DNA of 64,000 bases from an uncultured Prevotella sp. GTDB lineage: Bacteria > Bacteroidota > Bacteroidia > Bacteroidales > Bacteroidaceae. Below, piece by piece: positions 1 to 64,000 of the stretch. The notes under the pieces are model-generated. The model was not told where the DNA came from, did no database searches, and was given only the letters and a program-made list of their open reading frames with translations. The stretch covers positions 1-64,000 of the forward strand of contig ONHQ01000018.1 in the NCBI GenBank assembly GCA_900317685.1, given 5' to 3'. A program made the position numbers and the translations under genes. Every line of letters starts with the position of its first letter. Position 1 is the first letter of the stretch.

Positions 1-79
1 TTTTGTTCATAGCTATCTGGCTGTGGACCGAATCATCACGTCCATGAAAGTAAGATTCGTTTCTATACAAGAAACTTAA

Positions 80-934
80 CTTATCCCGAACTCAGGTTAT
101 CACTCACCGGCTTGGCATCAGTGGAACGTCTATCCTACGTTTTCACTGACCTATATTCCGAGCAGCAGTCACGTGCTCCAGCTCAACTTCAGCAGCGACA
201 AAAAGTTCCCGGACTACTGGACATTGCAGAACTTCACAGTCTACAGCAACGGTGGCTACAATGAAGTGGTGGGCAACCCCGAATTGAAGCCGTCGAGTGA
301 CTATCAGACGCAGTTGGTCTATGTGCTGCACAACAAATACCAGTTCGTGGCATGGTTCAACTACACCGATGACTACTTCACGCAGACACCTTACCAGCGC
401 CATGACCGGCTGACCGTGCAATACAAGTTCCTTAACTTTGACTACTCGCAGCAGTGGGGCTTGCAGGCTTCCGTGCCTCAGCGCTTCGGCAACTGGCTCG
501 ACAGCCGTCTTACCGTTCTCGGTGTGTGGATGAAGGAGAAATGCTCGGCGTTTTACGACATCCCCTTCAACCGCGACATCGCTTGGGTGATGGCCAGCCT
601 GCGCAACAACTTCACCCTTGTCCCCAATCATCTTTATCTCAATCTCGACGGCATGATACGCTCCAAGGCTCATCAGGCAATCTACGATCTGCCTTCTTCG
701 GGCAATGTCGACCTTGGATTGAAATATATCTTCTGGAAGAAGCGTGCCACGCTCCATGTGTTCTGCAACGACCTCTTTGAGACTTCCGGCATCGACCCTG
801 TCATCCGCTTCGGCAACCAGAATATGAAGATGGACTTCTCGTGCTACCGGCAGGTGGGCGTGTCGCTGGTCTATAGGTTCGGAGGATACAAGGACAAGAG
901 CAAAGAGGTAGACACGGCGCGGTTCAAGCAGTGA
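80..934 (+). pseudogene. Outer membrane beta-barrel protein (TonB-receptor-like), C-terminal fragment with disrupted 5' part
   Basis: The frame from about position 80 encodes the last ~284 residues of a Bacteroidetes outer membrane beta-barrel family protein. It has alternating aromatic/polar barrel strands, the segment FSSDKKFPDYW, the segment GNPELKPS, and a final strand ending YRFGGYK followed by a short DTARF tail, which is typical of the family's C-terminus. An in-frame TAA at 77-79 closes the same frame just upstream, and another reading frame also has a stop at 10-12. The normal N-terminal plug and first strands therefore cannot be read continuously into this frame. It may be a pseudogene, a recombination remnant or a frameshift near the window edge. 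The rest of the gene lies outside the window, so its state is uncertain. Confidence 0.6.
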
Positions 935-946
935 TGCCAAGCAGGA

Positions 947-1001
947 GGATGCTGCAAAGCGGGCGGATGCTGCAAAGCGGGCGATGCTGCAAAGCAGCAT
1001 C
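947..1001. repeat. Short repeats ending in a hairpin (GATGCTGC-AAA-GCAGCATC)
   Basis: GGATGCTGCAAAGCGGGC occurs in near-tandem copies. The last copy closes into a perfect 8-bp stem (983-990 with 994-1001) followed by TTAC. The same hairpin unit recurs at 5762-5783, and a degenerate copy lies at 6969-6990. It lies after the outer membrane protein fragment and before the sensor kinase, so it may act as an RNA hairpin or terminator-like element. Confidence 0.6.
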
Positions 1002-1075
1002 TTACAGAACTGTGCCATACCCTCACTGCGGCACATTATAGAGAAGGAAGGGCCGGAAATAAGCAGAAAAAGTGT

Positions 1076-1083
1076 TATCTTTG
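1076..1083 (+). promoter_or_regulatory. -7 promoter element TATCTTTG of the sensor kinase gene
   Basis: TATCTTTG matches the Bacteroidetes TAnnTTTG element and ends only 5 bases before the chosen ATG at 1089. Transcription would start at or next to the start codon, giving a nearly leaderless mRNA. It also argues against the upstream in-frame ATG at 984. Confidence 0.55.
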
Positions 1084-1088
1084 CGTGT

Positions 1089-2528
1089 ATGAAGTGGAAA
1101 CGAAACCTTATCGCCATTGCTATAGCACTGTCGGCGGTCATCGGCCTGCTGTGTTTTTGGCTTTTCCGACAGTACAACATGCAGTACGCACGGATGCGCC
1201 AACAACTTGATGACGCCATCGCCGAATGCGACTATGAAGAGTTGCTGATCCGAGGTCAGCGGCTCTACCATAAGCAGATGACGGCAGAGTATGCCATTGG
1301 TGATCAGGATAAACACCAGGAACTGTTGTGGAAAGCGATACGTATCGAACGGAAAGGAAACGTTGTCAAGAAGACCACGATAGAGAAATACAAGGTCGTG
1401 AAATCTGACAGTGCTAAGAACGGAAAGAAGAAAATACTATCTCTCGACACTGCCAGATCCCATCCCTTCGCCTCCATCATCAAAGAGATGCGTAGAGGTT
1501 TGCATCAGGTGGTGGACACCGCTGTCCTACCGGACGTGGCTACTTTCTATAATCTGCTGGACGCGAAGATGGCCGCTTGTGGTATGGAAGGAACAATGAA
1601 GGTAGAACTGTGGAAAGACAATCGGATGATTACGCATACAGAAAAGGCTGGCTACAGTCACAACCACGCTGTGGAGATTGCCCGGTTGCAATGGGACGTA
1701 GACGGTCATACGCTTGGTTACCGCGTGTTTTGTGTACCCTTGGGGTGGATCGTGCTTAGCAACATGGAGGGTGTCATCGGCCTATCGGTGGTTGTCATCC
1801 TTTTGTTGTTAATGGTGTTCTGGATGTTGGGACGTACCATCCGCGAGTTGCAAGCCGTCGACGAGATGAAGAGCGACTTCGTCAACAACATGACGCACGA
1901 GTTGAAAACACCGGTCTCTGTGGCATACGCCGCCAACGATGCACTGCTCAACTTTGGTCAGTCGTTGCCGAAAGAGAAGCGGACTGAATACCTGAAGATA
2001 ACCTTGCAACAACTGAAGAAGCTCGGACAACTCGTGGAGCAGATCCTTCAGATGACCATGGAACGGCGCACGACATTGCGACTCAATTTGGAGCATGTCG
2101 ATGTGGTGCCCGTCGTGAAAAGCCTCACTGAGGAGTATAGGCTGAAAGCTGATAAGCCTGTGACTTTCCATCTCGTAGGAGCAGAGAAGCGTCCGACAGT
2201 CTATGCCGACGCGGTGCAATTGCAGCATGTGATGAGCAACCTTTTGGACAATGCCTTGAAATATTCGGGCAGCACGGTTGATATCACCATTGGGCTGTAT
2301 AATGGAACAATCACAGTAGCCGACAATGGCATCGGCATCGCCAAGGAGAAGCAGAACTATATCTTTGACAAGTTCTACCGTGTACCGCAGGGCAACCTTC
2401 ACAACGTGAAAGGCTATGGCCTCGGCCTCTATTATGTGCGCAACATCATGGAGCGCATGGGTGGAAAGGTCAGCGTCAAGAGTACGTTGGGGAAAGGTAC
2501 GGAGTTCACATTGTCGTTCAGTCGGTAA
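1089..2528 (+). CDS. Sensor histidine kinase
   Basis: A 479-residue two-component sensor kinase of the inner membrane. An N-terminal membrane helix (about residues 6-26) is followed by a periplasmic sensor region of about 190 residues and a second membrane helix (about 222-243). The HisKA domain has the H-box NNMTHELKTP with phospho-acceptor His270. The HATPase domain shows the N-box DNALKYS, the G1 box VADNGIGI and the G2 box GYGLGLYYV. The start at 1089 was chosen because the TAnnTTTG element lies just before it; the open frame extends back to 984 without a helix or recognisable domain. A response regulator follows 107 bases downstream on the same strand and is the obvious partner. The signal sensed is unknown. 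Confidence 0.93.
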   Translation: MKWKRNLIAIAIALSAVIGLLCFWLFRQYNMQYARMRQQLDDAIAECDYEELLIRGQRLYHKQMTAEYAIGDQDKHQELLWKAIRIERKGNVVKKTTIEKYKVVKSDSAKNGKKKILSLDTARSHPFASIIKEMRRGLHQVVDTAVLPDVATFYNLLDAKMAACGMEGTMKVELWKDNRMITHTEKAGYSHNHAVEIARLQWDVDGHTLGYRVFCVPLGWIVLSNMEGVIGLSVVVILLLLMVFWMLGRTIRELQAVDEMKSDFVNNMTHELKTPVSVAYAANDALLNFGQSLPKEKRTEYLKITLQQLKKLGQLVEQILQMTMERRTTLRLNLEHVDVVPVVKSLTEEYRLKADKPVTFHLVGAEKRPTVYADAVQLQHVMSNLLDNALKYSGSTVDITIGLYNGTITVADNGIGIAKEKQNYIFDKFYRVPQGNLHNVKGYGLGLYYVRNIMERMGGKVSVKSTLGKGTEFTLSFSR

Positions 2529-2635
2529 GTAGGAGACTTGCCGTCCTGCCGTGCAATCAGTGCGGAAGGTATCCTGCATCTTCTGCGAAAAGCGACAGGC
2601 TAAAGGTTGATGTATATAGAAGAAATAAAAAGAAA

Positions 2636-3343
2636 ATGGAAGACATAAAGGTGTTGTTGGTTGAGGATGAGGCTTCGTTGGCTATGATCATGAAGGACAC
2701 AATGGAGCCCACAGGTATGAGCGTGACCCTTGCCGCCGACGGTGAGGAGGGGCTTAGTGCATTCTTTGCTGACAAGCCCGACGTGCTCGTCACCGATGTG
2801 ATGATGCCGCGTATGGACGGCTTCGAGATGGTGCGGCGCATCCGTGAGCACGACAAGTTGACGCCAGTGCTTTTTCTCACTGCCCGCTCATCGGTCAATG
2901 ATGTGGTCGATGGTTTCAAGATGGGTGGTGACGACTATCTCAAGAAGCCCTTCAGCCTGCAGGAACTTATGGCGCGCGTGCGCCGTCTGGCAGAGCGACA
3001 GCAGCTTTATCGCCAGGCCTCGTCCTTGGATGCTGAAGACAACAACCGTTGGATAGATATCGGAGCCTACCGCCTCAATCCCGTCACACAACAATTGTCG
3101 TGGCAAGGCCATGAGGAAGAACTTTCGCACCGAGAGTCGGAGTTGCTGCGGATATTGGCTGAGCATGTCAACGACGTGGTGGCGTCGCACGATATCCTTG
3201 TGGCGCTGTGGGGCGACGATACGCTGTTTAATGGGCGCAGCTTGCAGGTGTTCGTTACCAAGTTGCGTCACCGTTTAGAACACGATCCCCGGCTGCGCAT
3301 CATCAATGTCCGTGGCTTCGGCTACAAACTAATCATCGCCTGA
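2636..3343 (+). CDS. OmpR-family response regulator (DNA-binding)
   Basis: A 235-residue response regulator. The receiver domain (about 4-118) has the acidic pair Glu10/Asp11, phospho-acceptor Asp54 in LVTDVMMP, the threonine of FLTARS, and the lysine of LKKPFS. The C-terminal winged helix (about 135-234) has the OmpR/PhoB pattern, with LSHRESELLRILAEH and the recognition-helix region NGRSLQVFVTKLRHRL, ending in VRGFGYKL. It very probably takes phosphate from the histidine kinase encoded just upstream and controls transcription. Targets cannot be told from the sequence; envelope genes nearby are candidates only by location. Confidence 0.93.
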   Translation: MEDIKVLLVEDEASLAMIMKDTMEPTGMSVTLAADGEEGLSAFFADKPDVLVTDVMMPRMDGFEMVRRIREHDKLTPVLFLTARSSVNDVVDGFKMGGDDYLKKPFSLQELMARVRRLAERQQLYRQASSLDAEDNNRWIDIGAYRLNPVTQQLSWQGHEEELSHRESELLRILAEHVNDVVASHDILVALWGDDTLFNGRSLQVFVTKLRHRLEHDPRLRIINVRGFGYKLIIA

Positions 3344-3388
3344 CGGCTTCGTGTCGTTTCATAGGCGTAGAAGCGCCGGCTGAATAGA

Positions 3389-3454
3389 GCAAACAAAAAA
3401 AGAGCATCCATGTGCTGAGCGTTCTCAGTCTATGGATGCTCTTTTTTTGTTTGC
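3389..3454. terminator. Bidirectional terminator between convergent genes
   Basis: A perfect 23-base inverted repeat (3389-3411 with 3432-3454). The stem contains GAGCATCCAT, and A- and T-runs give a U-tract on either strand. It lies between the response regulator (plus) and the outer membrane protein gene (minus), and can end both transcripts. Confidence 0.9.
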
Positions 3455-3469
3455 TGTCAGACGTAATGG

Positions 3470-5737
3470 TTACAAGCCCATGCCACTTGCGGGTGAGTCT
3501 TTCTTCTGCGAGTCGTTGAAGTCGTTGTTGATCTTAGAGTTGTACTTGCCGAATTGTTTCTTGGTGTTGCCGAAGTTCCATTTCACCGATAATGCTACCA
3601 TCTGCAAGGGAATGGAGACGTGGGTGAGATTGCTGAAGTCCTTGCCCGCATTGTACCGGTTGATGATGAGATGACTGCGGAGTGGATTGGCATAGCGTGC
3701 CGACAGTTCCAACCGGTCCTTAAGGAAGGTGCGGGTGAGCGAGACATTGAAGAACTGCATGCCACTGTTGTAGCCCATGAGGTTGTAATTGCGTGTCTGG
3801 GCGAAGAGGCCAAGAGAGCCCTTAACCTTCCATGGCAGTTGCTGCTCCAGTCCGACATAGGCGCTGCCTGACCAACCCCAATTGTGATAGCCCAGTTCTT
3901 TGGCTTTCCAGTCACCGTAGGACACGTTGCCGTTGAGCATCAGCGTGGAGGTCTTGGTCGCCACCCAACGGACGAAGGCGTCGACATAAGTGTTGCGGCT
4001 CTTGCCGTTGTTGGCGTAGGTGCTGTTATATTTGTTGTCGGCGTCGACGAACTGATAGCTTTCTATCTCATTGCCGACGTAGTCGTGACTGAGGCTGGCA
4101 TTGAGCATCAGCTTAGGCGTGAAGAAGTTGTAGGACAGTGAGACATTGTGTGACTTCATCACAGCGAGCGAAGGATTGCCATAAGACAGCGAGGTGGGGA
4201 TGGTGCGGTCCGTGTATGGGTTGAGCTGGCTGATGCCCGGACGCGAGATGCGCATGGTATAGGTCAGGCCAATATTCGATGTTGGTGTGATGTTATAGCC
4301 TACGCTACCCGAAGGAACGAGGTTGCCATAGTCCTTGTGGAAGTTGCGCTCGCTGTGCTCGGCATACTTCACACTTTCAAAAGTGTGCTCGTAGCGCAGT
4401 CCAAGACGTGCGTTGTATTTCTCCTGGGTCAGCTTGTACTGGGCATAGCCAGCCACGATGCTTTGCAGATTGCGGTAGTGCATGCTGCCATCGGCGTTGA
4501 GCACGTCTTCACCATTCACAGTGTCGTAGAGTCGGCTGTCGCTTTTGTTGCGTCGACTGATGAACTTGGCGCCTGTCTCCAAGGTCTGTCCTTTGCCGAG
4601 GTCGAGGGTCAGGTCGGCTTGTCCCGTGTGGCTGGTGCCCCAGGTGTGCGAGTCGGAGTAGAGGTCCGTCAGGGTCAGGCCTGTCACGCCGGTGATGTCA
4701 CCATAGGTCGTCCGTGAGCGGTTCACGGCAGGGTTGTAATCGTAGAGGTAGCTCAGCGTCAGCTGTGAGGTGTGGTCGGCATTGAGCCATCGCTGGTAGT
4801 CGGTGCTGGCGTTGACACCTAAGTATTTGTTGCGCTCCGACGCGTGGTTGGTATAGCTAAAGCCGTTGCCGTAAGGTCCGCCGGCGAAGGAGTTGCGCGG
4901 GTCGTAGTCGTGGTGGGTGTTGCCTCCGCTGATGCCGGCATTGACATTGAGGGTGCTCAGTGAGTCGAGGGCATAGCCGAGGGTGATGTTGCCCATGGAG
5001 AAAGGATGATCCTCGTCCATCTCCATCTCGTTGGTCTCATGTGACTCGCCGAGTGTGGTCTGCTGGATGCGCGTGTTGGTCACCTTCATGTTGTCCATGG
5101 TCTGCCAAGCGAAAAATCCCATGGCACTGTAAGTGAGCTTGCCCTGTTGACCGCCAACGTAGACGTTGGCTCGCTCGCCATGATTGCTGGCGGTGAGCTC
5201 GACATTGCCGTTATAGCAGTTGTCGCAGTCGTTGCCTTGCGCCCCGCTTTGTCTCACCATCTTGATGTCGAGAACACCGGTGGTGCCCTCTGCGTCGTAT
5301 TTGGCTCCCGGTGAGGTGATGACGTCGATGCTCTGCACCATTGAGGCCGGTACAGACTTGGCTACTTGTGAGAAGTTGTTTTGAAACATCTGGTTGGGCT
5401 TGCCATCGACATAAACCTTGAAGTTGGAGGATCCTTTCACGGTGACGTTGTCCTGTCCGTCGACGTTGACCATTGGCACCTTGCGGAGCATGTCGAGGAG
5501 CGTCATCGTCTTAGCGTCAGCGTCCTGCTGCACGTTGTAGGTCATCTTGTCGGTGGTCATCTTCACGACGGGCTTTTGAGCCACCACCTCTACGCCTTGC
5601 AGGTCGAGGCTGTCTTGGATGGCTTGGAGCTTAAGGCTGTCGGCACTGTTAGCCGGAGTCTGGGCCAGAGCGGCGAGAGGGGAGAACGAAAGGAGAGTGA
5701 TGGCAAGCGCCTGCCTGCCTTTGATATTGTTTTTCAT
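3470..5737 (-). CDS. Outer membrane beta-barrel family protein (TonB-dependent receptor-like)
   Basis: A 755-residue outer membrane protein. It has a signal peptide (basic MKNNIKGRQ, hydrophobic core, cleavage near ALAQ). A plug domain follows with TMTLLDMLRKVPMVNVDGQ, KVYVDGKPNQMF and IDVITSPGAKYDAEGT, then a long barrel with many aromatic strands, including RISRPGISQLNPY and SYGNPSLAV. This matches the Bacteroidetes outer membrane beta-barrel family, close to TonB receptors but without an N-terminal carboxypeptidase-like domain. It is the last gene of a minus-strand operon with an ABC ATPase, a membrane protein, a head GIN lipoprotein and a GntR regulator, which suggests an envelope transport or stress role. 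The substrate is unknown. Confidence 0.88.
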   Translation of the reverse strand: MKNNIKGRQALAITLLSFSPLAALAQTPANSADSLKLQAIQDSLDLQGVEVVAQKPVVKMTTDKMTYNVQQDADAKTMTLLDMLRKVPMVNVDGQDNVTVKGSSNFKVYVDGKPNQMFQNNFSQVAKSVPASMVQSIDVITSPGAKYDAEGTTGVLDIKMVRQSGAQGNDCDNCYNGNVELTASNHGERANVYVGGQQGKLTYSAMGFFAWQTMDNMKVTNTRIQQTTLGESHETNEMEMDEDHPFSMGNITLGYALDSLSTLNVNAGISGGNTHHDYDPRNSFAGGPYGNGFSYTNHASERNKYLGVNASTDYQRWLNADHTSQLTLSYLYDYNPAVNRSRTTYGDITGVTGLTLTDLYSDSHTWGTSHTGQADLTLDLGKGQTLETGAKFISRRNKSDSRLYDTVNGEDVLNADGSMHYRNLQSIVAGYAQYKLTQEKYNARLGLRYEHTFESVKYAEHSERNFHKDYGNLVPSGSVGYNITPTSNIGLTYTMRISRPGISQLNPYTDRTIPTSLSYGNPSLAVMKSHNVSLSYNFFTPKLMLNASLSHDYVGNEIESYQFVDADNKYNSTYANNGKSRNTYVDAFVRWVATKTSTLMLNGNVSYGDWKAKELGYHNWGWSGSAYVGLEQQLPWKVKGSLGLFAQTRNYNLMGYNSGMQFFNVSLTRTFLKDRLELSARYANPLRSHLIINRYNAGKDFSNLTHVSIPLQMVALSVKWNFGNTKKQFGKYNSKINNDFNDSQKKDSPASGMGL

Positions 5738-5761
5738 TGTCTTGCTATTGTTTTTGGGTGG

Positions 5762-5783
5762 GACGCTGCAAAGCAGCGTCTTA
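5762..5783 (-). repeat. Short hairpin repeat directly after the GntR stop codon
   Basis: GACGCTGC-AAA-GCAGCGTC (8-bp perfect stem) followed by TTAC, the same unit as at 983-1004. Read in the direction of the operon, the TAA stop of the GntR gene is the start of the unit (TAAGACGCTGC). It lies between the regulator and the outer membrane protein gene and could lower or stabilise downstream mRNA. Confidence 0.6.
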
Positions 5784-6137
5784 CTGAACAGAGGTTAACG
5801 CATCCTTGAGCTCTTCCCAAGAGATGTCCAGGAGCCTCATCTGGCGGACAATTTCGGGAAGCACGGTCTTGAGAAACGCCTGCCGCCGTGTCTGTTTGAT
5901 ATGTCGTTGCGCATCTTCTGCTACGAAATAGCCGAGGCCGCGCTTGTTGAAGATGATGCCTTCCTGAGCGAGCTGGTCGTAGGCCTTGACCGCCGTATTG
6001 GCATTGACGCCGAGCGTGGCGGCATATTCGCGCACGCTGGGTATGCGGTCGAAGGCTTTGTAGACGCCCGCGAGGATCTCGTCGCTCAGGCGGTCGGCTA
6101 TTTGCAGATAGATGGCTTTATCATTGTTGAATGCCAT
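5781..6137 (-). CDS. GntR-family transcriptional regulator (YtrA-like)
   Basis: A 118-residue regulator with an N-terminal winged helix (about 8-75) containing the GntR pattern IYLQIADRLSDEI, RIPSVREYAATLGVNANTA and YFVAEDA. The C-terminal part is only about 40 residues and helical, as in the small YtrA subgroup, which typically controls ABC transporter operons. It lies within such an operon: ABC ATPase, membrane protein and head GIN lipoprotein upstream, outer membrane protein downstream. A perfect palindrome at the operon promoter (8776-8797) is its most likely operator, giving autoregulation. The ligand is unknown. Confidence 0.9.
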   Translation of the reverse strand: MAFNNDKAIYLQIADRLSDEILAGVYKAFDRIPSVREYAATLGVNANTAVKAYDQLAQEGIIFNKRGLGYFVAEDAQRHIKQTRRQAFLKTVLPEIVRQMRLLDISWEELKDALTSVQ

Positions 6138-6163
6138 ATACGTGAGTGTTATGAAAGGTGAGG

Positions 6164-6943
6164 CTATTTGCCAAGTTGCAGTCTGTCGGTGTCGATGTCG
6201 CCACTTCCCGATACGCTCTTTTCGAGCGACTGCAGTGTTCCGGAGAGGTCGATGTCGCCGCTTCCCGAGATGCTGATGTCTGCATGGCCGCAGTGGTCGA
6301 AGTCGAGGCTGCCGTCGCCACTGCCGGCGATGGAGAGCTTGGTCGTCTTTACCTTAGCGAGCTTACTCTTGATGTCGCCACTGCCGCTGATGCTGAACGA
6401 GGCGTTGCTGGCTTGGAGCGTGCCGGTCTCGATGTCGCCGCTTCCGGCTACGTAGTAGGTGAGGTTATCAGAGAGCGTGACGTTCTTCAGGTGGCTGTCG
6501 CCGCTCCCCGCGATGGACAGCGTCAGGTTCTGCCCAGTGATGTCAGTCTCGGCATAGAAGTCGCCGCTTCCCGCTGTGGAGACATCGGACAGTGAGGGAG
6601 CGCTGATCCACAGTTCGGCATCGTCGTAGGAAGAGTTGATGTGCAGTACTGTGATACCCTCCTGTTTGCGTTCTTCCTTCTGTGTGATGACGAGCTCTCC
6701 ATGGCTGGAGGTGATGGAGTGGGTGGCGTACCAACGCGGAGTGGCTTTCAGTACAACCTTGTAGGTGTTGGACTGCGTAAAGTGGATGTCACAGCTTGTG
6801 TAGTTCTTGATGCTTTGGAAGTCGCGGAGGTTGAGGGTATAGGACTTCGCGGGCTCATCACTGTTGTTAACTTTCTCGATACGGCAAGCGGAAACAGAAA
6901 GAATGGCCACAAGGGCGATAAACATAAATGCTAACTTTTTCAT
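6164..6943 (-). CDS. Head GIN domain (DUF2807) lipoprotein
   Basis: A 259-residue predicted lipoprotein. The signal peptide ends in the lipobox SVSA-Cys20. The body is a DUF2807 (head GIN) beta-helix-like fold, with the tetrapeptide GSGD repeated seven times about every 18-22 residues; each repeat probably forms one turn of a right-handed beta solenoid. Members of this family are common in Bacteroidetes envelopes, but their biochemical role is not established. It lies 26 bases upstream of the GntR gene and is co-transcribed with the ABC genes. Confidence 0.88.
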   Translation of the reverse strand: MKKLAFMFIALVAILSVSACRIEKVNNSDEPAKSYTLNLRDFQSIKNYTSCDIHFTQSNTYKVVLKATPRWYATHSITSSHGELVITQKEERKQEGITVLHINSSYDDAELWISAPSLSDVSTAGSGDFYAETDITGQNLTLSIAGSGDSHLKNVTLSDNLTYYVAGSGDIETGTLQASNASFSISGSGDIKSKLAKVKTTKLSIAGSGDGSLDFDHCGHADISISGSGDIDLSGTLQSLEKSVSGSGDIDTDRLQLGK

Positions 6944-7010
6944 GGTGATACTTTTTTAATGATTGAAAGATGCTGCTGGGCATCGTCTTACAAAACGAAA
7001 TGGTTGCCTT

Positions 7011-7823
7011 TTATTTGTTGATCCATTGGTTGTTGATGACCTGCAGACGGGTGTAGCGGCGGAAGGCGAACCAGTAGCAGAAGATGATGAGTGCGATGCT
7101 GACTACGAAGTAGAGGGCATTCCACCATGCGTCGTAAAGGATGATCGTGTAGCCACTGTTGATGAACTCAGTGAGAAGGTTCGCTGCCAAAGCACCAAGC
7201 ATGAGGAGCACGATGCCGAGACCCATCCACGTAAGGACAGCCATCACGAGTGGATGCTTGTGGTAGATGCTGCCGAAAAGCAGGAAGCAGGCGTGCTGCG
7301 TGATGGTTCCTAAGAGAATCACGAGGAAGCCTTCAATAGGGGATGGGTCGCCATTGAGATTGGTATAAAAATGGAAGATGCCACTATTGTTGAGGCCTTC
7401 CGTGAGTGCGCTGGTAGCCCACTGTGCTGCATCGCTGTTGATCATCAAGCTCATGAGATATTGCAGTACGTCGCCGGCAAAGAAACCCGCGATGGCGGCC
7501 AGCGGCATGGCAACCACGAGTACGAGGTAGCGGGCGATGAACTTCTCTTTGTTCGAGGCAGGGAGCATGAAGTTGTTGATGCGCTGTTGACGGCTGCGAA
7601 GACTGGAGAAGATGAGCGCACCGCTGCAAAGCAGATAGGCGGACAGAGCTACGGAACAGAGGATGCCCATGGTGTAAGCACTGCTCGACGACGACTTGAA
7701 TACGAGCGTGAGGATCTGTGGAATGACAACCAGTCCGAAGAAAGTCAGGGCCATGGTGGCTATTTGACGCTTGCTGAGCAACAGCTCCCAACGGAGCACT
7801 TGCAGAAATCTATTCTTGTTCAT
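7011..7823 (-). CDS. Multi-pass membrane protein, probable ABC transporter permease
   Basis: A 270-residue integral membrane protein with about six hydrophobic segments, including IATMALTFFGLVVIPQIL, MGILCSVALSAYLLCSGAL, YLVLVVAMPLAAIAGFFAG, FLVILLGTITQHACFLL and FVVSIALIIFCYWFAF. It has no enzymatic motif. It directly follows the ABC ATPase gene in the operon and has the size of an ABC-2-type permease half, so it is the likely membrane partner of that ATPase. This assignment rests on context and topology rather than a clear family signature. Confidence 0.7.
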   Translation of the reverse strand: MNKNRFLQVLRWELLLSKRQIATMALTFFGLVVIPQILTLVFKSSSSSAYTMGILCSVALSAYLLCSGALIFSSLRSRQQRINNFMLPASNKEKFIARYLVLVVAMPLAAIAGFFAGDVLQYLMSLMINSDAAQWATSALTEGLNNSGIFHFYTNLNGDPSPIEGFLVILLGTITQHACFLLFGSIYHKHPLVMAVLTWMGLGIVLLMLGALAANLLTEFINSGYTIILYDAWWNALYFVVSIALIIFCYWFAFRRYTRLQVINNQWINK

Positions 7824-7856
7824 AGTGTGATACTATATCTGTGAGATGTTTATCGT

Positions 7857-7906
7857 GTTATATATAATAAGGTGTAAACACTTGGAGCCTTATATATAAT
7901 AAGGTG
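7857..7906. repeat. Two copies of an AT-rich element (TTATATATAATAAGGTGT)
   Basis: An 18-base element occurs twice, 32 bases apart, between the ABC ATPase and permease genes. One copy is nearly palindromic (CCTTATATATAATAAGG). The same core, ACCTTATTATATATA, recurs at 34528-34542 between two genes and, in the coding strand, inside the gene at 28250-29269. Confidence 0.55.
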
Positions 7907-7914
7907 TGGCGAAA

Positions 7915-8739
7915 CTACTGGTGACTGATTTTGCCGCTGATCGTGGCGTTGAAGAGCAACTCCAAGTCTACTTGCGTCTCCTCGCCATCGCCTCTTGGCA
8001 TGATGACGGCGTTGCCTTGTAACGTGGGTTCGGCATAGAGCACCGTATTGTCCATCTCCTGCGGCGAAAGGTAGCGGAAGGCATAGCGACGAGAGATGTC
8101 TGCGATGGAACTGTTGAGCAGCACGCGGCTTTGGTTGATGATGACCACGTGGTCGAGCAGACTCTCGATGTCGTGAACCTGATGGGTGGAGATGATGAGC
8201 GTGCGGTCGTCCTCCATGTAGTTGGCCACCACCTTGCGGAAGAGCGCCTTCGACGGAATGTCGAGGCCGTTGGTCGGCTCGTCCATCATCAGCAGGCGGG
8301 TGCCCGTGGCGATGGCGAAGCTCATATACACCTTTTTCTTTTGTCCCATGGACAGCTCCTTGAGGTTGGGACGTGCCGGCATCTCGAAGTCGGCGAGGCA
8401 TTTGGCCAGCAGGTCATCGCTGAAATGAGGATAGAAGGCGCGCATCATGTCGGCGAAGGCTTCAAAGCTCATGTCGGGCATGGCGTACTCCTCAGGCACG
8501 ATAAACACTTCCTGAAGCATCTCGGGAAGACGCAACCAGCTCTCCTTGCCGTCGACTGTCACCGTGCCACTGTTGGGACGCAGCAGTCCGGCGATGAGAT
8601 AGAGAAGGGTAGACTTTCCTGTGCCGTTCTTGCCAAGCAGGCCGTAGACGCAGCCGGGTTGCAACTGCAAGGCGAAGTGATCAAACACTTGGTGCTTGCT
8701 GCCCTGATAGTGAAAACGGAGGTCTCTTACATCAATCAT
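7915..8739 (-). CDS. ABC transporter ATP-binding protein
   Basis: A 274-residue ABC ATPase. The Walker A motif is GLLGKNGTGKSTLL (about residue 34-47), the signature motif is LSMGQKKKV, Walker B is LLMMDEPTNGLD, and the switch histidine lies in IISTHQ. It is the first gene of a minus-strand operon that continues with a membrane protein, a head GIN lipoprotein, a GntR regulator and an outer membrane beta-barrel protein. This arrangement is typical of YtrA-controlled ABC systems. The cargo is unknown. Confidence 0.93.
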   Translation of the reverse strand: MIDVRDLRFHYQGSKHQVFDHFALQLQPGCVYGLLGKNGTGKSTLLYLIAGLLRPNSGTVTVDGKESWLRLPEMLQEVFIVPEEYAMPDMSFEAFADMMRAFYPHFSDDLLAKCLADFEMPARPNLKELSMGQKKKVYMSFAIATGTRLLMMDEPTNGLDIPSKALFRKVVANYMEDDRTLIISTHQVHDIESLLDHVVIINQSRVLLNSSIADISRRYAFRYLSPQEMDNTVLYAEPTLQGNAVIMPRGDGEETQVDLELLFNATISGKISHQ

Positions 8740-8775
8740 ATTGTTCTTTCTTACGTTTAACTGTTATCTGTGTTA

Positions 8776-8832
8776 GTGTACTACTTTAATAGTACACTGC
8801 AAAGATAATATGATTTACTTGAAACAGCCAAA
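8776..8832 (-). promoter_or_regulatory. Operon promoter with overlapping palindromic operator (GntR site)
   Basis: On the minus strand a -33 element TTTGGC (8832-8827) and a -7 element TATCTTTG (8807-8800) are 19 bases apart, a near-ideal Bacteroidetes promoter. Immediately after it lies a perfect inverted repeat: GTGTACTA (8776-8783), a 6-base spacer, and TAGTACAC (8790-8797). It covers the expected transcription start. GntR/YtrA proteins bind such palindromes, so this is the likely autoregulatory site of the operon's own GntR protein. Confidence 0.7.
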
Positions 8833-9026
8833 TAATATAGCGACAAAATGCTTGTTTATTGCGTATTTTTAATTTTTGCATTGTGCGTAGTGCTCTTTAT
8901 TTTACTCTTGTTAACGATTTTGTGAGTAAGATAATGGCGTGGTCATGGCGTGTAAAAGGGGTTGTACCACGTTTGTGGTATACAATATGACGTGATTATG
9001 CGATTTCTATGATGGGAAAATCATCG

Positions 9027-9034
9027 TAACTTTG
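9027..9034 (+). promoter_or_regulatory. -7 promoter element TAACTTTG of metY
   Basis: TAACTTTG matches the TAnnTTTG consensus and would start a transcript near 9041, giving a leader of about 80 bases before the metY start. No other strong element lies between it and the gene. Confidence 0.6.
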
Positions 9035-9071
9035 CATCGTGAAAAAACAATAGATGTGTAACCGCTGAACG

Positions 9072-9099
9072 CAACCTCATGATTATATAAAGGTTGAGG
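9072..9099 (+). promoter_or_regulatory. Structured metY leader with alternative hairpins; candidate small SAM-type riboswitch
   Basis: Two mutually exclusive stems can form: CAACCT (9072-9077) with AGGTTG (9091-9096), or CCTCA (9075-9079) with TGAGG (9095-9099). The second hides the purine-rich GAGGAAAG that precedes the start codon. The loop begins TGATTATA and the 3' tail is A-rich (GCATAAAAAG), which recalls the compact SAM-II/SAM-V pseudoknot class that regulates metY-like genes in other bacteria. This is a resemblance judged by eye, not a model match. Confidence 0.35.
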
Positions 9100-9121
9100 A
9101 AAGCATAAAAAGTAAATGACT

Positions 9122-10417
9122 ATGAGCAACGAGAAAAAGCTTCATTTCGAGACACTGCAACTTCATGTAGGACAGGAACAGGCAGACCCCGCCACAGACG
9201 CGCGTGCCGTGCCTATCTACCAGACCACGTCTTACGTGTTCCACAATGCGCAGCACGCTTCCGACCGCTTCCATTTGAAGGACGCTGGAAACATCTACGG
9301 TCGTCTGACCAACACCACACAGGGCGTGTTTGAGGATCGCGTGGCCGCACTGGAAGGCGGCGTAGGCGGACTGGCTGTTGCCTCAGGTGCTGCTGCAGTG
9401 ACTTACGCCATCACCAACCTGGCATACGCCGGTGACCATGTGGTGGCAACCGATACCATCTACGGAGGAACCTACAATCTGCTGAAGCATACGCTGAGCA
9501 AGTATGGTATCGATACGACATTTGTCAACCCCGACGACTACGACGCTTTGGAGGCTGCCATTAAGCCTAACACCAAACTCGTATATATTGAGACCCTCGG
9601 AAACCCGAACTCCAATATCAGCGACATTGAGCGCTCGGCCGCCATCGCCCATAAGCATGGCATCCCCTTGGTGATCGACAACACCTTCGGCACTCCTTAT
9701 CTGATCCGTCCTATCGAGCACGGAGCCGACATCGTGGTGCACTCCGCCACTAAGTTCATCGGTGGTCACGGATCATCTCTGGGCGGCGTGATTGTCGACG
9801 GCGGTAAGTTTGACTATTTCCAAAACGACAAGTTCCCCGGCTTCATCAAGCCCGACGCTTCCTATCATGGCCTTGTCTTCGGCAAGCTGCCCGCTCCGTT
9901 TGTCACCCGTGTGCGTGCATTGCTGCTGCGTGACGAAGGCGCCTGCATCTCACCGTTCAACGCCTGGGTGCTGCTGCAAGGTCTGGAGACCCTGTCATTG
10001 CGTGTTGAGCGTCACGTCTTCAACACCCTGAAGATTGTCGACTACCTCAAGACGCAGCCGCAGGTGAAGAAGATCAACCATCCGTCGCTGCCCGATCACC
10101 CCAACCACGACCTCTACGAGCGCTACTTCCCCAACGGCGCCGGCAGCATCTTCACCTTTGAGATCGATGGCAGCCAGCAGAAGGCTTGGGACTTCATCGA
10201 CCATCTCAAGATCTTCTCTGACCTGGCCAACGTGGCTGACGTGAAGTCGCTCGTCGTGCATCCAAAGAGTACCACACACTCTGAGTTGAGCGAGGAGGAG
10301 GCTTCCGAGCAGGGTATCTTCGACGGAACAATCCGTCTGAGCATCGGCACTGAGCACTATGAGGATCTCATCGCTGACCTCGATCAGGCTTTTGAGGCCG
10401 TGAAGAACGAGAAGTAA
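9122..10417 (+). CDS. metY: O-acetylhomoserine aminocarboxypropyltransferase/cysteine synthase
   Basis: A 431-residue PLP enzyme of the Cys/Met metabolism family. It makes homocysteine from O-acetylhomoserine and sulfide in the cytoplasm. Visible landmarks are the N-terminal TLQLHVGQ, the YGRLTNTTQ segment, the cofactor-binding VIDNTFGTPY, the PLP lysine in SATKFIGGHG, and the C-terminal TTHSELSEEE region that is specific for homocysteine synthases. The ATG at 9122 gives the family's usual N-terminus; the ATG at 9116 is also possible. A structured leader precedes it, and cysK follows 74 bases downstream, so the two form a sulfur-assimilation unit. Confidence 0.93.
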   Translation: MSNEKKLHFETLQLHVGQEQADPATDARAVPIYQTTSYVFHNAQHASDRFHLKDAGNIYGRLTNTTQGVFEDRVAALEGGVGGLAVASGAAAVTYAITNLAYAGDHVVATDTIYGGTYNLLKHTLSKYGIDTTFVNPDDYDALEAAIKPNTKLVYIETLGNPNSNISDIERSAAIAHKHGIPLVIDNTFGTPYLIRPIEHGADIVVHSATKFIGGHGSSLGGVIVDGGKFDYFQNDKFPGFIKPDASYHGLVFGKLPAPFVTRVRALLLRDEGACISPFNAWVLLQGLETLSLRVERHVFNTLKIVDYLKTQPQVKKINHPSLPDHPNHDLYERYFPNGAGSIFTFEIDGSQQKAWDFIDHLKIFSDLANVADVKSLVVHPKSTTHSELSEEEASEQGIFDGTIRLSIGTEHYEDLIADLDQAFEAVKNEK

Positions 10418-10491
10418 GCTCAAGCAGAGACATCTTTTTCTCAAGAATTAGAGAATTGAAGTATTAGAAATCATTAGAAAGGAAACACATT

Positions 10492-11439
10492 ATGGCAAGA
10501 ATATATAAGCAGATCACAGACCTGATTGGTCATACACCTTTAGTAGAGCTTAACAAGTACTCGGCTCAGCGTGGCCTGGAGACTCCAGTGCTGGCCAAGG
10601 TAGAGTTCTTTAACCCCGGCGGCAGCGTGAAGGACCGCATCGCCCTTGCAATGATCGAGGCTGCTGAGCGCGACGGCAAGCTGAAGCCGGGAGCAACGAT
10701 CATCGAGCCGACCAGTGGCAACACAGGTGTAGGCCTGGCTCTGGTCTCAGCCGTGAAGGGCTATAAGCTTATCCTTACCATGCCCGAGACGATGAGCATT
10801 GAGCGCCGCAACCTTGTGAAGGCTTATGGCGCACAGGTGAAGCTCACCAGTGGCAAGGACGGCATGCCGGGTGCTATCAAGGCAGCAGAGGAGTTGCGGG
10901 ATTCCATCCCCGGCTCGGTTATCCTTGAGCAGTTTGAGAATCCCGCCAATCCGCAGAAGCATTATGAGACCACGGGGCTGGAGATCTGGGACGACACAGA
11001 CGGCAAGGTCGACATCTTCGTGGCTGGTGTAGGCACCGGCGGAACGATTTCCGGTATCGGCCGCAGACTGAAGGAGAAGAACCCCAACGTGAAGATTATC
11101 GCCGTGGAGCCGACAACCTCACCAGTGCTCAATGGTGGCAAGCCCGGACCTCATAAGATTCAGGGTATTGGCGCCGGCTTCGTTCCCAAGACCTACGATG
11201 CAAGTGTCATCGACGAGGTGTTTGACGTAGACAACGACGCTGCCATCCTCGCCGGCCGTCAGCTGGCACAGCAAGAGGGACTGCTCGTTGGCATCTCTTC
11301 CGGTGCGGCCGCATACGCAGCCACGGAGATTGCCAAGCGCCCGGAGAACAAGGGTAAGACGATCGTAGCCCTGCTGCCCGATACCGGTGAGCGCTATCTC
11401 TCTACAGTGCTCTACGCCTTCGAGGAGTATCCACTTTAA
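10492..11439 (+). CDS. cysK: Cysteine synthase A
   Basis: A 315-residue O-acetylserine sulfhydrylase, which uses sulfide to make cysteine. The PLP lysine is in NPGGSVKDRIA, the substrate loop is EPTSGNTGVGLA, the phosphate-binding loop is GVGTGGTISGIG, and the C-terminal region has VGISSGAA and LLPDTGERYLST. Length and motifs are complete. It lies downstream of metY on the same strand and is followed by a strong terminator. Confidence 0.96.
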   Translation: MARIYKQITDLIGHTPLVELNKYSAQRGLETPVLAKVEFFNPGGSVKDRIALAMIEAAERDGKLKPGATIIEPTSGNTGVGLALVSAVKGYKLILTMPETMSIERRNLVKAYGAQVKLTSGKDGMPGAIKAAEELRDSIPGSVILEQFENPANPQKHYETTGLEIWDDTDGKVDIFVAGVGTGGTISGIGRRLKEKNPNVKIIAVEPTTSPVLNGGKPGPHKIQGIGAGFVPKTYDASVIDEVFDVDNDAAILAGRQLAQQEGLLVGISSGAAAYAATEIAKRPENKGKTIVALLPDTGERYLSTVLYAFEEYPL

Positions 11440-11477
11440 CAACAACGTTTTCTCGTTTGCATCATTGCATACATTTT

Positions 11478-11530
11478 AGGCCCGCTGCCTGATGTCCCAC
11501 TTCCAGGGGACAAGGCGGTGGGCCTTTTTC
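11478..11530 (+). terminator. Rho-independent terminator after cysK
   Basis: Outer arms AGGCCC and GGGCCT enclose an inner stem TGTCCC/GGGACA; a TTTTT tract follows. Confidence 0.85.
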
Positions 11531-11660
11531 AATGTTGAATGGTGAGTGATGAATGGGAGCGGGAGGAAGTGTTGAATAGAATACCCCAAAAGGTAGAAAC
11601 AATACGAATGGAGACAGTCAAGTCAGCGTGTTCTTTTTGAAAAATCAGTTGTTAGTAAAT

Positions 11661-11748
11661 GGTCAAACGTTCGTTGGACGATAGGCAAACGTTCGTTTGA
11701 CTTTTGTACAACGTTCGTTCGACCATACGTCAAACGAACGTTTGACCA
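11661..11748. repeat. Four near-tandem palindromes with core CAAACGTTCGTTTG
   Basis: Four units about 22-24 bases apart (starting near 11661, 11684, 11708 and 11729) carry variants of GTCAAACGAACGTTTGAC, which is itself a perfect palindrome in the last copy. They lie in a 470-base gene-free stretch between the convergent cysK and nhaD genes. No gene in the window clearly uses them. Confidence 0.75.
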
Positions 11749-11848
11749 TCACCAGACAACGCTTCTTTGCATGTCTGGTCGTGCAATTCAATGTGTCTAA
11801 AGACGATTCTAAGTCCATGCAAGGACGAAAAATCGCGCGTATAGAACC

Positions 11849-11884
11849 AAAAAGGCACTGACAGGAATGCTGTCAGTGCCTTTT
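11849..11884 (-). terminator. Terminator of nhaD
   Basis: A perfect stem, AAAAGGCACTGACAG paired with CTGTCAGTGCCTTTT around a 5-base loop. The A-run on the plus strand is a U-tract for the minus-strand transcript. Confidence 0.88.
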
Positions 11885-11908
11885 GATGATGATCGCTTAA
11901 AGCTTTGT

Positions 11909-13270
11909 TTATGCAGGAGTGACCATGATGAATGTGCGGATGATCCAGTAGCAGAAGATACCGCCAAGGTAGCCCAGCGCTGCAATCCAGCTCACATGCT
12001 TCATATACCAGCCGAAGGTGATCTTCTCCAGTCCCATGACCACAACGCCGGCAGCAGAACCAATGATGAGCATGGAACCACCCACACCGGCACAGTAGGC
12101 GAGCAACTGCCAGAAGATGCCGTCGACAGCCATGTCGCCTGTCGGTGCCACAGGATACATGCCCATGCAACCGGCCACCAAGGGTACGTTGTCAACAATA
12201 CTCGACAGCACACCGATGATGCCCGTCACAGCGTAGTGGTTGCCGTCGAAGGCTACGTTGAGGCCCTTGCCGATAGAGGTCAGCACGCCTGTCTGCTCCA
12301 AGCTGGCCACTGCCATGAGGATGCCGAGGAAGAAGAGAATGGTCGACATGTCGATGCGGTGAAGCAGGTTGACCACACGCTTCTTGGTTCCGTGAGTCTC
12401 GTAGGAAGTGGAGAGATTGCGGTAGAACAGCTCGGTGGCAATCCACAGCACACTCAGCACGAGCATGATGCCCACGAAGGGAGGCAGACCGGTGATGCCC
12501 TTGAAGACGGGAACGAACATCAGACCACCGACACCGATGCAGAACACGGCGGCACGCTGGCGATGACCCAGCTCCTGCTCTTCGGTCTCCACAGGAGCGT
12601 CGGGGCTGTCAATGTCCTCCAAGTCGCCGTGGAGAGAATATTGCAGGATAAAGGCCGGGATGACCATCGACACGATAGAAGGAATCGTGATCTCGGAGAG
12701 CACGCCCAAGGCTGTGATGACGCCCTTGTTCCACAGCATGATTGTCGTCACGTCGCCGATGGGCGAGAAAGCGCCACCTGAGTTGGCGGCAATGATGACG
12801 AGTGAGGCGTAGATGATGCGATCCTTGTGCTCTTTGACGAGTTTGCGCAGGATCATGATCATCACGATGCTCGTGGTGAGGTTGTCGAGGATGGCAGAGA
12901 GGATGAATGTCAGGAAGGCGATGCGCCACAGCAGTGTGCGCTTGCCTTTGCTCTTCATCACGCCACGTACCCAGTTAAACCCGCCGTTCTGGTCCACGAT
13001 CTCCACGATGGTCATGGCACCCATGAGGAAGAACAGCGTCGTGGAGGTGTCGCCCAAGTGCTCAGTGATGGCCGTGCCTGCCTTGTTGATGAGTTCCTGA
13101 CCGCTGAATCCCGGCAGATAGCTGCCCGGATCGATCATGAACAACGTCCAGCAGACCACAAACATCAGCAAGGCTACGGCAGCTTTGTTGACTTTCGTCA
13201 CGCTCTCTAAGGCTATGAACAGATAGCCCACGCAGAACACGACGACAATTGCGATAGTTAATGTTGACAT
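11909..13270 (-). CDS. nhaD: Sodium:proton antiporter, NhaD type
   Basis: A 453-residue inner membrane antiporter with about 12 hydrophobic segments. It exchanges Na+ or Li+ for protons. Family features include GATTIVEIVDQNGGF-like sequence (here GAMTIVEIVDQNGGF), the LDNLTTSIVMIMILRKL stretch in a transmembrane region, IAANSGGAFSPIGDVTTIMLW, and the late SSIVDNVPLVAG motif with a conserved Asp. It is a single-gene unit between two hairpin terminators, with its own promoter. Confidence 0.93.
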   Translation of the reverse strand: MSTLTIAIVVVFCVGYLFIALESVTKVNKAAVALLMFVVCWTLFMIDPGSYLPGFSGQELINKAGTAITEHLGDTSTTLFFLMGAMTIVEIVDQNGGFNWVRGVMKSKGKRTLLWRIAFLTFILSAILDNLTTSIVMIMILRKLVKEHKDRIIYASLVIIAANSGGAFSPIGDVTTIMLWNKGVITALGVLSEITIPSIVSMVIPAFILQYSLHGDLEDIDSPDAPVETEEQELGHRQRAAVFCIGVGGLMFVPVFKGITGLPPFVGIMLVLSVLWIATELFYRNLSTSYETHGTKKRVVNLLHRIDMSTILFFLGILMAVASLEQTGVLTSIGKGLNVAFDGNHYAVTGIIGVLSSIVDNVPLVAGCMGMYPVAPTGDMAVDGIFWQLLAYCAGVGGSMLIIGSAAGVVVMGLEKITFGWYMKHVSWIAALGYLGGIFCYWIIRTFIMVTPA

Positions 13271-13316
13271 AAGCGTTACGTTTTTATGCTTTCTCTGTAA
13301 TATAGTTAACCAAGTG

Positions 13317-13324
13317 CAAAGATA
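13317..13324 (-). promoter_or_regulatory. -7 promoter element of nhaD
   Basis: TATCTTTG on the minus strand, about 47 bases before the nhaD start codon. Confidence 0.55.
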
Positions 13325-13342
13325 ATCATTTTTCTAAAAGCA

Positions 13343-13380
13343 AGAGGCGAAAAAGCCAATTATTATGCTTTTTCGCCTCT
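13343..13380. terminator. Terminator downstream of dnaG
   Basis: A perfect 14-base stem, AGAGGCGAAAAAGC paired with GCTTTTTCGCCTCT around a 10-base loop. It lies after the end of the rsfS-ftsH-cdsA-dnaG row and before the nhaD promoter. Confidence 0.75.
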
Positions 13381-13480
13381 ATTGCTTCTGTTTTGTCATT
13401 TATCTGTGATGGACGGGGAACTGCTCATGACCACGGCAGGTGCTTTCTCAATTCTTCTCATTCGGAATGAAAGATATTAG

Positions 13481-15454
13481 TTAAAGGATGATGTTGCTGC
13501 CGAGTTGTTTGGCAAGTGCGTTGCGCATGGTCTGCAGCTGTTGGTAGCGGGCCATGAGCTCTTTGAGCCTGCCGATGTCCTTGGTGTTTTGCGCGATCTC
13601 GGCCTGCACCTGCTTCAGTTGTGCCTCGACATAGTCCTTGCGGAAGTCAAGCATCAGGTGCATGGCCTGGTTGCGCAGGTTGTCGGTCTCGTTTTCCATG
13701 CGCTGCTCCAGTTCCTCTTTGTTTTTCGGGGCTTCCTCCTTCTCGATGAGATGGTACTTGTCGGCTGTCATGTCGGCGGCAAGTTGTGCGATGGCAATGT
13801 CGTCGTGGTGGAGAAAGTAAGACTCAGCCTTGAATCCGGGTTCCGCGCTTTTCTGTGCCGCCTCTTGCAGGATGCGGTTGTAGACTTCACTCTGGAACGA
13901 GAGGCTGTCGGTGGTGAGGCTGTAGTGGATATACTGTGCCACGGTGAGCGAGTGAAGCTGTCCCTCGTCGTCCTCCACGTTGTTGAGGATGATGTGCTCG
14001 CCGTGTTTGATGATGAGCTGAATGATCATGCGCTCCACCTGCGTCGCCTGCACCTGAGGCGTGACAGGCATAGACGGCTGTGAAACGGGTGCTTGGGCCG
14101 GTGCGGGAATGTCTCCGGGAACAGCCGTGCCCGGTGCGCCACTCTTTCGGCTGCGGATGAAGTTGTTCATCTGATTGATGAGGGTGGCCTCACCGATGCC
14201 GATGCGCTGTGAGCAGTCATGGATGTAGGTGTCTCGGAGGATCTGATTGGGTACCATCGACACCGACTGTACGATGGAACTGATGGCGTCGGCGCGTTTT
14301 TTCGGATCTTTCTCTCCCCGCAGCATCAGGTCGGTCTTGAACTGGATGAAGTCAGCAGAGTGCTCCTCGATGTATTTCCGGAAGTCGGCGGCGGGGTGCG
14401 CGCGTGAGAACTCGTCGGGGTCCTGGCCGTCGGGCAACAACAGCACCTTGAGGTTCATGCCCTCGGAGAGCAGCATGTCGGTACCTCGCAGGGCAGCGTG
14501 TATGCCGGCGGCGTCTCCATCGTAGATGAGCGTGATGTTGGACGTGAAGCGGTGGAGCGTGTGGATCTGGTGCAGGCTGAGTGCCGTGCCCGAGTTGGCC
14601 ACAACGTTCTCGATGCCACACTGGTGCATGGCGATGACGTCGGCCTGTCCCTCGACCATGAACACGCGGTCCTCCTTGGCGATGGCGCGCTTAGCCTGCC
14701 AGATGCCGTAGAGCTCGTGGTCCTTATGATAGATGTCACTGTCGGGCGAGTTGACATATTTCTGGTTGACGCCTTTCGTGCGGCTGTCGAGCACACGGGC
14801 CGTGAAGCCTACCACCTTTCCGCTCACGCCAATCCATGGGAAGACCACGCGTCCGGCATAGCGGTCGATGAGCTCGCCGCGGTCGGTGCGATAGCAGATG
14901 CCGGTCTTGAGCAGAAACTCCTCTTTGTAGCCTTTCTGCAGGGCTGTGCGTGCCAGGGCATGGCGGTCAGAGACGTCGAAGCCCAAGTGGAACTTGCGGA
15001 TGATGTCGTCGCGGAAGCCACGGCTACGGAAATACTGCATACCGATAGCCACGCCGTCGGCGTGGTTGTGGAGCAGGTCCTCGAAGTATTTCGCGGCCCA
15101 TTCGTTGACGATGAACATCGACTCGCGCTGGCTCTGTTCCTCTTTCTCCTTGCTGGAGAGTTCGCGCTCGTGGATTTCTATATGGTATTTATTGGCCAGC
15201 CAGCGCAGTGCCTCGGGATAGGTCATCTGCTCGTGTTCCATGATAAACGACACGGCGTTGCCACCCTTGCCACAGCCGAAGCAGTGGCAGGTGCCACGCG
15301 CGGGAGAGACATAAAACGACGGTGTCTTCTCGTTGTGGAACGGGCAGAGGCCTTTATAGTTGGCTCCCGAGCGCTTGAGCGTGACAAATTCCGAGACCAC
15401 GTCAACGATGTTGGCGGCCTCCTTGATTCTTTCTACTGTCTGACGGTCGATCAT
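13481..15454 (-). CDS. dnaG: DNA primase
   Basis: A 657-residue primase that makes RNA primers at the replication fork. The N-terminal CHC2 zinc ribbon has Cys-x2-His (CPFHNEKTPSF) and Cys-x2-Cys (CFGCGKGG) pairs. The catalytic core shows YAGRVVFPW and the Toprim motifs EGQADVIAMHQCG and IYDGDAAG. The C-terminal third, with a low-complexity Pro/Ala linker near residue 430-455, is the helicase-interaction region. It is the last gene of a minus-strand row and starts 9 bases after the cdsA stop codon. Confidence 0.96.
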   Translation of the reverse strand: MIDRQTVERIKEAANIVDVVSEFVTLKRSGANYKGLCPFHNEKTPSFYVSPARGTCHCFGCGKGGNAVSFIMEHEQMTYPEALRWLANKYHIEIHERELSSKEKEEQSQRESMFIVNEWAAKYFEDLLHNHADGVAIGMQYFRSRGFRDDIIRKFHLGFDVSDRHALARTALQKGYKEEFLLKTGICYRTDRGELIDRYAGRVVFPWIGVSGKVVGFTARVLDSRTKGVNQKYVNSPDSDIYHKDHELYGIWQAKRAIAKEDRVFMVEGQADVIAMHQCGIENVVANSGTALSLHQIHTLHRFTSNITLIYDGDAAGIHAALRGTDMLLSEGMNLKVLLLPDGQDPDEFSRAHPAADFRKYIEEHSADFIQFKTDLMLRGEKDPKKRADAISSIVQSVSMVPNQILRDTYIHDCSQRIGIGEATLINQMNNFIRSRKSGAPGTAVPGDIPAPAQAPVSQPSMPVTPQVQATQVERMIIQLIIKHGEHIILNNVEDDEGQLHSLTVAQYIHYSLTTDSLSFQSEVYNRILQEAAQKSAEPGFKAESYFLHHDDIAIAQLAADMTADKYHLIEKEEAPKNKEELEQRMENETDNLRNQAMHLMLDFRKDYVEAQLKQVQAEIAQNTKDIGRLKELMARYQQLQTMRNALAKQLGSNIIL

Positions 15455-15463
15455 GGTCCTGCG

Positions 15464-16330
15464 TTAGAAAGAGACGAGCGTATAGAGATACATCACGGCG
15501 GCGGGGATGGCCATCAGACTTGAGTCGAAGCGGTCGAGCATGCCACCGTGTCCCGGCAGAATCTTGCCGCTGTCCTTGATGCCGATGGTGCGTTTGAAGA
15601 GGCTCTCCACGAGATCACCCCAAGTGCCGAAGACCACGACGACGAGTCCTAGTCCGGCCCATTGCCACTCGTTGAGCTGATGAGCCTGGCCGTTGTTGGC
15701 ATAGAGACCAATGATGAAGGCGGCGATGATCACGATAATGCCGCCTCCGATGCTGCCCTCCCAGGTCTTGCCCGGAGAGATGCGCGGGAAGAGCTTGTGC
15801 TTGCCGAAGAGCGAGCCCGAGCAGTAGGCGCCGGAGTCGTTGAGCCAAAGGAAGATGAAGACGCACAGCGGCAGGAGCATGTCGTAGTGCACGCCCGTCG
15901 CGTCGGCGTTGACCTCGAAAGCGAGGACGTTGATCAGCGACAGCGGCATGGCAATGTACATCTGTCCCAGCATGGTGTAGGCCATGTCGGCTACCGCATT
16001 CTTATTGCCGAGATAGAGCTCGGAGATCAGCAGGTAGACGATGCTGAGGATATAGGGTACCATCACCACGAAGTTGCTCACCAGTCCCGTGCGCCATCCG
16101 GCCACGGCAAGGAAGAAATAGACGCCGGCCACCGTGGAGATGAGGCGGTTGACCTGCACGTCGGGCACAAAGTTGTTGACCAGTCCGGTATACTCCCAAA
16201 GGGCGAGTGCCGTGATGAGGGCGAAGAGCGCCACCATAGTTGAGGGAGTGAGGAAACCAGCCACCATGACGGCAACAAAGAGCACACCAGTGATGGTGCG
16301 GACAATGAGATTGTGTTTTTTGTCGTTCAT
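15464..16330 (-). CDS. cdsA: Phosphatidate cytidylyltransferase
   Basis: A 288-residue inner membrane enzyme that makes CDP-diacylglycerol from CTP and phosphatidic acid, the entry step to phospholipids. It has about eight hydrophobic helices, and the family signature occupies the last part: SPGKTWEGSIGG, then FGTWGDLVESLFKRTIGIKDSG and LPGHGGMLDRFDS. It lies between ftsH and dnaG on the minus strand, with a strong hairpin separating it from ftsH. Confidence 0.95.
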   Translation of the reverse strand: MNDKKHNLIVRTITGVLFVAVMVAGFLTPSTMVALFALITALALWEYTGLVNNFVPDVQVNRLISTVAGVYFFLAVAGWRTGLVSNFVVMVPYILSIVYLLISELYLGNKNAVADMAYTMLGQMYIAMPLSLINVLAFEVNADATGVHYDMLLPLCVFIFLWLNDSGAYCSGSLFGKHKLFPRISPGKTWEGSIGGGIIVIIAAFIIGLYANNGQAHQLNEWQWAGLGLVVVVFGTWGDLVESLFKRTIGIKDSGKILPGHGGMLDRFDSSLMAIPAAVMYLYTLVSF

Positions 16331-16358
16331 CGTATTATCGTTTAAGTTGTGTAATAGC

Positions 16359-16390
16359 GTATGGGCGCACCCGTGGAGGTGCGCCCATAC
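16359..16390 (-). other. GC-rich hairpin between ftsH and cdsA
   Basis: A perfect 13-bp stem, GTATGGGCGCACC with GGTGCGCCCATAC, around a 6-base loop. There is no T-run after it in the direction of transcription, so it looks more like an mRNA-processing or attenuation structure than a full terminator. Confidence 0.65.
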
Positions 16391-16405
16391 CTTATTATAA
16401 ATATA

Positions 16406-18520
16406 TTAGTCAGCCTGCTCAGCGTCGCCTTTCTTGTCGGTGTCGGCGTGCTGGTCAGTATTTTCTGCCTGCTTCTGCTTTTCGGCAGCCTCGTGCTCGG
16501 CCTGAGCCTTCTTCACCTCGTCGGGCATATCCTCGAGTTTGGGCTCAGCAGCCTTGGCCTTTTCAGCCTCAAGCTTGTCGTTCTCTTCCATGAGCTCCTG
16601 CGAGCGGCTCACCCATGGACGCTTGCCAAAGATCTTCTCCACGTCCTCGGCATAGATGACCTCCTTGGAGAAGAGCAGCTCGGCCAGTTGCTTGTGACCT
16701 TCCTTGTGCTGCGTAAGGATGTTCTTGGCACGCACATACTGCTCGTTGATCATCTTCAGCACCTCGTCGTCCATGATCTTTGCAGTGGTCTCGCTGTAGG
16801 GGCGCTGGAACTGATACTCCTGGTTGTTGTAGTAGCAGATGTTGGGGAGCTTGTCGCTCATACCCGCATAGGCTACCATGCCATAGGCGCTCTTGGTGGC
16901 GCGCTCCAGATCGTTCATGGCGCCGGTGGAGATATGTCCTGTGAAGAGGTCTTCGGCAGCACGGCCGCCTAAGAGGGCACACATCTCGTCGAGCATCTCT
17001 TCCTTGGTGGTGATGACACGCTCCTCGGGCAGGTACCAGGCAGCGCCGAGTGCCTGACCACGCGGTACGATGGTCACCTTGACCAATGGATTGGCGTGTT
17101 CGCAGAACCAGCTGATGGTGGCGTGACCTGCCTCGTGGATAGCGATGGAGCGCTTCTCCTCGGTGGTCATCACCTTGGTCTTCTTCTCCAGTCCGCCGAT
17201 GATGCGGTCCACAGCGTCGAGGAAGTCCTGCTTGGTGACGAACTTCTTGTCGTGGCGGGCGGCGATCAGAGCGGCCTCGTTGCAGACGTTGGCGATGTCA
17301 GCGCCGGAGAATCCCGGAGTCTGGCGGGCCAGGAAGTCGATGTCGAGGCTGTTGTCGGTCTTCAGCGGCTTTAGATGTACTTGGAAGATTGCCTTGCGCT
17401 CAGCCATGTCGGGCAGGTCGACGTGGATCTGACGGTCGAAACGCCCGGCACGCAGCAGTGCTTTGTCGAGCATGTCGACGCGGTTGGTAGCTGCCAAGAC
17501 GATGACACCCGAGTTGGTGCCGAAGCCGTCCATCTCGGTGAGCAGAGCGTTGAGCGTGTTCTCGCGCTCGTCGTTGCCGCCCATGGCGGGATTCTTGGAA
17601 CGTGCGCGTCCCACGGCATCGATCTCGTCGATGAAGATGATGCACGGTGCTTTCTGCTTGGCTTGGGCGAAGACGTCGCGCACACGGCTGGCACCGACAC
17701 CGACGAACATCTCCACGAAGTCGGAACCTGACATCGAGAAGAAAGGCACGCCGGCCTCTCCGGCCACAGCCTTGGCAAGCAAAGTCTTACCTGTTCCCGG
17801 AGGACCGATGAGCAGTGCTCCCTTAGGAATCTTTCCACCTAAGTCGGTATATTTCTTTGGATTCTTAAGGAATTCCACGATTTCCTGCACTTCCTGCTTG
17901 GCGCCTTCCTGTCCGGCGACGTCCTTGAAGGTGATGCCGAGCTCTCCGGCTTTCTCATAGAGCTTTGCTTTGCTCTTGCCCACGCTGAACACGCCGCCGG
18001 CACCGCCCGTTCCGCCACCCATGCGCCGGCCGATGAACCACATCAGCACGAAGAAGATGATCAGCGGTGAGAGGTTGATGATCAGCGACATGATGTCGCT
18101 CGTCTTGGCGTTGTCGTAGCTGTAGCTGGCAAACTTGCCTTTGGCCTGCTCGGCAGCCAAGTATTTGTCGAGCTCATCGACGGAGCCGAACTCTACGTTG
18201 ACATAGGGGTCGTTGCCCGTCTGCTGCGCACTCTGCTGGAATACGTTTTGGATATACTTAGGCTTGACGTACATCTTCAGCGTGTTGTCGTTCTTGTTGA
18301 CGACGATGCGCTGAGCGTAGCCTTTTTCCACGTAAGTCTTGAAGTCACTGTATTTGGCATCCTTGCTCGTGCCCGCGGCTTGCGCCAGGGAGTCGCCTCC
18401 ACCGGTGAAGAAGAGCACGGCAAGGCCAATGAGCACGATGATGTAGATCCAGTTCATATTGAACCGGGGCATCTTCGGCTGATTGTTGCGCCTTGGAAAT
18501 TGATTGCTGTTTCTGTCCAT
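16406..18520 (-). CDS. ftsH: ATP-dependent zinc metalloprotease FtsH
   Basis: A 704-residue membrane-anchored AAA protease. Two membrane helices (about 23-42 and 148-166) flank a periplasmic domain. The AAA domain has Walker [14 protein letters not shown], Walker [12 protein letters not shown] and the second region of homology [18 protein letters not shown]. The zinc site is HEAGH. The acidic, Lys/Glu-rich C-terminal tail of about 70 residues is low-complexity. It degrades membrane and short-lived cytoplasmic proteins. It follows rsfS by 49 bases. Confidence 0.96.
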
Positions 18521-18569
18521 TTCTGAGGAGTAGAATTGTTATGTATGTTAGGATTGTCTTGTCTGTCGC

Positions 18570-18929
18570 TTAGTCCACGTCGGGCAGTTCGGTGAGTTTG
18601 GCGTCCTCCCAGAGGTTCTCCAGGTCGTAGAACTCCCGCGTCTCCGGCATGAAGATATGAACGAGCACGTCGACATAGTCGATCGCCACCCATTGGTTGT
18701 TACCCAGTCCGTTGACGTTTACCGGTTTTTCGCCTGCTTCTTTGCGGCAGATCTCGCCGACGCTTTCGGCGATAGCCTCCACCTGTGTGGGCGAGTTGCC
18801 CTGGCAGATGACAAAGTAGTTGGCGATGGCACCGTCGATGTGGCTGAGGTCAGCAATGACGATATGCTGTCCTTTCTTCTCTTGTATGCCCTTTGTGATG
18901 GACTTTACGAGATTTGTTGCTTCTGTCAT
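18570..18929 (-). CDS. rsfS: Ribosome silencing factor
   Basis: A 119-residue RsfS/Iojap-family protein that binds the large ribosomal subunit (uL14) and blocks subunit joining in stationary phase. Family sequence includes IVIADLSHIDGAIANYFVICQGNSPTQVEAIA and the C-terminal WVAIDYVDVLVHIFMPETREFYDLENLW. The length is complete. It is the first gene of the rsfS-ftsH-cdsA-dnaG row. Confidence 0.94.
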   Translation of the reverse strand: MTEATNLVKSITKGIQEKKGQHIVIADLSHIDGAIANYFVICQGNSPTQVEAIAESVGEICRKEAGEKPVNVNGLGNNQWVAIDYVDVLVHIFMPETREFYDLENLWEDAKLTELPDVD

Positions 18930-18981
18930 GTATCAGTTTAAACTTGGTATACCTTATTAATAATATATATGATTCGAAATG

Positions 18982-18989
18982 CAAAGATA
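18982..18989 (-). promoter_or_regulatory. -7 promoter element before rsfS
   Basis: TATCTTTG on the minus strand, about 53 bases before the rsfS start. It is the likely promoter of the rsfS-ftsH-cdsA-dnaG row. Confidence 0.55.
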
Positions 18990-19158
18990 CGTGATATTAT
19001 CGAAAGAGAGTAGTCTTTCGATGTTTATTTGATATTTTTTAGGAAGAAAGAGTGAGATATGGAGAGCATGAGAGGGTGGGAAAAGGTAGCAAAAGAGAGA
19101 AAAATACGTTTTTTATAAAAAAAGTCGGCAAAAGTTTTGGCGTTTCAAAAAAAGTCCG

Positions 19159-19166
19159 TACCTTTG
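19159..19166 (+). promoter_or_regulatory. -7 promoter element of tRNA-Gln
   Basis: TACCTTTG, with a TTTTGG -33-like element about 18 bases before it; it lies about 49 bases before the tRNA. The 285 bases between rsfS and the tRNA hold this and the rsfS promoter and no gene. Confidence 0.6.
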
Positions 19167-19214
19167 CACTCGCAATACAGAAGCAAGGGTGTTGCTTCCA
19201 AGGCAATTGAAAAT

Positions 19215-19285
19215 TGGGATATGGTGTAATGGTAACACAACAGATTCTGGTCCTGTTTTTCCTGGTTCGAGTCCGGGTATCCCAA
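19215..19285 (+). tRNA. tRNA-Gln (anticodon CTG)
   Basis: A cloverleaf folds by eye. The acceptor stem is TGGGATA/TATCCCA with discriminator A, the D arm is GTG...CAC, and the anticodon loop is TTCTGGT (CTG, reading CAG). The T arm is CCTGG-TTCGAGT-CCGGG. CCA is not encoded. A terminator-like hairpin follows. Confidence 0.92.
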
Positions 19286-19286
19286 C

Positions 19287-19329
19287 AAAAAAGTCGCTGA
19301 ATAGCTTAGCTGTTCGGCGATTTTTTTTG
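19287..19329 (+). terminator. Terminator after tRNA-Gln
   Basis: The hairpin TCGCTGAATAGC / GCTGTTCGGCGA, with an A-run before it and a run of eight or more T after it. Confidence 0.8.
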
Positions 19330-19367
19330 TGTCTGCCTCAGAGACAGAGGAAGGCAATGGGAGGGAG

Positions 19368-19387
19368 CGTCACGATATATCGTGACG
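19368..19387. other. 20-bp perfect palindrome, possible rsmD terminator
   Basis: CGTCACGATA followed by its exact reverse complement, with GGGAG/CTCCC outer arms a few bases outside. It lies just past the rsmD stop codon (minus strand). It could be a terminator hairpin or a protein-binding site. Confidence 0.5.
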
Positions 19388-19405
19388 AACAGAACTCCCC
19401 TCGCT

Positions 19406-19936
19406 TTATCGAAACAGACTGAAGTTGACGCTGCCGTAGTGGCGATGGTCGATGAAATGAGGATGCGACTCGAAAGCGTGGTCCTTGCCATGCTCCAAGA
19501 CAAAAATGCCGTCGGGAGCCAGCAACTCATGCTCGAAGATGATGTCGGGCAGGGTAGGGAGCTGTTCAAGCGCATAGGGCGGATCGGCAAAGATAAGGGA
19601 AAACTGTTGGTGGCAAGACTTGAGAAAGCGGAAGGCATCACCACGGATGAGCAGGTTGTTGTCAGCACCGATCTTTTTCATGCACTGGGCAATGAAGCGG
19701 GCATGGTCGCGGTCAGCTTCCACGCTGATGACTTGCGCGCATCCCCGTGAGAGCATCTCCAGCGAGATGCTGCCCGTGCCGGAGAAGAGGTCAAGGGCGG
19801 TGATACCGTCGAAATCAAGGTAACCACCGAGTACGTTGAAGATGTTTTCCTTGGCAAAGTCTGTGGTAGGCCTTGCCTTGAAGGTACGTGGCACGTCGAA
19901 GTGACGGCCTTTATAGATGCCAGTAATGATTCTCAT
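19406..19936 (-). CDS. rsmD: 16S rRNA (guanine(966)-N(2))-methyltransferase
   Basis: A 176-residue SAM-dependent methyltransferase of small-subunit rRNA. The start at 19936 gives the family N-terminus MRIITGIYKGR followed by RPTTDFAKENIFN. The SAM-binding motif is ALDLFSGTGSISLEMLSRG and the catalytic motif is FADPPY. A longer open frame to 19984 adds residues without homology. It follows a DUF3822 gene on the same strand, a pairing seen in other Bacteroidales. Confidence 0.94.
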   Translation of the reverse strand: MRIITGIYKGRHFDVPRTFKARPTTDFAKENIFNVLGGYLDFDGITALDLFSGTGSISLEMLSRGCAQVISVEADRDHARFIAQCMKKIGADNNLLIRGDAFRFLKSCHQQFSLIFADPPYALEQLPTLPDIIFEHELLAPDGIFVLEHGKDHAFESHPHFIDHRHYGSVNFSLFR

Positions 19937-20003
19937 TATTTTCTTTGTAAACAGAGTGAATGATGGTTGAGAACTTGAGGGCACTCAGCACGTGGGTGAA
20001 GAC

Positions 20004-20819
20004 TTATCCGAGATAGAGTGTGACCATGTCGAGGGGTATGCCCTTGATGTCGGTGATGGTGGCCCGGTTGAAGTCAGCCTTCGGGTTGATGAAGGTGACC
20101 TTGCTCAGGTATTTTTGCAGCATAGTGGTGAGCTCTTCCTTTTCACGGATGTCACCGGAGAGGTAGAGCTCGTCGGCTCGTTGGTCCATGGCGAGTTGTT
20201 TCCAGATGAAGAGAAGGAAGAAGACGGCGTCTTGCCGTTCCTTGATGGGGTATTGGTTGGAGAAGACGAAGCGGTTGCGCTCGAAGCTGAACGCCTCCAT
20301 CTTGCCATCGTGGAAGTGGGCATAGAGCTTGCGCCGGTTCGAGACGAAGCTGCGGCGGTGGAGATACATCCACACGGGACGCATGAGCGCGATGAAGCGT
20401 GCGTCGCTGTAGTGGTCCTCGACGACGAGTCGCAGGTCTTTGTTCAAGGCGAAGAGAGCCACGGCGTTGAGGTCGGGGAGGATGTTGCTTTCAATGGCAT
20501 AGCCATCGTAGCCCGTGATGGCCTGGTGATAGAGGATGTCGTTTTTGGTCTCGTCGTATTCCTCGATGGGCACAAGCACCACGGGCGTGTCCACGAGCAC
20601 CTGTGCCCGATGGGTCGGCCGCTGCAGGATGTCTGCGGTCTTGAAAGCATCGCGCAGGTTGGCGGCCATCGACACACCGCTTTTTGCCGTATATGGCTCG
20701 TAGACGATATTGTGGGGATGATCAGTGTCTGCGATGGCAAAGATGAGCGATCCCTTGCTCACGCGTATGGTCATGCGGGGTGAGAGCCCCTGTCGTGTGG
20801 TATTGTTGTTGTCTTGCAT
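20004..20819 (-). CDS. DUF3822 family protein
   Basis: A 271-residue protein of a Bacteroidetes-specific family with an actin-like (ASKHA-type) impression: ILYHQAITGYDGYAIESNILPDLNAVALFALNKDL, and a later EELTTMLQKYLSKVTFINPKADFNRA. No catalytic motif can be assigned and the function is unknown. It lies between a small membrane-anchored protein gene (3-base gap) and rsmD, which suggests co-transcription. Confidence 0.8.
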   Translation of the reverse strand: MQDNNNTTRQGLSPRMTIRVSKGSLIFAIADTDHPHNIVYEPYTAKSGVSMAANLRDAFKTADILQRPTHRAQVLVDTPVVLVPIEEYDETKNDILYHQAITGYDGYAIESNILPDLNAVALFALNKDLRLVVEDHYSDARFIALMRPVWMYLHRRSFVSNRRKLYAHFHDGKMEAFSFERNRFVFSNQYPIKERQDAVFFLLFIWKQLAMDQRADELYLSGDIREKEELTTMLQKYLSKVTFINPKADFNRATITDIKGIPLDMVTLYLG

Positions 20820-20822
20820 AGC

Positions 20823-21305
20823 TTATTCCCAGTTACCGGCGTTGTCGTTGGGTTGTGTGGTGTCGCCAAACTTCAGTCCGGGGAACCGTCCTGACTCGTT
20901 GGCGGCCTGAGTGAGGTTGTCGATGCTGTTTTTGTCGAGTCCCTTGAGATAGTCGTCGTAGGCAGCGCTACACTCCATGAGTGGTACTTGCCGTCCACTC
21001 TTGGCGATGGTCGTGGTGGCGTCGATGGTGAATCGCTTGCCGTCGGAATAGGGGATATACTGCAAGGAGTCGGCGAGCATTCCGCTCTTGATGAGCGTAC
21101 TGAAGTCTGCCGTGTAGACTCCGTGGCGTAAGCGATATTTCTCCTCGGCGGTGCGGATCTTCACTAATCGTTCCTTGACGGCTTTCTCGCGCTGCTGCTG
21201 TTGATGCTCAAAACGCATGGGCGAGCTGACGCTCAGCACGCAGAGCACAGCCAGGGCGATGGCACAGGCAAGGAGTCCATAAGTGTTTTTATGTTGAATG
21301 TTCAT
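20823..21305 (-). CDS. Small membrane-anchored protein of unknown function
   Basis: 160 residues with one N-terminal hydrophobic helix (about residues 8-27) and then a helical Glu/Lys-rich segment. The arrangement resembles a pseudopilin-like protein (helix, then EEKYRLRHGVYTADFSTL), but there is no prepilin cleavage site, so no function is assigned. The ATG at 21305 was chosen over an upstream TTG. It is the first gene of a minus-strand row with DUF3822 and rsmD and has its own -7 element at 21355-21362. Confidence 0.7.
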   Translation of the reverse strand: MNIQHKNTYGLLACAIALAVLCVLSVSSPMRFEHQQQQREKAVKERLVKIRTAEEKYRLRHGVYTADFSTLIKSGMLADSLQYIPYSDGKRFTIDATTTIAKSGRQVPLMECSAAYDDYLKGLDKNSIDNLTQAANESGRFPGLKFGDTTQPNDNAGNWE

Positions 21306-21324
21306 CTTTCTCAATAATTATTGC

Positions 21325-21362
21325 TACCTTTGCCCTACAAGGGTTTCGTAGTTGCAAAGATA
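21325..21362. promoter_or_regulatory. Divergent promoters
   Basis: TACCTTTG on the plus strand (21325-21332) serves the helicase gene. TATCTTTG on the minus strand (21362-21355) serves the 20823-21305 gene and the downstream DUF3822 and rsmD genes. Confidence 0.55.
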
Positions 21363-21416
21363 CGAAGAATTATTGTTTCATCAAAGAGAAAAGTGAAGAT
21401 AGCGCAATTTATAGAT

Positions 21417-22850
21417 ATGATCGTCGGGCAGTTTGGCTTTCAGCCCACAGCCTGCCAGCAAGCGGCGTTGCAGACGTTTGGTCAGTTTTTGGCTGACCGT
21501 CGGCCGGAGTCAGTGATGATCCTGCGTGGTTCGGCGGGTACGGGTAAGACCTCGTTGGCCGCTGCCATGGTGGGCACGCTCCATCGTCTGGGACAGAAGC
21601 TCACGCTCATGGCACCCACCGGTCGTGCTGCAAAGGTGTTCTCGCGTGGCAGCGGTCTGCCAGCCTACACCATCCATCGGCGCATCTATCGCGAACAGGC
21701 TTACCAAGGACTTGACGGCCAGTTCAATCTTAATGACAACCGCAACCACCGTATGCTTTTCGTTGTCGACGAGGCCTCGATGATCGGCGCCGGCGCACAG
21801 GGTGAGGACACCTTTGGCTCAGGCTCACTGCTCGACGACCTGATAAAATATGTCTATAGCGGTGACAACTGCCGCCTGCTGCTCATCGGCGACAAGGCAC
21901 AGCTGCCGCCGGTGGGCGAGGACGAGGCACCGGCACTCTCGGCCGACGTGCTCAGGGGGTATGGCCTCGTGGTCTATGAGTGTGACCTCGACGAGGTGCT
22001 TCGTCAGGGACAGCGGTCAGGCATTCTCTTCAATGCCACGCGGCTGCGTGACATGATCGTACGCGACGAGACCACCCTGTTGCCGCCGGTGACCTTTGAG
22101 GGCTTTGCCGACATTGTCAACCTCAGAGGCGACGAGCTTGTAGAGACGATTGCCTCAAGCTACAGTCAGGTAGGTATGGACGACACCATCGTCGTGACAC
22201 GGTCGAACAAACGGACCGGCATCTACAACCAAGGCATCCGCAACACCATCCTCGACCGCGAGGACGAACTCTGTTCGGGCGATCTGCTGATGATCGTACG
22301 CAACAACTACTACTGGACCGAGCGAGAGCAGGCTGCCATCCGTGAGAGTGTAAGCAAAGGCGAACCGGCCCAGCCATTGCCCGTGAGCTTTTTGGCCAAC
22401 GGAGATAGGGCGGTGGTGGAGCGCGTGCGCAACATCCGCGAGCTCTATGGCTTCCGCTTCGCTGATGTGTGGCTGCGTTTTCCCGACTACGACGACTATG
22501 AGATGCAGGTGACCGTGAATATGGACTCGCTGCTCACGGAGGCTCCCGCACTGACACGTGAGCAGAGCGAACAGCTCTTCAATCAAGTGATGGAAGACTA
22601 TGCTGATCTTAAAACCAAGCCAGAACGATTGCGGGCAGTGAAAAGCGATGCTTACTTCAATGCTTTGCAAGTGAAGTTCGCCTATGCTGTCACCTGCCAT
22701 AAGGCGCAGGGCGGGCAGTGGAGTCACGTTTATGTCGATCAAGGCTATATGACCGACGACATGGTCAATGCTGACTATTACCATTGGCTCTACACCGCCT
22801 TCACGCGTGCCACGGAAAAGCTCTATCTGGTCAATTGGAAGAATGGATGA
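21417..22850 (+). CDS. RecD-like ATP-dependent DNA helicase (AAA_30/UvrD C-terminal)
   Basis: A 477-residue superfamily 1 helicase. Walker A is LRGSAGTGKTSLAAAM (about residues 37-52), Walker B is FVVDEASMIG, and motif III is LIGDKAQLPPVGEDEAPALS. The C-terminal UvrD_C_2 motif reads VKFAYAVTCHKAQGGQWSHVYVD, ending YTAFTRATEKLYLV. It is shorter than RecD2 and lacks its N-terminal domain, as in the exodeoxyribonuclease V-like proteins of Bacteroidetes. Its role is probably DNA repair or recombination. The start at 21417 was chosen because the promoter element at 21325 lies inside the longer open frame. Confidence 0.88.
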   Translation: MIVGQFGFQPTACQQAALQTFGQFLADRRPESVMILRGSAGTGKTSLAAAMVGTLHRLGQKLTLMAPTGRAAKVFSRGSGLPAYTIHRRIYREQAYQGLDGQFNLNDNRNHRMLFVVDEASMIGAGAQGEDTFGSGSLLDDLIKYVYSGDNCRLLLIGDKAQLPPVGEDEAPALSADVLRGYGLVVYECDLDEVLRQGQRSGILFNATRLRDMIVRDETTLLPPVTFEGFADIVNLRGDELVETIASSYSQVGMDDTIVVTRSNKRTGIYNQGIRNTILDREDELCSGDLLMIVRNNYYWTEREQAAIRESVSKGEPAQPLPVSFLANGDRAVVERVRNIRELYGFRFADVWLRFPDYDDYEMQVTVNMDSLLTEAPALTREQSEQLFNQVMEDYADLKTKPERLRAVKSDAYFNALQVKFAYAVTCHKAQGGQWSHVYVDQGYMTDDMVNADYYHWLYTAFTRATEKLYLVNWKNG

Positions 22851-23051
22851 GGTGAAATGTCTGACCGTGAAACTTTATAAGACTGGGCCTTTACAGTCGA
22901 CTGTTTGACAGAAGCGACAAGGGAAGAATAAAGAAAGCAAACGAGCTGGGAAGCTCTGAGAAGAGAAGAAAAGCGAGAAATGTGTCTTGATGACATTCTC
23001 TCGTCCGCTTGTTATGTTACACAGTCTGTTTTTCCCTATCTGTTTACGAAG

Positions 23052-23095
23052 TAAAAAAAATCCCAAGCATGGGACTCACGTCTCAAAGCTTGGGA
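23052..23095 (-). terminator. Terminator of the DUF349 gene
   Basis: TCCCAAGC (23061-23068) pairs with GCTTGGGA (23088-23095), and a run of A on the plus strand gives the U-tract. The stretch 22851-23050 shows no gene. Confidence 0.8.
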
Positions 23096-23116
23096 CCTTC
23101 TATAATGATTGGCAGG

Positions 23117-25105
23117 TTAATTATTATCTTGACTATCGATCGCCTTGATCTTCTGGCGCACCAGCTCAGCGTCGTCTTTGAGTCGCTGCACCTTACGGTT
23201 CATCTCGTCAACGAGACTGTTGCCCTTCTTGCTTGAGATGTTCAAGAAGCCGAGATTGTTCTCGTAGGTGGCAATCTCCTGCTTGAGCTGCTCATAACGG
23301 CGGGTCAGACGACCACGCTCGTTGTCCATAGCATCCTCGCCACGCTTAGCCACGTTGCGCAGATTCTGCTTGAAGTTGTCAAGACGGCGACGGGCCACAG
23401 ACACGTGCAGATCGCTATAGATCTTGTCCAGCACATCGTGGTACTCCTTGAAGATTTTATCCTTCTCCTTGAACGGCACATGGCCGACAGCGTTATAGGC
23501 GTCGACAAGCTCCTGTACCTTGTCCTGTGCATTCTCCACGCCCTGCCCGGCAAGTTCCTTGAGCTGAGCGATGATGTCGCGCTTCTTCTGGAGGTTGGCC
23601 TTCTCTTCCGTACGTGTGCCGGCATGAGCAGCGTTGCGTGCATCGAAGAAGTGGTTGCAAGCCGTGAGGAACTCGTTCCACAGCTGGTCGCCGAGCTTCT
23701 TTGGCACAGCACCGATCGTCTTCCACTCCTTTTGCAGAGCGACAAACTTATCTCCCGTAGTCTTCCAGTCGGTGGAGTCGGTCAGCTCCTGCGCCTTCTT
23801 GATGAGTTCGCGTTTCTTCTCCGCATTGGCAGCGAACTGCTGCTTGAGTTGTTTGAAGAACTCACTCTTACGGCTGAAGAAATCATCACAGGCAGCACGG
23901 AAGCGCTCAAAGATCTTCACATTCATCTTCTGCGGAGCAAAGCCGATGGTCTTCCACTCCTGCTGCAAGGCGATGATGGCCTTGGAATGCTTCTCCCAGT
24001 CGCCGATGCCCTTGTTCTCCTCTTTGGCTAAGGCTTCCACCTTCTCGCAGAGCTCTGTCTTCTTGGCGAGGTTCTCCTCCTCCTTGGCACGAAGCTCCTC
24101 AAAGTGCTGCTGGTGCTTTTTGTTGATGACCGTGCTGGCAGCCTTGAAGCGCGCCCAGATCTGTTCACGCAGATCTTTGGCAACAGGACCGATCTCACGA
24201 TACTGAGCGTGCAGCTCCTGCAACTGATGGAAGGCGCTGACCACGTCGGGCACCTTGTCCAAAGCTTCTGCTTCCTCGCAGAGCTTCGTCTTGGCTTCAA
24301 GGTTCTTCTTGAAGTCATATTCACGGGCTTCGCGGTTGAGGTTGAGCAAGTCATAGAACTGCTCTACATAGAGCTGGTAGTTGCGCCACACCTCATTGGC
24401 TTTCTCTGGCGGCACAGACTTGATGTCCTTGAACTCCTTTTGCAGTTCTTTGAACTCATTATAGTTTTTGTTGGCCTCCTCAGGCGAGGTAGCCATTGCC
24501 TTGATCTTCTCGATGATGTCGAGCTTACGTTGCAGATTGGCCTGCTTCTCAGCCTCCTGCTCTTGGAAAGCCTTGGCACGCTTCTCCTTGATAATCTGCA
24601 TCTCAGCCTTGAAAGTCTCCTCGTCGTCATCGGGCAGAATCTGATATTTCTCAGGATCGCCACCGGCTTCGAGATAGTCTTTCTGCCGTTTCTCGCGCTC
24701 GGCAATGTGGAATCTATAGAAGGAAGACTTCAGATGCTCCACTTCTTCCTTATCGGGCTTGTCCTCGTTGCGGGCAATCTCCTTGATTCTTTCAAGCACC
24801 TCCTGCTTAGAGGCGTAGACCTTGTGAGCAGGCTGTTCAGCAGAACTGTCGCCATTCTGATTTGCTTCGGAGACCTCAGCCGTCTGTTGCTGATCCTCTT
24901 GGTTTTGGCTTTCGGCCGACTGTTCCTGGTTTGTAGACGCTTCTTTCTGCTCGGTCTCAGACGATTCTGCAGCAGGAGCCTCAGTGGCAGCCTTTGTGTT
25001 TTCTACATTCTCGTCTTGTGCCTGCACAGCATTCTGTTCGCCTTCCGTGGCTCCCTGGGCCAGGTTCTTATCCTGCTCCAAGGCGTTTTCTTGAGAGTCC
25101 ATCAT
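23117..25105 (-). CDS. DUF349 domain-containing protein
   Basis: A 662-residue, highly charged, mostly helical cytoplasmic protein. After an acidic Gln/Glu/Ala-rich N-terminal region (about 1-95), it has several repeats of the DUF349 unit, each with a pattern like LQKEWKTIGxVPxK and FxxACDxFF. Much of it is predicted coiled coil. DUF349 proteins occur widely, but their function is not established. A -7 element (TAAGTTTG) lies about 105 bases upstream. Confidence 0.9.
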   Translation of the reverse strand: MMDSQENALEQDKNLAQGATEGEQNAVQAQDENVENTKAATEAPAAESSETEQKEASTNQEQSAESQNQEDQQQTAEVSEANQNGDSSAEQPAHKVYASKQEVLERIKEIARNEDKPDKEEVEHLKSSFYRFHIAEREKRQKDYLEAGGDPEKYQILPDDDEETFKAEMQIIKEKRAKAFQEQEAEKQANLQRKLDIIEKIKAMATSPEEANKNYNEFKELQKEFKDIKSVPPEKANEVWRNYQLYVEQFYDLLNLNREAREYDFKKNLEAKTKLCEEAEALDKVPDVVSAFHQLQELHAQYREIGPVAKDLREQIWARFKAASTVINKKHQQHFEELRAKEEENLAKKTELCEKVEALAKEENKGIGDWEKHSKAIIALQQEWKTIGFAPQKMNVKIFERFRAACDDFFSRKSEFFKQLKQQFAANAEKKRELIKKAQELTDSTDWKTTGDKFVALQKEWKTIGAVPKKLGDQLWNEFLTACNHFFDARNAAHAGTRTEEKANLQKKRDIIAQLKELAGQGVENAQDKVQELVDAYNAVGHVPFKEKDKIFKEYHDVLDKIYSDLHVSVARRRLDNFKQNLRNVAKRGEDAMDNERGRLTRRYEQLKQEIATYENNLGFLNISSKKGNSLVDEMNRKVQRLKDDAELVRQKIKAIDSQDNN

Positions 25106-25209
25106 TACACCGTTTTAAGTTTATGATTCGGTTTGTCACTTGTCCCTCCCTCGTCTCTAAAAATAGACGACAAGGGAGCAGACAACACATACTATTTTCT
25201 ATTATTATG

Positions 25210-25217
25210 CAAACTTA
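25210..25217 (-). promoter_or_regulatory. -7 promoter element of the DUF349 gene
   Basis: TAAGTTTG on the minus strand, about 105 bases before the start codon, in an AT-rich intergenic stretch. Confidence 0.45.
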
Positions 25218-25292
25218 AACAAAAAAACTGTAATTCCAACAAAAACTATTGTTTTTTTACGAAAAAACTTAAGTTTGCCGCCTTTTAGTGTA

Positions 25293-26228
25293 CTAAAGAA
25301 GCCGTTTCCATTTCAAATACCACAGGCTGATAGCAGTCACGACAACAGATATGGCGATGGTGATGACAAAGCCATAGTGCGAAGTCTCAAGCCCGTTGAC
25401 AACGTTCATACCATAGAAACTGGCGATGAGCGTAGGGAACATCAGCACGATATTGATCGACGAGAGGTTACGCATTGTGGTATTCATGTTGTTGTTGATG
25501 ACGCTCTGATAGGTGTCCATCGTCGACTCCAGAATGTTGGAGTAGATGTTGGTAGTCTCGCGTGCCTGCGTCATCTCGATGCTCACATCTTCGATAAGGT
25601 CGGCATCCAATTCGTCGACTTGTAGCTTGAATTTCAGCTTCTGCAACAGGTTCTCATTGCCACGGATGGAAGTGATGAAGAAGGTCAGAGAGTCCTGCAA
25701 CCTTGACAGTCCGATCAGACTCTCGTTGTTGATCTCGCTGTCGAGGTTGTGCTTAGCCTTCTCAATGAGGGTATTGATTTGCTTCAACCGTTTCAGATAC
25801 CACACGGCACTGGAGAGGAAGAGGCGGAAGATCATGTCGACATAGTCGGTGAATCCTTGACCGCGTTTCTGCTGATAGCTGACGAAGTCGATCATCATAT
25901 TCGTCTCGTAGAAGCAGACGGTGATGGTCACATCGCGTTTATGGATGATGCCGAGCGGCACAGTAGTATAAGGTGTGCGGCTCTTCACCTCCTTGACGTA
26001 TGGGATACGCAAGATGATGAGCATCCAACCATCGTCGTACTCATAGCGGGCACGCTCATCAGTATCGCTGATGTCGCTAAGAAAATAATCGGGGATATTG
26101 AATTTGTCCACCAGTTCGCGCTGGTCATCGTCGGTGGGGCACGTTACTTGAATCCAGCAGTTGGGCTGCCACTCCTGGAGGGCGCTCAGCTTTTTCTCAA
26201 TGTTCCAATATGTTCTCATTGTAGCCAA
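25293..26228 (-). CDS. corA: Magnesium transporter CorA family protein
   Basis: A 311-residue CorA-type channel for Mg2+ or other divalent ions. A long N-terminal cytoplasmic part with alpha/beta and helical segments is followed by two C-terminal membrane helices. The selectivity-loop motif YGMNV lies at the end of the first helix, then a second helix (about 281-302) and a basic tail. The length is normal. It is a single gene with a possible TAATTTTG element at 26343-26350 upstream. Confidence 0.93.
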   Translation of the reverse strand: MATMRTYWNIEKKLSALQEWQPNCWIQVTCPTDDDQRELVDKFNIPDYFLSDISDTDERARYEYDDGWMLIILRIPYVKEVKSRTPYTTVPLGIIHKRDVTITVCFYETNMMIDFVSYQQKRGQGFTDYVDMIFRLFLSSAVWYLKRLKQINTLIEKAKHNLDSEINNESLIGLSRLQDSLTFFITSIRGNENLLQKLKFKLQVDELDADLIEDVSIEMTQARETTNIYSNILESTMDTYQSVINNNMNTTMRNLSSINIVLMFPTLIASFYGMNVVNGLETSHYGFVITIAISVVVTAISLWYLKWKRLL

Positions 26229-26442
26229 TCTCCATGATAAGATGTGTGGGGACTGACTCTCTGAGTCGAATCCTCACGTTATTACTTGAAGTTTTCCGCG
26301 TGATAATCGTCCATAAATTGATGAATATTGATTAACTGACTGCAAAATTAGGAAAAATATGCGAGCGAGCCAACGATTTAATATTCTTTTTGATGACAAA
26401 GATGATAAAAGCAAGACAAGAAGACATGCTCCTTTTTATATG

Positions 26443-26757
26443 ACATAAAGACAAAAATGACATATTCTTTTTTGTTTAGACAAAAAGACATATTTCTCTT
26501 TGTTTAGACATAAAGACAAAAAAGGCATAAAGACAAAAAGAAAATATGTTCTTTATGTCTTTTGTTTAAAAAAAGGCATAAAGACAAAAAGAAAATATGT
26601 TCTTTATGTCTTTTGTTTAGACAAAAAGACATATTTCTCTTTGTTTAGACATAAAGACAAAAAAGACATAAAGACAAAAAGAAAATATGTTCTTTATGTC
26701 TTTATGTCTTAAACAAGGAAACATGTCTTTATGTTTCAAAAGAAACCTGTCTTTATC
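26443..26757. repeat. Family B repeat array without a gene (core GACATAAAGACA and its reverse complement)
   Basis: Many copies of GACATAAAGACA and of TCTTTATGTC occur here. Blocks such as GGCATAAAGACAAAAAG...TTCTTTATGTCTTTTG are repeated at about 26524-26568 and 26575-26619, and each is an inverted pair that can fold as a hairpin. Read along the pepD transcript (minus), the array begins within a few bases of the pepD stop codon and its first cores are in the forward orientation. The rest of the 530-base gap to corA holds only the corA promoter. The same family flanks the nuclease-like gene at 53341-53754. Confidence 0.85.
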
Positions 26758-26759
26758 GT

Positions 26760-28214
26760 CTACTTCTCGGGGACTTGCTCGAGCACTGCTGTCAGCAGTT
26801 TCCAGAAAGGCTCTGCGGTAGCAATTTCGAAGCGCTCGTTGACAGTGTGCGGGCTGCGGAGCGTAGGACCGAGAGAGACGACCTCCATGTTGGGGTACTT
26901 CTCCAAGATCACCGAGCACTCCAGTCCGGCGTGATCCACGACGACGGTAGCGTCCTTACCGTTCTGCTCTTTGTAGACTTTGCACAGCAACTTCAGCAGA
27001 GAACTGTCGGGATTAGGATCCCAACCACCGTAAGAACCGGAGAACTCTACCTTCATGCCTGCCATGGAGAACACGCTCTCCAACTGTGTAGCAACATACA
27101 TCTTCATATCCTCGCGGCTGGAGCGAGCCAGGATCTTGATAGCGGCCTTACCCTCTCCGATGGAGATGATGGCGAGGTTTGACGAGGTCTCCACCACGTC
27201 GGGCTTGACAGGGATGAAGCGCACCACACCGTTGTGGCAACCATAGATGGCGTCCACGAGATTGTCCTGAATCTCTTCCGGCACCAATGTAGCAGGTTTG
27301 TCAACATCCTCGCAGAAGAACTGCACGTTGCTCTCGATGGTCTTGAACTCATCCTCGATAGCCAGACGCTGCTTCTCTACCATCTGTTTCAGTGCCTCTA
27401 CATTTGCCTTTGGCAATGCGAGTACCACTTCGGCATGAGACGGAATGGCATTGCGCATGTTGCCGCCTTCCCAGCAGACCAGACGGGCACCCAGCTCGAC
27501 GATGGCCTCACGCACGAGACGCACCATCTCCTTATTGGCGTTGGCACGGCCTGCGTTGATCTCCAGACCAGAGTGTCCGCCACGCAAGCCCTTCAGCGTC
27601 ACCTTGACGGCAGCCTCCTGGTCGTTCTCTACTTCCTGATATTGCATTGTAGCGGTGATGTCAATGCCACCAGCACTTCCGATGCAGAAGTTTCCCCATG
27701 TCTCAGAGTCGAGGTTGAGATAGTAGTCAGCGTTGAGCTCACCCTTGGGCAACTCATTAGCTCCGAACATACCTGTCTCCTCGTCGCGTGTAATCAAAGC
27801 CTCCAAAGGTCCGTGCTTAAGGTCGTTGCTCTCGAACACACCCATGATGGCAGCCACGCCCATACCGTCGTCAGAACCGAGCGTAGTGCCCTTAGCGTGC
27901 ACCCATCCGTCCTTGACGTAGGTCTCAATAGGATCAGTCTCGAAATTATGATTGCTGTCGGGAGTCTTCTGTGGCACCATATCCATGTGAGCCTGCAACA
28001 GCGTGGTCTTACGGTTCTCATAGCCCGGGGTGGCCGGTTTGCGCATGACGATATTGCCTCCAGCGTCCTTGAAAGCCTCCACGCCAATCTTTGCTGCGAA
28101 GTCGAGAAGGAACTGCTGTACTTTCTCTAAGTGTCCCGACGGACGCGGCACCTGTGTCAGTGCGTCGAAGTTGCGCCAGATGGCTGCTGGCTGCAGATTG
28201 CTGATTTCACTCAT
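26760..28214 (-). CDS. pepD: Aminoacyl-histidine dipeptidase (beta-Ala-His/Xaa-His dipeptidase)
   Basis: A 484-residue cytoplasmic M20-family metallopeptidase that cleaves Xaa-His dipeptides. Metal ligands can be recognised in LLQAHMDMVPQ (His), TLGSDDGMGVAA (Asp), the catalytic DEETGMFGA (Glu pair) and the late DHAGLECSVI (His). The dimerisation or lid domain lies in the middle. The length is normal for PepD. It follows the flippase-like gene by 35 bases on the same strand, and a repeat array begins right at its stop codon. Confidence 0.94.
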   Translation of the reverse strand: MSEISNLQPAAIWRNFDALTQVPRPSGHLEKVQQFLLDFAAKIGVEAFKDAGGNIVMRKPATPGYENRKTTLLQAHMDMVPQKTPDSNHNFETDPIETYVKDGWVHAKGTTLGSDDGMGVAAIMGVFESNDLKHGPLEALITRDEETGMFGANELPKGELNADYYLNLDSETWGNFCIGSAGGIDITATMQYQEVENDQEAAVKVTLKGLRGGHSGLEINAGRANANKEMVRLVREAIVELGARLVCWEGGNMRNAIPSHAEVVLALPKANVEALKQMVEKQRLAIEDEFKTIESNVQFFCEDVDKPATLVPEEIQDNLVDAIYGCHNGVVRFIPVKPDVVETSSNLAIISIGEGKAAIKILARSSREDMKMYVATQLESVFSMAGMKVEFSGSYGGWDPNPDSSLLKLLCKVYKEQNGKDATVVVDHAGLECSVILEKYPNMEVVSLGPTLRSPHTVNERFEIATAEPFWKLLTAVLEQVPEK

Positions 28215-28249
28215 AATATTACGTTTAATGGTTACAATAAATATTTTAC

Positions 28250-29269
28250 TTATTCACGGATGATAGTCTCTTTCTTGTTGCTCACTCTTTTTTTCGTGAA
28301 ACTTAAGGCCATCCATCCATAGATGCCGATGACCACGACGAGCAAGGTCTGTATGCTGTGGACGATAAGCACAAAGTTCAGGGCGGCCGTAGACGCTACA
28401 CCATAGAGGATGAGCATGGTCTTCACTGCGAAATGCCAGGGGCCCGCACCGTTGGGCGTGGGCACGATGACGGCAATGCTGCCTACGATGAACGTGACCA
28501 TCGCACAGGCAAAGCCTAAATGGCGGGTCGCATCGAAGCAGAAAAAGGTGAGATAGTAGTGAAGGAAGTAACAAGCCCAAATGGCAACGGAGTAGAAAAT
28601 GAACAAGGGTACGTTCTTGACATAGCGCACCGACACCACTCCCTGCCACAGTCCATGGAAGAGATCCTTCACCTTATTATATATAGACATCTTTCTGAGC
28701 AGCACCCAGAGCAGGATGATCACGGCTATGCCACATATCATCGTCACCAGCCAGCCCGTAGACGAGAAACTTGCCAAAAACTCATCGACACGCGTGCCCG
28801 TGCGCCGGAAGAAAGACTGGAAGACACGGAACTGGGAGAGCAGCGTGGCTACGATCATCACCAGCACCAGCACGGAGTCGATGGCACGCTCGGTGACCAC
28901 TGTGCCCAAAGCCTTGGGAAACGAAACGCCGTCCCACCGTCGCAGGATGCCGCAGCGTGCGAACTCGCCCACACGGGGGATCAGCAGGCTCACGGCATAG
29001 GATACAAAGATGCTGTTGACCGACACCGAGACGCGTGGCTTCTCACCAACCGGCTCCAAGGTCTGCTGCCAACGCCAGCCACGAAAGGCCTGCGCCAGTA
29101 TGCCGAAAGGAAAGGAGAGGAGCATCCATGTCCAGTCCATCCCGTGGAGCAGCACCTGCTTCATGCCTTGGAAATCAAAGCCACGATACATCCAATAGAG
29201 GATGGCACCGCCCAGTATCAGGCTCAATGCCACCTTCACTATGTTGTTGATGGTGTTTCCGTTCTTCAT
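28250..29269 (-). CDS. Flippase-like/lysylphosphatidylglycerol synthase transmembrane domain protein
   Basis: A 339-residue multi-pass membrane protein of the UPF0104 family with about eight helices. It has a conserved RGWRWQQTLEPVGEK segment near the N-terminus and FVSYAVSLLIPRVGEFARCGILRR, and the typical late motif PTPNGAGPWHFAVKTML. This is the membrane half of MprF-type proteins, without the lysyl-transferase domain. The lipid or glycolipid moved is unknown. A -7 element (TACTTTTG, 29285-29278) lies 9 bases before the start. Confidence 0.88.
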   Translation of the reverse strand: MKNGNTINNIVKVALSLILGGAILYWMYRGFDFQGMKQVLLHGMDWTWMLLSFPFGILAQAFRGWRWQQTLEPVGEKPRVSVSVNSIFVSYAVSLLIPRVGEFARCGILRRWDGVSFPKALGTVVTERAIDSVLVLVMIVATLLSQFRVFQSFFRRTGTRVDEFLASFSSTGWLVTMICGIAVIILLWVLLRKMSIYNKVKDLFHGLWQGVVSVRYVKNVPLFIFYSVAIWACYFLHYYLTFFCFDATRHLGFACAMVTFIVGSIAVIVPTPNGAGPWHFAVKTMLILYGVASTAALNFVLIVHSIQTLLVVVIGIYGWMALSFTKKRVSNKKETIIRE

Positions 29270-29277
29270 ATAGCATA

Positions 29278-29285
29278 CAAAAGTA
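29278..29285 (-). promoter_or_regulatory. -7 promoter element of the flippase-like gene
   Basis: TACTTTTG on the minus strand, very close to the start codon, which implies a very short leader. Confidence 0.5.
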
Positions 29286-29363
29286 ATGCAATTCAGTGGA
29301 ATAACGAAACTTTTTTAGAAAAATAATCATTTTATAATGTACGCCTTTTCCCTTATAGAATTC

Positions 29364-29398
29364 ATTGATACACATCAATCTGCTTGACACGTATCAAT
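29364..29398. other. Inverted repeat ATTGATAC...GTATCAAT upstream of the small-protein gene
   Basis: Perfect 8-base arms with a 19-base spacer, about 35 bases before the -33 region of the 31-residue gene. It is a possible activator or repressor site. Confidence 0.4.
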
Positions 29399-29432
29399 TA
29401 AAATCACATATTTCGCGAATAAAACCACTATT

Positions 29433-29465
29433 GTTTGCGCACACAGAGAAAAACTCCTACCTTTG
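29433..29465 (+). promoter_or_regulatory. Strong promoter of the small-protein gene
   Basis: A -33 element TTTGCG and a -7 element TACCTTTG (29458-29465), separated by about 18-20 bases, form one of the best matches to the Bacteroidetes consensus in the window. The leader of about 120 bases contains GTGGTC (29489-29494) and GACCAC (29535-29540), which can pair, and two copies of GGATAACAA (29499-29507, 29548-29556). Confidence 0.65.
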
Positions 29466-29591
29466 CAAACGTAAAACAGAGACCCCAAGTGGTCAAGAGG
29501 ATAACAAGTCCACAAGAAGATCTCCACAACACGAGACCACGGACAAAGGATAACAAAAGTAGAATTTAAAGTAAAGAAAGGTAAAAAGATT

Positions 29592-29687
29592 ATGAGTATG
29601 ATGACATTTATCACATTGGTAGCTGTTGCTTTCGTAGGTGCTTCTGCACTGGCTCTGACAATGGATCACATGGTTGAGGGCAAGTAA
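29592..29687 (+). CDS. 31-residue single-helix membrane peptide
   Basis: An ATG opens a 31-codon frame: hydrophobic FITLVAVAFVGASALALT (one membrane helix) then a short charged tail DHMVEGK. It is flanked by a strong promoter and an intrinsic terminator, so it is very likely a real, well-expressed monocistronic gene. The product is too short for common gene callers. The ending ALALxxxHxxEGK loosely recalls the CydX subunit of cytochrome bd oxidase, but the N-terminal CydX motif is missing, so that is only a thought. Function unknown. Confidence 0.7.
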   Translation: MSMMTFITLVAVAFVGASALALTMDHMVEGK

Positions 29688-29730
29688 GCAGCCTTTTAGA
29701 TTTTAAAAAAAATAGAGAGAATATATAGAA

Positions 29731-29768
29731 GACCGGGAACGGAGCAATCTGTTTCCGGTCTTTTTTTG
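29731..29768 (+). terminator. Terminator of the small-protein gene
   Basis: GACCGGGAAC pairs with GTTTCCGGTC (one G-U pair); a run of seven T follows. Confidence 0.88.
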
Positions 29769-29821
29769 TGCTCTGACGGCAATTCTTCATCTCGTTTCTT
29801 GCCTATCCCCAATGTTTTTCG

Positions 29822-29829
29822 TACATTTG
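29822..29829 (+). promoter_or_regulatory. -7 promoter element of rsmA
   Basis: TACATTTG, 27 bases before the rsmA start codon. Confidence 0.5.
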
Positions 29830-29856
29830 TAACCAAAGAAAAAACATACAAGCAAC

Positions 29857-30663
29857 ATGAAGCAAGTAAAGCCAAAGAAAAACCTCGGCCAGCACTTTCT
29901 GACTGATCTCGACGTGGCACGACGCATCGCCGACACAGTAGATGCCTGTCCGGCACTGCCCATCCTGGAGATCGGACCGGGCATGGGAGTCCTCACACAG
30001 TATTTAGTGAAGAAGAACCGGGAGGTGAAAGCCGTGGAAATCGACTCCGAGAGCGTGGCTTACCTCAACGAGCGCTATCCCGAACTCCGCGACCAGATCA
30101 TCGGTGAGGACTTCCTGCGCATGGATCTGAACAAGATCTTCAATGGGCGGCAGTTTGTGCTCACGGGCAACTATCCCTACGACATCTCGTCACAGATCTT
30201 CTTCAAGATGCTCGACTACAAGGATCTTATCCCTTGCTGCACGGGTATGATCCAGCGCGAGGTGGCTCAGCGCATCGCATCCGCGCCGGGCAACAAGGCT
30301 TACGGCATCCTCAGCGTGATGATACAAGCATGGTACGACGTGGAGTATCTCTTCACCGTTGACGAAGGAGTCTTCAATCCGCCACCAAAGGTGAAGAGTG
30401 CCGTGATACGCATGACACGCAACAACGTGACGGATCTCGGCTGCGACGAGGTGCTCTTCAAGCGTGTGGTGAAGACCGTCTTCGGCCAGCGCCGCAAGAT
30501 GTTGCGTGTCTCGTTGCGCCAGCTCTTCACGCCGCAGACGATGCCCTCACCCGACTTCTTCGCTCAGGACATCATGACGAAACGTCCCGAACAGCTCTCT
30601 GTTCAGCAATTCGTGGAACTCACCTCCATGGTTGCGGACAAAGTAAACAGCAGCGCAGTGTAA
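29857..30663 (+). CDS. rsmA: 16S rRNA (adenine(1518)-N6/adenine(1519)-N6)-dimethyltransferase
   Basis: A 268-residue KsgA/RsmA enzyme that dimethylates two adenines near the 3' end of 16S rRNA. The family start MKQVKPKKNLGQHFL, SAM motif LEIGPGMGVLT and catalytic motif GNYPYDISS are present, followed by the C-terminal VFGQRRKMLR. It is complete. A 28-bp tandem repeat array begins 13 bases after its stop codon. Confidence 0.96.
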   Translation: MKQVKPKKNLGQHFLTDLDVARRIADTVDACPALPILEIGPGMGVLTQYLVKKNREVKAVEIDSESVAYLNERYPELRDQIIGEDFLRMDLNKIFNGRQFVLTGNYPYDISSQIFFKMLDYKDLIPCCTGMIQREVAQRIASAPGNKAYGILSVMIQAWYDVEYLFTVDEGVFNPPPKVKSAVIRMTRNNVTDLGCDEVLFKRVVKTVFGQRRKMLRVSLRQLFTPQTMPSPDFFAQDIMTKRPEQLSVQQFVELTSMVADKVNSSAV

Positions 30664-30676
30664 AAGCCAAAGTCAG

Positions 30677-31016
30677 GACATAGTAACATACAAATCATTA
30701 ATAAGACATAGTAACATATTGAACATAAATAAGACATAGTAACATACAAATCATTAATAAGACATAGTAACATATTGAACATAAATAAGACATAGTAACA
30801 TATTGAACAGAAATAAGACATAGAAACATATTGAACATAAATAAGACATAGAAACATATTGAACATAAATAAGACATAGTAACATATTGAACAGAAATAA
30901 GACATAGAAACATATTGAACAGAAATAAGACATAGTAACATATTGAACATAAATAAGACATAGTAACATATTGAACATAAATAAGACATAGTAACATAGT
31001 AACATACTAACAGAGG
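30677..31016 (+). repeat. Family A tandem array, 28-bp units, forward half
   Basis: About 11-12 tandem copies of a 28-bp unit beginning GACATAGTAACATATTGAAC; two alternate copies carry a variant end (CAAATCATTAATAA). Because 28 is not a multiple of 3, the array stays open in all three frames of the minus strand and produces spurious ORFs rich in Cys, Tyr and Leu. It starts 13 bases after the rsmA stop codon. The opposite-facing half follows at 31042-31220. Confidence 0.92.
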
Positions 31017-31041
31017 AAACACACTGAATAGCATTATCTGT

Positions 31042-31220
31042 TTAGTCTGTTACTATGTCATTTAATCCATCTGTTTAATCTGTTACTATGTCATTTAATC
31101 CATCTGTTTAATCTGTTACTATGTCATTTAATCCATCTGTTTAAGTCATTTAATCCATCTGTTTAATCTGTTACTATGTCATTTAATCCATCTGTTTAAT
31201 CTGTTACTATGTCTTTATTC
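31042..31220 (-). repeat. Family A tandem array, 33-bp units, reverse half
   Basis: About five copies of a 33-bp unit containing TGTTACTATGTC, the reverse complement of the family A core, linked by ATTTAATCCATCTGTTTAAT. One copy is shortened by an internal deletion. Together with the forward half, it forms a large imperfect inverted repeat between rsmA and frr. Confidence 0.88.
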
Positions 31221-31261
31221 CTCTGTTATCATGTCGCAAAAGAAAAAAGTTAGGGAAATAG

Positions 31262-31292
31262 TTGCATCGTCCAGAAAATCTTTTTAAATTTG
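31262..31292 (+). promoter_or_regulatory. Promoter of frr
   Basis: TTGC (from 31262) and TAAATTTG (31285-31292) are spaced by 19 bases. The start codon follows 27 bases later. The promoter lies just past the repeat array, so frr need not be transcribed from rsmA. Confidence 0.6.
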
Positions 31293-31319
31293 TGACTTAG
31301 AAAACTAAGCACTAAAAAT

Positions 31320-31880
31320 ATGTTAGACGTAAAGCAAACCCTCAATGGCGCCGAGGAGAAAATGAAGAAGGCGTCGAAGTATCTTCAAGAGGAGCTCGCA
31401 CGCATCCGTGCCGGCCGTGCCAACGCAGCCATTCTCGATGGCGTGCGCGTAAGTTCTTATGGTCAGATGATGCCGCTCAACCAGGTGGCTTCCATCATTA
31501 TTCCTGACGCACGCACCATCACCATCCGTCCCTGGGACCGCAAGGCCATCAAGGACATCGAGAAAGGCATCATGGACAGCGATGTCGGCATCACACCGGA
31601 AAACAACGGCGAGATGGTCATCCTGCGCATTCCCCAGCCCACAGAGGACCGCCGTAGGGAACTCGTCAAACAGTGCAACAAAATTGGCGAAGGCGTGAAA
31701 GTGCAGGTACGTACCGCGCGCGCTGAGACCAAGGAAAAACTGAAGAAAGCTATCAAGGACGGACTCTCTGAGGATCAGGAAAAGGACGCTGAGGCCGACT
31801 TGCAGAAGATGCACGACAAATACATCAAGGAGATCGACGCCACCTTGGCTGCAAAGCAGAAAGAGGTGATGACCGTTTAA
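31320..31880 (+). CDS. frr: Ribosome recycling factor
   Basis: A 186-residue protein of normal length that splits post-termination ribosomes with EF-G. Family sequences include [42 protein letters not shown] and [20 protein letters not shown]. rsgA follows 10 bases downstream, so the two are co-transcribed. Confidence 0.96.
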
Positions 31881-31890
31881 TCCATTGCGC

Positions 31891-32826
31891 ATGAGAGGAC
31901 TTGTCGTAAGAAACACTGGATTTTGGTACACCGTGAAGACCGATGACGGTCAGCTCGTTGACAGCAAAGTCAAGGGAAACTTCCGTCTGAAAGGTATCCG
32001 CAGTACAAACCCGGTCGCCGTCGGTGACTGGGTGCATATAGATATCAACCGCGAGGGAACAGCGTTTATTACTGAGATAGAGGACCGGAAAAACTATATC
32101 ATCCGTAAATCTCAGAACCTGTCAAAGCAGAGCCATATCATTGCGGCTAATCTCGACCAGGCGATGCTCGTCATCACGGTGGCGCACCCTCAGACCTCCA
32201 CGACGTTTATCGACCGCTTCCTGGCCTCGGCTGAGGCCTACAGCGTGCCTGTGGTACTGGTGTTCAACAAGACCGATCTGCTTACCGACGAAGAGCGTCA
32301 CTATCAGGATATGATGGTGACGCTCTACGACAACATCGGCTACCCCTGCCATCAGGTGTCGGCACTCACCGGTGACGGCATCGATGACCTGCGCACTATG
32401 CTCAACGACAAGGTGACACTGCTCAGCGGCAATTCCGGCGTCGGCAAGTCCACACTTCTCAACCTGCTGATTCCCGGTACGGAAGCCCGTGTTGCCGACA
32501 TCAGCGAAGCCCACGACACGGGCATGCACACCACTACGTTCTCCGAGATGGTACCATTGCCCGACAACAATGGCTATGTCGTCGACACTCCGGGCATCAA
32601 AGGTTTCGGTACGTTCAACATGGAACCGGAAGAGATCACCAGCTATTTCCCCGAGATCTTCAAGTTCTCGCAGGACTGCCGCTTTGCCAACTGCACCCAT
32701 ACCCATGAGCCGGGCTGTGCCGTGCTGGAGGCTGTCCGCAACCACTACATCGCCGAGTCGCGCTACGAGAGCTATCTCGGCATGCTCAAGGATAAGGACG
32801 AGAGCAAATACCGAGAGGCTTTTTAG
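31891..32826 (+). CDS. rsgA: Ribosome small-subunit-dependent GTPase A
   Basis: A 311-residue circularly permuted GTPase that helps mature the 30S subunit. An N-terminal OB fold is followed by G4 ([10 protein letters not shown]), then G1 ([15 protein letters not shown]) and G3 ([10 protein letters not shown]), the permuted order typical of RsgA. The C-terminal zinc knuckle has Cys/His ligands in [14 protein letters not shown]. The ATG at 31891 fits the family start [13 protein letters not shown]; an upstream TTG is less likely. It is the second gene of the frr-rsgA pair. Confidence 0.95.
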
Positions 32827-32830
32827 CAGC

Positions 32831-32852
32831 GTGTCCACTGCGTCGTCAGTGG
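32831..32852 (+). other. Hairpin after rsgA
   Basis: GTCCACTG pairs with CAGTGGAC around a 6-base loop, a few bases after the rsgA stop codon. There is no immediate T-run, so terminator strength is uncertain. Confidence 0.55.
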
Positions 32853-33823
32853 ACGTCGCCTGTTGCTCTTTCCTTTAAGGTTCCTTCGCTTTCTTTTTTT
32901 CGTAGGCGGCGATGCGTTATCTTCTCTGATTCGGTTACAGAAGTTAGCAGAAAAGAAAATCGTCCATGACAAAAATTTCTAACGCGTAAAATTGCGCATG
33001 GGCGCATAAAATCATGCTACCAATAGCTTCAAATGACGACTATCTGAACTGCTGTGGTCGGAATTGGAGGCGCTGATTATTTTACGCACCGCCAAGGTGC
33101 GATTTTGTGTCAAGACTATTTCCCTTTTCTTCTTGGTGATGTCGTTGATGACAAGCAGTGTTCTTATGGCATCAAAACGGTGTTTTTACGGGGTCGAGAC
33201 AACGTTCTTGTGAGGTAGGGAGTGCTGTTCCCAATATTGTAATCCTATAGAAAAAGATCGTTTGCTACGTAGGGAATGATCTTTCTCTACGTAGTGAACA
33301 ATTGTCTGTCAGGCGGCAAAATCAATTTCCACGCATTGACCAGATCGCAGTGTTGTGTACTGATTTTGGTTGACAGTTTTGTTTGTTATTCCTAACTTAG
33401 TTTACACTTCTTTCTTCTTATTCCTAGACAGGTTGCCAATAGAGGGCATCAACTGCTTTTAGAACTTGACGGTACTGCTTTCTGACTGATAGTTCAGAGA
33501 CTCGTATGGTAGGTATGTTGCTGACCTGTATCCCACTGCCCCCGCCTGTTTTCAAGGTTTCCCTTGCTGTGATTTAAGCTTGAGGAACGAAGGCTGTCTC
33601 TTCTCCAGACATAGAGGTTTGTCCGGCGCGTCTTTCCGGGAATCGAGAAATATCCATTGCGCCGAAGATATTTGGTTAGGTCTTCGTGGTGTCCGGCCAC
33701 GGACTTCTGCACCTGAGCCTTTTTCCCATAGTGATGATCGCTTTCTGCCAGTGATATTCCATAAAAACCTACAAAAAGTTTAACTTTATCCCGCTTTGCT
33801 TTGTAGATAAAAGGAAAAAGCAC
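32853..33823. other. Gene-free stretch of about 1 kb
   Basis: No recognisable gene was found. A 109-codon minus-strand frame at 33494-33823 has no family signature and reads like non-coding or decayed DNA. Around 33210-33305 there are related short units with the palindrome CTACGTAG (near 33264 and 33288) and GGTAGGGAGTG. The rest shows no clear repeat. Confidence 0.5.
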
Positions 33824-33831
33824 TACCTTTG
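33824..33831 (+). promoter_or_regulatory. -7 promoter element of the SprT-like gene
   Basis: TACCTTTG, 28 bases before the start codon. Confidence 0.55.
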
Positions 33832-33859
33832 CTTGAGTTTAAAGTAAAGGATCGTTTTC

Positions 33860-34522
33860 ATGCAAATCACTCTTCCATGGCTCCGTGCCAACTTTCAGAC
33901 GTTCAACCGCCGATATTTCGACGGGGGGCTGCCCGAACCGCGCTATCACATCGGACGGTCGCGCACTCGGTTGGGCTCTCTCTCGTTCAAGCGGAAACGC
34001 ACGTGGCGAAAAGTCGTCAACTACGACTACTCGCTGGGCATGAGCAACTACTACGATCAAAGCGAGCATCAGTTCCAAAGCGTGTTGCTCCATGAGATGA
34101 TCCACTATTCCATCGCTTACACAGGTATCCGCGACACCTCGCCACACGGCGTAGTGTTCCGAGGCATCATGGACCGACTCAACCGTGACGGCTGGGACAT
34201 ACACGTAACGACCTCTACACGAGACCTCGGCAATGCAGCGACGGCCAATGGCGCTTCCACTGTGCGCAACAGACAACAGCACCTCGTGCTTGCCATCGAA
34301 ATGCGCGACGGCCACCATTTTCTCTCTGTCGTGAACCCACACTTCGCCCGTGAACTCAACAACCGGTTAAACTCTATCCCCGAGGTAAGTCATCACAGTT
34401 GGTTTGTCACCGACGATTCATGGTTCAACAACATGCCGCGCGTGCGCAGTCTGCGGGGACGGCGTGTCGACACCGCTACCTATATAGAGAAGACGCACGC
34501 CATGACTCCCTTCACCCTTTAA
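33860..34522 (+). CDS. SprT-like zinc metallopeptidase domain protein
   Basis: A 220-residue protein with a SprT-like domain: FNRRYFDGGLPEPRYHIGRSRTRLG near the start and the zinc-binding motif LLHEMIHYSI (HExxH, about residues 77-81). It lacks the C-terminal zinc ribbon of some SprT proteins; instead there is a ~100-residue extension rich in Arg and His. Bacteroidetes homologs are annotated as SprT-like; the substrate is unknown. An AraC-family gene follows 27 bases later. Confidence 0.82.
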   Translation: MQITLPWLRANFQTFNRRYFDGGLPEPRYHIGRSRTRLGSLSFKRKRTWRKVVNYDYSLGMSNYYDQSEHQFQSVLLHEMIHYSIAYTGIRDTSPHGVVFRGIMDRLNRDGWDIHVTTSTRDLGNAATANGASTVRNRQQHLVLAIEMRDGHHFLSVVNPHFARELNNRLNSIPEVSHHSWFVTDDSWFNNMPRVRSLRGRRVDTATYIEKTHAMTPFTL

Positions 34523-34549
34523 TCACCACCTTATTATATATAGCAACCT

Positions 34550-35458
34550 ATGACCACACCACAGCAAGCACCCACGACCAACAGCATCACTGCCACAGAC
34601 AACATCCAGCCTGTGACAGGGACAGAGCCGGAGTTTATCCTCTATGACGACTTCACCGATACTTCGCACCAAGTCGACTTCTTCATCCCCAACAGGTTCA
34701 TCGTGGCCTATTGCCGTCAAGGGTCTTTGTCCATCACTGTCAACCACAAGCAGCGGACGACTATGAACAGAGGCGACTTGCTCATAGCTTTTCCCCGCAC
34801 CACACTGGAGGACTTCTCCTTCTCCAGCGACCTGCAGCTGTTGGTGCTAAGCCTTTCGCCTACGGTCATCAACGACAGTCTCCTGGCCGACAAAGACCTG
34901 TGGCCTAACATAGAATTTATAAGTTTGCACCCTATGATCCACCTCACAGAAGAAGAGGTAGAGGTGGGCCAACATTATTACCATCTTTATAAGTCCTACT
35001 CGAAACGCAAACCTACCAAGTTTCGGAGCAATATCTTGTATACCCTGCACAGAAGCATGATCTATGAGCTCGCCGATATGGTGAACAACCGCACGGGATC
35101 GGTGCCTCAAAACGAACCCTACAGTCAGACCGACAACACTTTTAAGCACTTCCTGCTACTGCTGGCTCAAAGTGGAGGCAAGATCCGAAATGTCAGCTAC
35201 TTCGCCCGCGAGCTGTGCATCACCACGAAATATCTCTCGCATATCGTTAAGGAGAAGACCGGGCACTCAGCCAAGCAACTCATCGACGAGACGGTGGCCA
35301 ATGAGATCCGCCGCCAGCTGTGCTATACATCCAAAACGGTAAAGGAGATCGCCAACGACCTGGGATTCCCCAGTCTGAGCTTCTTCGGCACCTACACACG
35401 CAAGCATCTCAACGCCTCACCCGCCAATATTCGCAAGAATTACAGAACAGGCAAATAA
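34550..35458 (+). CDS. AraC-family transcriptional regulator
   Basis: A 302-residue regulator. The N-terminal cupin-like sensory half begins after a low-complexity Thr/Gln stretch. The C-terminal double helix-turn-helix (about 200-300) shows YFARELCITTKYLSHIVKEKTG and VKEIANDLGFPSLSFFGTYTRKHLNASP. The ligand and targets are unknown; this group is common in Bacteroidetes. The short spacer from the SprT-like gene contains the ACCTTATTATATATA element (34528-34542). Confidence 0.88.
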   Translation: MTTPQQAPTTNSITATDNIQPVTGTEPEFILYDDFTDTSHQVDFFIPNRFIVAYCRQGSLSITVNHKQRTTMNRGDLLIAFPRTTLEDFSFSSDLQLLVLSLSPTVINDSLLADKDLWPNIEFISLHPMIHLTEEEVEVGQHYYHLYKSYSKRKPTKFRSNILYTLHRSMIYELADMVNNRTGSVPQNEPYSQTDNTFKHFLLLLAQSGGKIRNVSYFARELCITTKYLSHIVKEKTGHSAKQLIDETVANEIRRQLCYTSKTVKEIANDLGFPSLSFFGTYTRKHLNASPANIRKNYRTGK

Positions 35459-35595
35459 CTGCTTGTGGGCTATAACATACGATAGGAAGGGTAACGGTCT
35501 CGCCGGATCATATGCGATTCTCAGGGAGTTTCTCACAATAAGTGAGCACGCTACAAAGTATAAAGATGTGGCATCGGCATCAATAAAAAAGGTAC

Positions 35596-36627
35596 TTATT
35601 TTGTTTCTCCGCCTCTCTTGGGCTTACCTGTTTCCGTCATGGGTATGTGGTCGATGTGTCGCACTTCCCGTGGAATCCAGTATTTGGGCAGGACACGACG
35701 GCAGATGGCGGCGACGGCTTCAGTGTCGCTGGCTTCGGTGAGCAGGATCTCAGCCTCACCGAATTTCACGTCCTTACGTCGGGCAATGATGAAGGGAGCG
35801 GAGAGATGCGGCTTCAAAGCATGTTCCACTTCCTCAATCTGTATCTTGATACCTCCGGAGACAATCACGTTGTCCTTACGTCCAAGGATGCGGAAGCCCT
35901 TGCCGGGGACGATCTCCGCGCGGTCGTTGGTCTCCAATATTCCTTCATGAACCAGAGGCGCATTGATCATCAGGCAATCGTCTTGGTTCAGACTCACCTT
36001 CACACTTGGAAAAGGCTGGTACCACTCGCTGGCCTCAGGGCCGTTGAGTCGCCTTAAAGCGATATGCGAGAGCGTCTCTGTCATGCCGTAGGTGCTCCAT
36101 ACCGCATGGGGAAAGTCGCGCAAGGTGGCTGCCAGTTGGTCGTCGATAGCCCCGCCGCCGATGATCAGATGGCGGGTCTGACGCAACAGTGCCGCCTCTT
36201 CGGGCACTTGCAGGGTGTTGTAGACTTGCAGGGGAACCATAGCGGCGAAGGCAGGAGCCGGGATTTCTTTCCCTTGTGGACAAGGGTGGGGCAGGGCTGT
36301 AGGGTCATGGAAGTCTGTCTCCGTGACGCCTTGCCCTTGCAATAAGGCTGCCATGGGATGGCCACTCGGCTCTACGCTGAGCAGCCGCAACCGACGCTCG
36401 ATGGACCGGACCACGACCATCTTTGCACCGATATATTTCAGGTTCATGCAGAGCAGGGCCGTGTCACCGGGTTGCAGTCCCAGAAAGTCGCATGTGATGC
36501 GGGCTGAGTTGCGCATCTTTTCTTTCTCAGTCCACATCGGTTTGGGTGCCCCCGTACTGCCACTGGTGTGGACAAGTACGCGGTCGCTGCTGTTGCGCCA
36601 CTCACTTAGGAATTCTTCGAGTACCAT
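35596..36627 (-). CDS. menE: O-succinylbenzoate-CoA ligase
   Basis: A 343-residue AMP-forming ligase that activates O-succinylbenzoate with CoA in menaquinone synthesis. Adenylation motifs: HTSGSTGAPKPM (P-loop), WSTYGMTETLSHIA, FRILGRKDNVIVSGGIKIQ and a C-terminal Lys region near TETGKPKRGG. It is shorter than the usual ~450-residue enzyme because the N-terminal part is reduced, as seen in other Bacteroidales MenE. The start overlaps the menC end by 22 bases. It is assigned to menaquinone because of context. Confidence 0.88.
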   Translation of the reverse strand: MVLEEFLSEWRNSSDRVLVHTSGSTGAPKPMWTEKEKMRNSARITCDFLGLQPGDTALLCMNLKYIGAKMVVVRSIERRLRLLSVEPSGHPMAALLQGQGVTETDFHDPTALPHPCPQGKEIPAPAFAAMVPLQVYNTLQVPEEAALLRQTRHLIIGGGAIDDQLAATLRDFPHAVWSTYGMTETLSHIALRRLNGPEASEWYQPFPSVKVSLNQDDCLMINAPLVHEGILETNDRAEIVPGKGFRILGRKDNVIVSGGIKIQIEEVEHALKPHLSAPFIIARRKDVKFGEAEILLTEASDTEAVAAICRRVLPKYWIPREVRHIDHIPMTETGKPKRGGETK

Positions 36628-37637
36628 AGCTTATCGTTTTTGATCTCCAAGGGCATGGGGATGTTGTCGGTGTAGAGCAGTCCTGTGCCCAAGCCCTGCG
36701 GCATCGTGATGTGCGGTCCGTATATTTCGGCACAGAACTGTGCTACGGCGTTGAGACCGATATTGCTTTCCAAAGCCGAGGTGATCCAAGAGCCGATGCC
36801 ACGGTCCTTGGCCATTCTGATCCATTCGCGACAGCTGTGCATGCCACCATGCAGGCTGGGCTTCAGCACGAGATAGGCAGGGCCGATCTTGTCGAGCAGC
36901 ATGGCTTTCATCGACGGCATGTTGATGCCGATGAGCTCTTCGTCGAGAGCGATGGGCAGGGGCGCGTGCTGGCAGAGCTCCGCCATCTCTTTCCACTGAT
37001 GCGGCTTGATGGGCTGTTCGATGGAGTGGATGTCGTAACGGGCCAGAGCCTCTAACCGCTGCATGGCATTGTCGGGCGTAAAGCCACCGTTGGCATCTAC
37101 TCTCAGCTCCACTTGGTCCTTGCTGAAACACTCGCGGATATGTTTTACTAAATCCAACTCACGCTCGAAGTCGATGGCACCTATCTTCAACTTCACGCAG
37201 TGGTAGCCAGCTTTGAGCTTTGTCTCCAGTCGCTCGTACATCTCGTCGAAGGTTCCCATCCAGACAAGTCCGTTGATGGTGATCCCTTCCTCGCCCCGGC
37301 TGAATGGTGTGTCGAAGAGAGCTGTGGAGCCCTTTGCATCGAGTTGTGCGAAGGCCGTCTCCAGTCCGAAGAGAATGGAGGGGTAGGGTCGCAGCATCTC
37401 ATAGGGTATGCCGCCCAAGCGGTTGACCAGTTCGCACGTGTCGCGGAGGAGTGTCTGATAGCGTTCGTCGCTCATGGCATCGCAGCTCAGATCGGGCAAT
37501 GTCGAGCACTCTCCCGTGCCACGGATGCCATCGCGCTCAAGGGTGATATAATAGGAATGGTGGGTGGTGTACACGCCGCGGCTGGTTCCCGCTGGCTGTT
37601 TGAAGTGCAGCACCTTGTCGGTGATCTCGTATTTCAT
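36606..37637 (-). CDS. menC: O-succinylbenzoate synthase
   Basis: A 343-residue enolase-superfamily enzyme that dehydrates SHCHC to O-succinylbenzoate. The acid/base lysine motif is VKLKIGA. Metal ligands are in LRVDANGGF, SIEQPI and ALDEELIG, and the second lysine is in LVLKPSLHGG. The ATG at 37637 (MKYEIT) is preferred over the upstream in-frame start. It shares a promoter with menE and is separated from menB by a hemolysin III gene and a repeat/nuclease locus. Confidence 0.92.
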   Translation of the reverse strand: MKYEITDKVLHFKQPAGTSRGVYTTHHSYYITLERDGIRGTGECSTLPDLSCDAMSDERYQTLLRDTCELVNRLGGIPYEMLRPYPSILFGLETAFAQLDAKGSTALFDTPFSRGEEGITINGLVWMGTFDEMYERLETKLKAGYHCVKLKIGAIDFERELDLVKHIRECFSKDQVELRVDANGGFTPDNAMQRLEALARYDIHSIEQPIKPHQWKEMAELCQHAPLPIALDEELIGINMPSMKAMLLDKIGPAYLVLKPSLHGGMHSCREWIRMAKDRGIGSWITSALESNIGLNAVAQFCAEIYGPHITMPQGLGTGLLYTDNIPMPLEIKNDKLWYSKNS

Positions 37638-37664
37638 GATAAAGCTACTTTTGTTGCGTGAAGG

Positions 37665-37672
37665 CAAAAGTA
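37665..37672 (-). promoter_or_regulatory. -7 promoter element of menC-menE
   Basis: TACTTTTG on the minus strand, 28 bases before the menC start. It gives menC-menE a promoter independent of menF-menD-menB. Confidence 0.5.
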
Positions 37673-37768
37673 AGAAAAAAAGGATAAAAAAGCAAGTTTT
37701 ATTTTGTCTTTCACTAAGATTACGCTATCTTTACACAGAAATATTCTATCAGTAGACAATAGTATATC

Positions 37769-38425
37769 ATGAAAATAAAGATATTCTATAATCACAAGGA
37801 AGAATTGTGGAACTCATGGAGTCATGCGGGTGGCATCTTCTTGGGCGTAGCTTTTGGTGCTATCTTCCTCTATCTCTGCTTCTCGCGTGGTAACGGCTGG
37901 GCGTCGGCAGGTGTCATCCTCTACCTTGTAGGTATGCTCGGTTCGTATATTGCTTCCACCGTCTATCATGCTCTCTCGGCTTGGTCTCCATGGAAGGAAC
38001 GGCTGCGTAAGTGGGATCATGCGGCCATCTACTGGCATATCGCCGGCTCCTATTCACCTATCACGCTCATCGCTTTGCGTCAACAGGGCTACTGGGGCTG
38101 GACTCTGTTTTGCTTTGTATGGCTCTGCGCCATCGTGGGCACGTTCACGAGCTTCCATAAGCTCAAGGCTCACAGCAATCTGGAGACCTTAGTATATATA
38201 GGTATGGGCATGAGTGTGCTCATCGCCTTCAAGCCTTTGATCGATTCCGTGAGTGCTGCGACGGTCATCTGGATCATCGCCGAGGGTGTGTGCTATGTCA
38301 CCGGCGCGCTGTTCTACACCCTTCGCCGTCGTCGCTACATGCACACTGTCTTCCATTTCTTTGTTCTTGCCGGCAGCATCTGCCACCTCATCGCGGTGTG
38401 GGACATCCTCATGCGCTACCTCTGA
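37769..38425 (+). CDS. Hemolysin III/PAQR family membrane protein
   Basis: A 218-residue protein with seven predicted helices. PAQR landmarks: NSWSHAGGIFLG near the start, ASTVYHALSAWSPWKERLRKWDHAAIYWHIAGSYSPITL (His and Asp), and HTVFHFFVLAGSICH near the end. The three conserved His/Asp positions resemble a zinc hydrolase or TrhA-like site. The function is unknown in this organism. It is transcribed against the men genes; a family A array begins 5 bases after its stop codon. Confidence 0.9.
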   Translation: MKIKIFYNHKEELWNSWSHAGGIFLGVAFGAIFLYLCFSRGNGWASAGVILYLVGMLGSYIASTVYHALSAWSPWKERLRKWDHAAIYWHIAGSYSPITLIALRQQGYWGWTLFCFVWLCAIVGTFTSFHKLKAHSNLETLVYIGMGMSVLIAFKPLIDSVSAATVIWIIAEGVCYVTGALFYTLRRRRYMHTVFHFFVLAGSICHLIAVWDILMRYL

Positions 38426-38430
38426 AGACA

Positions 38431-38756
38431 GACATAGTAACATATTGAGCAGATAAAGACATAGTAACATATAAAACATAAGACATAGTAACATATTGAA
38501 CATAAGACATAGTAACATATTGAACAGATAAAGACATAGTAACATATTGAACATAAGACATAGTAACATATAAGACATAGTAACATATTGAACATAATAT
38601 AGTAACAGAGTGAACAGATATAAGACTTACTGACTAATGATTTTCGTTACTATGTCTTATGTTCCATATGTTACTATGTCTTATTTTTAATATGTTGTCT
38701 TATGTATAATATGTTACTATGTCTTTTTTTAATATGTTACTATGTCTAATAAACAG
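38431..38756. repeat. Family A array, gene locus, hemolysin III side
   Basis: About seven forward cores GACATAGTAACAT(A) from 38431 to about 38606, then four or five reverse cores TGTTACTATGTC between about 38645 and 38756. Spacers are of type TTGAACAGATAAA. A decayed core (ATACTATGTG) overlaps the end of the GxxExxY gene. Confidence 0.9.
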
Positions 38757-38770
38757 TCTGCACATGAATA

Positions 38771-39163
38771 CTATGTGTTGTGAACAGTTTTTTTGTAGGT
38801 GCGGTACTTATGTTTGAATTGCAATTGATCCGAGCCGAAGTTGATGAGGAATCCATCATCGATGCCTGTGGCGTTGAGATAGTTCACTAATTGTATTTCG
38901 TTGGCGATGGTAAGGCTGGTAGTAGCCTTTAACTCGAGGATGAGTCGGTTGTCAACGATCATGTCTGCTCTGTAGCTTCCAACTACGATGCCATCGTAAC
39001 GGACCTCAAATGGCACTTCTGTTTTAACAACGTGATTGTGCTTTCTAATCTCAATGAGCATCGCATTCTTGTAGACGGCCTCTAAGAACCCCGGTCCCAA
39101 CTGACGTCGGACTGCTTTCGCACACTCAATCATTAGTTTTATTAGATCATTGATATCCTCCAT
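38771..39163 (-). CDS. GxxExxY protein, PD-(D/E)XK nuclease superfamily
   Basis: A 130-residue protein with the family motif GFLEAVY (residues 25-31) and a nuclease-like signature: Asp67 in SYRADMIVDN, then Glu77-x-Lys79 in LILELKA. This fits the PD-(D/E)XK_3 family; catalysis is not proven. Both sides carry family A arrays. On the menB side, five reverse cores (39193-39296) run up to about 15 bases before the start codon, and its stop TAG lies in a core-like ACATAGTA. This gene and its arrays separate menB from menC. A paralog with a different array lies at 53341-53754. Confidence 0.85.
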   Translation of the reverse strand: MEDINDLIKLMIECAKAVRRQLGPGFLEAVYKNAMLIEIRKHNHVVKTEVPFEVRYDGIVVGSYRADMIVDNRLILELKATTSLTIANEIQLVNYLNATGIDDGFLINFGSDQLQFKHKYRTYKKTVHNT

Positions 39164-39178
39164 TTATAGTCTTGTTTT

Positions 39179-39298
39179 ATGTTATTATGTTACTATGTCT
39201 TATGTTCAATACGTTACTATGTCTTTTGTTCAATATGTTACTATGTCTTATGTTCAATACGTTACCATGTCTTATGTTCAATATGTTACTATGTCTTA
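39179..39298 (-). repeat. Family A tandem array, menB side, 24-bp units
   Basis: About five copies of a 24-bp unit, GTTACTATGTCTTATGTTCA plus ATAC or ATAT, with GTTACCATGTC in one copy. In the menB direction they read forward, and the menB stop TAA is the first part of the unit (TAAGACATAGTAACA). Confidence 0.9.
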
Positions 39299-40123
39299 AG
39301 GGAACTGGGGGTATTTGTCGAAGTCGGGCTTGCGCTTCTCCAAGAAGGCGCGGCCGCCTTCCTGCGCCTCGTCGAGGGTGTAGTAGAGCATTGTGGCGTC
39401 ACCGGCGAGCTCCTGGATACCTGCCTGTCCGTCGAGCTCAGCGTTGAAGCCAGCCTTCATCATGCGGATGGCGAGCGGAGAGCGCTCCATGATCGTCTCG
39501 CACCAGGCCACCGTCTCATCCTCGAGTTGGTCAAATGGTACCACCTTGTTGACGAGTCCCATCTGTTCCGCTTCCTTTGCGGAGTACTGACGGCAGAGAT
39601 ACCAGATCTCGCGCGCCTTCTTTTGTCCCACGATGCGAGCCAGATAGCTGGCACCCAGTCCGGCATCGAAGCTGCCTACTTTGGGTCCCGTCTGTCCGAA
39701 GATAGCGTTTTCCGAAGCTATTGTCAGGTCGCAGACCACGTGCAGCACATGTCCGCCACCGATCGCGTAGCCGTTGACCATGGCGATGACCGGCTTTGGC
39801 AGTCGTCGGATCTGCATTTGCACGTCGAGCACGTTGAGGCGTGGCACACCATCACTACCGACATATCCACCGCGTCCCTTGACGTGCATGTCGCCACCCG
39901 AGCAGAACGCCTTGTCGCCGGCGCCTGTGAGGATCACCACACGTATGTCGAGATGATCACGGCAATAGGTGAAGGCTTGACTCATCTCCCACACCGTGAG
40001 CGGTGTGAAGGCGTTGCGGTAGCGTGGACGGTTGATGGTGATCTTAGCGATGTGATTGTATTCTTCAAAGAGTATCTCCTTGAAGTCGAAACCCGGAATG
40101 GTTTTCCAATTTCTCTTTTCCAT
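39296..40123 (-). CDS. menB: 1,4-dihydroxy-2-naphthoyl-CoA synthase
   Basis: A 275-residue crotonase-fold enzyme that closes the second ring of the menaquinone head group. Family sequences: [76 protein letters not shown] and a final FLEKRKPDF. It follows menD by one base, as in a tight operon. The expected next gene, menC, is instead beyond the GxxExxY locus and the hemolysin III gene. Confidence 0.95.
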
Positions 40124-40124
40124 A

Positions 40125-41804
40125 TTATAATAAGGTGTTAAAGTATTCTTGATAAGCCCTCAGATCGTCTTCAGCATTGGTGAAGACTTCGAGGAGCATA
40201 GGCCGCTCCGCCATCGGGCTGACGAGTGCGCCGAGGAGATTATAGAGCTCCTCCTCGTTGTGAGCGTGATAATACATGATGTCGTTCTCGCGGCAGATGC
40301 CCTCTGCTGTGGTGGCGTGCACGCCCATGACCATGCTGCGTGCCGGACTCTGCCGCAGTCCGTCGAACTTGGCGAAGATCTCCCCTCCGCTGTTGTTGAG
40401 CAACAAGATGCGGAGGTTCTGCCGCAGGTTGGTATTCCACAGTGCGTTTTGGTCGTAGAAAAAACTCAGATCTCCGATGACGCAGTACACCGGTGCGTTG
40501 GTGGCGAGCGAGAAACCGGCTGCCGTCGACAGAGAGCCTTCTATGCCGTTGATGCCACGGTTGCAGTAGACATGCTCCCGGGCATAGAGACATCCCAAAC
40601 GCACCGGCGTGCTGTTGGCGTAGTGCAGGGCATAGCCTTCCGCGGTATGGCTGAGCTGCTCCTCAAGGAGCTTCACGGCTAACAGATTGGAGTAGGGTGG
40701 AACGAACGTCCGGCGATGATCCTCAGCTTTCCAGCGCAGTGCTTCCCAGCGGTCGAACCACTCGTGCGGTCCCTCCGTGGTGATGGCGGCAAGCACGTCG
40801 TCGGGCCTTGCCTGCACGATGCCGCGAAGGTTCATCATCGGGTCGTGGACCGTACCGTCAGCATTCACCTCCCAGCAGGTCGCGTCCTTAGCCTGCCGCA
40901 GGAGCTGCTTGGCACGTTTGCTGACCAGCGTGTCGCCGATGTAGAGGATGAAGTCGGGCCGGAAATCCTCGTCGTCTCCTGCCATAGCCAGCATCTCTTC
41001 CAGTGACGTGGCACCGTCCTCTCCGCTGAGCGCCTCGTTCCAAACCACATAGTGCTTGTCGGTGAGCGATGCGATTCTGCCTTTGGCTAAGTCCGACGGC
41101 TTCATCTGTCCGATGACGATGAGCGGCCGCTGTGCCTTGGAGAGCTGTTGCAGGAAGTCGTGAGCCGCGGCCTTGACGGCATTGGTGGAAGCACTGCTTC
41201 CCCTTTCGCTGTCGTGAACTGACAGCAGTGAGCTCAGGACAATCGTGCGTTCCGAGGGCAACGTGCGCGTGCTGAAGGTGTAGAGCGGTTCTGAGATCGG
41301 CACGTTGATGTGCACCGGGCCTTGGCAAGGTTGTGTGGCGGCGATGAGTGCCTCGTTGACGAGTCGGTTGCAATACCAGTGCTCCTCGTCGTTGTGCGGT
41401 TCGGGCAGATCCACCGTGCGTTTGACAAAGCAGGTCAGCGCCCCCGGCTGAGGCATCGTCTGTCCGGTGAGTTGTCCGATCCACTGCTTGGGGCGGTCGG
41501 CCGAGACGACCACGAGAGGCAGATGCTGATACATTGCCTCGGCGACAGCGGGCAGCGTGTTGAGCAGTGCCGTGCCGCTGGTGACGCAGACGACCACCGG
41601 TTCCTCTGTGGCCTGACAGAGTCCGAGTGCATAGAACGCGGCACTGCGCTCGTCGGTGATGGGGTAGCACTGGATCTCAGGGCACACGTCGAGGTTGTGC
41701 ACGATAGGCGCGTTGCGCGACCCCGGACATACGACCGCATGGCGCACGCCGTGAGCGATGAGCAGCGCGGTGAGCGTGTTGACATTATCTTTATCGCAAT
41801 ACAT
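40125..41804 (-). CDS. menD: 2-succinyl-5-enolpyruvyl-6-hydroxy-3-cyclohexene-1-carboxylate synthase
   Basis: A 559-residue thiamine-diphosphate enzyme that adds a succinyl group to isochorismate. Family features: the N-terminal [17 protein letters not shown], the catalytic-Glu region [14 protein letters not shown], the central [21 protein letters not shown], and the ThDP motif [16 protein letters not shown]. It is complete. Its start overlaps the end of menF (14 bases), a normal operon overlap. Confidence 0.95.
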
Positions 41805-42855
41805 CTCTCATGGTGTTGAGTTTCATCTCAGTCTCCCTCCATTCCTCTTTCTCCTTACTTTCCGGCACGATGCCGCCTCCGGCGTGGAGCATGTAGTTGT
41901 TGTCGTTGATCTCCATGCATCGCAGGGTGACGAAGAGGCGGGTCTCTCCTTTAGGATCGTAGGGACCGCAGAAGCCACTATAATATTTTCGGTCATCCTT
42001 CTCACTCACGAGGATGATGGTTCGCGCCTCCTCTTTGGGCAGACCGCAGACGGCCGGGGTGGGGTGGAGCGCATCGAGCACATCGGCCAACTGCGCATCC
42101 TCTTTCAATTTGAAATTGAAGTCGGTGCACAGGTGCAGCAATCGCGCTGCCATGGTCGTATGGGGGTGGCTGTGTGTCAGTTCATCGGCATAGGGTTGGA
42201 GCGTGTCGCCGATATACGATGCGACAAAGCGTTGCTCCTTGCGATTTTTCTCTGACCATTTCATCTCCTTTCCTGGCTGATAGTTGTCGGGCATCTTTTG
42301 TGTACCGGCCAAAGCCATGGTATGGTAGTTCTGTCCGTCGCCCTCAAGGAGTACTTCGGGTGTGGCCATCAGCCATGTACCCGCTTGCTTCAGGCATACC
42401 AGAGCAATCAGTTGGTGAGGATAGAGCTGGCAGGCGCGCAGAAAAAGTGCTTCCGGGTCTTGACCGGTATGGCTGAATTCGGTAACATGACGGGCGATGA
42501 CCACCTTGCTGACCTTTCCTAAGAGGAAGTACTTCTTGCAAAGACTGAAGCGCAGATGATAGTTCAGTCGCTCCAACTTACTATATTCTTCCAGCTTACG
42601 GTTTGTCAGTGGACTGTCAGGCACTTCGCTCCACCTCTGGCACACTTCTCTGATCACCTTCTTCTCCACCTTGTCGGCTTGCAGAAGCCATACGGGCGTC
42701 TTGTCCGTAGGTTGAAAAGGTGCGAAGACGAAGCCATGGTGGTCTTTGAGATCCTTGACAGATTTTAGAGCCAACGGCTCACCCTCGTGCTGTTCCAGCC
42801 TTACATATTCCTTCTGCTCCGGCAAGCGGTAGCAGACATAGTTGGTTGTGCTCAT
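41791..42855 (-). CDS. menF: Isochorismate synthase
   Basis: A 354-residue chorismate-binding enzyme. Family motifs: WLMATPEVLLEGDGQNYHTMALAGTQ, the catalytic HPTPAVCGLPKEEA and the C-terminal CGPYDPKGETRLFVTLRCMEI plus HAGGGIVPESKEKEEW. The start at 42855 gives ATGA overlap with the thioesterase gene upstream. The product feeds MenD. Confidence 0.92.
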   Translation of the reverse strand: MSTTNYVCYRLPEQKEYVRLEQHEGEPLALKSVKDLKDHHGFVFAPFQPTDKTPVWLLQADKVEKKVIREVCQRWSEVPDSPLTNRKLEEYSKLERLNYHLRFSLCKKYFLLGKVSKVVIARHVTEFSHTGQDPEALFLRACQLYPHQLIALVCLKQAGTWLMATPEVLLEGDGQNYHTMALAGTQKMPDNYQPGKEMKWSEKNRKEQRFVASYIGDTLQPYADELTHSHPHTTMAARLLHLCTDFNFKLKEDAQLADVLDALHPTPAVCGLPKEEARTIILVSEKDDRKYYSGFCGPYDPKGETRLFVTLRCMEINDNNYMLHAGGGIVPESKEKEEWRETEMKLNTMRDVLR

Positions 42856-43268
42856 TCCTTTCGTGGCGACAAGATATAGTTTGTGACATGTACCGTAGAG
42901 ATCAGCTCTCCCTTGGAGTTCTTCACATCGATCTGCCACTCGTGCAGCGTGCGGCCTTTGTATTGCAACTTGCCATAGGCCGTGACGGTATCTCCCACGA
43001 GCACTGTGCGCAGATGGTTGCCACTGACGTTGATGCCCACACAGATCTTGCCCGGGCAGAGCGCCATGGAGGCTACGCCCGCCAGGTTCTCACATAGGGC
43101 GAGGGTGGCACCGCCGGAGAGAAAGCCAAAAGGCTGGCGGTTGAGATCATCGACCTTCATGCGTGCCATGCAGGTGTCGGGCTCCTCGGTTGAGAGAAAC
43201 TCCATATTCAGTGTCTTCGATAGACCACCCTGCTTCTCGATGACGGCTTTTTGTTTTTCTATGTTCAT
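42852..43268 (-). CDS. PaaI-type hotdog thioesterase, probable DHNA-CoA thioesterase
   Basis: A 138-residue hotdog-fold thioesterase: the region FGFLSGGATLALCENLAGVAS (helix), then VGINVSGNHLRTVLVGDTVTAYGK and the final strands. It is the first gene of the men operon with a 4-base overlap to menF, so its most likely job is hydrolysis of 1,4-dihydroxy-2-naphthoyl-CoA. A PaaI-like substrate cannot be excluded by motif. Confidence 0.85.
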   Translation of the reverse strand: MNIEKQKAVIEKQGGLSKTLNMEFLSTEEPDTCMARMKVDDLNRQPFGFLSGGATLALCENLAGVASMALCPGKICVGINVSGNHLRTVLVGDTVTAYGKLQYKGRTLHEWQIDVKNSKGELISTVHVTNYILSPRKE

Positions 43269-43298
43269 GGTTTTTGTTTTTTATTTTATTCTTCCTTG

Positions 43299-43327
43299 CA
43301 AAGATACGAAAAATTCTATTACCTTTG
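43299..43327. promoter_or_regulatory. Divergent promoters of the men operon and the GH89 gene
   Basis: TATCTTTG on the minus strand (43306-43299) serves the thioesterase-menF-menD-menB operon. TACCTTTG on the plus strand (43320-43327) serves the GH89 gene. Confidence 0.6.
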
Positions 43328-43369
43328 CCAAACAAATCATCTATTATGCAGTCTAAACACAATAACACT

Positions 43370-45661
43370 ATGAATAAAATGAGGAAAGTACTGCTCGCCG
43401 GACTTTTCCTTCTTGCCCCGATGATGGCCGTGGCCAATCCTGTCGATGACCTGCTCAACCGCATGGACGCAGGAGCCGCACGCAAGTTCATCACAGAGCT
43501 GCAGCCGTCAGATACCGATTTCTTCGAACTCTCGCAACGCGGAGGCAAGGTCTGTGTCAAGGGCAATACGTGGGTGAACATCGCCACGGGCGTGAACTGG
43601 TATCTCAAGCACCATGCCGGCATCATGGTCAGCTGGAACAACATGCACCCCCGTTTGCCCGAGCGTCTGCCCGCTGTCAAGGGCAAGGAGTGCCGCACCA
43701 CATGGCTCACCGACCGCTATGACTTCAACTACTGCACGTTTTCCTATTCCATGGCCTTCTGGGACTGGAACCGCTGGCAGGAAGAAATAGACTGGATGGC
43801 ACTCCACGGCATCAACATGCCACTCGCTGTTACCGGCGAAGAGGTCGTGTGGCGCAACATGCTCTTGAAGCTCGGCTATAGCAAAGAGGAGATTGGACGC
43901 TTCATTGCCGGTCCGGCTTTCCTGGCCTGGTGGGCGATGAACAATCTCGAAGGTTGGGGTGGGCCGCTGCCCGACAACTGGTACCGTCAGCAGGAGTATT
44001 TGCAGAAACGCATCCTGCAGCGCGAGCGTTCGTTGGGTATGCAGCCCGTGCTGCCAGGCTACTGCGGCATGTTGCCACACGACGCCAAGACTAAGATGGG
44101 CGTCGGCGTGACCGATGGCGGCCAGTGGAACGGCTATACGCGCCCGGCCAATCTCATCGCTACCGCCCCGTCGTTTGACCGCATTGCCGACCTGTATTAC
44201 AAGGAGTTGACACGACTCTACGGCAAGGCAAGCTACTACTCGATGGATCCTTTCCACGAGAGTGCCGACAATAGTGCCATCGACTACGCAGCCTGCGGAC
44301 GCAAGCTGCTCGCCGCCATGAAACGTGTCAACCCGAAGGCTGTGTGGGTCGTGCAAGGCTGGACCGAGAACCCACGCCCCGCGATGGCCGACAGTCTGCC
44401 CGCTGGAGACCTGCTGGTGCTGGACCTTTTCTCTGAGTGCCGCCCGATGTTTGGCGCGCCTTCGGTATGGCGACGTGACAAGGGCTACGGCAATCATCCA
44501 TGGCTGTTCTGTATGTTGGAGAACTTCGGAGCCAACGTGGGACTGCACGGACGCATGGACCAACTCATCCATAACTTCCGACTGGCGGCCGCGCCAGACT
44601 CTCCTCTGCAAAGTGCGAGAAAGCATCTGCGTGGCTGGGGCTACACCATGGAGGGATCGGAAAACAATCCTGTGATGTTTGAGTTGATGAGCGAACTGCC
44701 GTGGATGACCGACTCGCTGCCCAAGGATGAAGATATAGCAGCCTACAAACAGCAGTGGCTCAATAGCTATGTGCGGGCACGCTATGGCGTGGATGACCCT
44801 GTGCTGCGGCAAGTCTGGCATGTCCTGGGCAACAGCATCTATAACTGTCCGCTTGGCAACAACCAGCAGGGACCTCATGAGAGCATTTTTGACGGACGTC
44901 CCTCGACCGACAACTTCCAAGTGAAGAGCTGGTCGAAGATGCACAACTACTATGATCCCGACGACACACGGCGCGCCGCTGAGTTGATGACAAGTGTCGC
45001 TGAGAAATACCGTGGCAACAACAACTTTGAATATGACTTGGTGGACATCACCCGTCAGGCTCTCGATGACCAGGCCCGACTGCAATATCTGCGTACCATT
45101 GCGGACTACCGTGGCTTTGACCGCCGTGCTTTCTCGGCCGACTCAGCCCGTTTTCTTCACATGTTGCTCTTGCAGGATAGTCTCTTAGGCACGCGACGCG
45201 AGTTCCGGCTTGGCCATTGGACCGAGGCTGCGCGCTCGTTGGGACGTACGACACAAGAGAAGGATCTCTATGAGTGGAACGCCCGTGTGCAGATAACGAC
45301 GTGGGGCAACCGCGACTGTGCCGACCGGGGAGGACTCCGTGATTATGCCCACAAGGAGTGGCAGGGGCTGTTGAGCGATTTCTACTACGTGCGCTGGCAC
45401 ACCTATCTCGATGCGCTCTCCCGACAGATGGCCCACGACAGCCGTCCTGACGCGTCGGCGCTTGGCGAGGGAGCGAATGCCAGCAAGACGGCCACAGAGC
45501 TTTTTGCCATGGCGCTGCCCAAGGCGCCTGCCATCGACTGGTATGCGATGGAAGAGCCGTGGACGCTGCGTCACAACACCTACTCGCCTGCGCCTGAGGG
45601 CGACTGCGTCGACATGGCTCAGCGGGTGATGGCGTTTCTGAAGGAGAGGAAAGGCTTTTGA
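43370..45661 (+). CDS. Alpha-N-acetylglucosaminidase (GH89 family)
   Basis: A 763-residue secreted GH89 enzyme that releases alpha-linked GlcNAc, as from heparan sulfate or mucin glycans. The signal peptide (KVLLAGLFLLAPMMAVA) justifies the ATG at 43370; the longer open frame contains the promoter. GH89 landmarks: WNRWQEEIDWMALHGINMPLAVTGEE, GPAFLAWWAMNNLEGWGGPLP, YYSMDPFHESADN (an acidic active-site region), VWVVQGWTENP and NPVMFELMSELPW. The length matches the family. Two genes on, a heparan-alpha-glucosaminide acetyltransferase-like protein is encoded. Confidence 0.93.
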   Translation: MNKMRKVLLAGLFLLAPMMAVANPVDDLLNRMDAGAARKFITELQPSDTDFFELSQRGGKVCVKGNTWVNIATGVNWYLKHHAGIMVSWNNMHPRLPERLPAVKGKECRTTWLTDRYDFNYCTFSYSMAFWDWNRWQEEIDWMALHGINMPLAVTGEEVVWRNMLLKLGYSKEEIGRFIAGPAFLAWWAMNNLEGWGGPLPDNWYRQQEYLQKRILQRERSLGMQPVLPGYCGMLPHDAKTKMGVGVTDGGQWNGYTRPANLIATAPSFDRIADLYYKELTRLYGKASYYSMDPFHESADNSAIDYAACGRKLLAAMKRVNPKAVWVVQGWTENPRPAMADSLPAGDLLVLDLFSECRPMFGAPSVWRRDKGYGNHPWLFCMLENFGANVGLHGRMDQLIHNFRLAAAPDSPLQSARKHLRGWGYTMEGSENNPVMFELMSELPWMTDSLPKDEDIAAYKQQWLNSYVRARYGVDDPVLRQVWHVLGNSIYNCPLGNNQQGPHESIFDGRPSTDNFQVKSWSKMHNYYDPDDTRRAAELMTSVAEKYRGNNNFEYDLVDITRQALDDQARLQYLRTIADYRGFDRRAFSADSARFLHMLLLQDSLLGTRREFRLGHWTEAARSLGRTTQEKDLYEWNARVQITTWGNRDCADRGGLRDYAHKEWQGLLSDFYYVRWHTYLDALSRQMAHDSRPDASALGEGANASKTATELFAMALPKAPAIDWYAMEEPWTLRHNTYSPAPEGDCVDMAQRVMAFLKERKGF

Positions 45662-45698
45662 CGAAAACGGAATGTTGGATATTCTGATAAAAAAGAGG

Positions 45699-45760
45699 GC
45701 ACGAGAATCGAAAAATCAGAAGCAGGTGGTCTCTTGCTCCTGATTTCTCGATTCTCGTGC
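45699..45760 (+). terminator. Terminator of the GH89 gene
   Basis: A long hairpin: 13-bp outer stem GCACGAGAATCGA/TCGATTCTCGTGC, an inner AAATCAG/CTGATTT stem, and a T-rich tail. Confidence 0.85.
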
Positions 45761-45840
45761 GGTTTTCTTAATTCGCTGAATAACAGTACTTTATGTTTTA
45801 TCTCGGTTTTGTGCTCTTCTCAAAGTACCTTTCTGATGAA

Positions 45841-45858
45841 AAATTCTCTAGAGAATTT
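45841..45858. other. 18-bp perfect palindrome AAATTCTCTAGAGAATTT
   Basis: A full palindrome in a stretch without genes, perhaps a binding site. The remaining bases from 45761 to 46061 hold no gene that I can see. Confidence 0.5.
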
Positions 45859-46061
45859 CTTGTCATCTCGGTTGTTTTGTCGTGTAAATCAACCGAAATG
45901 ACCGAGTAAAACTGCCGTTATGACGAAGTAAAATCACTGTTTTGATGGCAACAGCGCACTTTTTTCATGTTTTCAGGTCACTCTGAGCTTGAGCAGCCCT
46001 TATTTTTCTCTCTAGATTGAAAGAAAAGACAGACGGCGTTTTGTCAATCAATTTTATGGAA

Positions 46062-46151
46062 TAAACGTTTGATATTCAGAATATATTTATTACTTTTGTA
46101 GCCAGTCAACCATATTGAATGAAATGAATAAGATGATGCAAAATACTAATC
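46062..46151 (+). repeat. Left copy of a ~90-bp direct repeat flanking the AlbA-type gene
   Basis: From ATAAACGTTTGA to AATACTAAT, this copy matches 47868-47959 closely, including the promoter element TACTTTTG, CAGTCAAC, GAATAAGATG and a start-like ATG followed by codons resembling MQNTN. The copy is followed by a stop after about 24 codons, so it is a decayed duplicate of the HGSNAT-like gene's promoter and start. Confidence 0.75.
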
Positions 46152-46262
46152 AAGAATGTTCAGTTTCATGTAGCTACTGGCTACGAGAAAAGCAAGTATG
46201 CTTATGGATGACTGCTTAATGTTACGTTCCTCTACCTTGGGGAAGAGTTAGGGAATTTAAAA

Positions 46263-46394
46263 TTGGCACTTAGGTTGGCATTTAGAAAATGGAAATAAAT
46301 CTATGCTTATATTTGATTATTAGGTTTATATTCACTAACTTTGCAGCTAAATTATAGCTATTTTGGCATTTAGCTGATTCTAATTTGGCATTTA
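46263..46394 (+). promoter_or_regulatory. Promoter and direct-repeat operator of the AlbA-type gene
   Basis: The -7 element TAACTTTG is at 46336-46343. TTGGCATTTA occurs at 46275-46284, 46363-46372 and 46385-46394, and TTGGCACTTA at 46263-46272. They are spread on both sides of the expected transcription start, as for an autoregulator with a helix-turn-helix domain. Confidence 0.6.
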
Positions 46395-46397
46395 TAA

Positions 46398-47861
46398 ATG
46401 AAAGACATTGTAGGTAGAATCAAGTCGTTAGCTTCTAAAGGTGAAGACGTCCATATAGAGTACAAATCTTGCATTGACAAAGTGAGCGGCTCTGTTTATG
46501 AGACAATATGCTCATTCCTTAATCATGGTGGAGGAACCATATTGCTCGGTGTTAATGATGATGGCCAAATAATCGGGGTCAATCCTTCACAGGCGGAGAA
46601 TATGAAGAAGACCATAATCAATGCTACGAATAACCCGGAACTGTTCATACCAAGTGCAAATATATATCCTGAGATAATCGATGTAGAGGGTAAAAAAGTC
46701 ATTGTACTCGACGTGCAGAGTTCTGATGCGGTAAGCCAATATAAGAAGCATTTCTACGACCGTAACGGCGATGCTGATGTTGATGTGACAAACCATGGCG
46801 GTCTCTTGCAGTCCATATTCGAGCGAAAATCAAACCATATATTTGAGAAGAGAATTGTAGAGGGACTTACGATTAGCGATCTTGACCATGAAACCTTTGA
46901 TATGTGTCGTCAATTCGTTAAGGGTGCAATGCATGAACATCCATGGATAACTATGGGTGACGAAGAAATATTGCGCTCTTGTCAGTTGGTCCGAAGGGAT
47001 CCATTTACAGGAGAAGAGCATCTGTGCTACGCTGCACTTTTGCTTTTCGGGACGGATGATGCCGTGTTCAACTATTGCCCAAGATACAGAATAGAACTTC
47101 TATACCACCAATGCTGTTATAATGATTTTCTAATGAGACAGACGGCATCAAGCTACGACAATCGTGAGTCTATACGTTGCAATCTCATAAAAGGCTATGG
47201 TATTATGCAGAGGTTTGTACTTCGGTATTTGCCAGACAAGTATTTTGTTCCGAGTAACAGTATTCAGCGTCAAGATCTGCGATGGCTTTTGTTTAGGGAA
47301 ATCTGCGCAAACATGATGGTACATGCCGACTACAGCCTTGGATATGCAAGTTTTCTCGACATTTACACCGACAAAGTGATTACAAGAAACAGAACAAGAC
47401 TGGTGTCCGCTGCCAAGGAGAATGTTATCGGTATAGACCAATTGGAGAACTACACTAAGAATCCTCTAATAGTAAACGTATTCAGAAATCTTGGATGGGT
47501 AGAGGATTTGGGTTCTGGTTCAAAGAAGATAAAAACATATGCCCCTTTGTACTATAAAGAACCAGACATAAAGATACATGATGGGGAAAATTTCATTTTC
47601 AGTATAACTTATTCTCTTTCAAATTCGTTGAAGGAGGATACCTGTACTAATAGTAGCAAGGAACTGCAATTCAAGACTCCTCTGCATGCACTCGTGTATG
47701 CTCTCTTGAAGCAAATGCCTAAAATAAAGACGGCGGAGATAACCAATTATGTAAAGACAAGCCACAGATCCGTGCTCCGTATCATATCAGACTTGAAAGA
47801 AGAAGGATGGATAGAACGCCAAGGACAGAAAAAAGATGTGACTTGGAAAATATTAAAGTAG
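46398..47861 (+). CDS. AlbA_2/Schlafen-type ATP-binding and helix-turn-helix protein
   Basis: A 487-residue protein. The N-terminal AlbA_2 (divergent AAA-4) domain reads EYKSCIDKVSGSVYETICSFLNHGGGTILLGVNDDGQIIGV. The middle has an HATPase-like regulator region (FREICANMMVHADYS). The C-terminal winged helix is near IKTAEITNYVKTSHRSVLRIISDLKEEGWIERQ. Such proteins are usually transcription regulators or phage-defence-associated. Base composition and codon use are more AT-rich than in neighbours, and a ~90-bp direct repeat flanks the gene. Together these suggest it was inserted between the GH89 gene and the acetyltransferase-like gene. The role is unknown. Confidence 0.82.
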   Translation: MKDIVGRIKSLASKGEDVHIEYKSCIDKVSGSVYETICSFLNHGGGTILLGVNDDGQIIGVNPSQAENMKKTIINATNNPELFIPSANIYPEIIDVEGKKVIVLDVQSSDAVSQYKKHFYDRNGDADVDVTNHGGLLQSIFERKSNHIFEKRIVEGLTISDLDHETFDMCRQFVKGAMHEHPWITMGDEEILRSCQLVRRDPFTGEEHLCYAALLLFGTDDAVFNYCPRYRIELLYHQCCYNDFLMRQTASSYDNRESIRCNLIKGYGIMQRFVLRYLPDKYFVPSNSIQRQDLRWLLFREICANMMVHADYSLGYASFLDIYTDKVITRNRTRLVSAAKENVIGIDQLENYTKNPLIVNVFRNLGWVEDLGSGSKKIKTYAPLYYKEPDIKIHDGENFIFSITYSLSNSLKEDTCTNSSKELQFKTPLHALVYALLKQMPKIKTAEITNYVKTSHRSVLRIISDLKEEGWIERQGQKKDVTWKILK

Positions 47862-47867
47862 ATGAAT

Positions 47868-47959
47868 ATAAACGTTTGAGTATAGAAATTCAGAATGTAT
47901 TTATTACTTTTGTAATCAGTCAACAATATCTAAAGAATAAGATGGTGCAGAATACAAAT
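47868..47959 (+). repeat. Right copy of the ~90-bp direct repeat (functional promoter copy)
   Basis: Matches 46062-46151. It contains the -7 element TACTTTTG (47905-47912) and the start codon of the next gene (47942). Confidence 0.75.
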
Positions 47960-49099
47960 GCAGTGAAGCGACTGGTGAGCCTCGACGTCTTACGAGGTCT
48001 GACTGTCATGTTTATGATCTTCGTGAACAACGGGGCGGGCGAGGAGATCTTCTCCACTTTGCAACACTCCAAGTGGAACGGGATGACACCCTGTGATCTC
48101 GTCTTCCCCTTCTTCCTCTTCATCATGGGCATCTCCACCTATCTCAGCCTGCGTAAGGGCGGATTCCGTTGGACACATCAGCAAGCCCGTAAGACTGTCA
48201 AGCGCACGTTGCTGCTCTTTCTCATCGGTCTGCTCATCAACTGGTTCGACATGGCTATGGACGGCCGTCCGCTCGACTTCGCCCATCTGCGCATCATGGG
48301 CGTGATGCAGCGCATCGCCATCTGCTACGGCGCCACGGTAGCCGCTGTGCTCACCATCCATCATCTTACCCATTCCTTCCGTGGGCTGTGGATACTCGTA
48401 GCCCTGCTGTTGACGGGCTATTCCATCCTGCTGCTTGCCGGTGGCGGTTATGACTACGACAGCTCAACGAATATCCTTTCGCGTGTGGATCATGCGCTGT
48501 TGGGCGATGCCCATCTCTATCATAAGTCCCCCGTCGACCCCGAAGGACTGCTCTCCAGTCTGTCTGCTATGACCAACACGATGATCGGTTTCCTTGTCGC
48601 TTCCTGGGCTCTTCGTAAAGAGCAATCCGAACTGGGACATCCTCATCTCGTCACCCTCTCACGGCTGTTGGTCTGTGGCGCAATTATGGCTTTTGCGGGT
48701 TGGTTGCTCCACTTCGGCCTGCCGCTCAACAAACGCGTGTGGAGTCCCTCCTATGTGCTGCTTACTTGTGGCATCGCCGCCTCGCTGCAAGGCCTCCTGG
48801 TCGGCTGGCTCGACATCTACCGCGCACGCCAGACCGCTGGCAAAAGCACGGTGGAACAGCCATGGCCGGTGAGGCTGACGCTGTGGTTCGGCATGAACCC
48901 CTTGTTCCTCTACGTGGCCAGCGAGGTGGTGAGCATCGTCTTTGGTGCCACGGGCATCAAGGATGGTGCCTACGCCCTGTGGCACGCTGTGATTGCCAGT
49001 GGCTACTGGGCCAGCGTGGCTTATGCCGCGCTGTTTGTCACCTTGCACGCACTGATGGGCTGGGCACTGTGGAAGAAACAGGTATTCATCAAGTTATGA
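47942..49099 (+). CDS. Heparan-alpha-glucosaminide N-acetyltransferase-like (DUF5009) membrane protein
   Basis: A 385-residue inner membrane protein with about ten helices. Family marks: RLVSLDVLRGLTVMFMIFVNN, PCDLVFPFFLFIMGIS, KRTLLLFLIGLLINW, RIMGVMQRIAICYG and a C-terminal GMNPLFLYVASEV. In animals HGSNAT acetylates terminal glucosamine of heparan sulfate so that alpha-N-acetylglucosaminidase can act on it. The GH89 gene lies upstream here, so a linked role on the same glycan is likely. The longer open frame from 47807 overlaps the AlbA-type gene and is rejected. Confidence 0.85.
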   Translation: MVQNTNAVKRLVSLDVLRGLTVMFMIFVNNGAGEEIFSTLQHSKWNGMTPCDLVFPFFLFIMGISTYLSLRKGGFRWTHQQARKTVKRTLLLFLIGLLINWFDMAMDGRPLDFAHLRIMGVMQRIAICYGATVAAVLTIHHLTHSFRGLWILVALLLTGYSILLLAGGGYDYDSSTNILSRVDHALLGDAHLYHKSPVDPEGLLSSLSAMTNTMIGFLVASWALRKEQSELGHPHLVTLSRLLVCGAIMAFAGWLLHFGLPLNKRVWSPSYVLLTCGIAASLQGLLVGWLDIYRARQTAGKSTVEQPWPVRLTLWFGMNPLFLYVASEVVSIVFGATGIKDGAYALWHAVIASGYWASVAYAALFVTLHALMGWALWKKQVFIKL

Positions 49100-49170
49100 G
49101 CTCTCGCCTTATGTCTTTTGCTTGTTGCACAGCCACCTATCGAATTCAATTATATAATATAATTTCAAGG

Positions 49171-49983
49171 ATGAAGAAAAAACTCTATTTGTTGTTTTTC
49201 TTGTTAGTCGCTTCAATCTTTGACTTGAAGGCTCAGGTTAAAATTAACGGACTAGTACAGAATGAAGAACATGTTGGCATTGAGTATGCAACGATATGTG
49301 TAGACAGCATCTTCACTCTTACAGACAAAGAAGGGCGTTTTGCTTTAGAGATTCCAGGTAACATTAAAAGTCCCATGACCTGTTCGCATATTAGTTACAA
49401 GAAGAAAATGATACCATATTCACAATACAAGGGTGGAAATGTTTGTGTTGTAATGGAAGACAGAGTGTATGACATATCGGAGGCTTCTGTAGCTGCCCGA
49501 AAGGGTAAGGCGACTACCATTCTACGGAAAGGTATGAAACTTCCAGGGGATGTCGCTTTCGGAAATGCTCCTTCTGGAAAAATAGAGATAGGTCCTAAAT
49601 TTAAAGCAAGTGACAATTTCATTATAGATTATTTCAATTTGCACATAGAAGAATGCACCTATGAGCAATGTACACTTCGGCTTATCGTTTATAAAGTTGT
49701 TGAAAACCAATTCGAACCAGTTAGTTCCAAGCCTATCTATATTAATCTGTCTTCAGTGAATAAGAATTCAGATGTTAAAATAATGACCAATTCGCCAATC
49801 ACTTTGCAGAAAGGAAACGAATACTTTGTGGGGCTATCTATTGTTTCCGGATCTCAAGGCACAATCCATTTCCCTGCTGCTCTTCGCAAAGGGATAGCAA
49901 GAAATGTGGTTAAAGGTACGATGAAAAATCTCCCCGCGACTGTCGGTATTGCAGTAACAGGACGAAGACTTCCTGCTAAATAG
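49171..49983 (+). CDS. Secreted carboxypeptidase-like regulatory domain protein
   Basis: A 270-residue protein with a signal peptide (KKKLYLLFFLLVASIFDLKAQ). It has a short carboxypeptidase-like (beta-sandwich) domain: INGLVQNEEHVGIEYATICVDSI, TLTDKEGRFALEIP, then a second beta-rich part with DYFNLHIEECTYEQCTLRLIVYKV. The rest has no known domain. Such proteins are exported in Bacteroidetes, but the target is unknown. The start follows TTTCAAGG at 49171. Confidence 0.75.
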   Translation: MKKKLYLLFFLLVASIFDLKAQVKINGLVQNEEHVGIEYATICVDSIFTLTDKEGRFALEIPGNIKSPMTCSHISYKKKMIPYSQYKGGNVCVVMEDRVYDISEASVAARKGKATTILRKGMKLPGDVAFGNAPSGKIEIGPKFKASDNFIIDYFNLHIEECTYEQCTLRLIVYKVVENQFEPVSSKPIYINLSSVNKNSDVKIMTNSPITLQKGNEYFVGLSIVSGSQGTIHFPAALRKGIARNVVKGTMKNLPATVGIAVTGRRLPAK

Positions 49984-50182
49984 GATAGCCTGGGTAATTC
50001 ATAGTACACCCGAGAGGTACTTTGAAAGAAACGGATATACGTCAAACTGTAATCTTCTTTCGTCGTCGTGGTCAAGTGATGCTCACGCTTATCGCACTGA
50101 CAGCGTGCAGGGTTGCGCATGTTGCACACCGGCTGAGGTGGTTATTAATTATTAAATAGCCCTTGTTCTCATTTCTTTTTTG

Positions 50183-50190
50183 TAACTTTG
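50183..50190 (+). promoter_or_regulatory. -7 promoter element of lysS
   Basis: TAACTTTG, 36 bases before the chosen lysS start. Confidence 0.6.
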
Positions 50191-50226
50191 CATATAGGAA
50201 AAATATATTCGAATATAACTATAAGT

Positions 50227-51963
50227 ATGAACATTTTAGAGTTAAGCGAGCAGGAGATTGGACGACGCCAGAGCCTGCAGGAGCTGCGCAACATGGGTAT
50301 CGACCCATATCCAGCAGCCGAGTTCCCCACCAATGCCTTTTCAGTAGACATCAAAAATAACTTCAAGGAGGGGGAGAAGCAGGAGGTCGTCATCGCCGGA
50401 CGTATGATGAGCCGCCGTATCATGGGCAAGGCCAGCTTCGTAGAGTTGCAGGATAGCAAGGGCAGAATCCAGGTGTATGTCACCCGTGACGACATCTGCC
50501 CCGACGAGGACAAGGACATGTACAACAAGGTCTTTAAGAAACTCCTCGACATCGGTGACTTCATCGGCATCAAAGGCTTTGTCTTCAAGACACAGACGGG
50601 CGAGATCTCTGTGCACGCCCAGTCGCTGAAACTGCTGAGCAAGAGCCTTAAGCCGCTGCCGATCGTGAAATACAAGGATGGTGTGGCTTACGACAAGTTC
50701 GATGATCCTGAGCTGCGCGCCCGTCAGCGCTATGTCGACCTCATCGTCAACGACGGCGTGAAGGATACATTCCTTAAACGTGCCAAGGTGCTCAAGACCA
50801 TGCGCAACTTCTTCGATGAGGCAGGATACACTGAGGTGGAGACTCCTATTCTGCAGAGCATCCCCGGTGGTGCCAGCGCACGTCCGTTCATCACGCACTT
50901 CAATGCGCTGAACATCGACATGTACATGCGTATCGCCACTGAGCTCTATCTCAAGCGACTCATCGTGGGCGGTTTTGAGGGTGTCTACGAGATCGGCAAG
51001 AACTTCCGCAACGAGGGTATGGACAAATACCACAACCCGGAGTTCACCTGCATGGAGCTCTATGTGCAATACAAGGATTATAACTGGATGATGTCGTTTA
51101 CCGAGCGCTTGCTCGAGACCATCTGTGTGGCCGTCAATGGCAGCACGGAGGTGAAGAACGGCGACCATATGATTTCGTTCAAGGCTCCTTTCCGCCGTCT
51201 GCCTATCCTCGATGCCATCAAGGAGAAGACAGGCTTTGACCTTGACGGCAAGAGCGAGGAGGAGATCCGCGACATCGCCGTGAACAAGCTCAAGATGGAA
51301 GGCATTGACGAGAGCTTCGGCAAGGGTAAGCTCATCGACGAGATCTTCGGTGAGTTCTGCGAGGGCACGTTCATCCAGCCTACATTTATCATTGACTACC
51401 CGGTGGAGATGAGTCCACTGACCAAGATGCACCGCTCAAAACCCGGACTCACCGAGCGCTTCGAGCTGATGGTCAACGGTAAGGAGCTTGCCAACGCCTA
51501 CTCTGAGCTTAACGACCCCATCGACCAGGAGAACCGCTTCAAGGAGCAGATGAGACTGGCCGACAAGGGCGACGATGAGGCTATGATCATCGACCAGGAC
51601 TTCCTGCGTGCTCTGCAATATGGTATGCCGCCCACCAGCGGTATTGGTATCGGCATTGACCGCCTCTGTATGTTGATGATTGGCAAGGAGAACATTCAGG
51701 AGATCATGCTCTTCCCGCAGATGAAGCCTGAGGCAAAGATGCCGCAGAGCAGCATCAAGGAGTGGGCTGCCCTCGGTGTGCCCGAGGACTGGGTGTATGT
51801 GCTGCGCAAAGCTGGCTTCAACCTTATCTCTGACATCAAGGACGAGAAAGCACAGGGTCTGCAGCAGAAGATAGGCGAAATCAATAAGAAATATAGACTG
51901 GGATACGAGAAACCCTCATTGGAAGAGATTCAGCACTGGATCGACGGTGCCAACCAACAGTAA
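50227..51963 (+). CDS. lysS: Lysine-tRNA ligase
   Basis: A 578-residue class II aminoacyl-tRNA synthetase. An N-terminal OB-fold anticodon domain (VVIAGRMMSRRIMGKASFVELQD, GDFIGIKGFVF) is followed by class II motif 1 (VETPILQSIPGGASARPF), motif 2 (FRNEGMDKYHNPEFTCMELY) and motif 3 (PPTSGIGIGIDRLCML). A ~70-residue C-terminal extension is typical of Bacteroidetes LysS. The ATG at 50227 is inside the promoter-compatible frame; the upstream start is too early for the -7 element. It is followed by gpsA. Confidence 0.95.
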   Translation: MNILELSEQEIGRRQSLQELRNMGIDPYPAAEFPTNAFSVDIKNNFKEGEKQEVVIAGRMMSRRIMGKASFVELQDSKGRIQVYVTRDDICPDEDKDMYNKVFKKLLDIGDFIGIKGFVFKTQTGEISVHAQSLKLLSKSLKPLPIVKYKDGVAYDKFDDPELRARQRYVDLIVNDGVKDTFLKRAKVLKTMRNFFDEAGYTEVETPILQSIPGGASARPFITHFNALNIDMYMRIATELYLKRLIVGGFEGVYEIGKNFRNEGMDKYHNPEFTCMELYVQYKDYNWMMSFTERLLETICVAVNGSTEVKNGDHMISFKAPFRRLPILDAIKEKTGFDLDGKSEEEIRDIAVNKLKMEGIDESFGKGKLIDEIFGEFCEGTFIQPTFIIDYPVEMSPLTKMHRSKPGLTERFELMVNGKELANAYSELNDPIDQENRFKEQMRLADKGDDEAMIIDQDFLRALQYGMPPTSGIGIGIDRLCMLMIGKENIQEIMLFPQMKPEAKMPQSSIKEWAALGVPEDWVYVLRKAGFNLISDIKDEKAQGLQQKIGEINKKYRLGYEKPSLEEIQHWIDGANQQ

Positions 51964-51978
51964 GGCTTTCATTTGGTT

Positions 51979-53028
51979 ATGCGTCTGTTAAGAAGAATCA
52001 GTAGAGCGCTGGGCCTGCGGAAGAAAGGCTCCATCCCCGACTTTGGCCGCGTGGCCATCATTGGGGGTGGCTCGTGGGCTACCGCCATCGCCAAGGTGGT
52101 GGTGGCGCACACGGGACATATCGGATGGTATATGCGGCGCGACGACCGCATCGCCGACTTCCGCAGACTGGGCCATAACCCGGCCTATCTCACCGGTGTG
52201 CACTTCGACATCGACGACATCGACTTCACGTCGGACATCAATGAGATAGCCACCGAATATGACACGCTTGTCTTCGTTACGCCCTCGCCCTACTTGAAAG
52301 ACCATCTGAAGAAGCTCACCGCCGACATCAGCCATAAGTTCATCGTCACTGCCATCAAGGGCATCGTGCCCGGTGAGGATGTGGTCTGTTCGGACTATTT
52401 CCATCAGCGCTATGGCGTGCCTTACCGGCAACTGCTCTGCATCGGCGGCCCGTCACACGCTGAGGAGGTGGCTCTCGAACGGCTCACCTATCTCACGGTG
52501 GCGGGCAGCGACGAGAAGATGGCCGGGGAGTTCTCGCGTGTGCTCGCCTGTGACTATGTGAAGACGGAAACCTCCACCGACGTCACGGGCATCGAGTACG
52601 CTGCCGTGCTGAAGAATGTCTACGCTATCTGCGCGGGCATCTGCAACGGCATGGGCTATGGTGATAACTTCCAGGCTGTCTTCCTCACCAATGCAATCCG
52701 TGAGATGGACCGCTTCCTGACAGCCGTCAACCCTGTGCATCGCAATATCTGTGACAGTGTCTACCTCGGTGACCTGCTCGTGACGGGCTATTCCAACTTC
52801 TCACGCAACCGTACCTTCGGTATGATGATCGGTAAGGGCTACTCCATCAAGAGTGCCCAGGCTGAGATGAAGATGGTGGCGGAAGGATACTACGGTACGA
52901 AGTGCATGGAGGAGATCAATCGACAGCTCCACGTGAGCATGCCCATCCTCGACGCCGTCTACGACATACTCTACAAAGACCAGCTGCCCCGGGACGTCAT
53001 CCCTGCGCTGACAGAAAGACTCTCGTGA
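51979..53028 (+). CDS. gpsA: NAD(P)H-dependent glycerol-3-phosphate dehydrogenase
   Basis: A 349-residue enzyme making glycerol 3-phosphate for phospholipids. The Rossmann motif is VAIIGGGSWATAIAKVV, with the substrate pocket GGPSHAEEVALERLTYLTVAG and the catalytic lysine region GIEYAAVLKNVYAICAGI. It begins 15 bases after lysS. A family B array begins 7 bases after its stop codon, separating it from pgi, which follows in the same orientation. Confidence 0.95.
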   Translation: MRLLRRISRALGLRKKGSIPDFGRVAIIGGGSWATAIAKVVVAHTGHIGWYMRRDDRIADFRRLGHNPAYLTGVHFDIDDIDFTSDINEIATEYDTLVFVTPSPYLKDHLKKLTADISHKFIVTAIKGIVPGEDVVCSDYFHQRYGVPYRQLLCIGGPSHAEEVALERLTYLTVAGSDEKMAGEFSRVLACDYVKTETSTDVTGIEYAAVLKNVYAICAGICNGMGYGDNFQAVFLTNAIREMDRFLTAVNPVHRNICDSVYLGDLLVTGYSNFSRNRTFGMMIGKGYSIKSAQAEMKMVAEGYYGTKCMEEINRQLHVSMPILDAVYDILYKDQLPRDVIPALTERLS

Positions 53029-53035
53029 GTACTTT

Positions 53036-53287
53036 GACATAAAGACATGTTCTTGTTTTTAAGACATAAAGACATAAAAGACATATTCTTTTAAGACGTG
53101 TTCTTGTTTTTAAGACATAAAGACATAAAAGACATATTCTGGTTTTTAAGACATAAAAACATAAAAGACATGTTCTTTGTTTTTAGACATAAAGACATAA
53201 AAGACATGTTCTGTTTTTTAAGACATAAAGACATAAAAACATAAAAGATATGTTCTTTGTTTTTAGACATAAAGACATAAAGGACAT
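53036..53287 (+). repeat. Family B array, gpsA side, ~36-bp forward units
   Basis: About seven forward units starting GACATAAAGACATAAAAGAC, each ending in a run like TTCTTGTTTTTAA. The array starts 7 bases after the gpsA stop codon. It is the forward part of the B locus; the reverse part lies at 53915-54098. Confidence 0.9.
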
Positions 53288-53302
53288 ATTTTTATGAAGA
53301 AG

Positions 53303-53310
53303 TATTTTTG
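53303..53310 (+). promoter_or_regulatory. -7 promoter element of the B-locus GxxExxY gene
   Basis: TATTTTTG, with AGGAGA at about 53322 and the ATG at 53341. Confidence 0.45.
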
Positions 53311-53340
53311 AGTTTAGGAAAAGGAGAGCAATATAATATA

Positions 53341-53754
53341 ATGAGTGAGATGGATGAAGAAGAGCTAAAGAAGAAAGCGTTAGAGGAGAAGATAACTAAG
53401 ATTATCCAATGCGCCTATAATGTTCGGGGCGTATTGCCAAAAGGGTTCTTGGAAAAGGTATATAAGAATGCCTTGTATCTTGAACTCCGAGAGCACAATC
53501 TCAACGTGATACCCGAAGCACCCATTGAAGTCTATTATAAGGGTGTTGTGGTGGGGGAGTACAGAGCGGATATGCTTGTGGACAACAGCATTATCATTGA
53601 GCTGAAGGCCATACAGAGTCTGACGAGGCAGGATGAAGTGCAACTGGTCAATTATCTGACAGCATTCCATCTCGACACAGGATTGCTCATCAACTTCGGA
53701 GGCGATAATCTGGAGATAAAGCGTAAATACAGGGAATACAAGAAGACAAGGTAA
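53341..53754 (+). CDS. GxxExxY protein, PD-(D/E)XK nuclease superfamily
   Basis: A 137-residue paralog of the 38771-39163 protein. It has GFLEKVY at 35-41, the nuclease-like signature with Asp77 in EYRADMLVDN and Glu87-x-Lys89 in IIIELKA, and a charged N-terminal extension (DEEELKKKALEEK). The ATG at 53341 was chosen over the upstream TTG because of the GGAGA site just before it. It is bracketed by family B arrays (forward on the gpsA side, reverse on the pgi side), and it breaks the lysS-gpsA-pgi row. Its paralog is likewise bracketed, but by family A arrays. Biochemical activity is not shown. Confidence 0.85.
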   Translation: MSEMDEEELKKKALEEKITKIIQCAYNVRGVLPKGFLEKVYKNALYLELREHNLNVIPEAPIEVYYKGVVVGEYRADMLVDNSIIIELKAIQSLTRQDEVQLVNYLTAFHLDTGLLINFGGDNLEIKRKYREYKKTR

Positions 53755-53914
53755 GTAAAACAAGTATAAATTAGTATTATTCATTTAATAAGGTAAGATG
53801 ATGAGAAAGGATTAGGCAAGAATACATCACAGTTAGGAGACTGTTCGTATTGAAGATGAAAGCAGAAACTGAGACAGAGACAAAGACGGAGAGTAGAATA
53901 TTTCTTTATGAATT

Positions 53915-54098
53915 ATATGTTCTTTATGTCTTTCTGTCTAAAGAAGACTGAAGGAAAATATGTTCTTTATGTCTTTTTGTCTAAGAAAGGATAGAAGAAT
54001 AATATGTTTTTTATGTCTTTCTGTCTAAGAAAGAATTAAAGAACAATATGTTTTTTATGTCTTTCTGTCTGAAAAAGAAAAGCATGTCTTTCTGTCTT
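53915..54098 (-). repeat. Family B array, pgi side, ~43-bp reverse units
   Basis: About four units of ~43-44 bp starting ATATGTTCTTTATGTC (reverse core of family B; some TTTTTTATG), ending in a CTGTCTAAGAAAG-like spacer. They lead up to pgi. The stretch 53755-53914 has no gene or repeat that I can see. Confidence 0.9.
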
Positions 54099-54162
54099 CA
54101 ACAAAGTCGTCTGTCTGTCGTGATTCTGTCGTGATTCTGACTTTGAGTCTTGAAAGATCATC

Positions 54163-55521
54163 ATGAAAAACATTGCATTAGACACAACGAAGGCTGTACA
54201 GTTCTTGAAGGCTGGTACAGTGGAGGCTTACGAGCCAAAGGTCAAGGCCGCTCAGGAGGCCTTGGAGAATGGAACATGTGAGGGTAACGACTTCCTCGGA
54301 TGGCTGCACCTGCCCTCTGAAACCACAGAGGCTTTCCTCGATGAGATTCAGGCTTGCGCCAACACCCTGCGCGAGAAGTGCGAGGTCGTGGTCGTTGCTG
54401 GTATCGGTGGCAGCTATCTTGGTGCCCGTGCCGTCATCGAGGCACTCGGCAACTCCTTTGCTTGGCTCGTGGGCGACAAGAAAAACCCCACCATCATGTT
54501 CGCCGGCAACAACATCGGTGAGGACTACCTTGCTGAGCTGACCGCTTACCTCAAAGATAAGAAGTTCGGCGTCATCAACATCTCCAAGTCAGGTACGACG
54601 ACCGAGACAGCTCTGACCTTCCGTCTGCTGAAGAAGCAGTGCGAGGCTCAGCGTGGCAAGGCAGAGGCCAAGGATGTCATCGTCGCCATCACTGATGCCC
54701 ACAAGGGTGCAGCCCGTGCTGCTGCCGACAAGGAAGGCTACAAGACCTTTGTCATTCCTGACAATGTAGGTGGCCGCTTCTCTGTCCTCACTCCGGTGGG
54801 TCTGCTGCCGATCGCTGTGGCTGGCTTCGATGTCAAGACACTCGTCAAGGGTGCACAGGACATGGAGAAGGCCTGCGGTAAGGACGTTCCTTTCGCTGAG
54901 AACCCAGCCGCTCAGTATGCTGCTACCCGTCAGGGCCTGTATACGCAGGCTGGCAAGAAGATCGAGATCGTCTGCAACTTCCAGCCGAAGCTCCACTACT
55001 TCGCTGAGTGGTGGAAGCAGCTCTACGGCGAGAGCGAGGGTAAGGACGGCAAGGGTATCTTCCCTGCTGCCTGCGACTTCACGACCGACCTGCACTCTAT
55101 GGGTCAGTGGATCCAGCAGGGCGAGCGCTCCATCTTCGAGACGGTCATCTCTATCGAGACGCCTAACGAGAAGTTGCTCTTCCCGCATGACGACGAGAAT
55201 CTCGACGGTCTGAACTTCCTTGAGGGTAAGCGTGTCGACGAGGTGAACAAGATGGCTGAGCTCGGCACTCGTCTGGCTCATGTCGACGGTGGTGTGCCAA
55301 ACATGCGTGTCAGCGTGCCACAGCTCAACGAGTACTACGTTGGTCAGCTCATCTACTTCTTCGAGAAGGCTTGCGGCATCAGCGGTCTGCTGGAGGGTGT
55401 CAACCCGTTCAACCAGCCGGGTGTGGAAGCTTATAAGAAGAACATGTTCGCCCTGCTCAACAAGCCCGGCTACGAGGCTGAGAGCAAGGCCATCCAGGAG
55501 CGCCTGGCCAAGGAGAAGTAA
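54163..55521 (+). CDS. pgi: Glucose-6-phosphate isomerase
   Basis: A 452-residue cytoplasmic enzyme that interconverts glucose 6-phosphate and fructose 6-phosphate. Family motifs: [51 protein letters not shown] (here [22 protein letters not shown]) and the C-terminal [14 protein letters not shown]. It is the third gene of a lysS-gpsA-pgi row. No clear TAnnTTTG element lies just before it (a TGACTTTG variant does at 54138-54145). Confidence 0.95.
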
Positions 55522-55540
55522 AAAAAGACTCTCTTCCCCT

Positions 55541-55568
55541 AACCCCCTCTCCCTGGAGGGAGAGGGGG
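55541..55568 (+). terminator. GC-rich hairpin after pgi
   Basis: CCCCCTCTCCCT pairs perfectly with AGGGAGAGGGGG around a 2-base GG loop. It is followed by GGAATGGCAATACC, and a related GGAATGGTAATACC occurs at 55632-55645. This GC hairpin looks like a dispersed intergenic element seen in Bacteroidetes and also suits a terminator. Confidence 0.6.
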
Positions 55569-55661
55569 AATGGCAATACCTTGATAAACCTACCTCTTCT
55601 TCCGATATGTCAAATCAAAAGGAGAGTGTGGGGAATGGTAATACCCTTATATTCATAATCG

Positions 55662-56438
55662 ATGCAAGATATAAGAAAAGCAATCGAGAAATACTTATCC
55701 AAGATGCAGGAAAGTCATCCCGGGCAGAAGGCCTGGGAGGGCTTTCGCTGTGTTTTGTTCGATATGGACGGTGTGCTCTACGACTCCATGCCTCATCATG
55801 CCATCGCCTGGCAGAAGTCGATGGCTCAGTTTGGCATCACGATGACGGCTGCCGACGCCTACGCTACGGAGGGTGCGCGCGGCATTGACACCATCCGGCA
55901 GTTCTTCCGCCAGCAAAAGCATCAGGACATCAGTCTTGATGAAGCGCAAAAGATGTACGACGTGAAGACGCACATTTTTCACGCCATGGGTGACGCCCGC
56001 ATCTTCCCCGGTGTGAAGGAGCTGATGCAGGCTATTACCGATGATGGTCTGAGCGTGGGCGTGGTGACGGGCAGTGGCCAGCGTCCGCTCATCGACAAGT
56101 TGCTCGTCGACTTTGGCGACTATCTTGTCCGCGAGCATATCACGTCGGCCTACGACGTGAAACGTGGTAAGCCCTATCCTGATCCTTATCTTCAAGGTAT
56201 GCGTAAAGCAGGATATGCCGATCCTCGTCAGGCCATCGTAGTGGAGAACGCACCCCTTGGTGTGCGTGCCGGTAAGGCTGCGGAGATGTTCACCGTTGCC
56301 ATCAACAGCGGCCCTCTGCCCGACAAGGCTCTGACAGACGAGGGTGCTGACGTGCTCTATCCGTCGATAGAGGCGTTTCTGGCCGACTGGCCGGAAGTGA
56401 TAGGCTACCGGAAAGTAACTTGTTGCTTATATATATAA
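55662..56438 (+). CDS. HAD-family phosphatase (beta-phosphoglucomutase-like)
   Basis: A 258-residue HAD hydrolase. The nucleophile motif is LFDMDGVLYDSM; a four-helix cap insertion follows. Later motifs are VGVVTGSGQRP (Ser/Thr), the lysine in KRGKPYPDP, and the acidic motif IVVENAPLGVRAGK. It is probably a sugar phosphatase or phosphomutase and shares a neighbourhood with pgi, consistent with sugar-phosphate metabolism. The exact substrate is unknown. Confidence 0.88.
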   Translation: MQDIRKAIEKYLSKMQESHPGQKAWEGFRCVLFDMDGVLYDSMPHHAIAWQKSMAQFGITMTAADAYATEGARGIDTIRQFFRQQKHQDISLDEAQKMYDVKTHIFHAMGDARIFPGVKELMQAITDDGLSVGVVTGSGQRPLIDKLLVDFGDYLVREHITSAYDVKRGKPYPDPYLQGMRKAGYADPRQAIVVENAPLGVRAGKAAEMFTVAINSGPLPDKALTDEGADVLYPSIEAFLADWPEVIGYRKVTCCLYI

Positions 56439-56454
56439 ATAAGGAGTCCGATTT

Positions 56455-57069
56455 ATGAAGCAGATGCTCTTATACCTATTATTGTTTGTCTCCTTGGGAC
56501 TTTCTGCCCAAGAGACGAAAGAAAGTCAGACCGTACCGCAAAGCGAAACGGCACGGCCTCAGTTACGTAAGTTTGTTGTGGCTGACCTGGAGACGCATGT
56601 GCCGGTGCGCGGTGCCATCGTCAGCACAAAGTCAGGCTACCGCGACACGACCAACTATCGGGGCATCTGCTATATTCCCACAAAGTTTGATACCCTCTCT
56701 GTCAGTAATCCCAAGTACTTGACCGAGCGATTGGTAATGGGTGAAGCCAGGGACTCCACTTTCCTCATTCCAAGTAGCCACCAAATCAGTGAGGTGACGG
56801 TATGGGGCGAGGGAGGCCCGTCAGTGTCTAAGGGTTTGACGGAACAGGTGCGTCAGATCTTCAGGGAGAATACTCCTAGTGCCGGCTTTGGCTTCGACTT
56901 TGCCAAGATACTCGACGGACGTTACCGTCGCGACATGAAGCATCTGAGAAAGACCAAAGAAATCTTCAAGGAGATGGACAAGGACGACGAGGACCCCATC
57001 GTCAAGGCCTACAAACAAGCGATGGCGGAGAAGAAAAAGGAATCGGAGGGCAAAACTGAGAACAAATAG
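56455..57069 (+). CDS. Secreted protein of unknown function (paralog 1)
   Basis: A 204-residue protein with a signal peptide (KQMLLYLLLFVSLGLSAQ). The central part reads FVVADLETHVPVRGAIVSTKSGYRDTTNYRGICYIP, a carboxypeptidase-regulatory-like beta-sandwich. The C-terminal part, after an R-rich DGRYRRDMKHL stretch, is helical and charged. It is a tandem paralog of the next gene (start to about residue 110, and again from RYRRDMKHL on). The job is unknown. Confidence 0.7.
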   Translation: MKQMLLYLLLFVSLGLSAQETKESQTVPQSETARPQLRKFVVADLETHVPVRGAIVSTKSGYRDTTNYRGICYIPTKFDTLSVSNPKYLTERLVMGEARDSTFLIPSSHQISEVTVWGEGGPSVSKGLTEQVRQIFRENTPSAGFGFDFAKILDGRYRRDMKHLRKTKEIFKEMDKDDEDPIVKAYKQAMAEKKKESEGKTENK

Positions 57070-57139
57070 CTAGCAGGATGGAGTGGCGTTTGCTAGTGGA
57101 GAGTTGTTCGGCTATGACGAGTCAAAGAAGTGTATGAGT

Positions 57140-57769
57140 ATGAAGCAACTGCTGTTATTCCTTTTGCTGTATGTGCCTACCAATCTCTTAGCACAAGATA
57201 CGAAGAATACCCTGCCTCTCCAACAAAAACAGACAGCAGAGCCCCGGCTGCGCAGGTTTGTGGTAGCAGACATGGAGACGCATGTGCCGGTACGTGGTGC
57301 CATCGTCCGCACGAAGTCGGGCTACCGTGATACTACTAACTACCTTGGCATCTGCTTCGTCCCCACAAAGTTCGACACGCTCTCTGTCAGTCATCCCCGG
57401 TATTTGACCGAGCGCCTGGTGCCGGGTGAGGCCAAGGACTCCACTTTCCTCATTCCTAATATGCATCGGCTTTCTGAAGTTACGATATGGGGAGATCGTC
57501 GTCTCTCGGCGCTTGACGGAGTCGACGATGCTCTCAAGAAAGAAGCCCCGGCGCACACGTCTGCCCCATCAGGCCTCGGACTCGTTGTCACATTCGACTT
57601 TGCCAAGATGCTCGACAAACGGTACCGCCGTGACATGAAGCATCTGAAGAAAACGCGCGAGGTGTTCAAACAACTGGACAAGGACGACGAGGACCCTATC
57701 GTCAAGGCGTATCAAGATGCCATGGAGGAGAAGAAGAAAGAGGCGGAAAACAATACAGAGAGTCGGTAA
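57140..57769 (+). CDS. Secreted protein of unknown function (paralog 2)
   Basis: A 209-residue secreted paralog of the preceding protein. Signal peptide KQLLLFLLLYVPTNLLAQ, followed by the shared core FVVADMETHVPVRGAIVRTKSGYRDTTNYLGICFVP and the shared C-terminal RYRRDMKHLKKTREVFKQLDKDDEDPIVKAY. The two differ mainly in the middle. The ATG at 57140 starts the signal peptide. A tandem duplication is the simplest origin. Confidence 0.7.
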   Translation: MKQLLLFLLLYVPTNLLAQDTKNTLPLQQKQTAEPRLRRFVVADMETHVPVRGAIVRTKSGYRDTTNYLGICFVPTKFDTLSVSHPRYLTERLVPGEAKDSTFLIPNMHRLSEVTIWGDRRLSALDGVDDALKKEAPAHTSAPSGLGLVVTFDFAKMLDKRYRRDMKHLKKTREVFKQLDKDDEDPIVKAYQDAMEEKKKEAENNTESR

Positions 57770-57790
57770 CCGTCTTTGATGGAATGACAA

Positions 57791-57817
57791 CAGCCATCGA
57801 TTGGATAGCGATGGCTG
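57791..57817. other. Hairpin between convergent genes
   Basis: CAGCCATCG pairs with CGATGGCTG (9 bp, 9-base loop), after paralog 2 and before the convergent secreted-protein gene. It may act as a terminator, although there is no T-run. Confidence 0.45.
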
Positions 57818-57875
57818 GAAAGAATGGAAGGATGTCTTTGGGTCGTTCCTGTCAGCGTTGCAGGGTAGACAAGCT

Positions 57876-58517
57876 CTACTTCTGCCATGTGATAGGAACG
57901 TCGCGCAGCTCTATATATCCGCTTTTTGCGCCATTGCCATCTTCAAAGTCATTGTAGAGATAGAGCTTTACGAGTTGGAGCTTTTGCGTCTTCTTCGGTA
58001 CATTGACGAAGTATAGCCCGTATGTTCCCAAGTCGGCCTTCACACTGATGCCCTCAGCCACCTTGATGCCGTAGGCAGTGTTCTTGATGCGGTACACATT
58101 TCCTTCGTCATCGTAGGCCGTGGTTTTGTCGTCGCCGATATAACTGATTTTGTCGCAGACGGTCTTGACCTTTAGCTTCAACACCACCGACACATCGCCG
58201 AAGTTCATGCTTTTGTTTGTACCGTAAAGTCCCACGAACTCCACTTCCAATTTCTTCTCAAAGGGATTGTAAAGCGTGCCTCCGCCTTGGAGCGGTATGG
58301 CTTGGGTCGTCTGCCCATCCTGCCCGCCAGAGGCCGTTGAGGATGCTGTAGACGACTGGGACTTGGAGTCCGATGAGGTCGTGGTGGTCTGCTCTTTGAC
58401 GGTGTCAAGCACTTTCTTGGCTTTCTTGAGCAGTCCGCCAAGTCCTTGTGCCTGCACCTGGACGCTACCCATTGTCAGCATGGCGAGGCATGCCAGTATT
58501 ACATTTCTTGTTCTCAT
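57876..58517 (-). CDS. Secreted protein of unknown function
   Basis: A 213-residue protein with a signal peptide (ending VQAQG) followed by GLGGLLKKAKKVLDTVKEQ and a Ser/Thr-rich linker (about 45-72). The rest is beta-rich: GGGTLYNPFEKKLEVEFVGLYGTNKSMNFGDVSVVLKLK. No family is recognised. It is transcribed against paralog 2. Confidence 0.7.
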   Translation of the reverse strand: MRTRNVILACLAMLTMGSVQVQAQGLGGLLKKAKKVLDTVKEQTTTTSSDSKSQSSTASSTASGGQDGQTTQAIPLQGGGTLYNPFEKKLEVEFVGLYGTNKSMNFGDVSVVLKLKVKTVCDKISYIGDDKTTAYDDEGNVYRIKNTAYGIKVAEGISVKADLGTYGLYFVNVPKKTQKLQLVKLYLYNDFEDGNGAKSGYIELRDVPITWQK

Positions 58518-58723
58518 ATTTGTGGCCTTTAGTTATGGAATATATTTCTTGCTCATAGTCTGAGTGTAGGCTTTGATGCAAATTTATAGGGATAATATGA
58601 TATGGGCAAGAGCACAAAGTCAATTGTACATATTGACGATAGTATTTTACCCATTGACAGACTTTTTACTGATTGAGCAAAGAAAGTCAATCTGCGATGT
58701 TGTTTATTGCATTCTTTTTCGTA

Positions 58724-58731
58724 CTTTTGTA
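58724..58731 (+). promoter_or_regulatory. -7 promoter element of the membrane AraC gene
   Basis: TACTTTTG, 21 bases before the chosen start at 58753. Confidence 0.55.
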
Positions 58732-58752
58732 GTGAAACAACCTCTTCAGTCT

Positions 58753-59862
58753 ATGGCCCAAAGTGTAATTCAGTCGTTGTGTGACTTCTCCTTCGGAATG
58801 CTGTTCATGTCGCAGTTGCTATTTACAGCCATCATGTTTTATAAAGGACAGCGGAACAATCTGCAAAGGATGATGTTTTGGTTTATGCTCTACCTTTTGC
58901 TGATAAGTCTTGGCGAGTTTTGTTATTTCTACTTTGCCGACACATCAGTCAGAAATCTGGCCTCGTGCGAGACCGACATCCTGGAGATGACGGTGGTGCC
59001 CTGCGCCCTCTTCGTCATCATCCGGCTCACCACCCCTCGACAAAGACAAGGATGGCTGATTGCTGCCAATGCCTTGGCTTATTATGGTGCTTTCTTCGTC
59101 TTCTCCGTCACGGGAAATATGGCTGTCTATGATGCCATACTTGTCTTCACAATCGTTTATTCTGTAGGGATCATGCTCTATGGCTATTACGCGGTGAAGC
59201 GGTTCAACAGACAGCTGAGGGAAGATTTCTCCGATGAGGAGCTCTCGCTGCACTGGCTGAAATACATTCTTTTCCTGTATGCGGGAATCATGTTGGTGTG
59301 GACTGCCGACACGATGTATGCCACTGACTACATAGCCATCGTCTACAATGTAGCCATCAATTTGCTCTTGGGCCTGTCCTGCTACTTCGTTTATCGACAG
59401 GAAGACATGCTGAAGGCTTTGAACTATATGGACAGCAAGGAGAAAGAGTGCTGCAATGTGCGCGACTATGACTTTGAGGAGCGTTTCAAGAAGGCTTTTG
59501 AGGAGGAGAACATCTATCTCAATCCGAAGCTGAATGTCGTAGAGCTGGCGATGGCTGTAGGCACCAATCGCACCTATATCTCCAACTACCTGAACAGACA
59601 GCTGCACACCACCTTTTATGAATATGTCAACCATTGGCGTGTCATGAGGGCGGAGCATCTGCTGACTGCTACAAAGCTGGGCCTGGAGGAGGTGGCCTAC
59701 CAGTCGGGATTCAACTCGCTCAGCAGCTTCCGGCGGTACTTCACTTCCGTTATCGGGAAGACACCGGCCGCTTACAGGAAAGAGAAGAGTGGAAAGGAGA
59801 AGAGTGCGGGAGAGAGGAGTGGAGAAGAGGAAAGTGGGGGAGAGAAGAAATCAATGGCATGA
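58753..59862 (+). CDS. Membrane-anchored AraC-family transcriptional regulator
   Basis: A 369-residue protein: about seven hydrophobic helices (1-230), then a cytoplasmic AraC-type DNA-binding domain (about 255-345) with LNVVELAMAVGTNRTYISNYLNRQLHTTFYEYVNHWR and EEVAYQSGFNSLSSFRRYFTSVIGKTPAAYRK. The last ~25 residues are a repetitive Lys/Glu/Ser/Gly tail (EKSGKEKSAGERSGEEESGG). Such proteins sense an unknown signal at the membrane. The ATG at 58753 follows the promoter element; the longer open frame is not plausible. Confidence 0.85.
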   Translation: MAQSVIQSLCDFSFGMLFMSQLLFTAIMFYKGQRNNLQRMMFWFMLYLLLISLGEFCYFYFADTSVRNLASCETDILEMTVVPCALFVIIRLTTPRQRQGWLIAANALAYYGAFFVFSVTGNMAVYDAILVFTIVYSVGIMLYGYYAVKRFNRQLREDFSDEELSLHWLKYILFLYAGIMLVWTADTMYATDYIAIVYNVAINLLLGLSCYFVYRQEDMLKALNYMDSKEKECCNVRDYDFEERFKKAFEEENIYLNPKLNVVELAMAVGTNRTYISNYLNRQLHTTFYEYVNHWRVMRAEHLLTATKLGLEEVAYQSGFNSLSSFRRYFTSVIGKTPAAYRKEKSGKEKSAGERSGEEESGGEKKSMA

Positions 59863-59880
59863 GAGAGCTTTCCTCAACAA

Positions 59881-59927
59881 ACGGCCGTGCAAGCGAGGAA
59901 CAGATGGATTCCTGCTTGCACGGTCGT
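59881..59927. terminator. Terminator between AraC gene and aroB
   Basis: ACGGCCGTGCAAGC pairs with GCTTGCACGGTCGT (one wobble), with an inner GGAA/TTCC pair, between two convergent genes. Confidence 0.75.
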
Positions 59928-59973
59928 TATATATTGAGTCTTCTTGTCTGATGCTTGTGTCAGTGTGGGCGGA

Positions 59974-61035
59974 TTATCCCTCGCGGAAGAAGTCGAGGGC
60001 TTCCTTGATGAGCTCGTCGGTGGCTGTCTGGTTGATGCGTATATCGCCGATGCCGCCCAGGAGCGTGAAGTTGATGGTCGAGCCTGTGTTCTTCTTGTCG
60101 TGGTGCATGAGTTCGATGAGCTGGTCGTAGTCATCGCAACTAAAGTCAAACGAGCCATAGTTCTCGCGGATGAATTGCACCGTCTGCCGCATCTTATCTG
60201 TAGGGAAGCCGGTAAGCACCGACGAGAGATAGAGCTCGCAGATGAGACCGAAGGCCACTGCATAGCCATGGAGTAAGGGCTCCTTGCCGGGCGTGTCGAG
60301 CGAGAACGCCTCAAAGGCGTGACCGAAGGTGTGGCCGAGGTTCAGTGCCTTGCGAATGTCTTTCTCGTGGGGATCCTTCTTCACAATGCGCTTCTTCACG
60401 TTCACGGAGTCGGCCAGCATCTTCTGCAGTTGCTTCAGATCGGGGTGATCCAAGTCGAAATTGAGCAATTCTGCCCAATGCTTCTCATCGGAGATGAGGC
60501 CGTGCTTGAGCATCTCGGCATAGCCCGAGCGAATGTTCTTATCGTCGAGCGTACGCAGGAATTCTGTGTCGAGGATGACAAAGCGTGCGTTGTTGAACAC
60601 GCCGATCTCGTTTTTCAGTCCGTTGAAGTTGATACCCGTCTTGCCACCTACCGAGGCATCCACCATAGCGAGCAGAGTTGTCGGTATATTGATGAAGTCA
60701 ATGCCACGCTTGAAGGTGGAGGCTGCGAAACCACCAAGATCCGTCACCATGCCACCACCGAGGTTGATGAGTAGCGAGTGACGTGTGGCTCCGTGGTCAC
60801 CAAGCTCCTTCCAAACGTGCGACAGCGAGGTGAGATCCTTGTGGCTGTCCGTCGACTGGATGGTGATGACGTAAGCATTGCGCAGGCCAAACTGCTTGGC
60901 AAGCACTGGCCAGCATTTCTCGTGGGTGGTCTCGTCGGTAAGAACAAAAATCTTATCGTGCTCACATTCTGAAATAGCAGTGGCTATTTCAGTTTGCAAA
61001 TGTTTGGAAATAATCACTCTCTGCTCCATAATCAT
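59974..61035 (-). CDS. aroB: 3-dehydroquinate synthase
   Basis: A 353-residue NAD+-dependent enzyme of the shikimate pathway. Family motifs: LLINLGGGMVTDLGGFAASTFKRGIDFINIPTTLLAMVDASVGGKTGIN, GYAEMLKHGLI, and the C-terminal LNLGHTFGHAFE with metal ligands in the His pairs. The length is normal. Two in-frame ATGs (61035 and 61029) are both possible starts. The promoter TATATTTG lies at 61059-61052. Confidence 0.95.
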   Translation of the reverse strand: MIMEQRVIISKHLQTEIATAISECEHDKIFVLTDETTHEKCWPVLAKQFGLRNAYVITIQSTDSHKDLTSLSHVWKELGDHGATRHSLLINLGGGMVTDLGGFAASTFKRGIDFINIPTTLLAMVDASVGGKTGINFNGLKNEIGVFNNARFVILDTEFLRTLDDKNIRSGYAEMLKHGLISDEKHWAELLNFDLDHPDLKQLQKMLADSVNVKKRIVKKDPHEKDIRKALNLGHTFGHAFEAFSLDTPGKEPLLHGYAVAFGLICELYLSSVLTGFPTDKMRQTVQFIRENYGSFDFSCDDYDQLIELMHHDKKNTGSTINFTLLGGIGDIRINQTATDELIKEALDFFREG

Positions 61036-61051
61036 ACTCTTTTGTTTACCA

Positions 61052-61059
61052 CAAATATA
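61052..61059 (-). promoter_or_regulatory. -7 promoter element of aroB
   Basis: TATATTTG on the minus strand, 16-22 bases before the aroB start. Confidence 0.5.
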
Positions 61060-61175
61060 GCCAAAAAAGACGGATTATAGAACAGAGAGCTACTGATATT
61101 AAGGTTTCTTAAATATAGAACCTTCGTTTTTGCGCACACGGCCTAAGCAGTGTGCAAATTTTGTTGTCGTTTTTT

Positions 61176-62213
61176 TTAGATGAGCGGCATGCCGAGCTTC
61201 TCGCATTCCTTTCGCATGTCCTCGGGCCAGATGCTGGCTTGTATCTCGCCGATATGAGCTTTGTGGAGCATGACCATGCACAGTCGGCTTTGTCCGATAC
61301 CGCCACCAATGCTCAGCGGCAGTTTGCCTTCGAGAAGCTGGCGATGGAAATAGAGCTTCTCGCGCTCTTCTTTGCCTTCTATCTTCAGTTGGCGCAACAG
61401 CGCTTCCTTGTCCACACGGATACCCATGGAACTGATCTCGAACGAGCGGCCAAGTACAGGATACCAGATGAGGATGTCGCCGTTGAGGCCTGCCTTGCCG
61501 TTTTCTGCCACCGTCGACCAGTCGTCGTAGTCGGGAGCGCGGCCGTCGTGCTTCTTTCCGTCGGAGAGCTTTCCGCCGATACCTTCCACAAACACGGCAC
61601 CATACTTCTTACAGATGGCATCCTCACGCTCGTGAGGAGAGAGATCGGGATACATGTCGAGCAAGTCCTGACTGTGGATGAAGTGGATTTCGCGTGGCAG
61701 GAAGGGTTTCAGCTGAGGATAGCTCTCGCAGGCGAGAAACTCTGTGCGCAGGATAGCGGCATAGATGCGGCGCACCACGTTCTCCAAGAAGGCGATCGTG
61801 CGGTCACCTTTCTCGATGACAGCCTCCCAGTCCCACTGGTCGACATAGAGCGAATGGAGGTTGTCCAGCTCCTCGTCAGCGCGGATAGCATTCATGTCAG
61901 TATAGATTCCGTAGCCCGGTTGTATGTTGTATTCAGCCAGTGTGAGTCGTTTCCATTTTGCCAGGGAGTGCACCACTTCGGCTTTAGCTTCTCCCATGTC
62001 TTTGATGGGGAAGGTCACAGGGCGCTCCACACCGTTGAGGTCGTCGTTGATACCCAGACCCTGAAGGACGAAGAGCGGGGCGGTGACACGGCTCAATCTC
62101 AGTTCTGTGGCGAGGTTTTGCTGGAAGAACTCCTTGATCTGTTTGATGCCCTGTTCAGTCTGATGCTTGTCGAGCAGGGCCTTGTAGCCTATTGGCTTGA
62201 TAAGTTTGCTCAT
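61176..62213 (-). CDS. asnA: Aspartate-ammonia ligase
   Basis: A 345-residue asparagine synthetase A, an ATP-dependent class II synthetase fold. Family sequences: LSRVTAPLFVLQGLGINDDLNG, VHSLAKWKRLTLAEY, DQWDWEAVI and the C-terminal LPLSIGGGIGQSRLCMVML. It uses free ammonia rather than glutamine. The promoter TAACTTTG lies at 62301-62294. Confidence 0.95.
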   Translation of the reverse strand: MSKLIKPIGYKALLDKHQTEQGIKQIKEFFQQNLATELRLSRVTAPLFVLQGLGINDDLNGVERPVTFPIKDMGEAKAEVVHSLAKWKRLTLAEYNIQPGYGIYTDMNAIRADEELDNLHSLYVDQWDWEAVIEKGDRTIAFLENVVRRIYAAILRTEFLACESYPQLKPFLPREIHFIHSQDLLDMYPDLSPHEREDAICKKYGAVFVEGIGGKLSDGKKHDGRAPDYDDWSTVAENGKAGLNGDILIWYPVLGRSFEISSMGIRVDKEALLRQLKIEGKEEREKLYFHRQLLEGKLPLSIGGGIGQSRLCMVMLHKAHIGEIQASIWPEDMRKECEKLGMPLI

Positions 62214-62293
62214 TATATGATGATTATGTTAATATTGTCGTATAGTGATATGAATATGTTTCTCCTACAATAGGATTTTCTACTATTCTGCTG

Positions 62294-62301
62294 CAAAGTT
62301 A
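62294..62301 (-). promoter_or_regulatory. -7 promoter element of asnA
   Basis: TAACTTTG on the minus strand, about 80 bases before the asnA start. Confidence 0.55.
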
Positions 62302-62499
62302 CGCTATTAATTGTAAATATGCAAGCAAAAGACAAATTAATTTTTCAAATAGTAATTCTGGAGCCGCGGGTGCCAGTCAAGTGTCAAGGCATGAGCAGCT
62401 CGGCTTACACAATGTGAGGCCCTTGTCTTCTGATAGGAAGAATCAGATGAAAGCATTGTTTTTTTGAGTTGAAAATTTGGTGATAGCGAAAATATTGCT

Positions 62500-62507
62500 T
62501 ACCTTTG
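62500..62507 (+). promoter_or_regulatory. -7 promoter element of tRNA-Arg
   Basis: TACCTTTG, with a TTTGG -33-like element about 20 bases before it; it lies 21 bases before the tRNA. Confidence 0.6.
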
Positions 62508-62528
62508 CAAAACGATAATAAAGAATAT

Positions 62529-62602
62529 GGCCTCGTAGCTCAGTTGAATAGAGCATCAGATTCCGGTTCTGAGTGTCGCGGGTTTGAGTCCCACCGAGGT
62601 CA
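62529..62602 (+). tRNA. tRNA-Arg (anticodon CCG)
   Basis: A cloverleaf with acceptor GGCCTCG/CGAGGTC (one G-U), D arm GCTC...GAGC, anticodon stem TCAGA/TCTGA with loop TTCCGGT (CCG), and T arm GCGGG-TTTGAGT-CCCAC. The T stem has one C-A mismatch and an unusual T-loop TTTGAGT, so the T arm is slightly irregular. A discriminator A is present; CCA is not encoded. Confidence 0.88.
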
Positions 62603-62609
62603 CGCTTTT

Positions 62610-62655
62610 GCGCTCCGCCGTTCCAAGGAACAGCGGAGCGCATTGCTTGTTTTTA
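62610..62655 (+). terminator. Terminator after tRNA-Arg
   Basis: GCGCTCCGC pairs with GCGGAGCGC, with an inner GTTCC/GGAAC, followed by a TTTTT tract. Confidence 0.8.
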
Positions 62656-62762
62656 TCCCTTCCGACGGTATTTATGTCGGTAGCGGTCCTGGTTTCTGCT
62701 TCACTTTCCGTCTTTCTGTCTTTAAAAACTGCTAAAGTCTTTGCAATATGACTTTATTTCCT

Positions 62763-62770
62763 TATCTTTG
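62763..62770 (+). promoter_or_regulatory. -7 promoter element of pepT
   Basis: TATCTTTG, about 38 bases before the pepT start codon. Confidence 0.55.
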
Positions 62771-62808
62771 CGAATAGAAAATATGAGAAACCAGTATAAC
62801 TTCTAAAT

Positions 62809-64000
62809 ATGGACATAACAGAAAGATTTATCAATTACACAAAGTTCGATACACAGTCGGCCGAGGACTCTCAGACCGTACCGAGTACCGCCAAGCAACT
62901 CATCTTCGCCAAATATCTTAAGGAGGAACTTGAGAGCGAAGGTCTGGAAGACGTCGAGATGGATGACATGGGCTATATCTACGCCACCCTGCCTGCCAAC
63001 ACAAAGAAGAAGACACCGACCATTGGCTTCATCTCTCACTACGACACGGCACTGGATGCCAGTGGCGCAAATATCAAGGCCCGTATCGTGAAGAACTACG
63101 ATGGAGGCGACATCGAGTTGTCACCGGGCATCGTCTCTTCACCGAAGAAATTCTCAGAGTTGCTTGCCCACAAAGGTGAGGACCTGATCGTCACCGACGG
63201 CACTACGCTGCTCGGCGCTGACGACAAGGCTGGTATCGCAGAGATCGTACAGGCTATGTGCTTCCTGCGCGATCACAAAGAGATCGAGCACGGCAAGATC
63301 CGTGTTGCCTTCAATCCCGATGAGGAGATCGGCATGGGTGCCCATCATTTTGATGTAGAGAAGTTTGGATGCGACTGGGCCTATACGATGGATGGCGGAG
63401 ACATTGGCGATCTGGAGTATGAAAACTTCAACGCCGCATCGGCCAAAGTCGTTATTAAGGGATGCAGTGTGCACACAGGATATGCCAAGGGTAAGATGGT
63501 CAACGCCAGCCGATTGGCCTGTGAGTTCAATGCTCACATTCCAGAGACCGACATTCCGGAGACCACAGAAGGCTATCAGGGCTTCTATCATCTCTTAGGC
63601 ATCGAGAGTCATTGCGAGCAGGCTAAACTGAGCTATATCATTCGTGATCATGACCGTCGCAAATTTGAGGACCGTAAAGACTTCATGGAAAATATTGCCA
63701 AAGAGATGAACGATAAGTATGGCGAGGGCACCGTGTCGGTGGATATCAAGGATCAGTACTATAATATGAAAGAGAAGATCGATCCGAAAATGTATGTGAT
63801 CGACATTGTGCTGAAGGCCATGCAGGAGAGTGGTGTTACGCCGAAGGTAGAGCCTATCCGTGGCGGCACTGATGGCGCACAGTTGAGTTTCCGTGGACTT
63901 CCTTGCCCCAATATCTTTGCCGGTGGCGTGAACTTCCATGGACCTTATGAATTTGTGTCCATCCAAGTGATGAATAAAGCCGTGGATGTCATCGTGAAGA
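62809..64000 (+). CDS. pepT: Peptidase T (partial, cut by the window end)
   Basis: The first ~397 residues of a tripeptidase of the M20 family. The family start is [17 protein letters not shown]. Metal and catalytic motifs: [15 protein letters not shown] (His), [17 protein letters not shown] (Asp), [15 protein letters not shown] (Glu pair), then [15 protein letters not shown] (Asp) and [24 protein letters not shown]. It removes the N-terminal residue from tripeptides. The end of the gene lies outside the window. The frame is read directly from the plus strand at the end of the window. Confidence 0.93.

What the first reader, a model, noticed from the sequence alone, without database searches (positions are those of the whole stretch)
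53029..54162. Second GxxExxY gene with its own repeat family B (locus B)
Seen: a 137-residue paralog (GFLEKVY; Asp77; Glu87-x-Lys89) is bracketed by ~36-bp forward units (53036-53287) and ~43-bp reverse units (53915-54098) of a different core, GACATAAAGACATA. Its arrangement repeats that of locus A with different repeats and a different paralog. Two independent cases within 15 kb make coincidence unlikely.
Basis: partly seen in the sequence, partly recalled or inferred. Interest (0 to 1): 0.93.

Follow-up and report, generated by a model that had tools for sequence, protein, structure and literature searches.

The report
Nuclease gene inside its own palindrome
A small gene for a predicted DNA-cutting enzyme lies between mirror-image runs of a short DNA word, and relatives of this gene in other bacteria often lie between mirror-image runs of words that go with their branch of the family, so gene and repeats are likely a mobile element in which the enzyme would act on its own repeats.

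Summary
Locus B is a 137-aa GxxExxY gene (TIGR04256/PF13366, predicted PD-(D/E)XK nuclease) between inverted arrays built on GACATAAAGACATA. The three GxxExxY genes found in this genome (88% complete) are all bracketed by inverted repeats. In relatives, 51 of 73 GxxExxY loci have an inverted repeat across the gene above the 99th percentile of mismatched flank pairs; 1 of 121 other genes does.

In the A/B protein clade, GACR-N5-ACR stands upstream in sense orientation in 41 of 46 loci (antisense 0), against 1 of 63 loci of other Bacteroidales clades and 0 of 74 of a third clade, whose own word ACCRCRRAG recurs across phyla. Gene-less arrays of the same words are dispersed in the genomes. One genome holds two 91%-identical elements at different sites with common ends, plus shortened and gene-less copies.

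Best reading: a RAYT/REPIN-like mobile system run by an unrelated nuclease. Movement is supported by comparison; the nuclease's action on its repeats is inferred. A four-helix-bundle family (23S rRNA IVS protein family) shows the same architecture.

The parts
53029..53290 (+). left array of locus B: forward units on GACATAAAGACATA (basic word GACATAAA, in units of about 36-51 nt)
53341..53754 (+). GxxExxY gene of locus B, 137 aa, predicted PD-(D/E)XK nuclease; ortholog in G101, dN/dS 0.075
53910..54098 (-). right array of locus B: the same kind of unit, inverted (TATGTCTTTCTGTC), period 44
39173..39298 (-). locus A: array upstream of the gene (gene-sense GACATAGTAACATA)
38771..39163 (-). GxxExxY gene of locus A, 130 aa, 57-59% identical to B
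38646..38747 (-). locus A: downstream units in the same sense as the gene
38430..38616 (+). locus A: outer downstream units in inverted sense, closing the palindrome
30677..31227 (.). gene-less A-type palindrome: 12 forward then 5 reversed GACA(T/G)A words, between two genes; also present, diverged, in G062
26442..26761 (.). gene-less B-type array, forward and reversed units; also present, diverged, in G062

Best explanation
Locus B is likely a transposon-like unit: the gene of a predicted PD-(D/E)XK nuclease (GxxExxY family) lies between inverted arrays of an 8-nt word that goes with its protein clade, and the nuclease likely recognises these arrays in DNA and would thereby copy or move the whole unit and the gene-less palindromes of the same word, as a RAYT transposase is thought to do for its REPs. 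Shown: the architecture, its recurrence beside most GxxExxY genes examined in relatives, the link between protein clade and word, the polarity, the dispersed gene-less copies, purifying selection on the gene (one species pair), and in one genome two near-identical elements at different sites with common ends plus shortened and gene-less copies. Inferred: that GxxExxY itself binds and cuts its arrays (perhaps where they are single-stranded or extruded as a hairpin, since its nearest solved folds are of Cas4 and lambda-exonuclease type), that this cutting causes the movement, and that gene-less palindromes are its non-autonomous passengers.
Against: G012 (99% complete) has 52 copies of core B but no A/B-clade gene; its two GxxExxY genes are remote (best E 2e-13 to B). 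Within the genus sample, cores (two or more copies) occur in 5 of 8 genomes with an A/B-clade gene but also in 4 of 28 without, p 0.013. 22 of 73 loci, and 33 of 67 in the cross-phylum set, show no inverted repeat above score 32. 32 of 42 core-B clusters show one orientation only at up to 1 mismatch. No target-site duplication was seen (by eye). The four-helix-bundle family, not known as an enzyme (recalled), shows the same architecture, 17 of 27, so cutting may not be what the architecture needs. G062, which lacks A and B, keeps remnants at both sites, so it looks like loss and not like a clean empty site. Many A/B loci share old sites: 46 loci fall into 12 neighbour clusters, one of 19 loci.
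Confidence: 0.58

Rival explanations
1. Homing: the palindromes are spread by something else, and GxxExxY is a homing-type endonuclease whose gene is copied into the middle of palindromes that carry its word, so the target is split and protected.
For: The gene sits inside palindromes that also exist empty in the same genomes with the same polarity; at locus A, G062 has a short palindrome with an A-type left arm where G000 has the gene (by eye).
Against: It does not explain how gene-less palindromes multiply. In G047 gene-bearing, shortened and gene-less copies share a left end, as expected if the unit moves with its ends. At one intergenic gap the arms differ with the cargo.
Confidence: 0.17
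2. RNA: the arms pair in the transcript and the gene sits in the loop, as with 23S rRNA IVS elements; the stem serves processing or stability, and the clade link is only common descent.
For: IVS elements have this layout and RNase III cuts their stem (PMC4990558, passages); a four-helix-bundle family has the same layout here.
Against: In 51 inverted-repeat pairs G.U mismatches (105) do not clearly exceed A.C mismatches (83), p 0.13; no Rfam family matches at gathering threshold in 26-55 kb; gene-less arrays are dispersed. The mismatch test is weak, because repeated units are not independent.
Confidence: 0.12
3. Another enzyme spreads the palindromes (Y1/RAYT transposase or another transposase) and GxxExxY genes are passengers caught in them.
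For: Core B is abundant in G012 without an A/B-clade gene.
Against: No PF01797 match in G003, G012, G023 (56% complete) or G030, and none of the 12 Y1 loci of the other five genomes carries the exact A or B core. A passenger would not be expected to match the word by protein clade. Other transposase families were not searched.
Confidence: 0.08
4. The arrays are operator-like or terminator-like sites by which a non-mobile nuclease controls itself or neighbouring genes.
For: The window's arrays lie in intergenic gaps, one between convergent genes.
Against: Two copies with common ends at different sites in G047; about 50 core-B copies each in G012 and G028.
Confidence: 0.05

Closest known systems
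RAYT / REPIN systems (REP-associated tyrosine transposases)
   Same: Gene flanked by inverted copies of a dispersed extragenic repeat, repeat type goes with protein clade, inverted doublets without the gene spread through the genome (PMC2817692 passages; PMC3116915 abstract and outline)
   Different: The enzyme is a predicted PD-(D/E)XK nuclease and not a Y1 (PF01797) protein; units are tandem short words and not GT(A/G)G-headed hairpins; GxxExxY loci with such arms occur in records named Bacteroidota, Cyanobacteria and Planctomycetes, among others
23S rRNA intervening sequences (IVS) with an S23p ORF
   Same: ORF between terminal inverted repeats; origin and movement unexplained (PMC4990558 passages); TIGR02436, which I recall as the family of that ORF, shows the same intergenic layout here
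   Different: Locus B is intergenic, not in rRNA, and encodes a predicted nuclease
Heptanucleotide repeats (TAACTGA repeats of Beggiatoaceae, cyanobacteria and Bacteroidetes)
   Same: Short tandem words in intergenic DNA; the author suggests that a repeat-binding protein could be the mobile element (PMC4679880 passages)
   Different: No nuclease or paired inverted arms were linked to them in the passages seen; arms of the four-helix-bundle loci here have period 7, those of A/B loci period 8
Homing endonucleases of the PD-(D/E)XK fold (I-Ssp6803I, recalled)
   Same: Small stand-alone PD-(D/E)XK nuclease gene, likely selfish
   Different: No intron or intein was seen here; flanked by its own repeats
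Insertion sequences and MITEs
   Same: Inverted ends; gene-bearing, shortened and gene-less copies
   Different: The encoded protein has no DDE or HUH domain in Pfam; no target duplication seen; ends are word arrays of variable length

Membership tests
GxxExxY (TIGR04256 / PF13366) | profile match over the curated cut-off | tested here: met
   129.3 bits against 35; 119.4 against 22
PD-(D/E)XK nuclease superfamily | D ... E-x-K active-site pattern and core fold | tested here: met
   Asp74, Glu84, Lys86, Gln98 and Tyr102 of the 134-aa query are invariant in 48 sequences; predicted fold matches Cas4-, exonuclease- and restriction-type structures
PD-(D/E)XK nuclease superfamily | nuclease activity | not testable with these tools
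   no assay
RAYT | Y1 transposase domain PF01797 | tested here: not met
   the only Pfam family over its cut-off is PF13366
RAYT | gene flanked by inverted copies of the dispersed repeat | tested here: met
RAYT | repeats coevolve with the protein | tested here: met
RAYT | GT(A/G)G-headed REP hairpins | tested here: not met
   no such head on the B units, read by eye
IS element | target-site duplication | tested here: inconclusive
   none seen by eye at the two full G047 copies
23S rRNA IVS | inside a 23S rRNA gene, S23p ORF | tested here: not met
   between two protein genes, no Rfam match in 26-55 kb, PF13366 protein
Homing endonuclease | cuts the empty site that its gene occupies | not testable with these tools
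   no assay
Anti-phage defence nuclease | match to a PADLOC model | tested here: not met
   0 families at E 0.01 for A and B

The most novel reading that the evidence does not exclude
GxxExxY nucleases define a separate class of prokaryotic mobile element, spread over Bacteroidota, Cyanobacteria, Planctomycetes, Chloroflexota and perhaps archaea: each clade recognises its own 7- to 10-nt word, builds inverted word arrays as its ends and scatters gene-less palindromes; four-helix-bundle (IVS protein) genes are a second, non-homologous driver of the same architecture, and the puzzling 23S rRNA intervening sequences are simply such elements that landed in rRNA.
Probability: 0.35. Interest if true: 0.95.

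Novelty: new variant of a known kind. Interest (0 to 1): 0.86.

Why it matters
GxxExxY is a named family for which I found no function in print: full-text searches of the held open-licence library gave three papers that hold GxxExxY, PDDEXK_3 or PF13366, none of them about its function as far as titles, abstract starts and one passage show. The result gives the family a testable substrate, offers a driver for short-word palindromic repeats in several phyla, and ties them to the unsolved origin of 23S rRNA intervening sequences. The natural series of clades with different words is a ready-made set for finding how a small nuclease reads DNA sequence.

Tried and rejected
RNA-hairpin reading: G.U against A.C mismatches 105 against 83, p 0.13, no clear strand bias. 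Cargo exchange inside one fixed palindrome: in one gap (ychF-lgt by my reading of the translated ends) GxxExxY genes (G006, G018, G032) and four-helix-bundle genes (G033, G012) occupy the same place, but the arms differ, and in G012 the palindrome lies beside and not around the gene. First, synteny-blind clade test overstated the link, because orthologous sites share flanks; replaced by the neighbour-controlled count. Genome-level link between core and A/B-clade gene: a first Fisher test over 60 genomes (p 0.001) counted 24 genomes outside the genus that the protein searches had not covered; on the 36 genus genomes it is p 0.013, and the latter is used. Shared arms between four-helix-bundle and GxxExxY loci of one genome: 1 of 53 pairs. 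Clean empty sites: G062 keeps part of arms or spacer at both loci, so it is read as loss; G011 has a short gap without the element. Y1/RAYT driver. Defence system: no PADLOC match. Sequence search of the PDB: no match. Literature on GxxExxY, on inverted repeats around four-helix-bundle genes and on nuclease-linked dispersed repeats: nothing on point in the listings. GACR-N5-ACR was chosen after seeing the arms; the strict form from the window's own cores is given beside it.

Rows dropped: of the matches listed, fragments and two weak or broken G047 matches were not taken for the counts. Of 95 profile hits, second copies of the same locus and hits under 70% of the profile were left out (82 loci, 34 genomes kept), and 9 more for short or N-rich flanks (73 loci, 32 genomes). 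Of 80 named loci, 13 lacked 600-nt flanks (67 kept) and 6 lacked 200-nt flanks (74 kept). The 30 four-helix-bundle loci are the best matches that handed out, of many more; 3 lacked flanks (27 kept). The 59 loci hold duplicates between two searches and are the best handed out by each (46 unique).

Full report

NOT ALONE IN THE GENOME. Locus A (38771-39163, -) is a paralog, 57-59% identical, inside a palindrome of GACATAGTAACATA units; in gene sense it reads + array, gene, + units, - units. The third GxxExxY gene (L003) lies between inverted 74- and 82-nt repeats that contain hairpins, with an outer 86-nt direct repeat. Two gene-less arrays of the A and B types lie at 30677-31227 and 26442-26761.

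GENERALITY. I took 73 GxxExxY loci with 600-nt flanks from 32 genomes of the genus and order and scored the best inverted repeat between the two flanks. 51 of 73 exceed 32, the 99th percentile of 389 mismatched flank pairs; 23 of 73 have a direct repeat at that level; 58 of 73 either. Mismatched pairs within a genome reach it in 2 of 186. Of 121 other genes, taken from the window and six long stretches, 1 does, and it is the gene next to a GxxExxY locus. In 33 of the 51 both arms start within 100 nt of the gene, in 46 at least one. A scan of named genomes with the canonical clade gave 80 loci (the best 80 of a capped list) in records titled Bacteroidota, Cyanobacteria, Planctomycetes, Anaerolineae, Dojkabacteria, an archaeal MAG and others. 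Of 67 usable ones 34 exceed 32; mismatched pairs here do so in 23 of 400, because the arms share one consensus across phyla, and above the 99th percentile of that set (42) stand 21 of 67.

CLADE PREDICTS WORD. Relatives of A and B were sought in 398 genomes of the genus; 238 (B) and 237 (A) have a match. 52 of the 59 best loci handed out have an inverted repeat above 32 (400-nt flanks). In the 46 unique ones, GACR-N5-ACR within 200 nt stands upstream in gene sense in 41, upstream antisense in 0, downstream antisense in 39, downstream sense in 8 (Markov-shuffled flanks: 4, 0, 6, 4); for 63 loci of other Bacteroidales clades the counts are 1, 0, 2, 3, for 6 canonical loci of these relatives all 0, and for 74 canonical loci of all phyla 0, 1, 0, 0. 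Of the five A/B loci without the motif, three have ACATAAGAA(A)CATA instead (by eye). The canonical clade has ACCRCRRAG in 33 of 74 upstream sense, 9 upstream antisense, 36 downstream antisense and 4 downstream sense, and 1.2-1.4 kb away in at most 1 of 62. On a 195-leaf tree the GAC label needs 5 changes (shuffled 31-42) and the ACC label 22 (shuffled 28-35); within the canonical clade alone ACC needs 21 (shuffled 19-30), which is no finer structure. The motif was relaxed after seeing the arms; the strict core shared by the window's two loci is found upstream in 8 and downstream in 12 of the 42 loci outside G000 and G101. The 46 loci fall into 12 groups by shared neighbour genes, 11 of them with the motif, so the link is not one site seen many times, though one group holds 19 loci. 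Over all clades, pairs from different genomes without a shared neighbour share five or more 11-mers in 9 of 14 cases at protein identity of 70% or more, 5 of 111 at 50-70% and 51 of 3020 below 50%; paralogs within one genome below 50% do so in 4 of 115. So the repeat follows the protein and not the genome.

DISPERSED GENE-LESS COPIES. Exact core A occurs in 7 of 60 genomes, core B in 8 of 60 (52 copies in G012, 51 in G028, single copies in three genomes), and a third core, AGAATTAGAGAATTNGAGAATT, in 7 of 60; reversed-order controls give 0 to 2 hits a genome. Copies of the third core bracket the GxxExxY gene in G023 and G032 and adjoin it in G018 and G006; other copies lie away from the GxxExxY genes listed, one of them about 1 kb off. 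By my reading, two or more copies of core A or B are found in 5 of 8 genus genomes with an A/B-clade gene (49% identity or more to A or B) and in 4 of 28 without, p 0.013. Of 41 core-B loci of G012 and G028, 40 hold no GxxExxY gene. At up to one mismatch 32 of their 42 clusters have one orientation only; the 10 with both read + then -, the polarity of the gene-bearing loci (11 of 12 at two mismatches). Against a strict pairing: G012 has the most copies and no A/B-clade gene.

MOVEMENT. In genome G047 two elements on different contigs are 91% identical over 481 bp and the likeness ends sharply on both sides. A search of that genome with one of them gave 12 hits at E 3e-04 or better: the two full copies; two shortened copies (query 11-180 and 14-162, 77% and 79%), one of them with an inverted arm at its far end; a decayed copy with left and right ends about 440 bp apart; a gene-less palindrome of about 160 nt with both arms; five left-end pieces; and one inner piece. 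The left ends start at query positions 8-17. No target duplication was seen by eye. Near the window, G101 has B at the same site with fewer left units, and A on another contig; G062 lacks both genes but keeps arm or spacer remnants, which I read as loss.

A SECOND FAMILY. As a control I used TIGR02436, the four-helix-bundle family that I recall as that of the S23p of 23S rRNA intervening sequences. It turned out to share the layout: 17 of 27 loci exceed 32. Its arms have period 7, those of the A/B clade period 8, those of the canonical clade 9, 10 and 12; the mixed set of 73 shows no single period. In one gap some species carry a GxxExxY gene and others a four-helix-bundle gene, with different arms. 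IVS elements are described as an ORF between terminal inverted repeats with unclear origin, possibly mobile (PMC4990558, passages).

MECHANISM. The anatomy fits an element whose protein knows its own ends: word, polarity and clade go together, gene-less copies share ends with gene-bearing ones, and whole units occur at new sites. RAYTs are described in the same terms, always flanked by two inverted REPs and coevolving with them (PMC2817692, passages; REPINs: PMC3116915, abstract and outline). GxxExxY is not a RAYT: it has no Y1 domain, and Y1 genes are undetected in G003, G012, G023 and G030 and away from the exact cores in the other five genomes searched. I infer that GxxExxY cuts its arrays, perhaps as single strands or hairpins, and that repair or replication then copies the unit. 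The step from association to action is untested, and the four-helix-bundle case warns that binding, and not cutting, may be the common need.

Noticed in passing
L093-L122 (TIGR02436 loci); e.g. L122, L103, L095, L109, L117: Four-helix-bundle (23S rRNA IVS protein family, recalled) genes lie between inverted arrays of 7- to 8-nt words in ordinary intergenic sites: 17 of 27 loci.
   Followed up: partly
one gap (ychF-lgt by my reading): L073, L078, L079 against L122, L111: The same intergenic gap holds a GxxExxY gene in three species and a four-helix-bundle gene in two others, with different arms.
   Followed up: partly
L003:1068-2226 (G000 C66): The third GxxExxY gene of this genome is bracketed by two long palindromic hairpins, an inverted 74-nt repeat and an outer 86-nt direct repeat.
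   Followed up: no
L028 (G016) and L029 (G010): GxxExxY genes inside long direct repeats (631 nt at 90%, 360 nt at 85%) without a strong inverted pair.
   Followed up: no
window 23055-35449 against G062 (L183): This 12-kb segment is inverted in a very close relative.
   Followed up: no
window 46398-47861: A Schlafen/AlbA_2 protein gene in a low-GC stretch (38% GC) flanked by a direct repeat, score 81.
   Followed up: no
G019:C16, G096:C23, G125:C29, G078:C56: B-like genes, or a fragment in G078, stand right beside gpsA in four more species, on either side of it.
   Followed up: no
window 39163-39310; L057, L359, L363, L365: In several species the gene stands just after the end of menB (my reading of the translated end), as in locus A: an old shared site with fast-changing arms.
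   Followed up: partly
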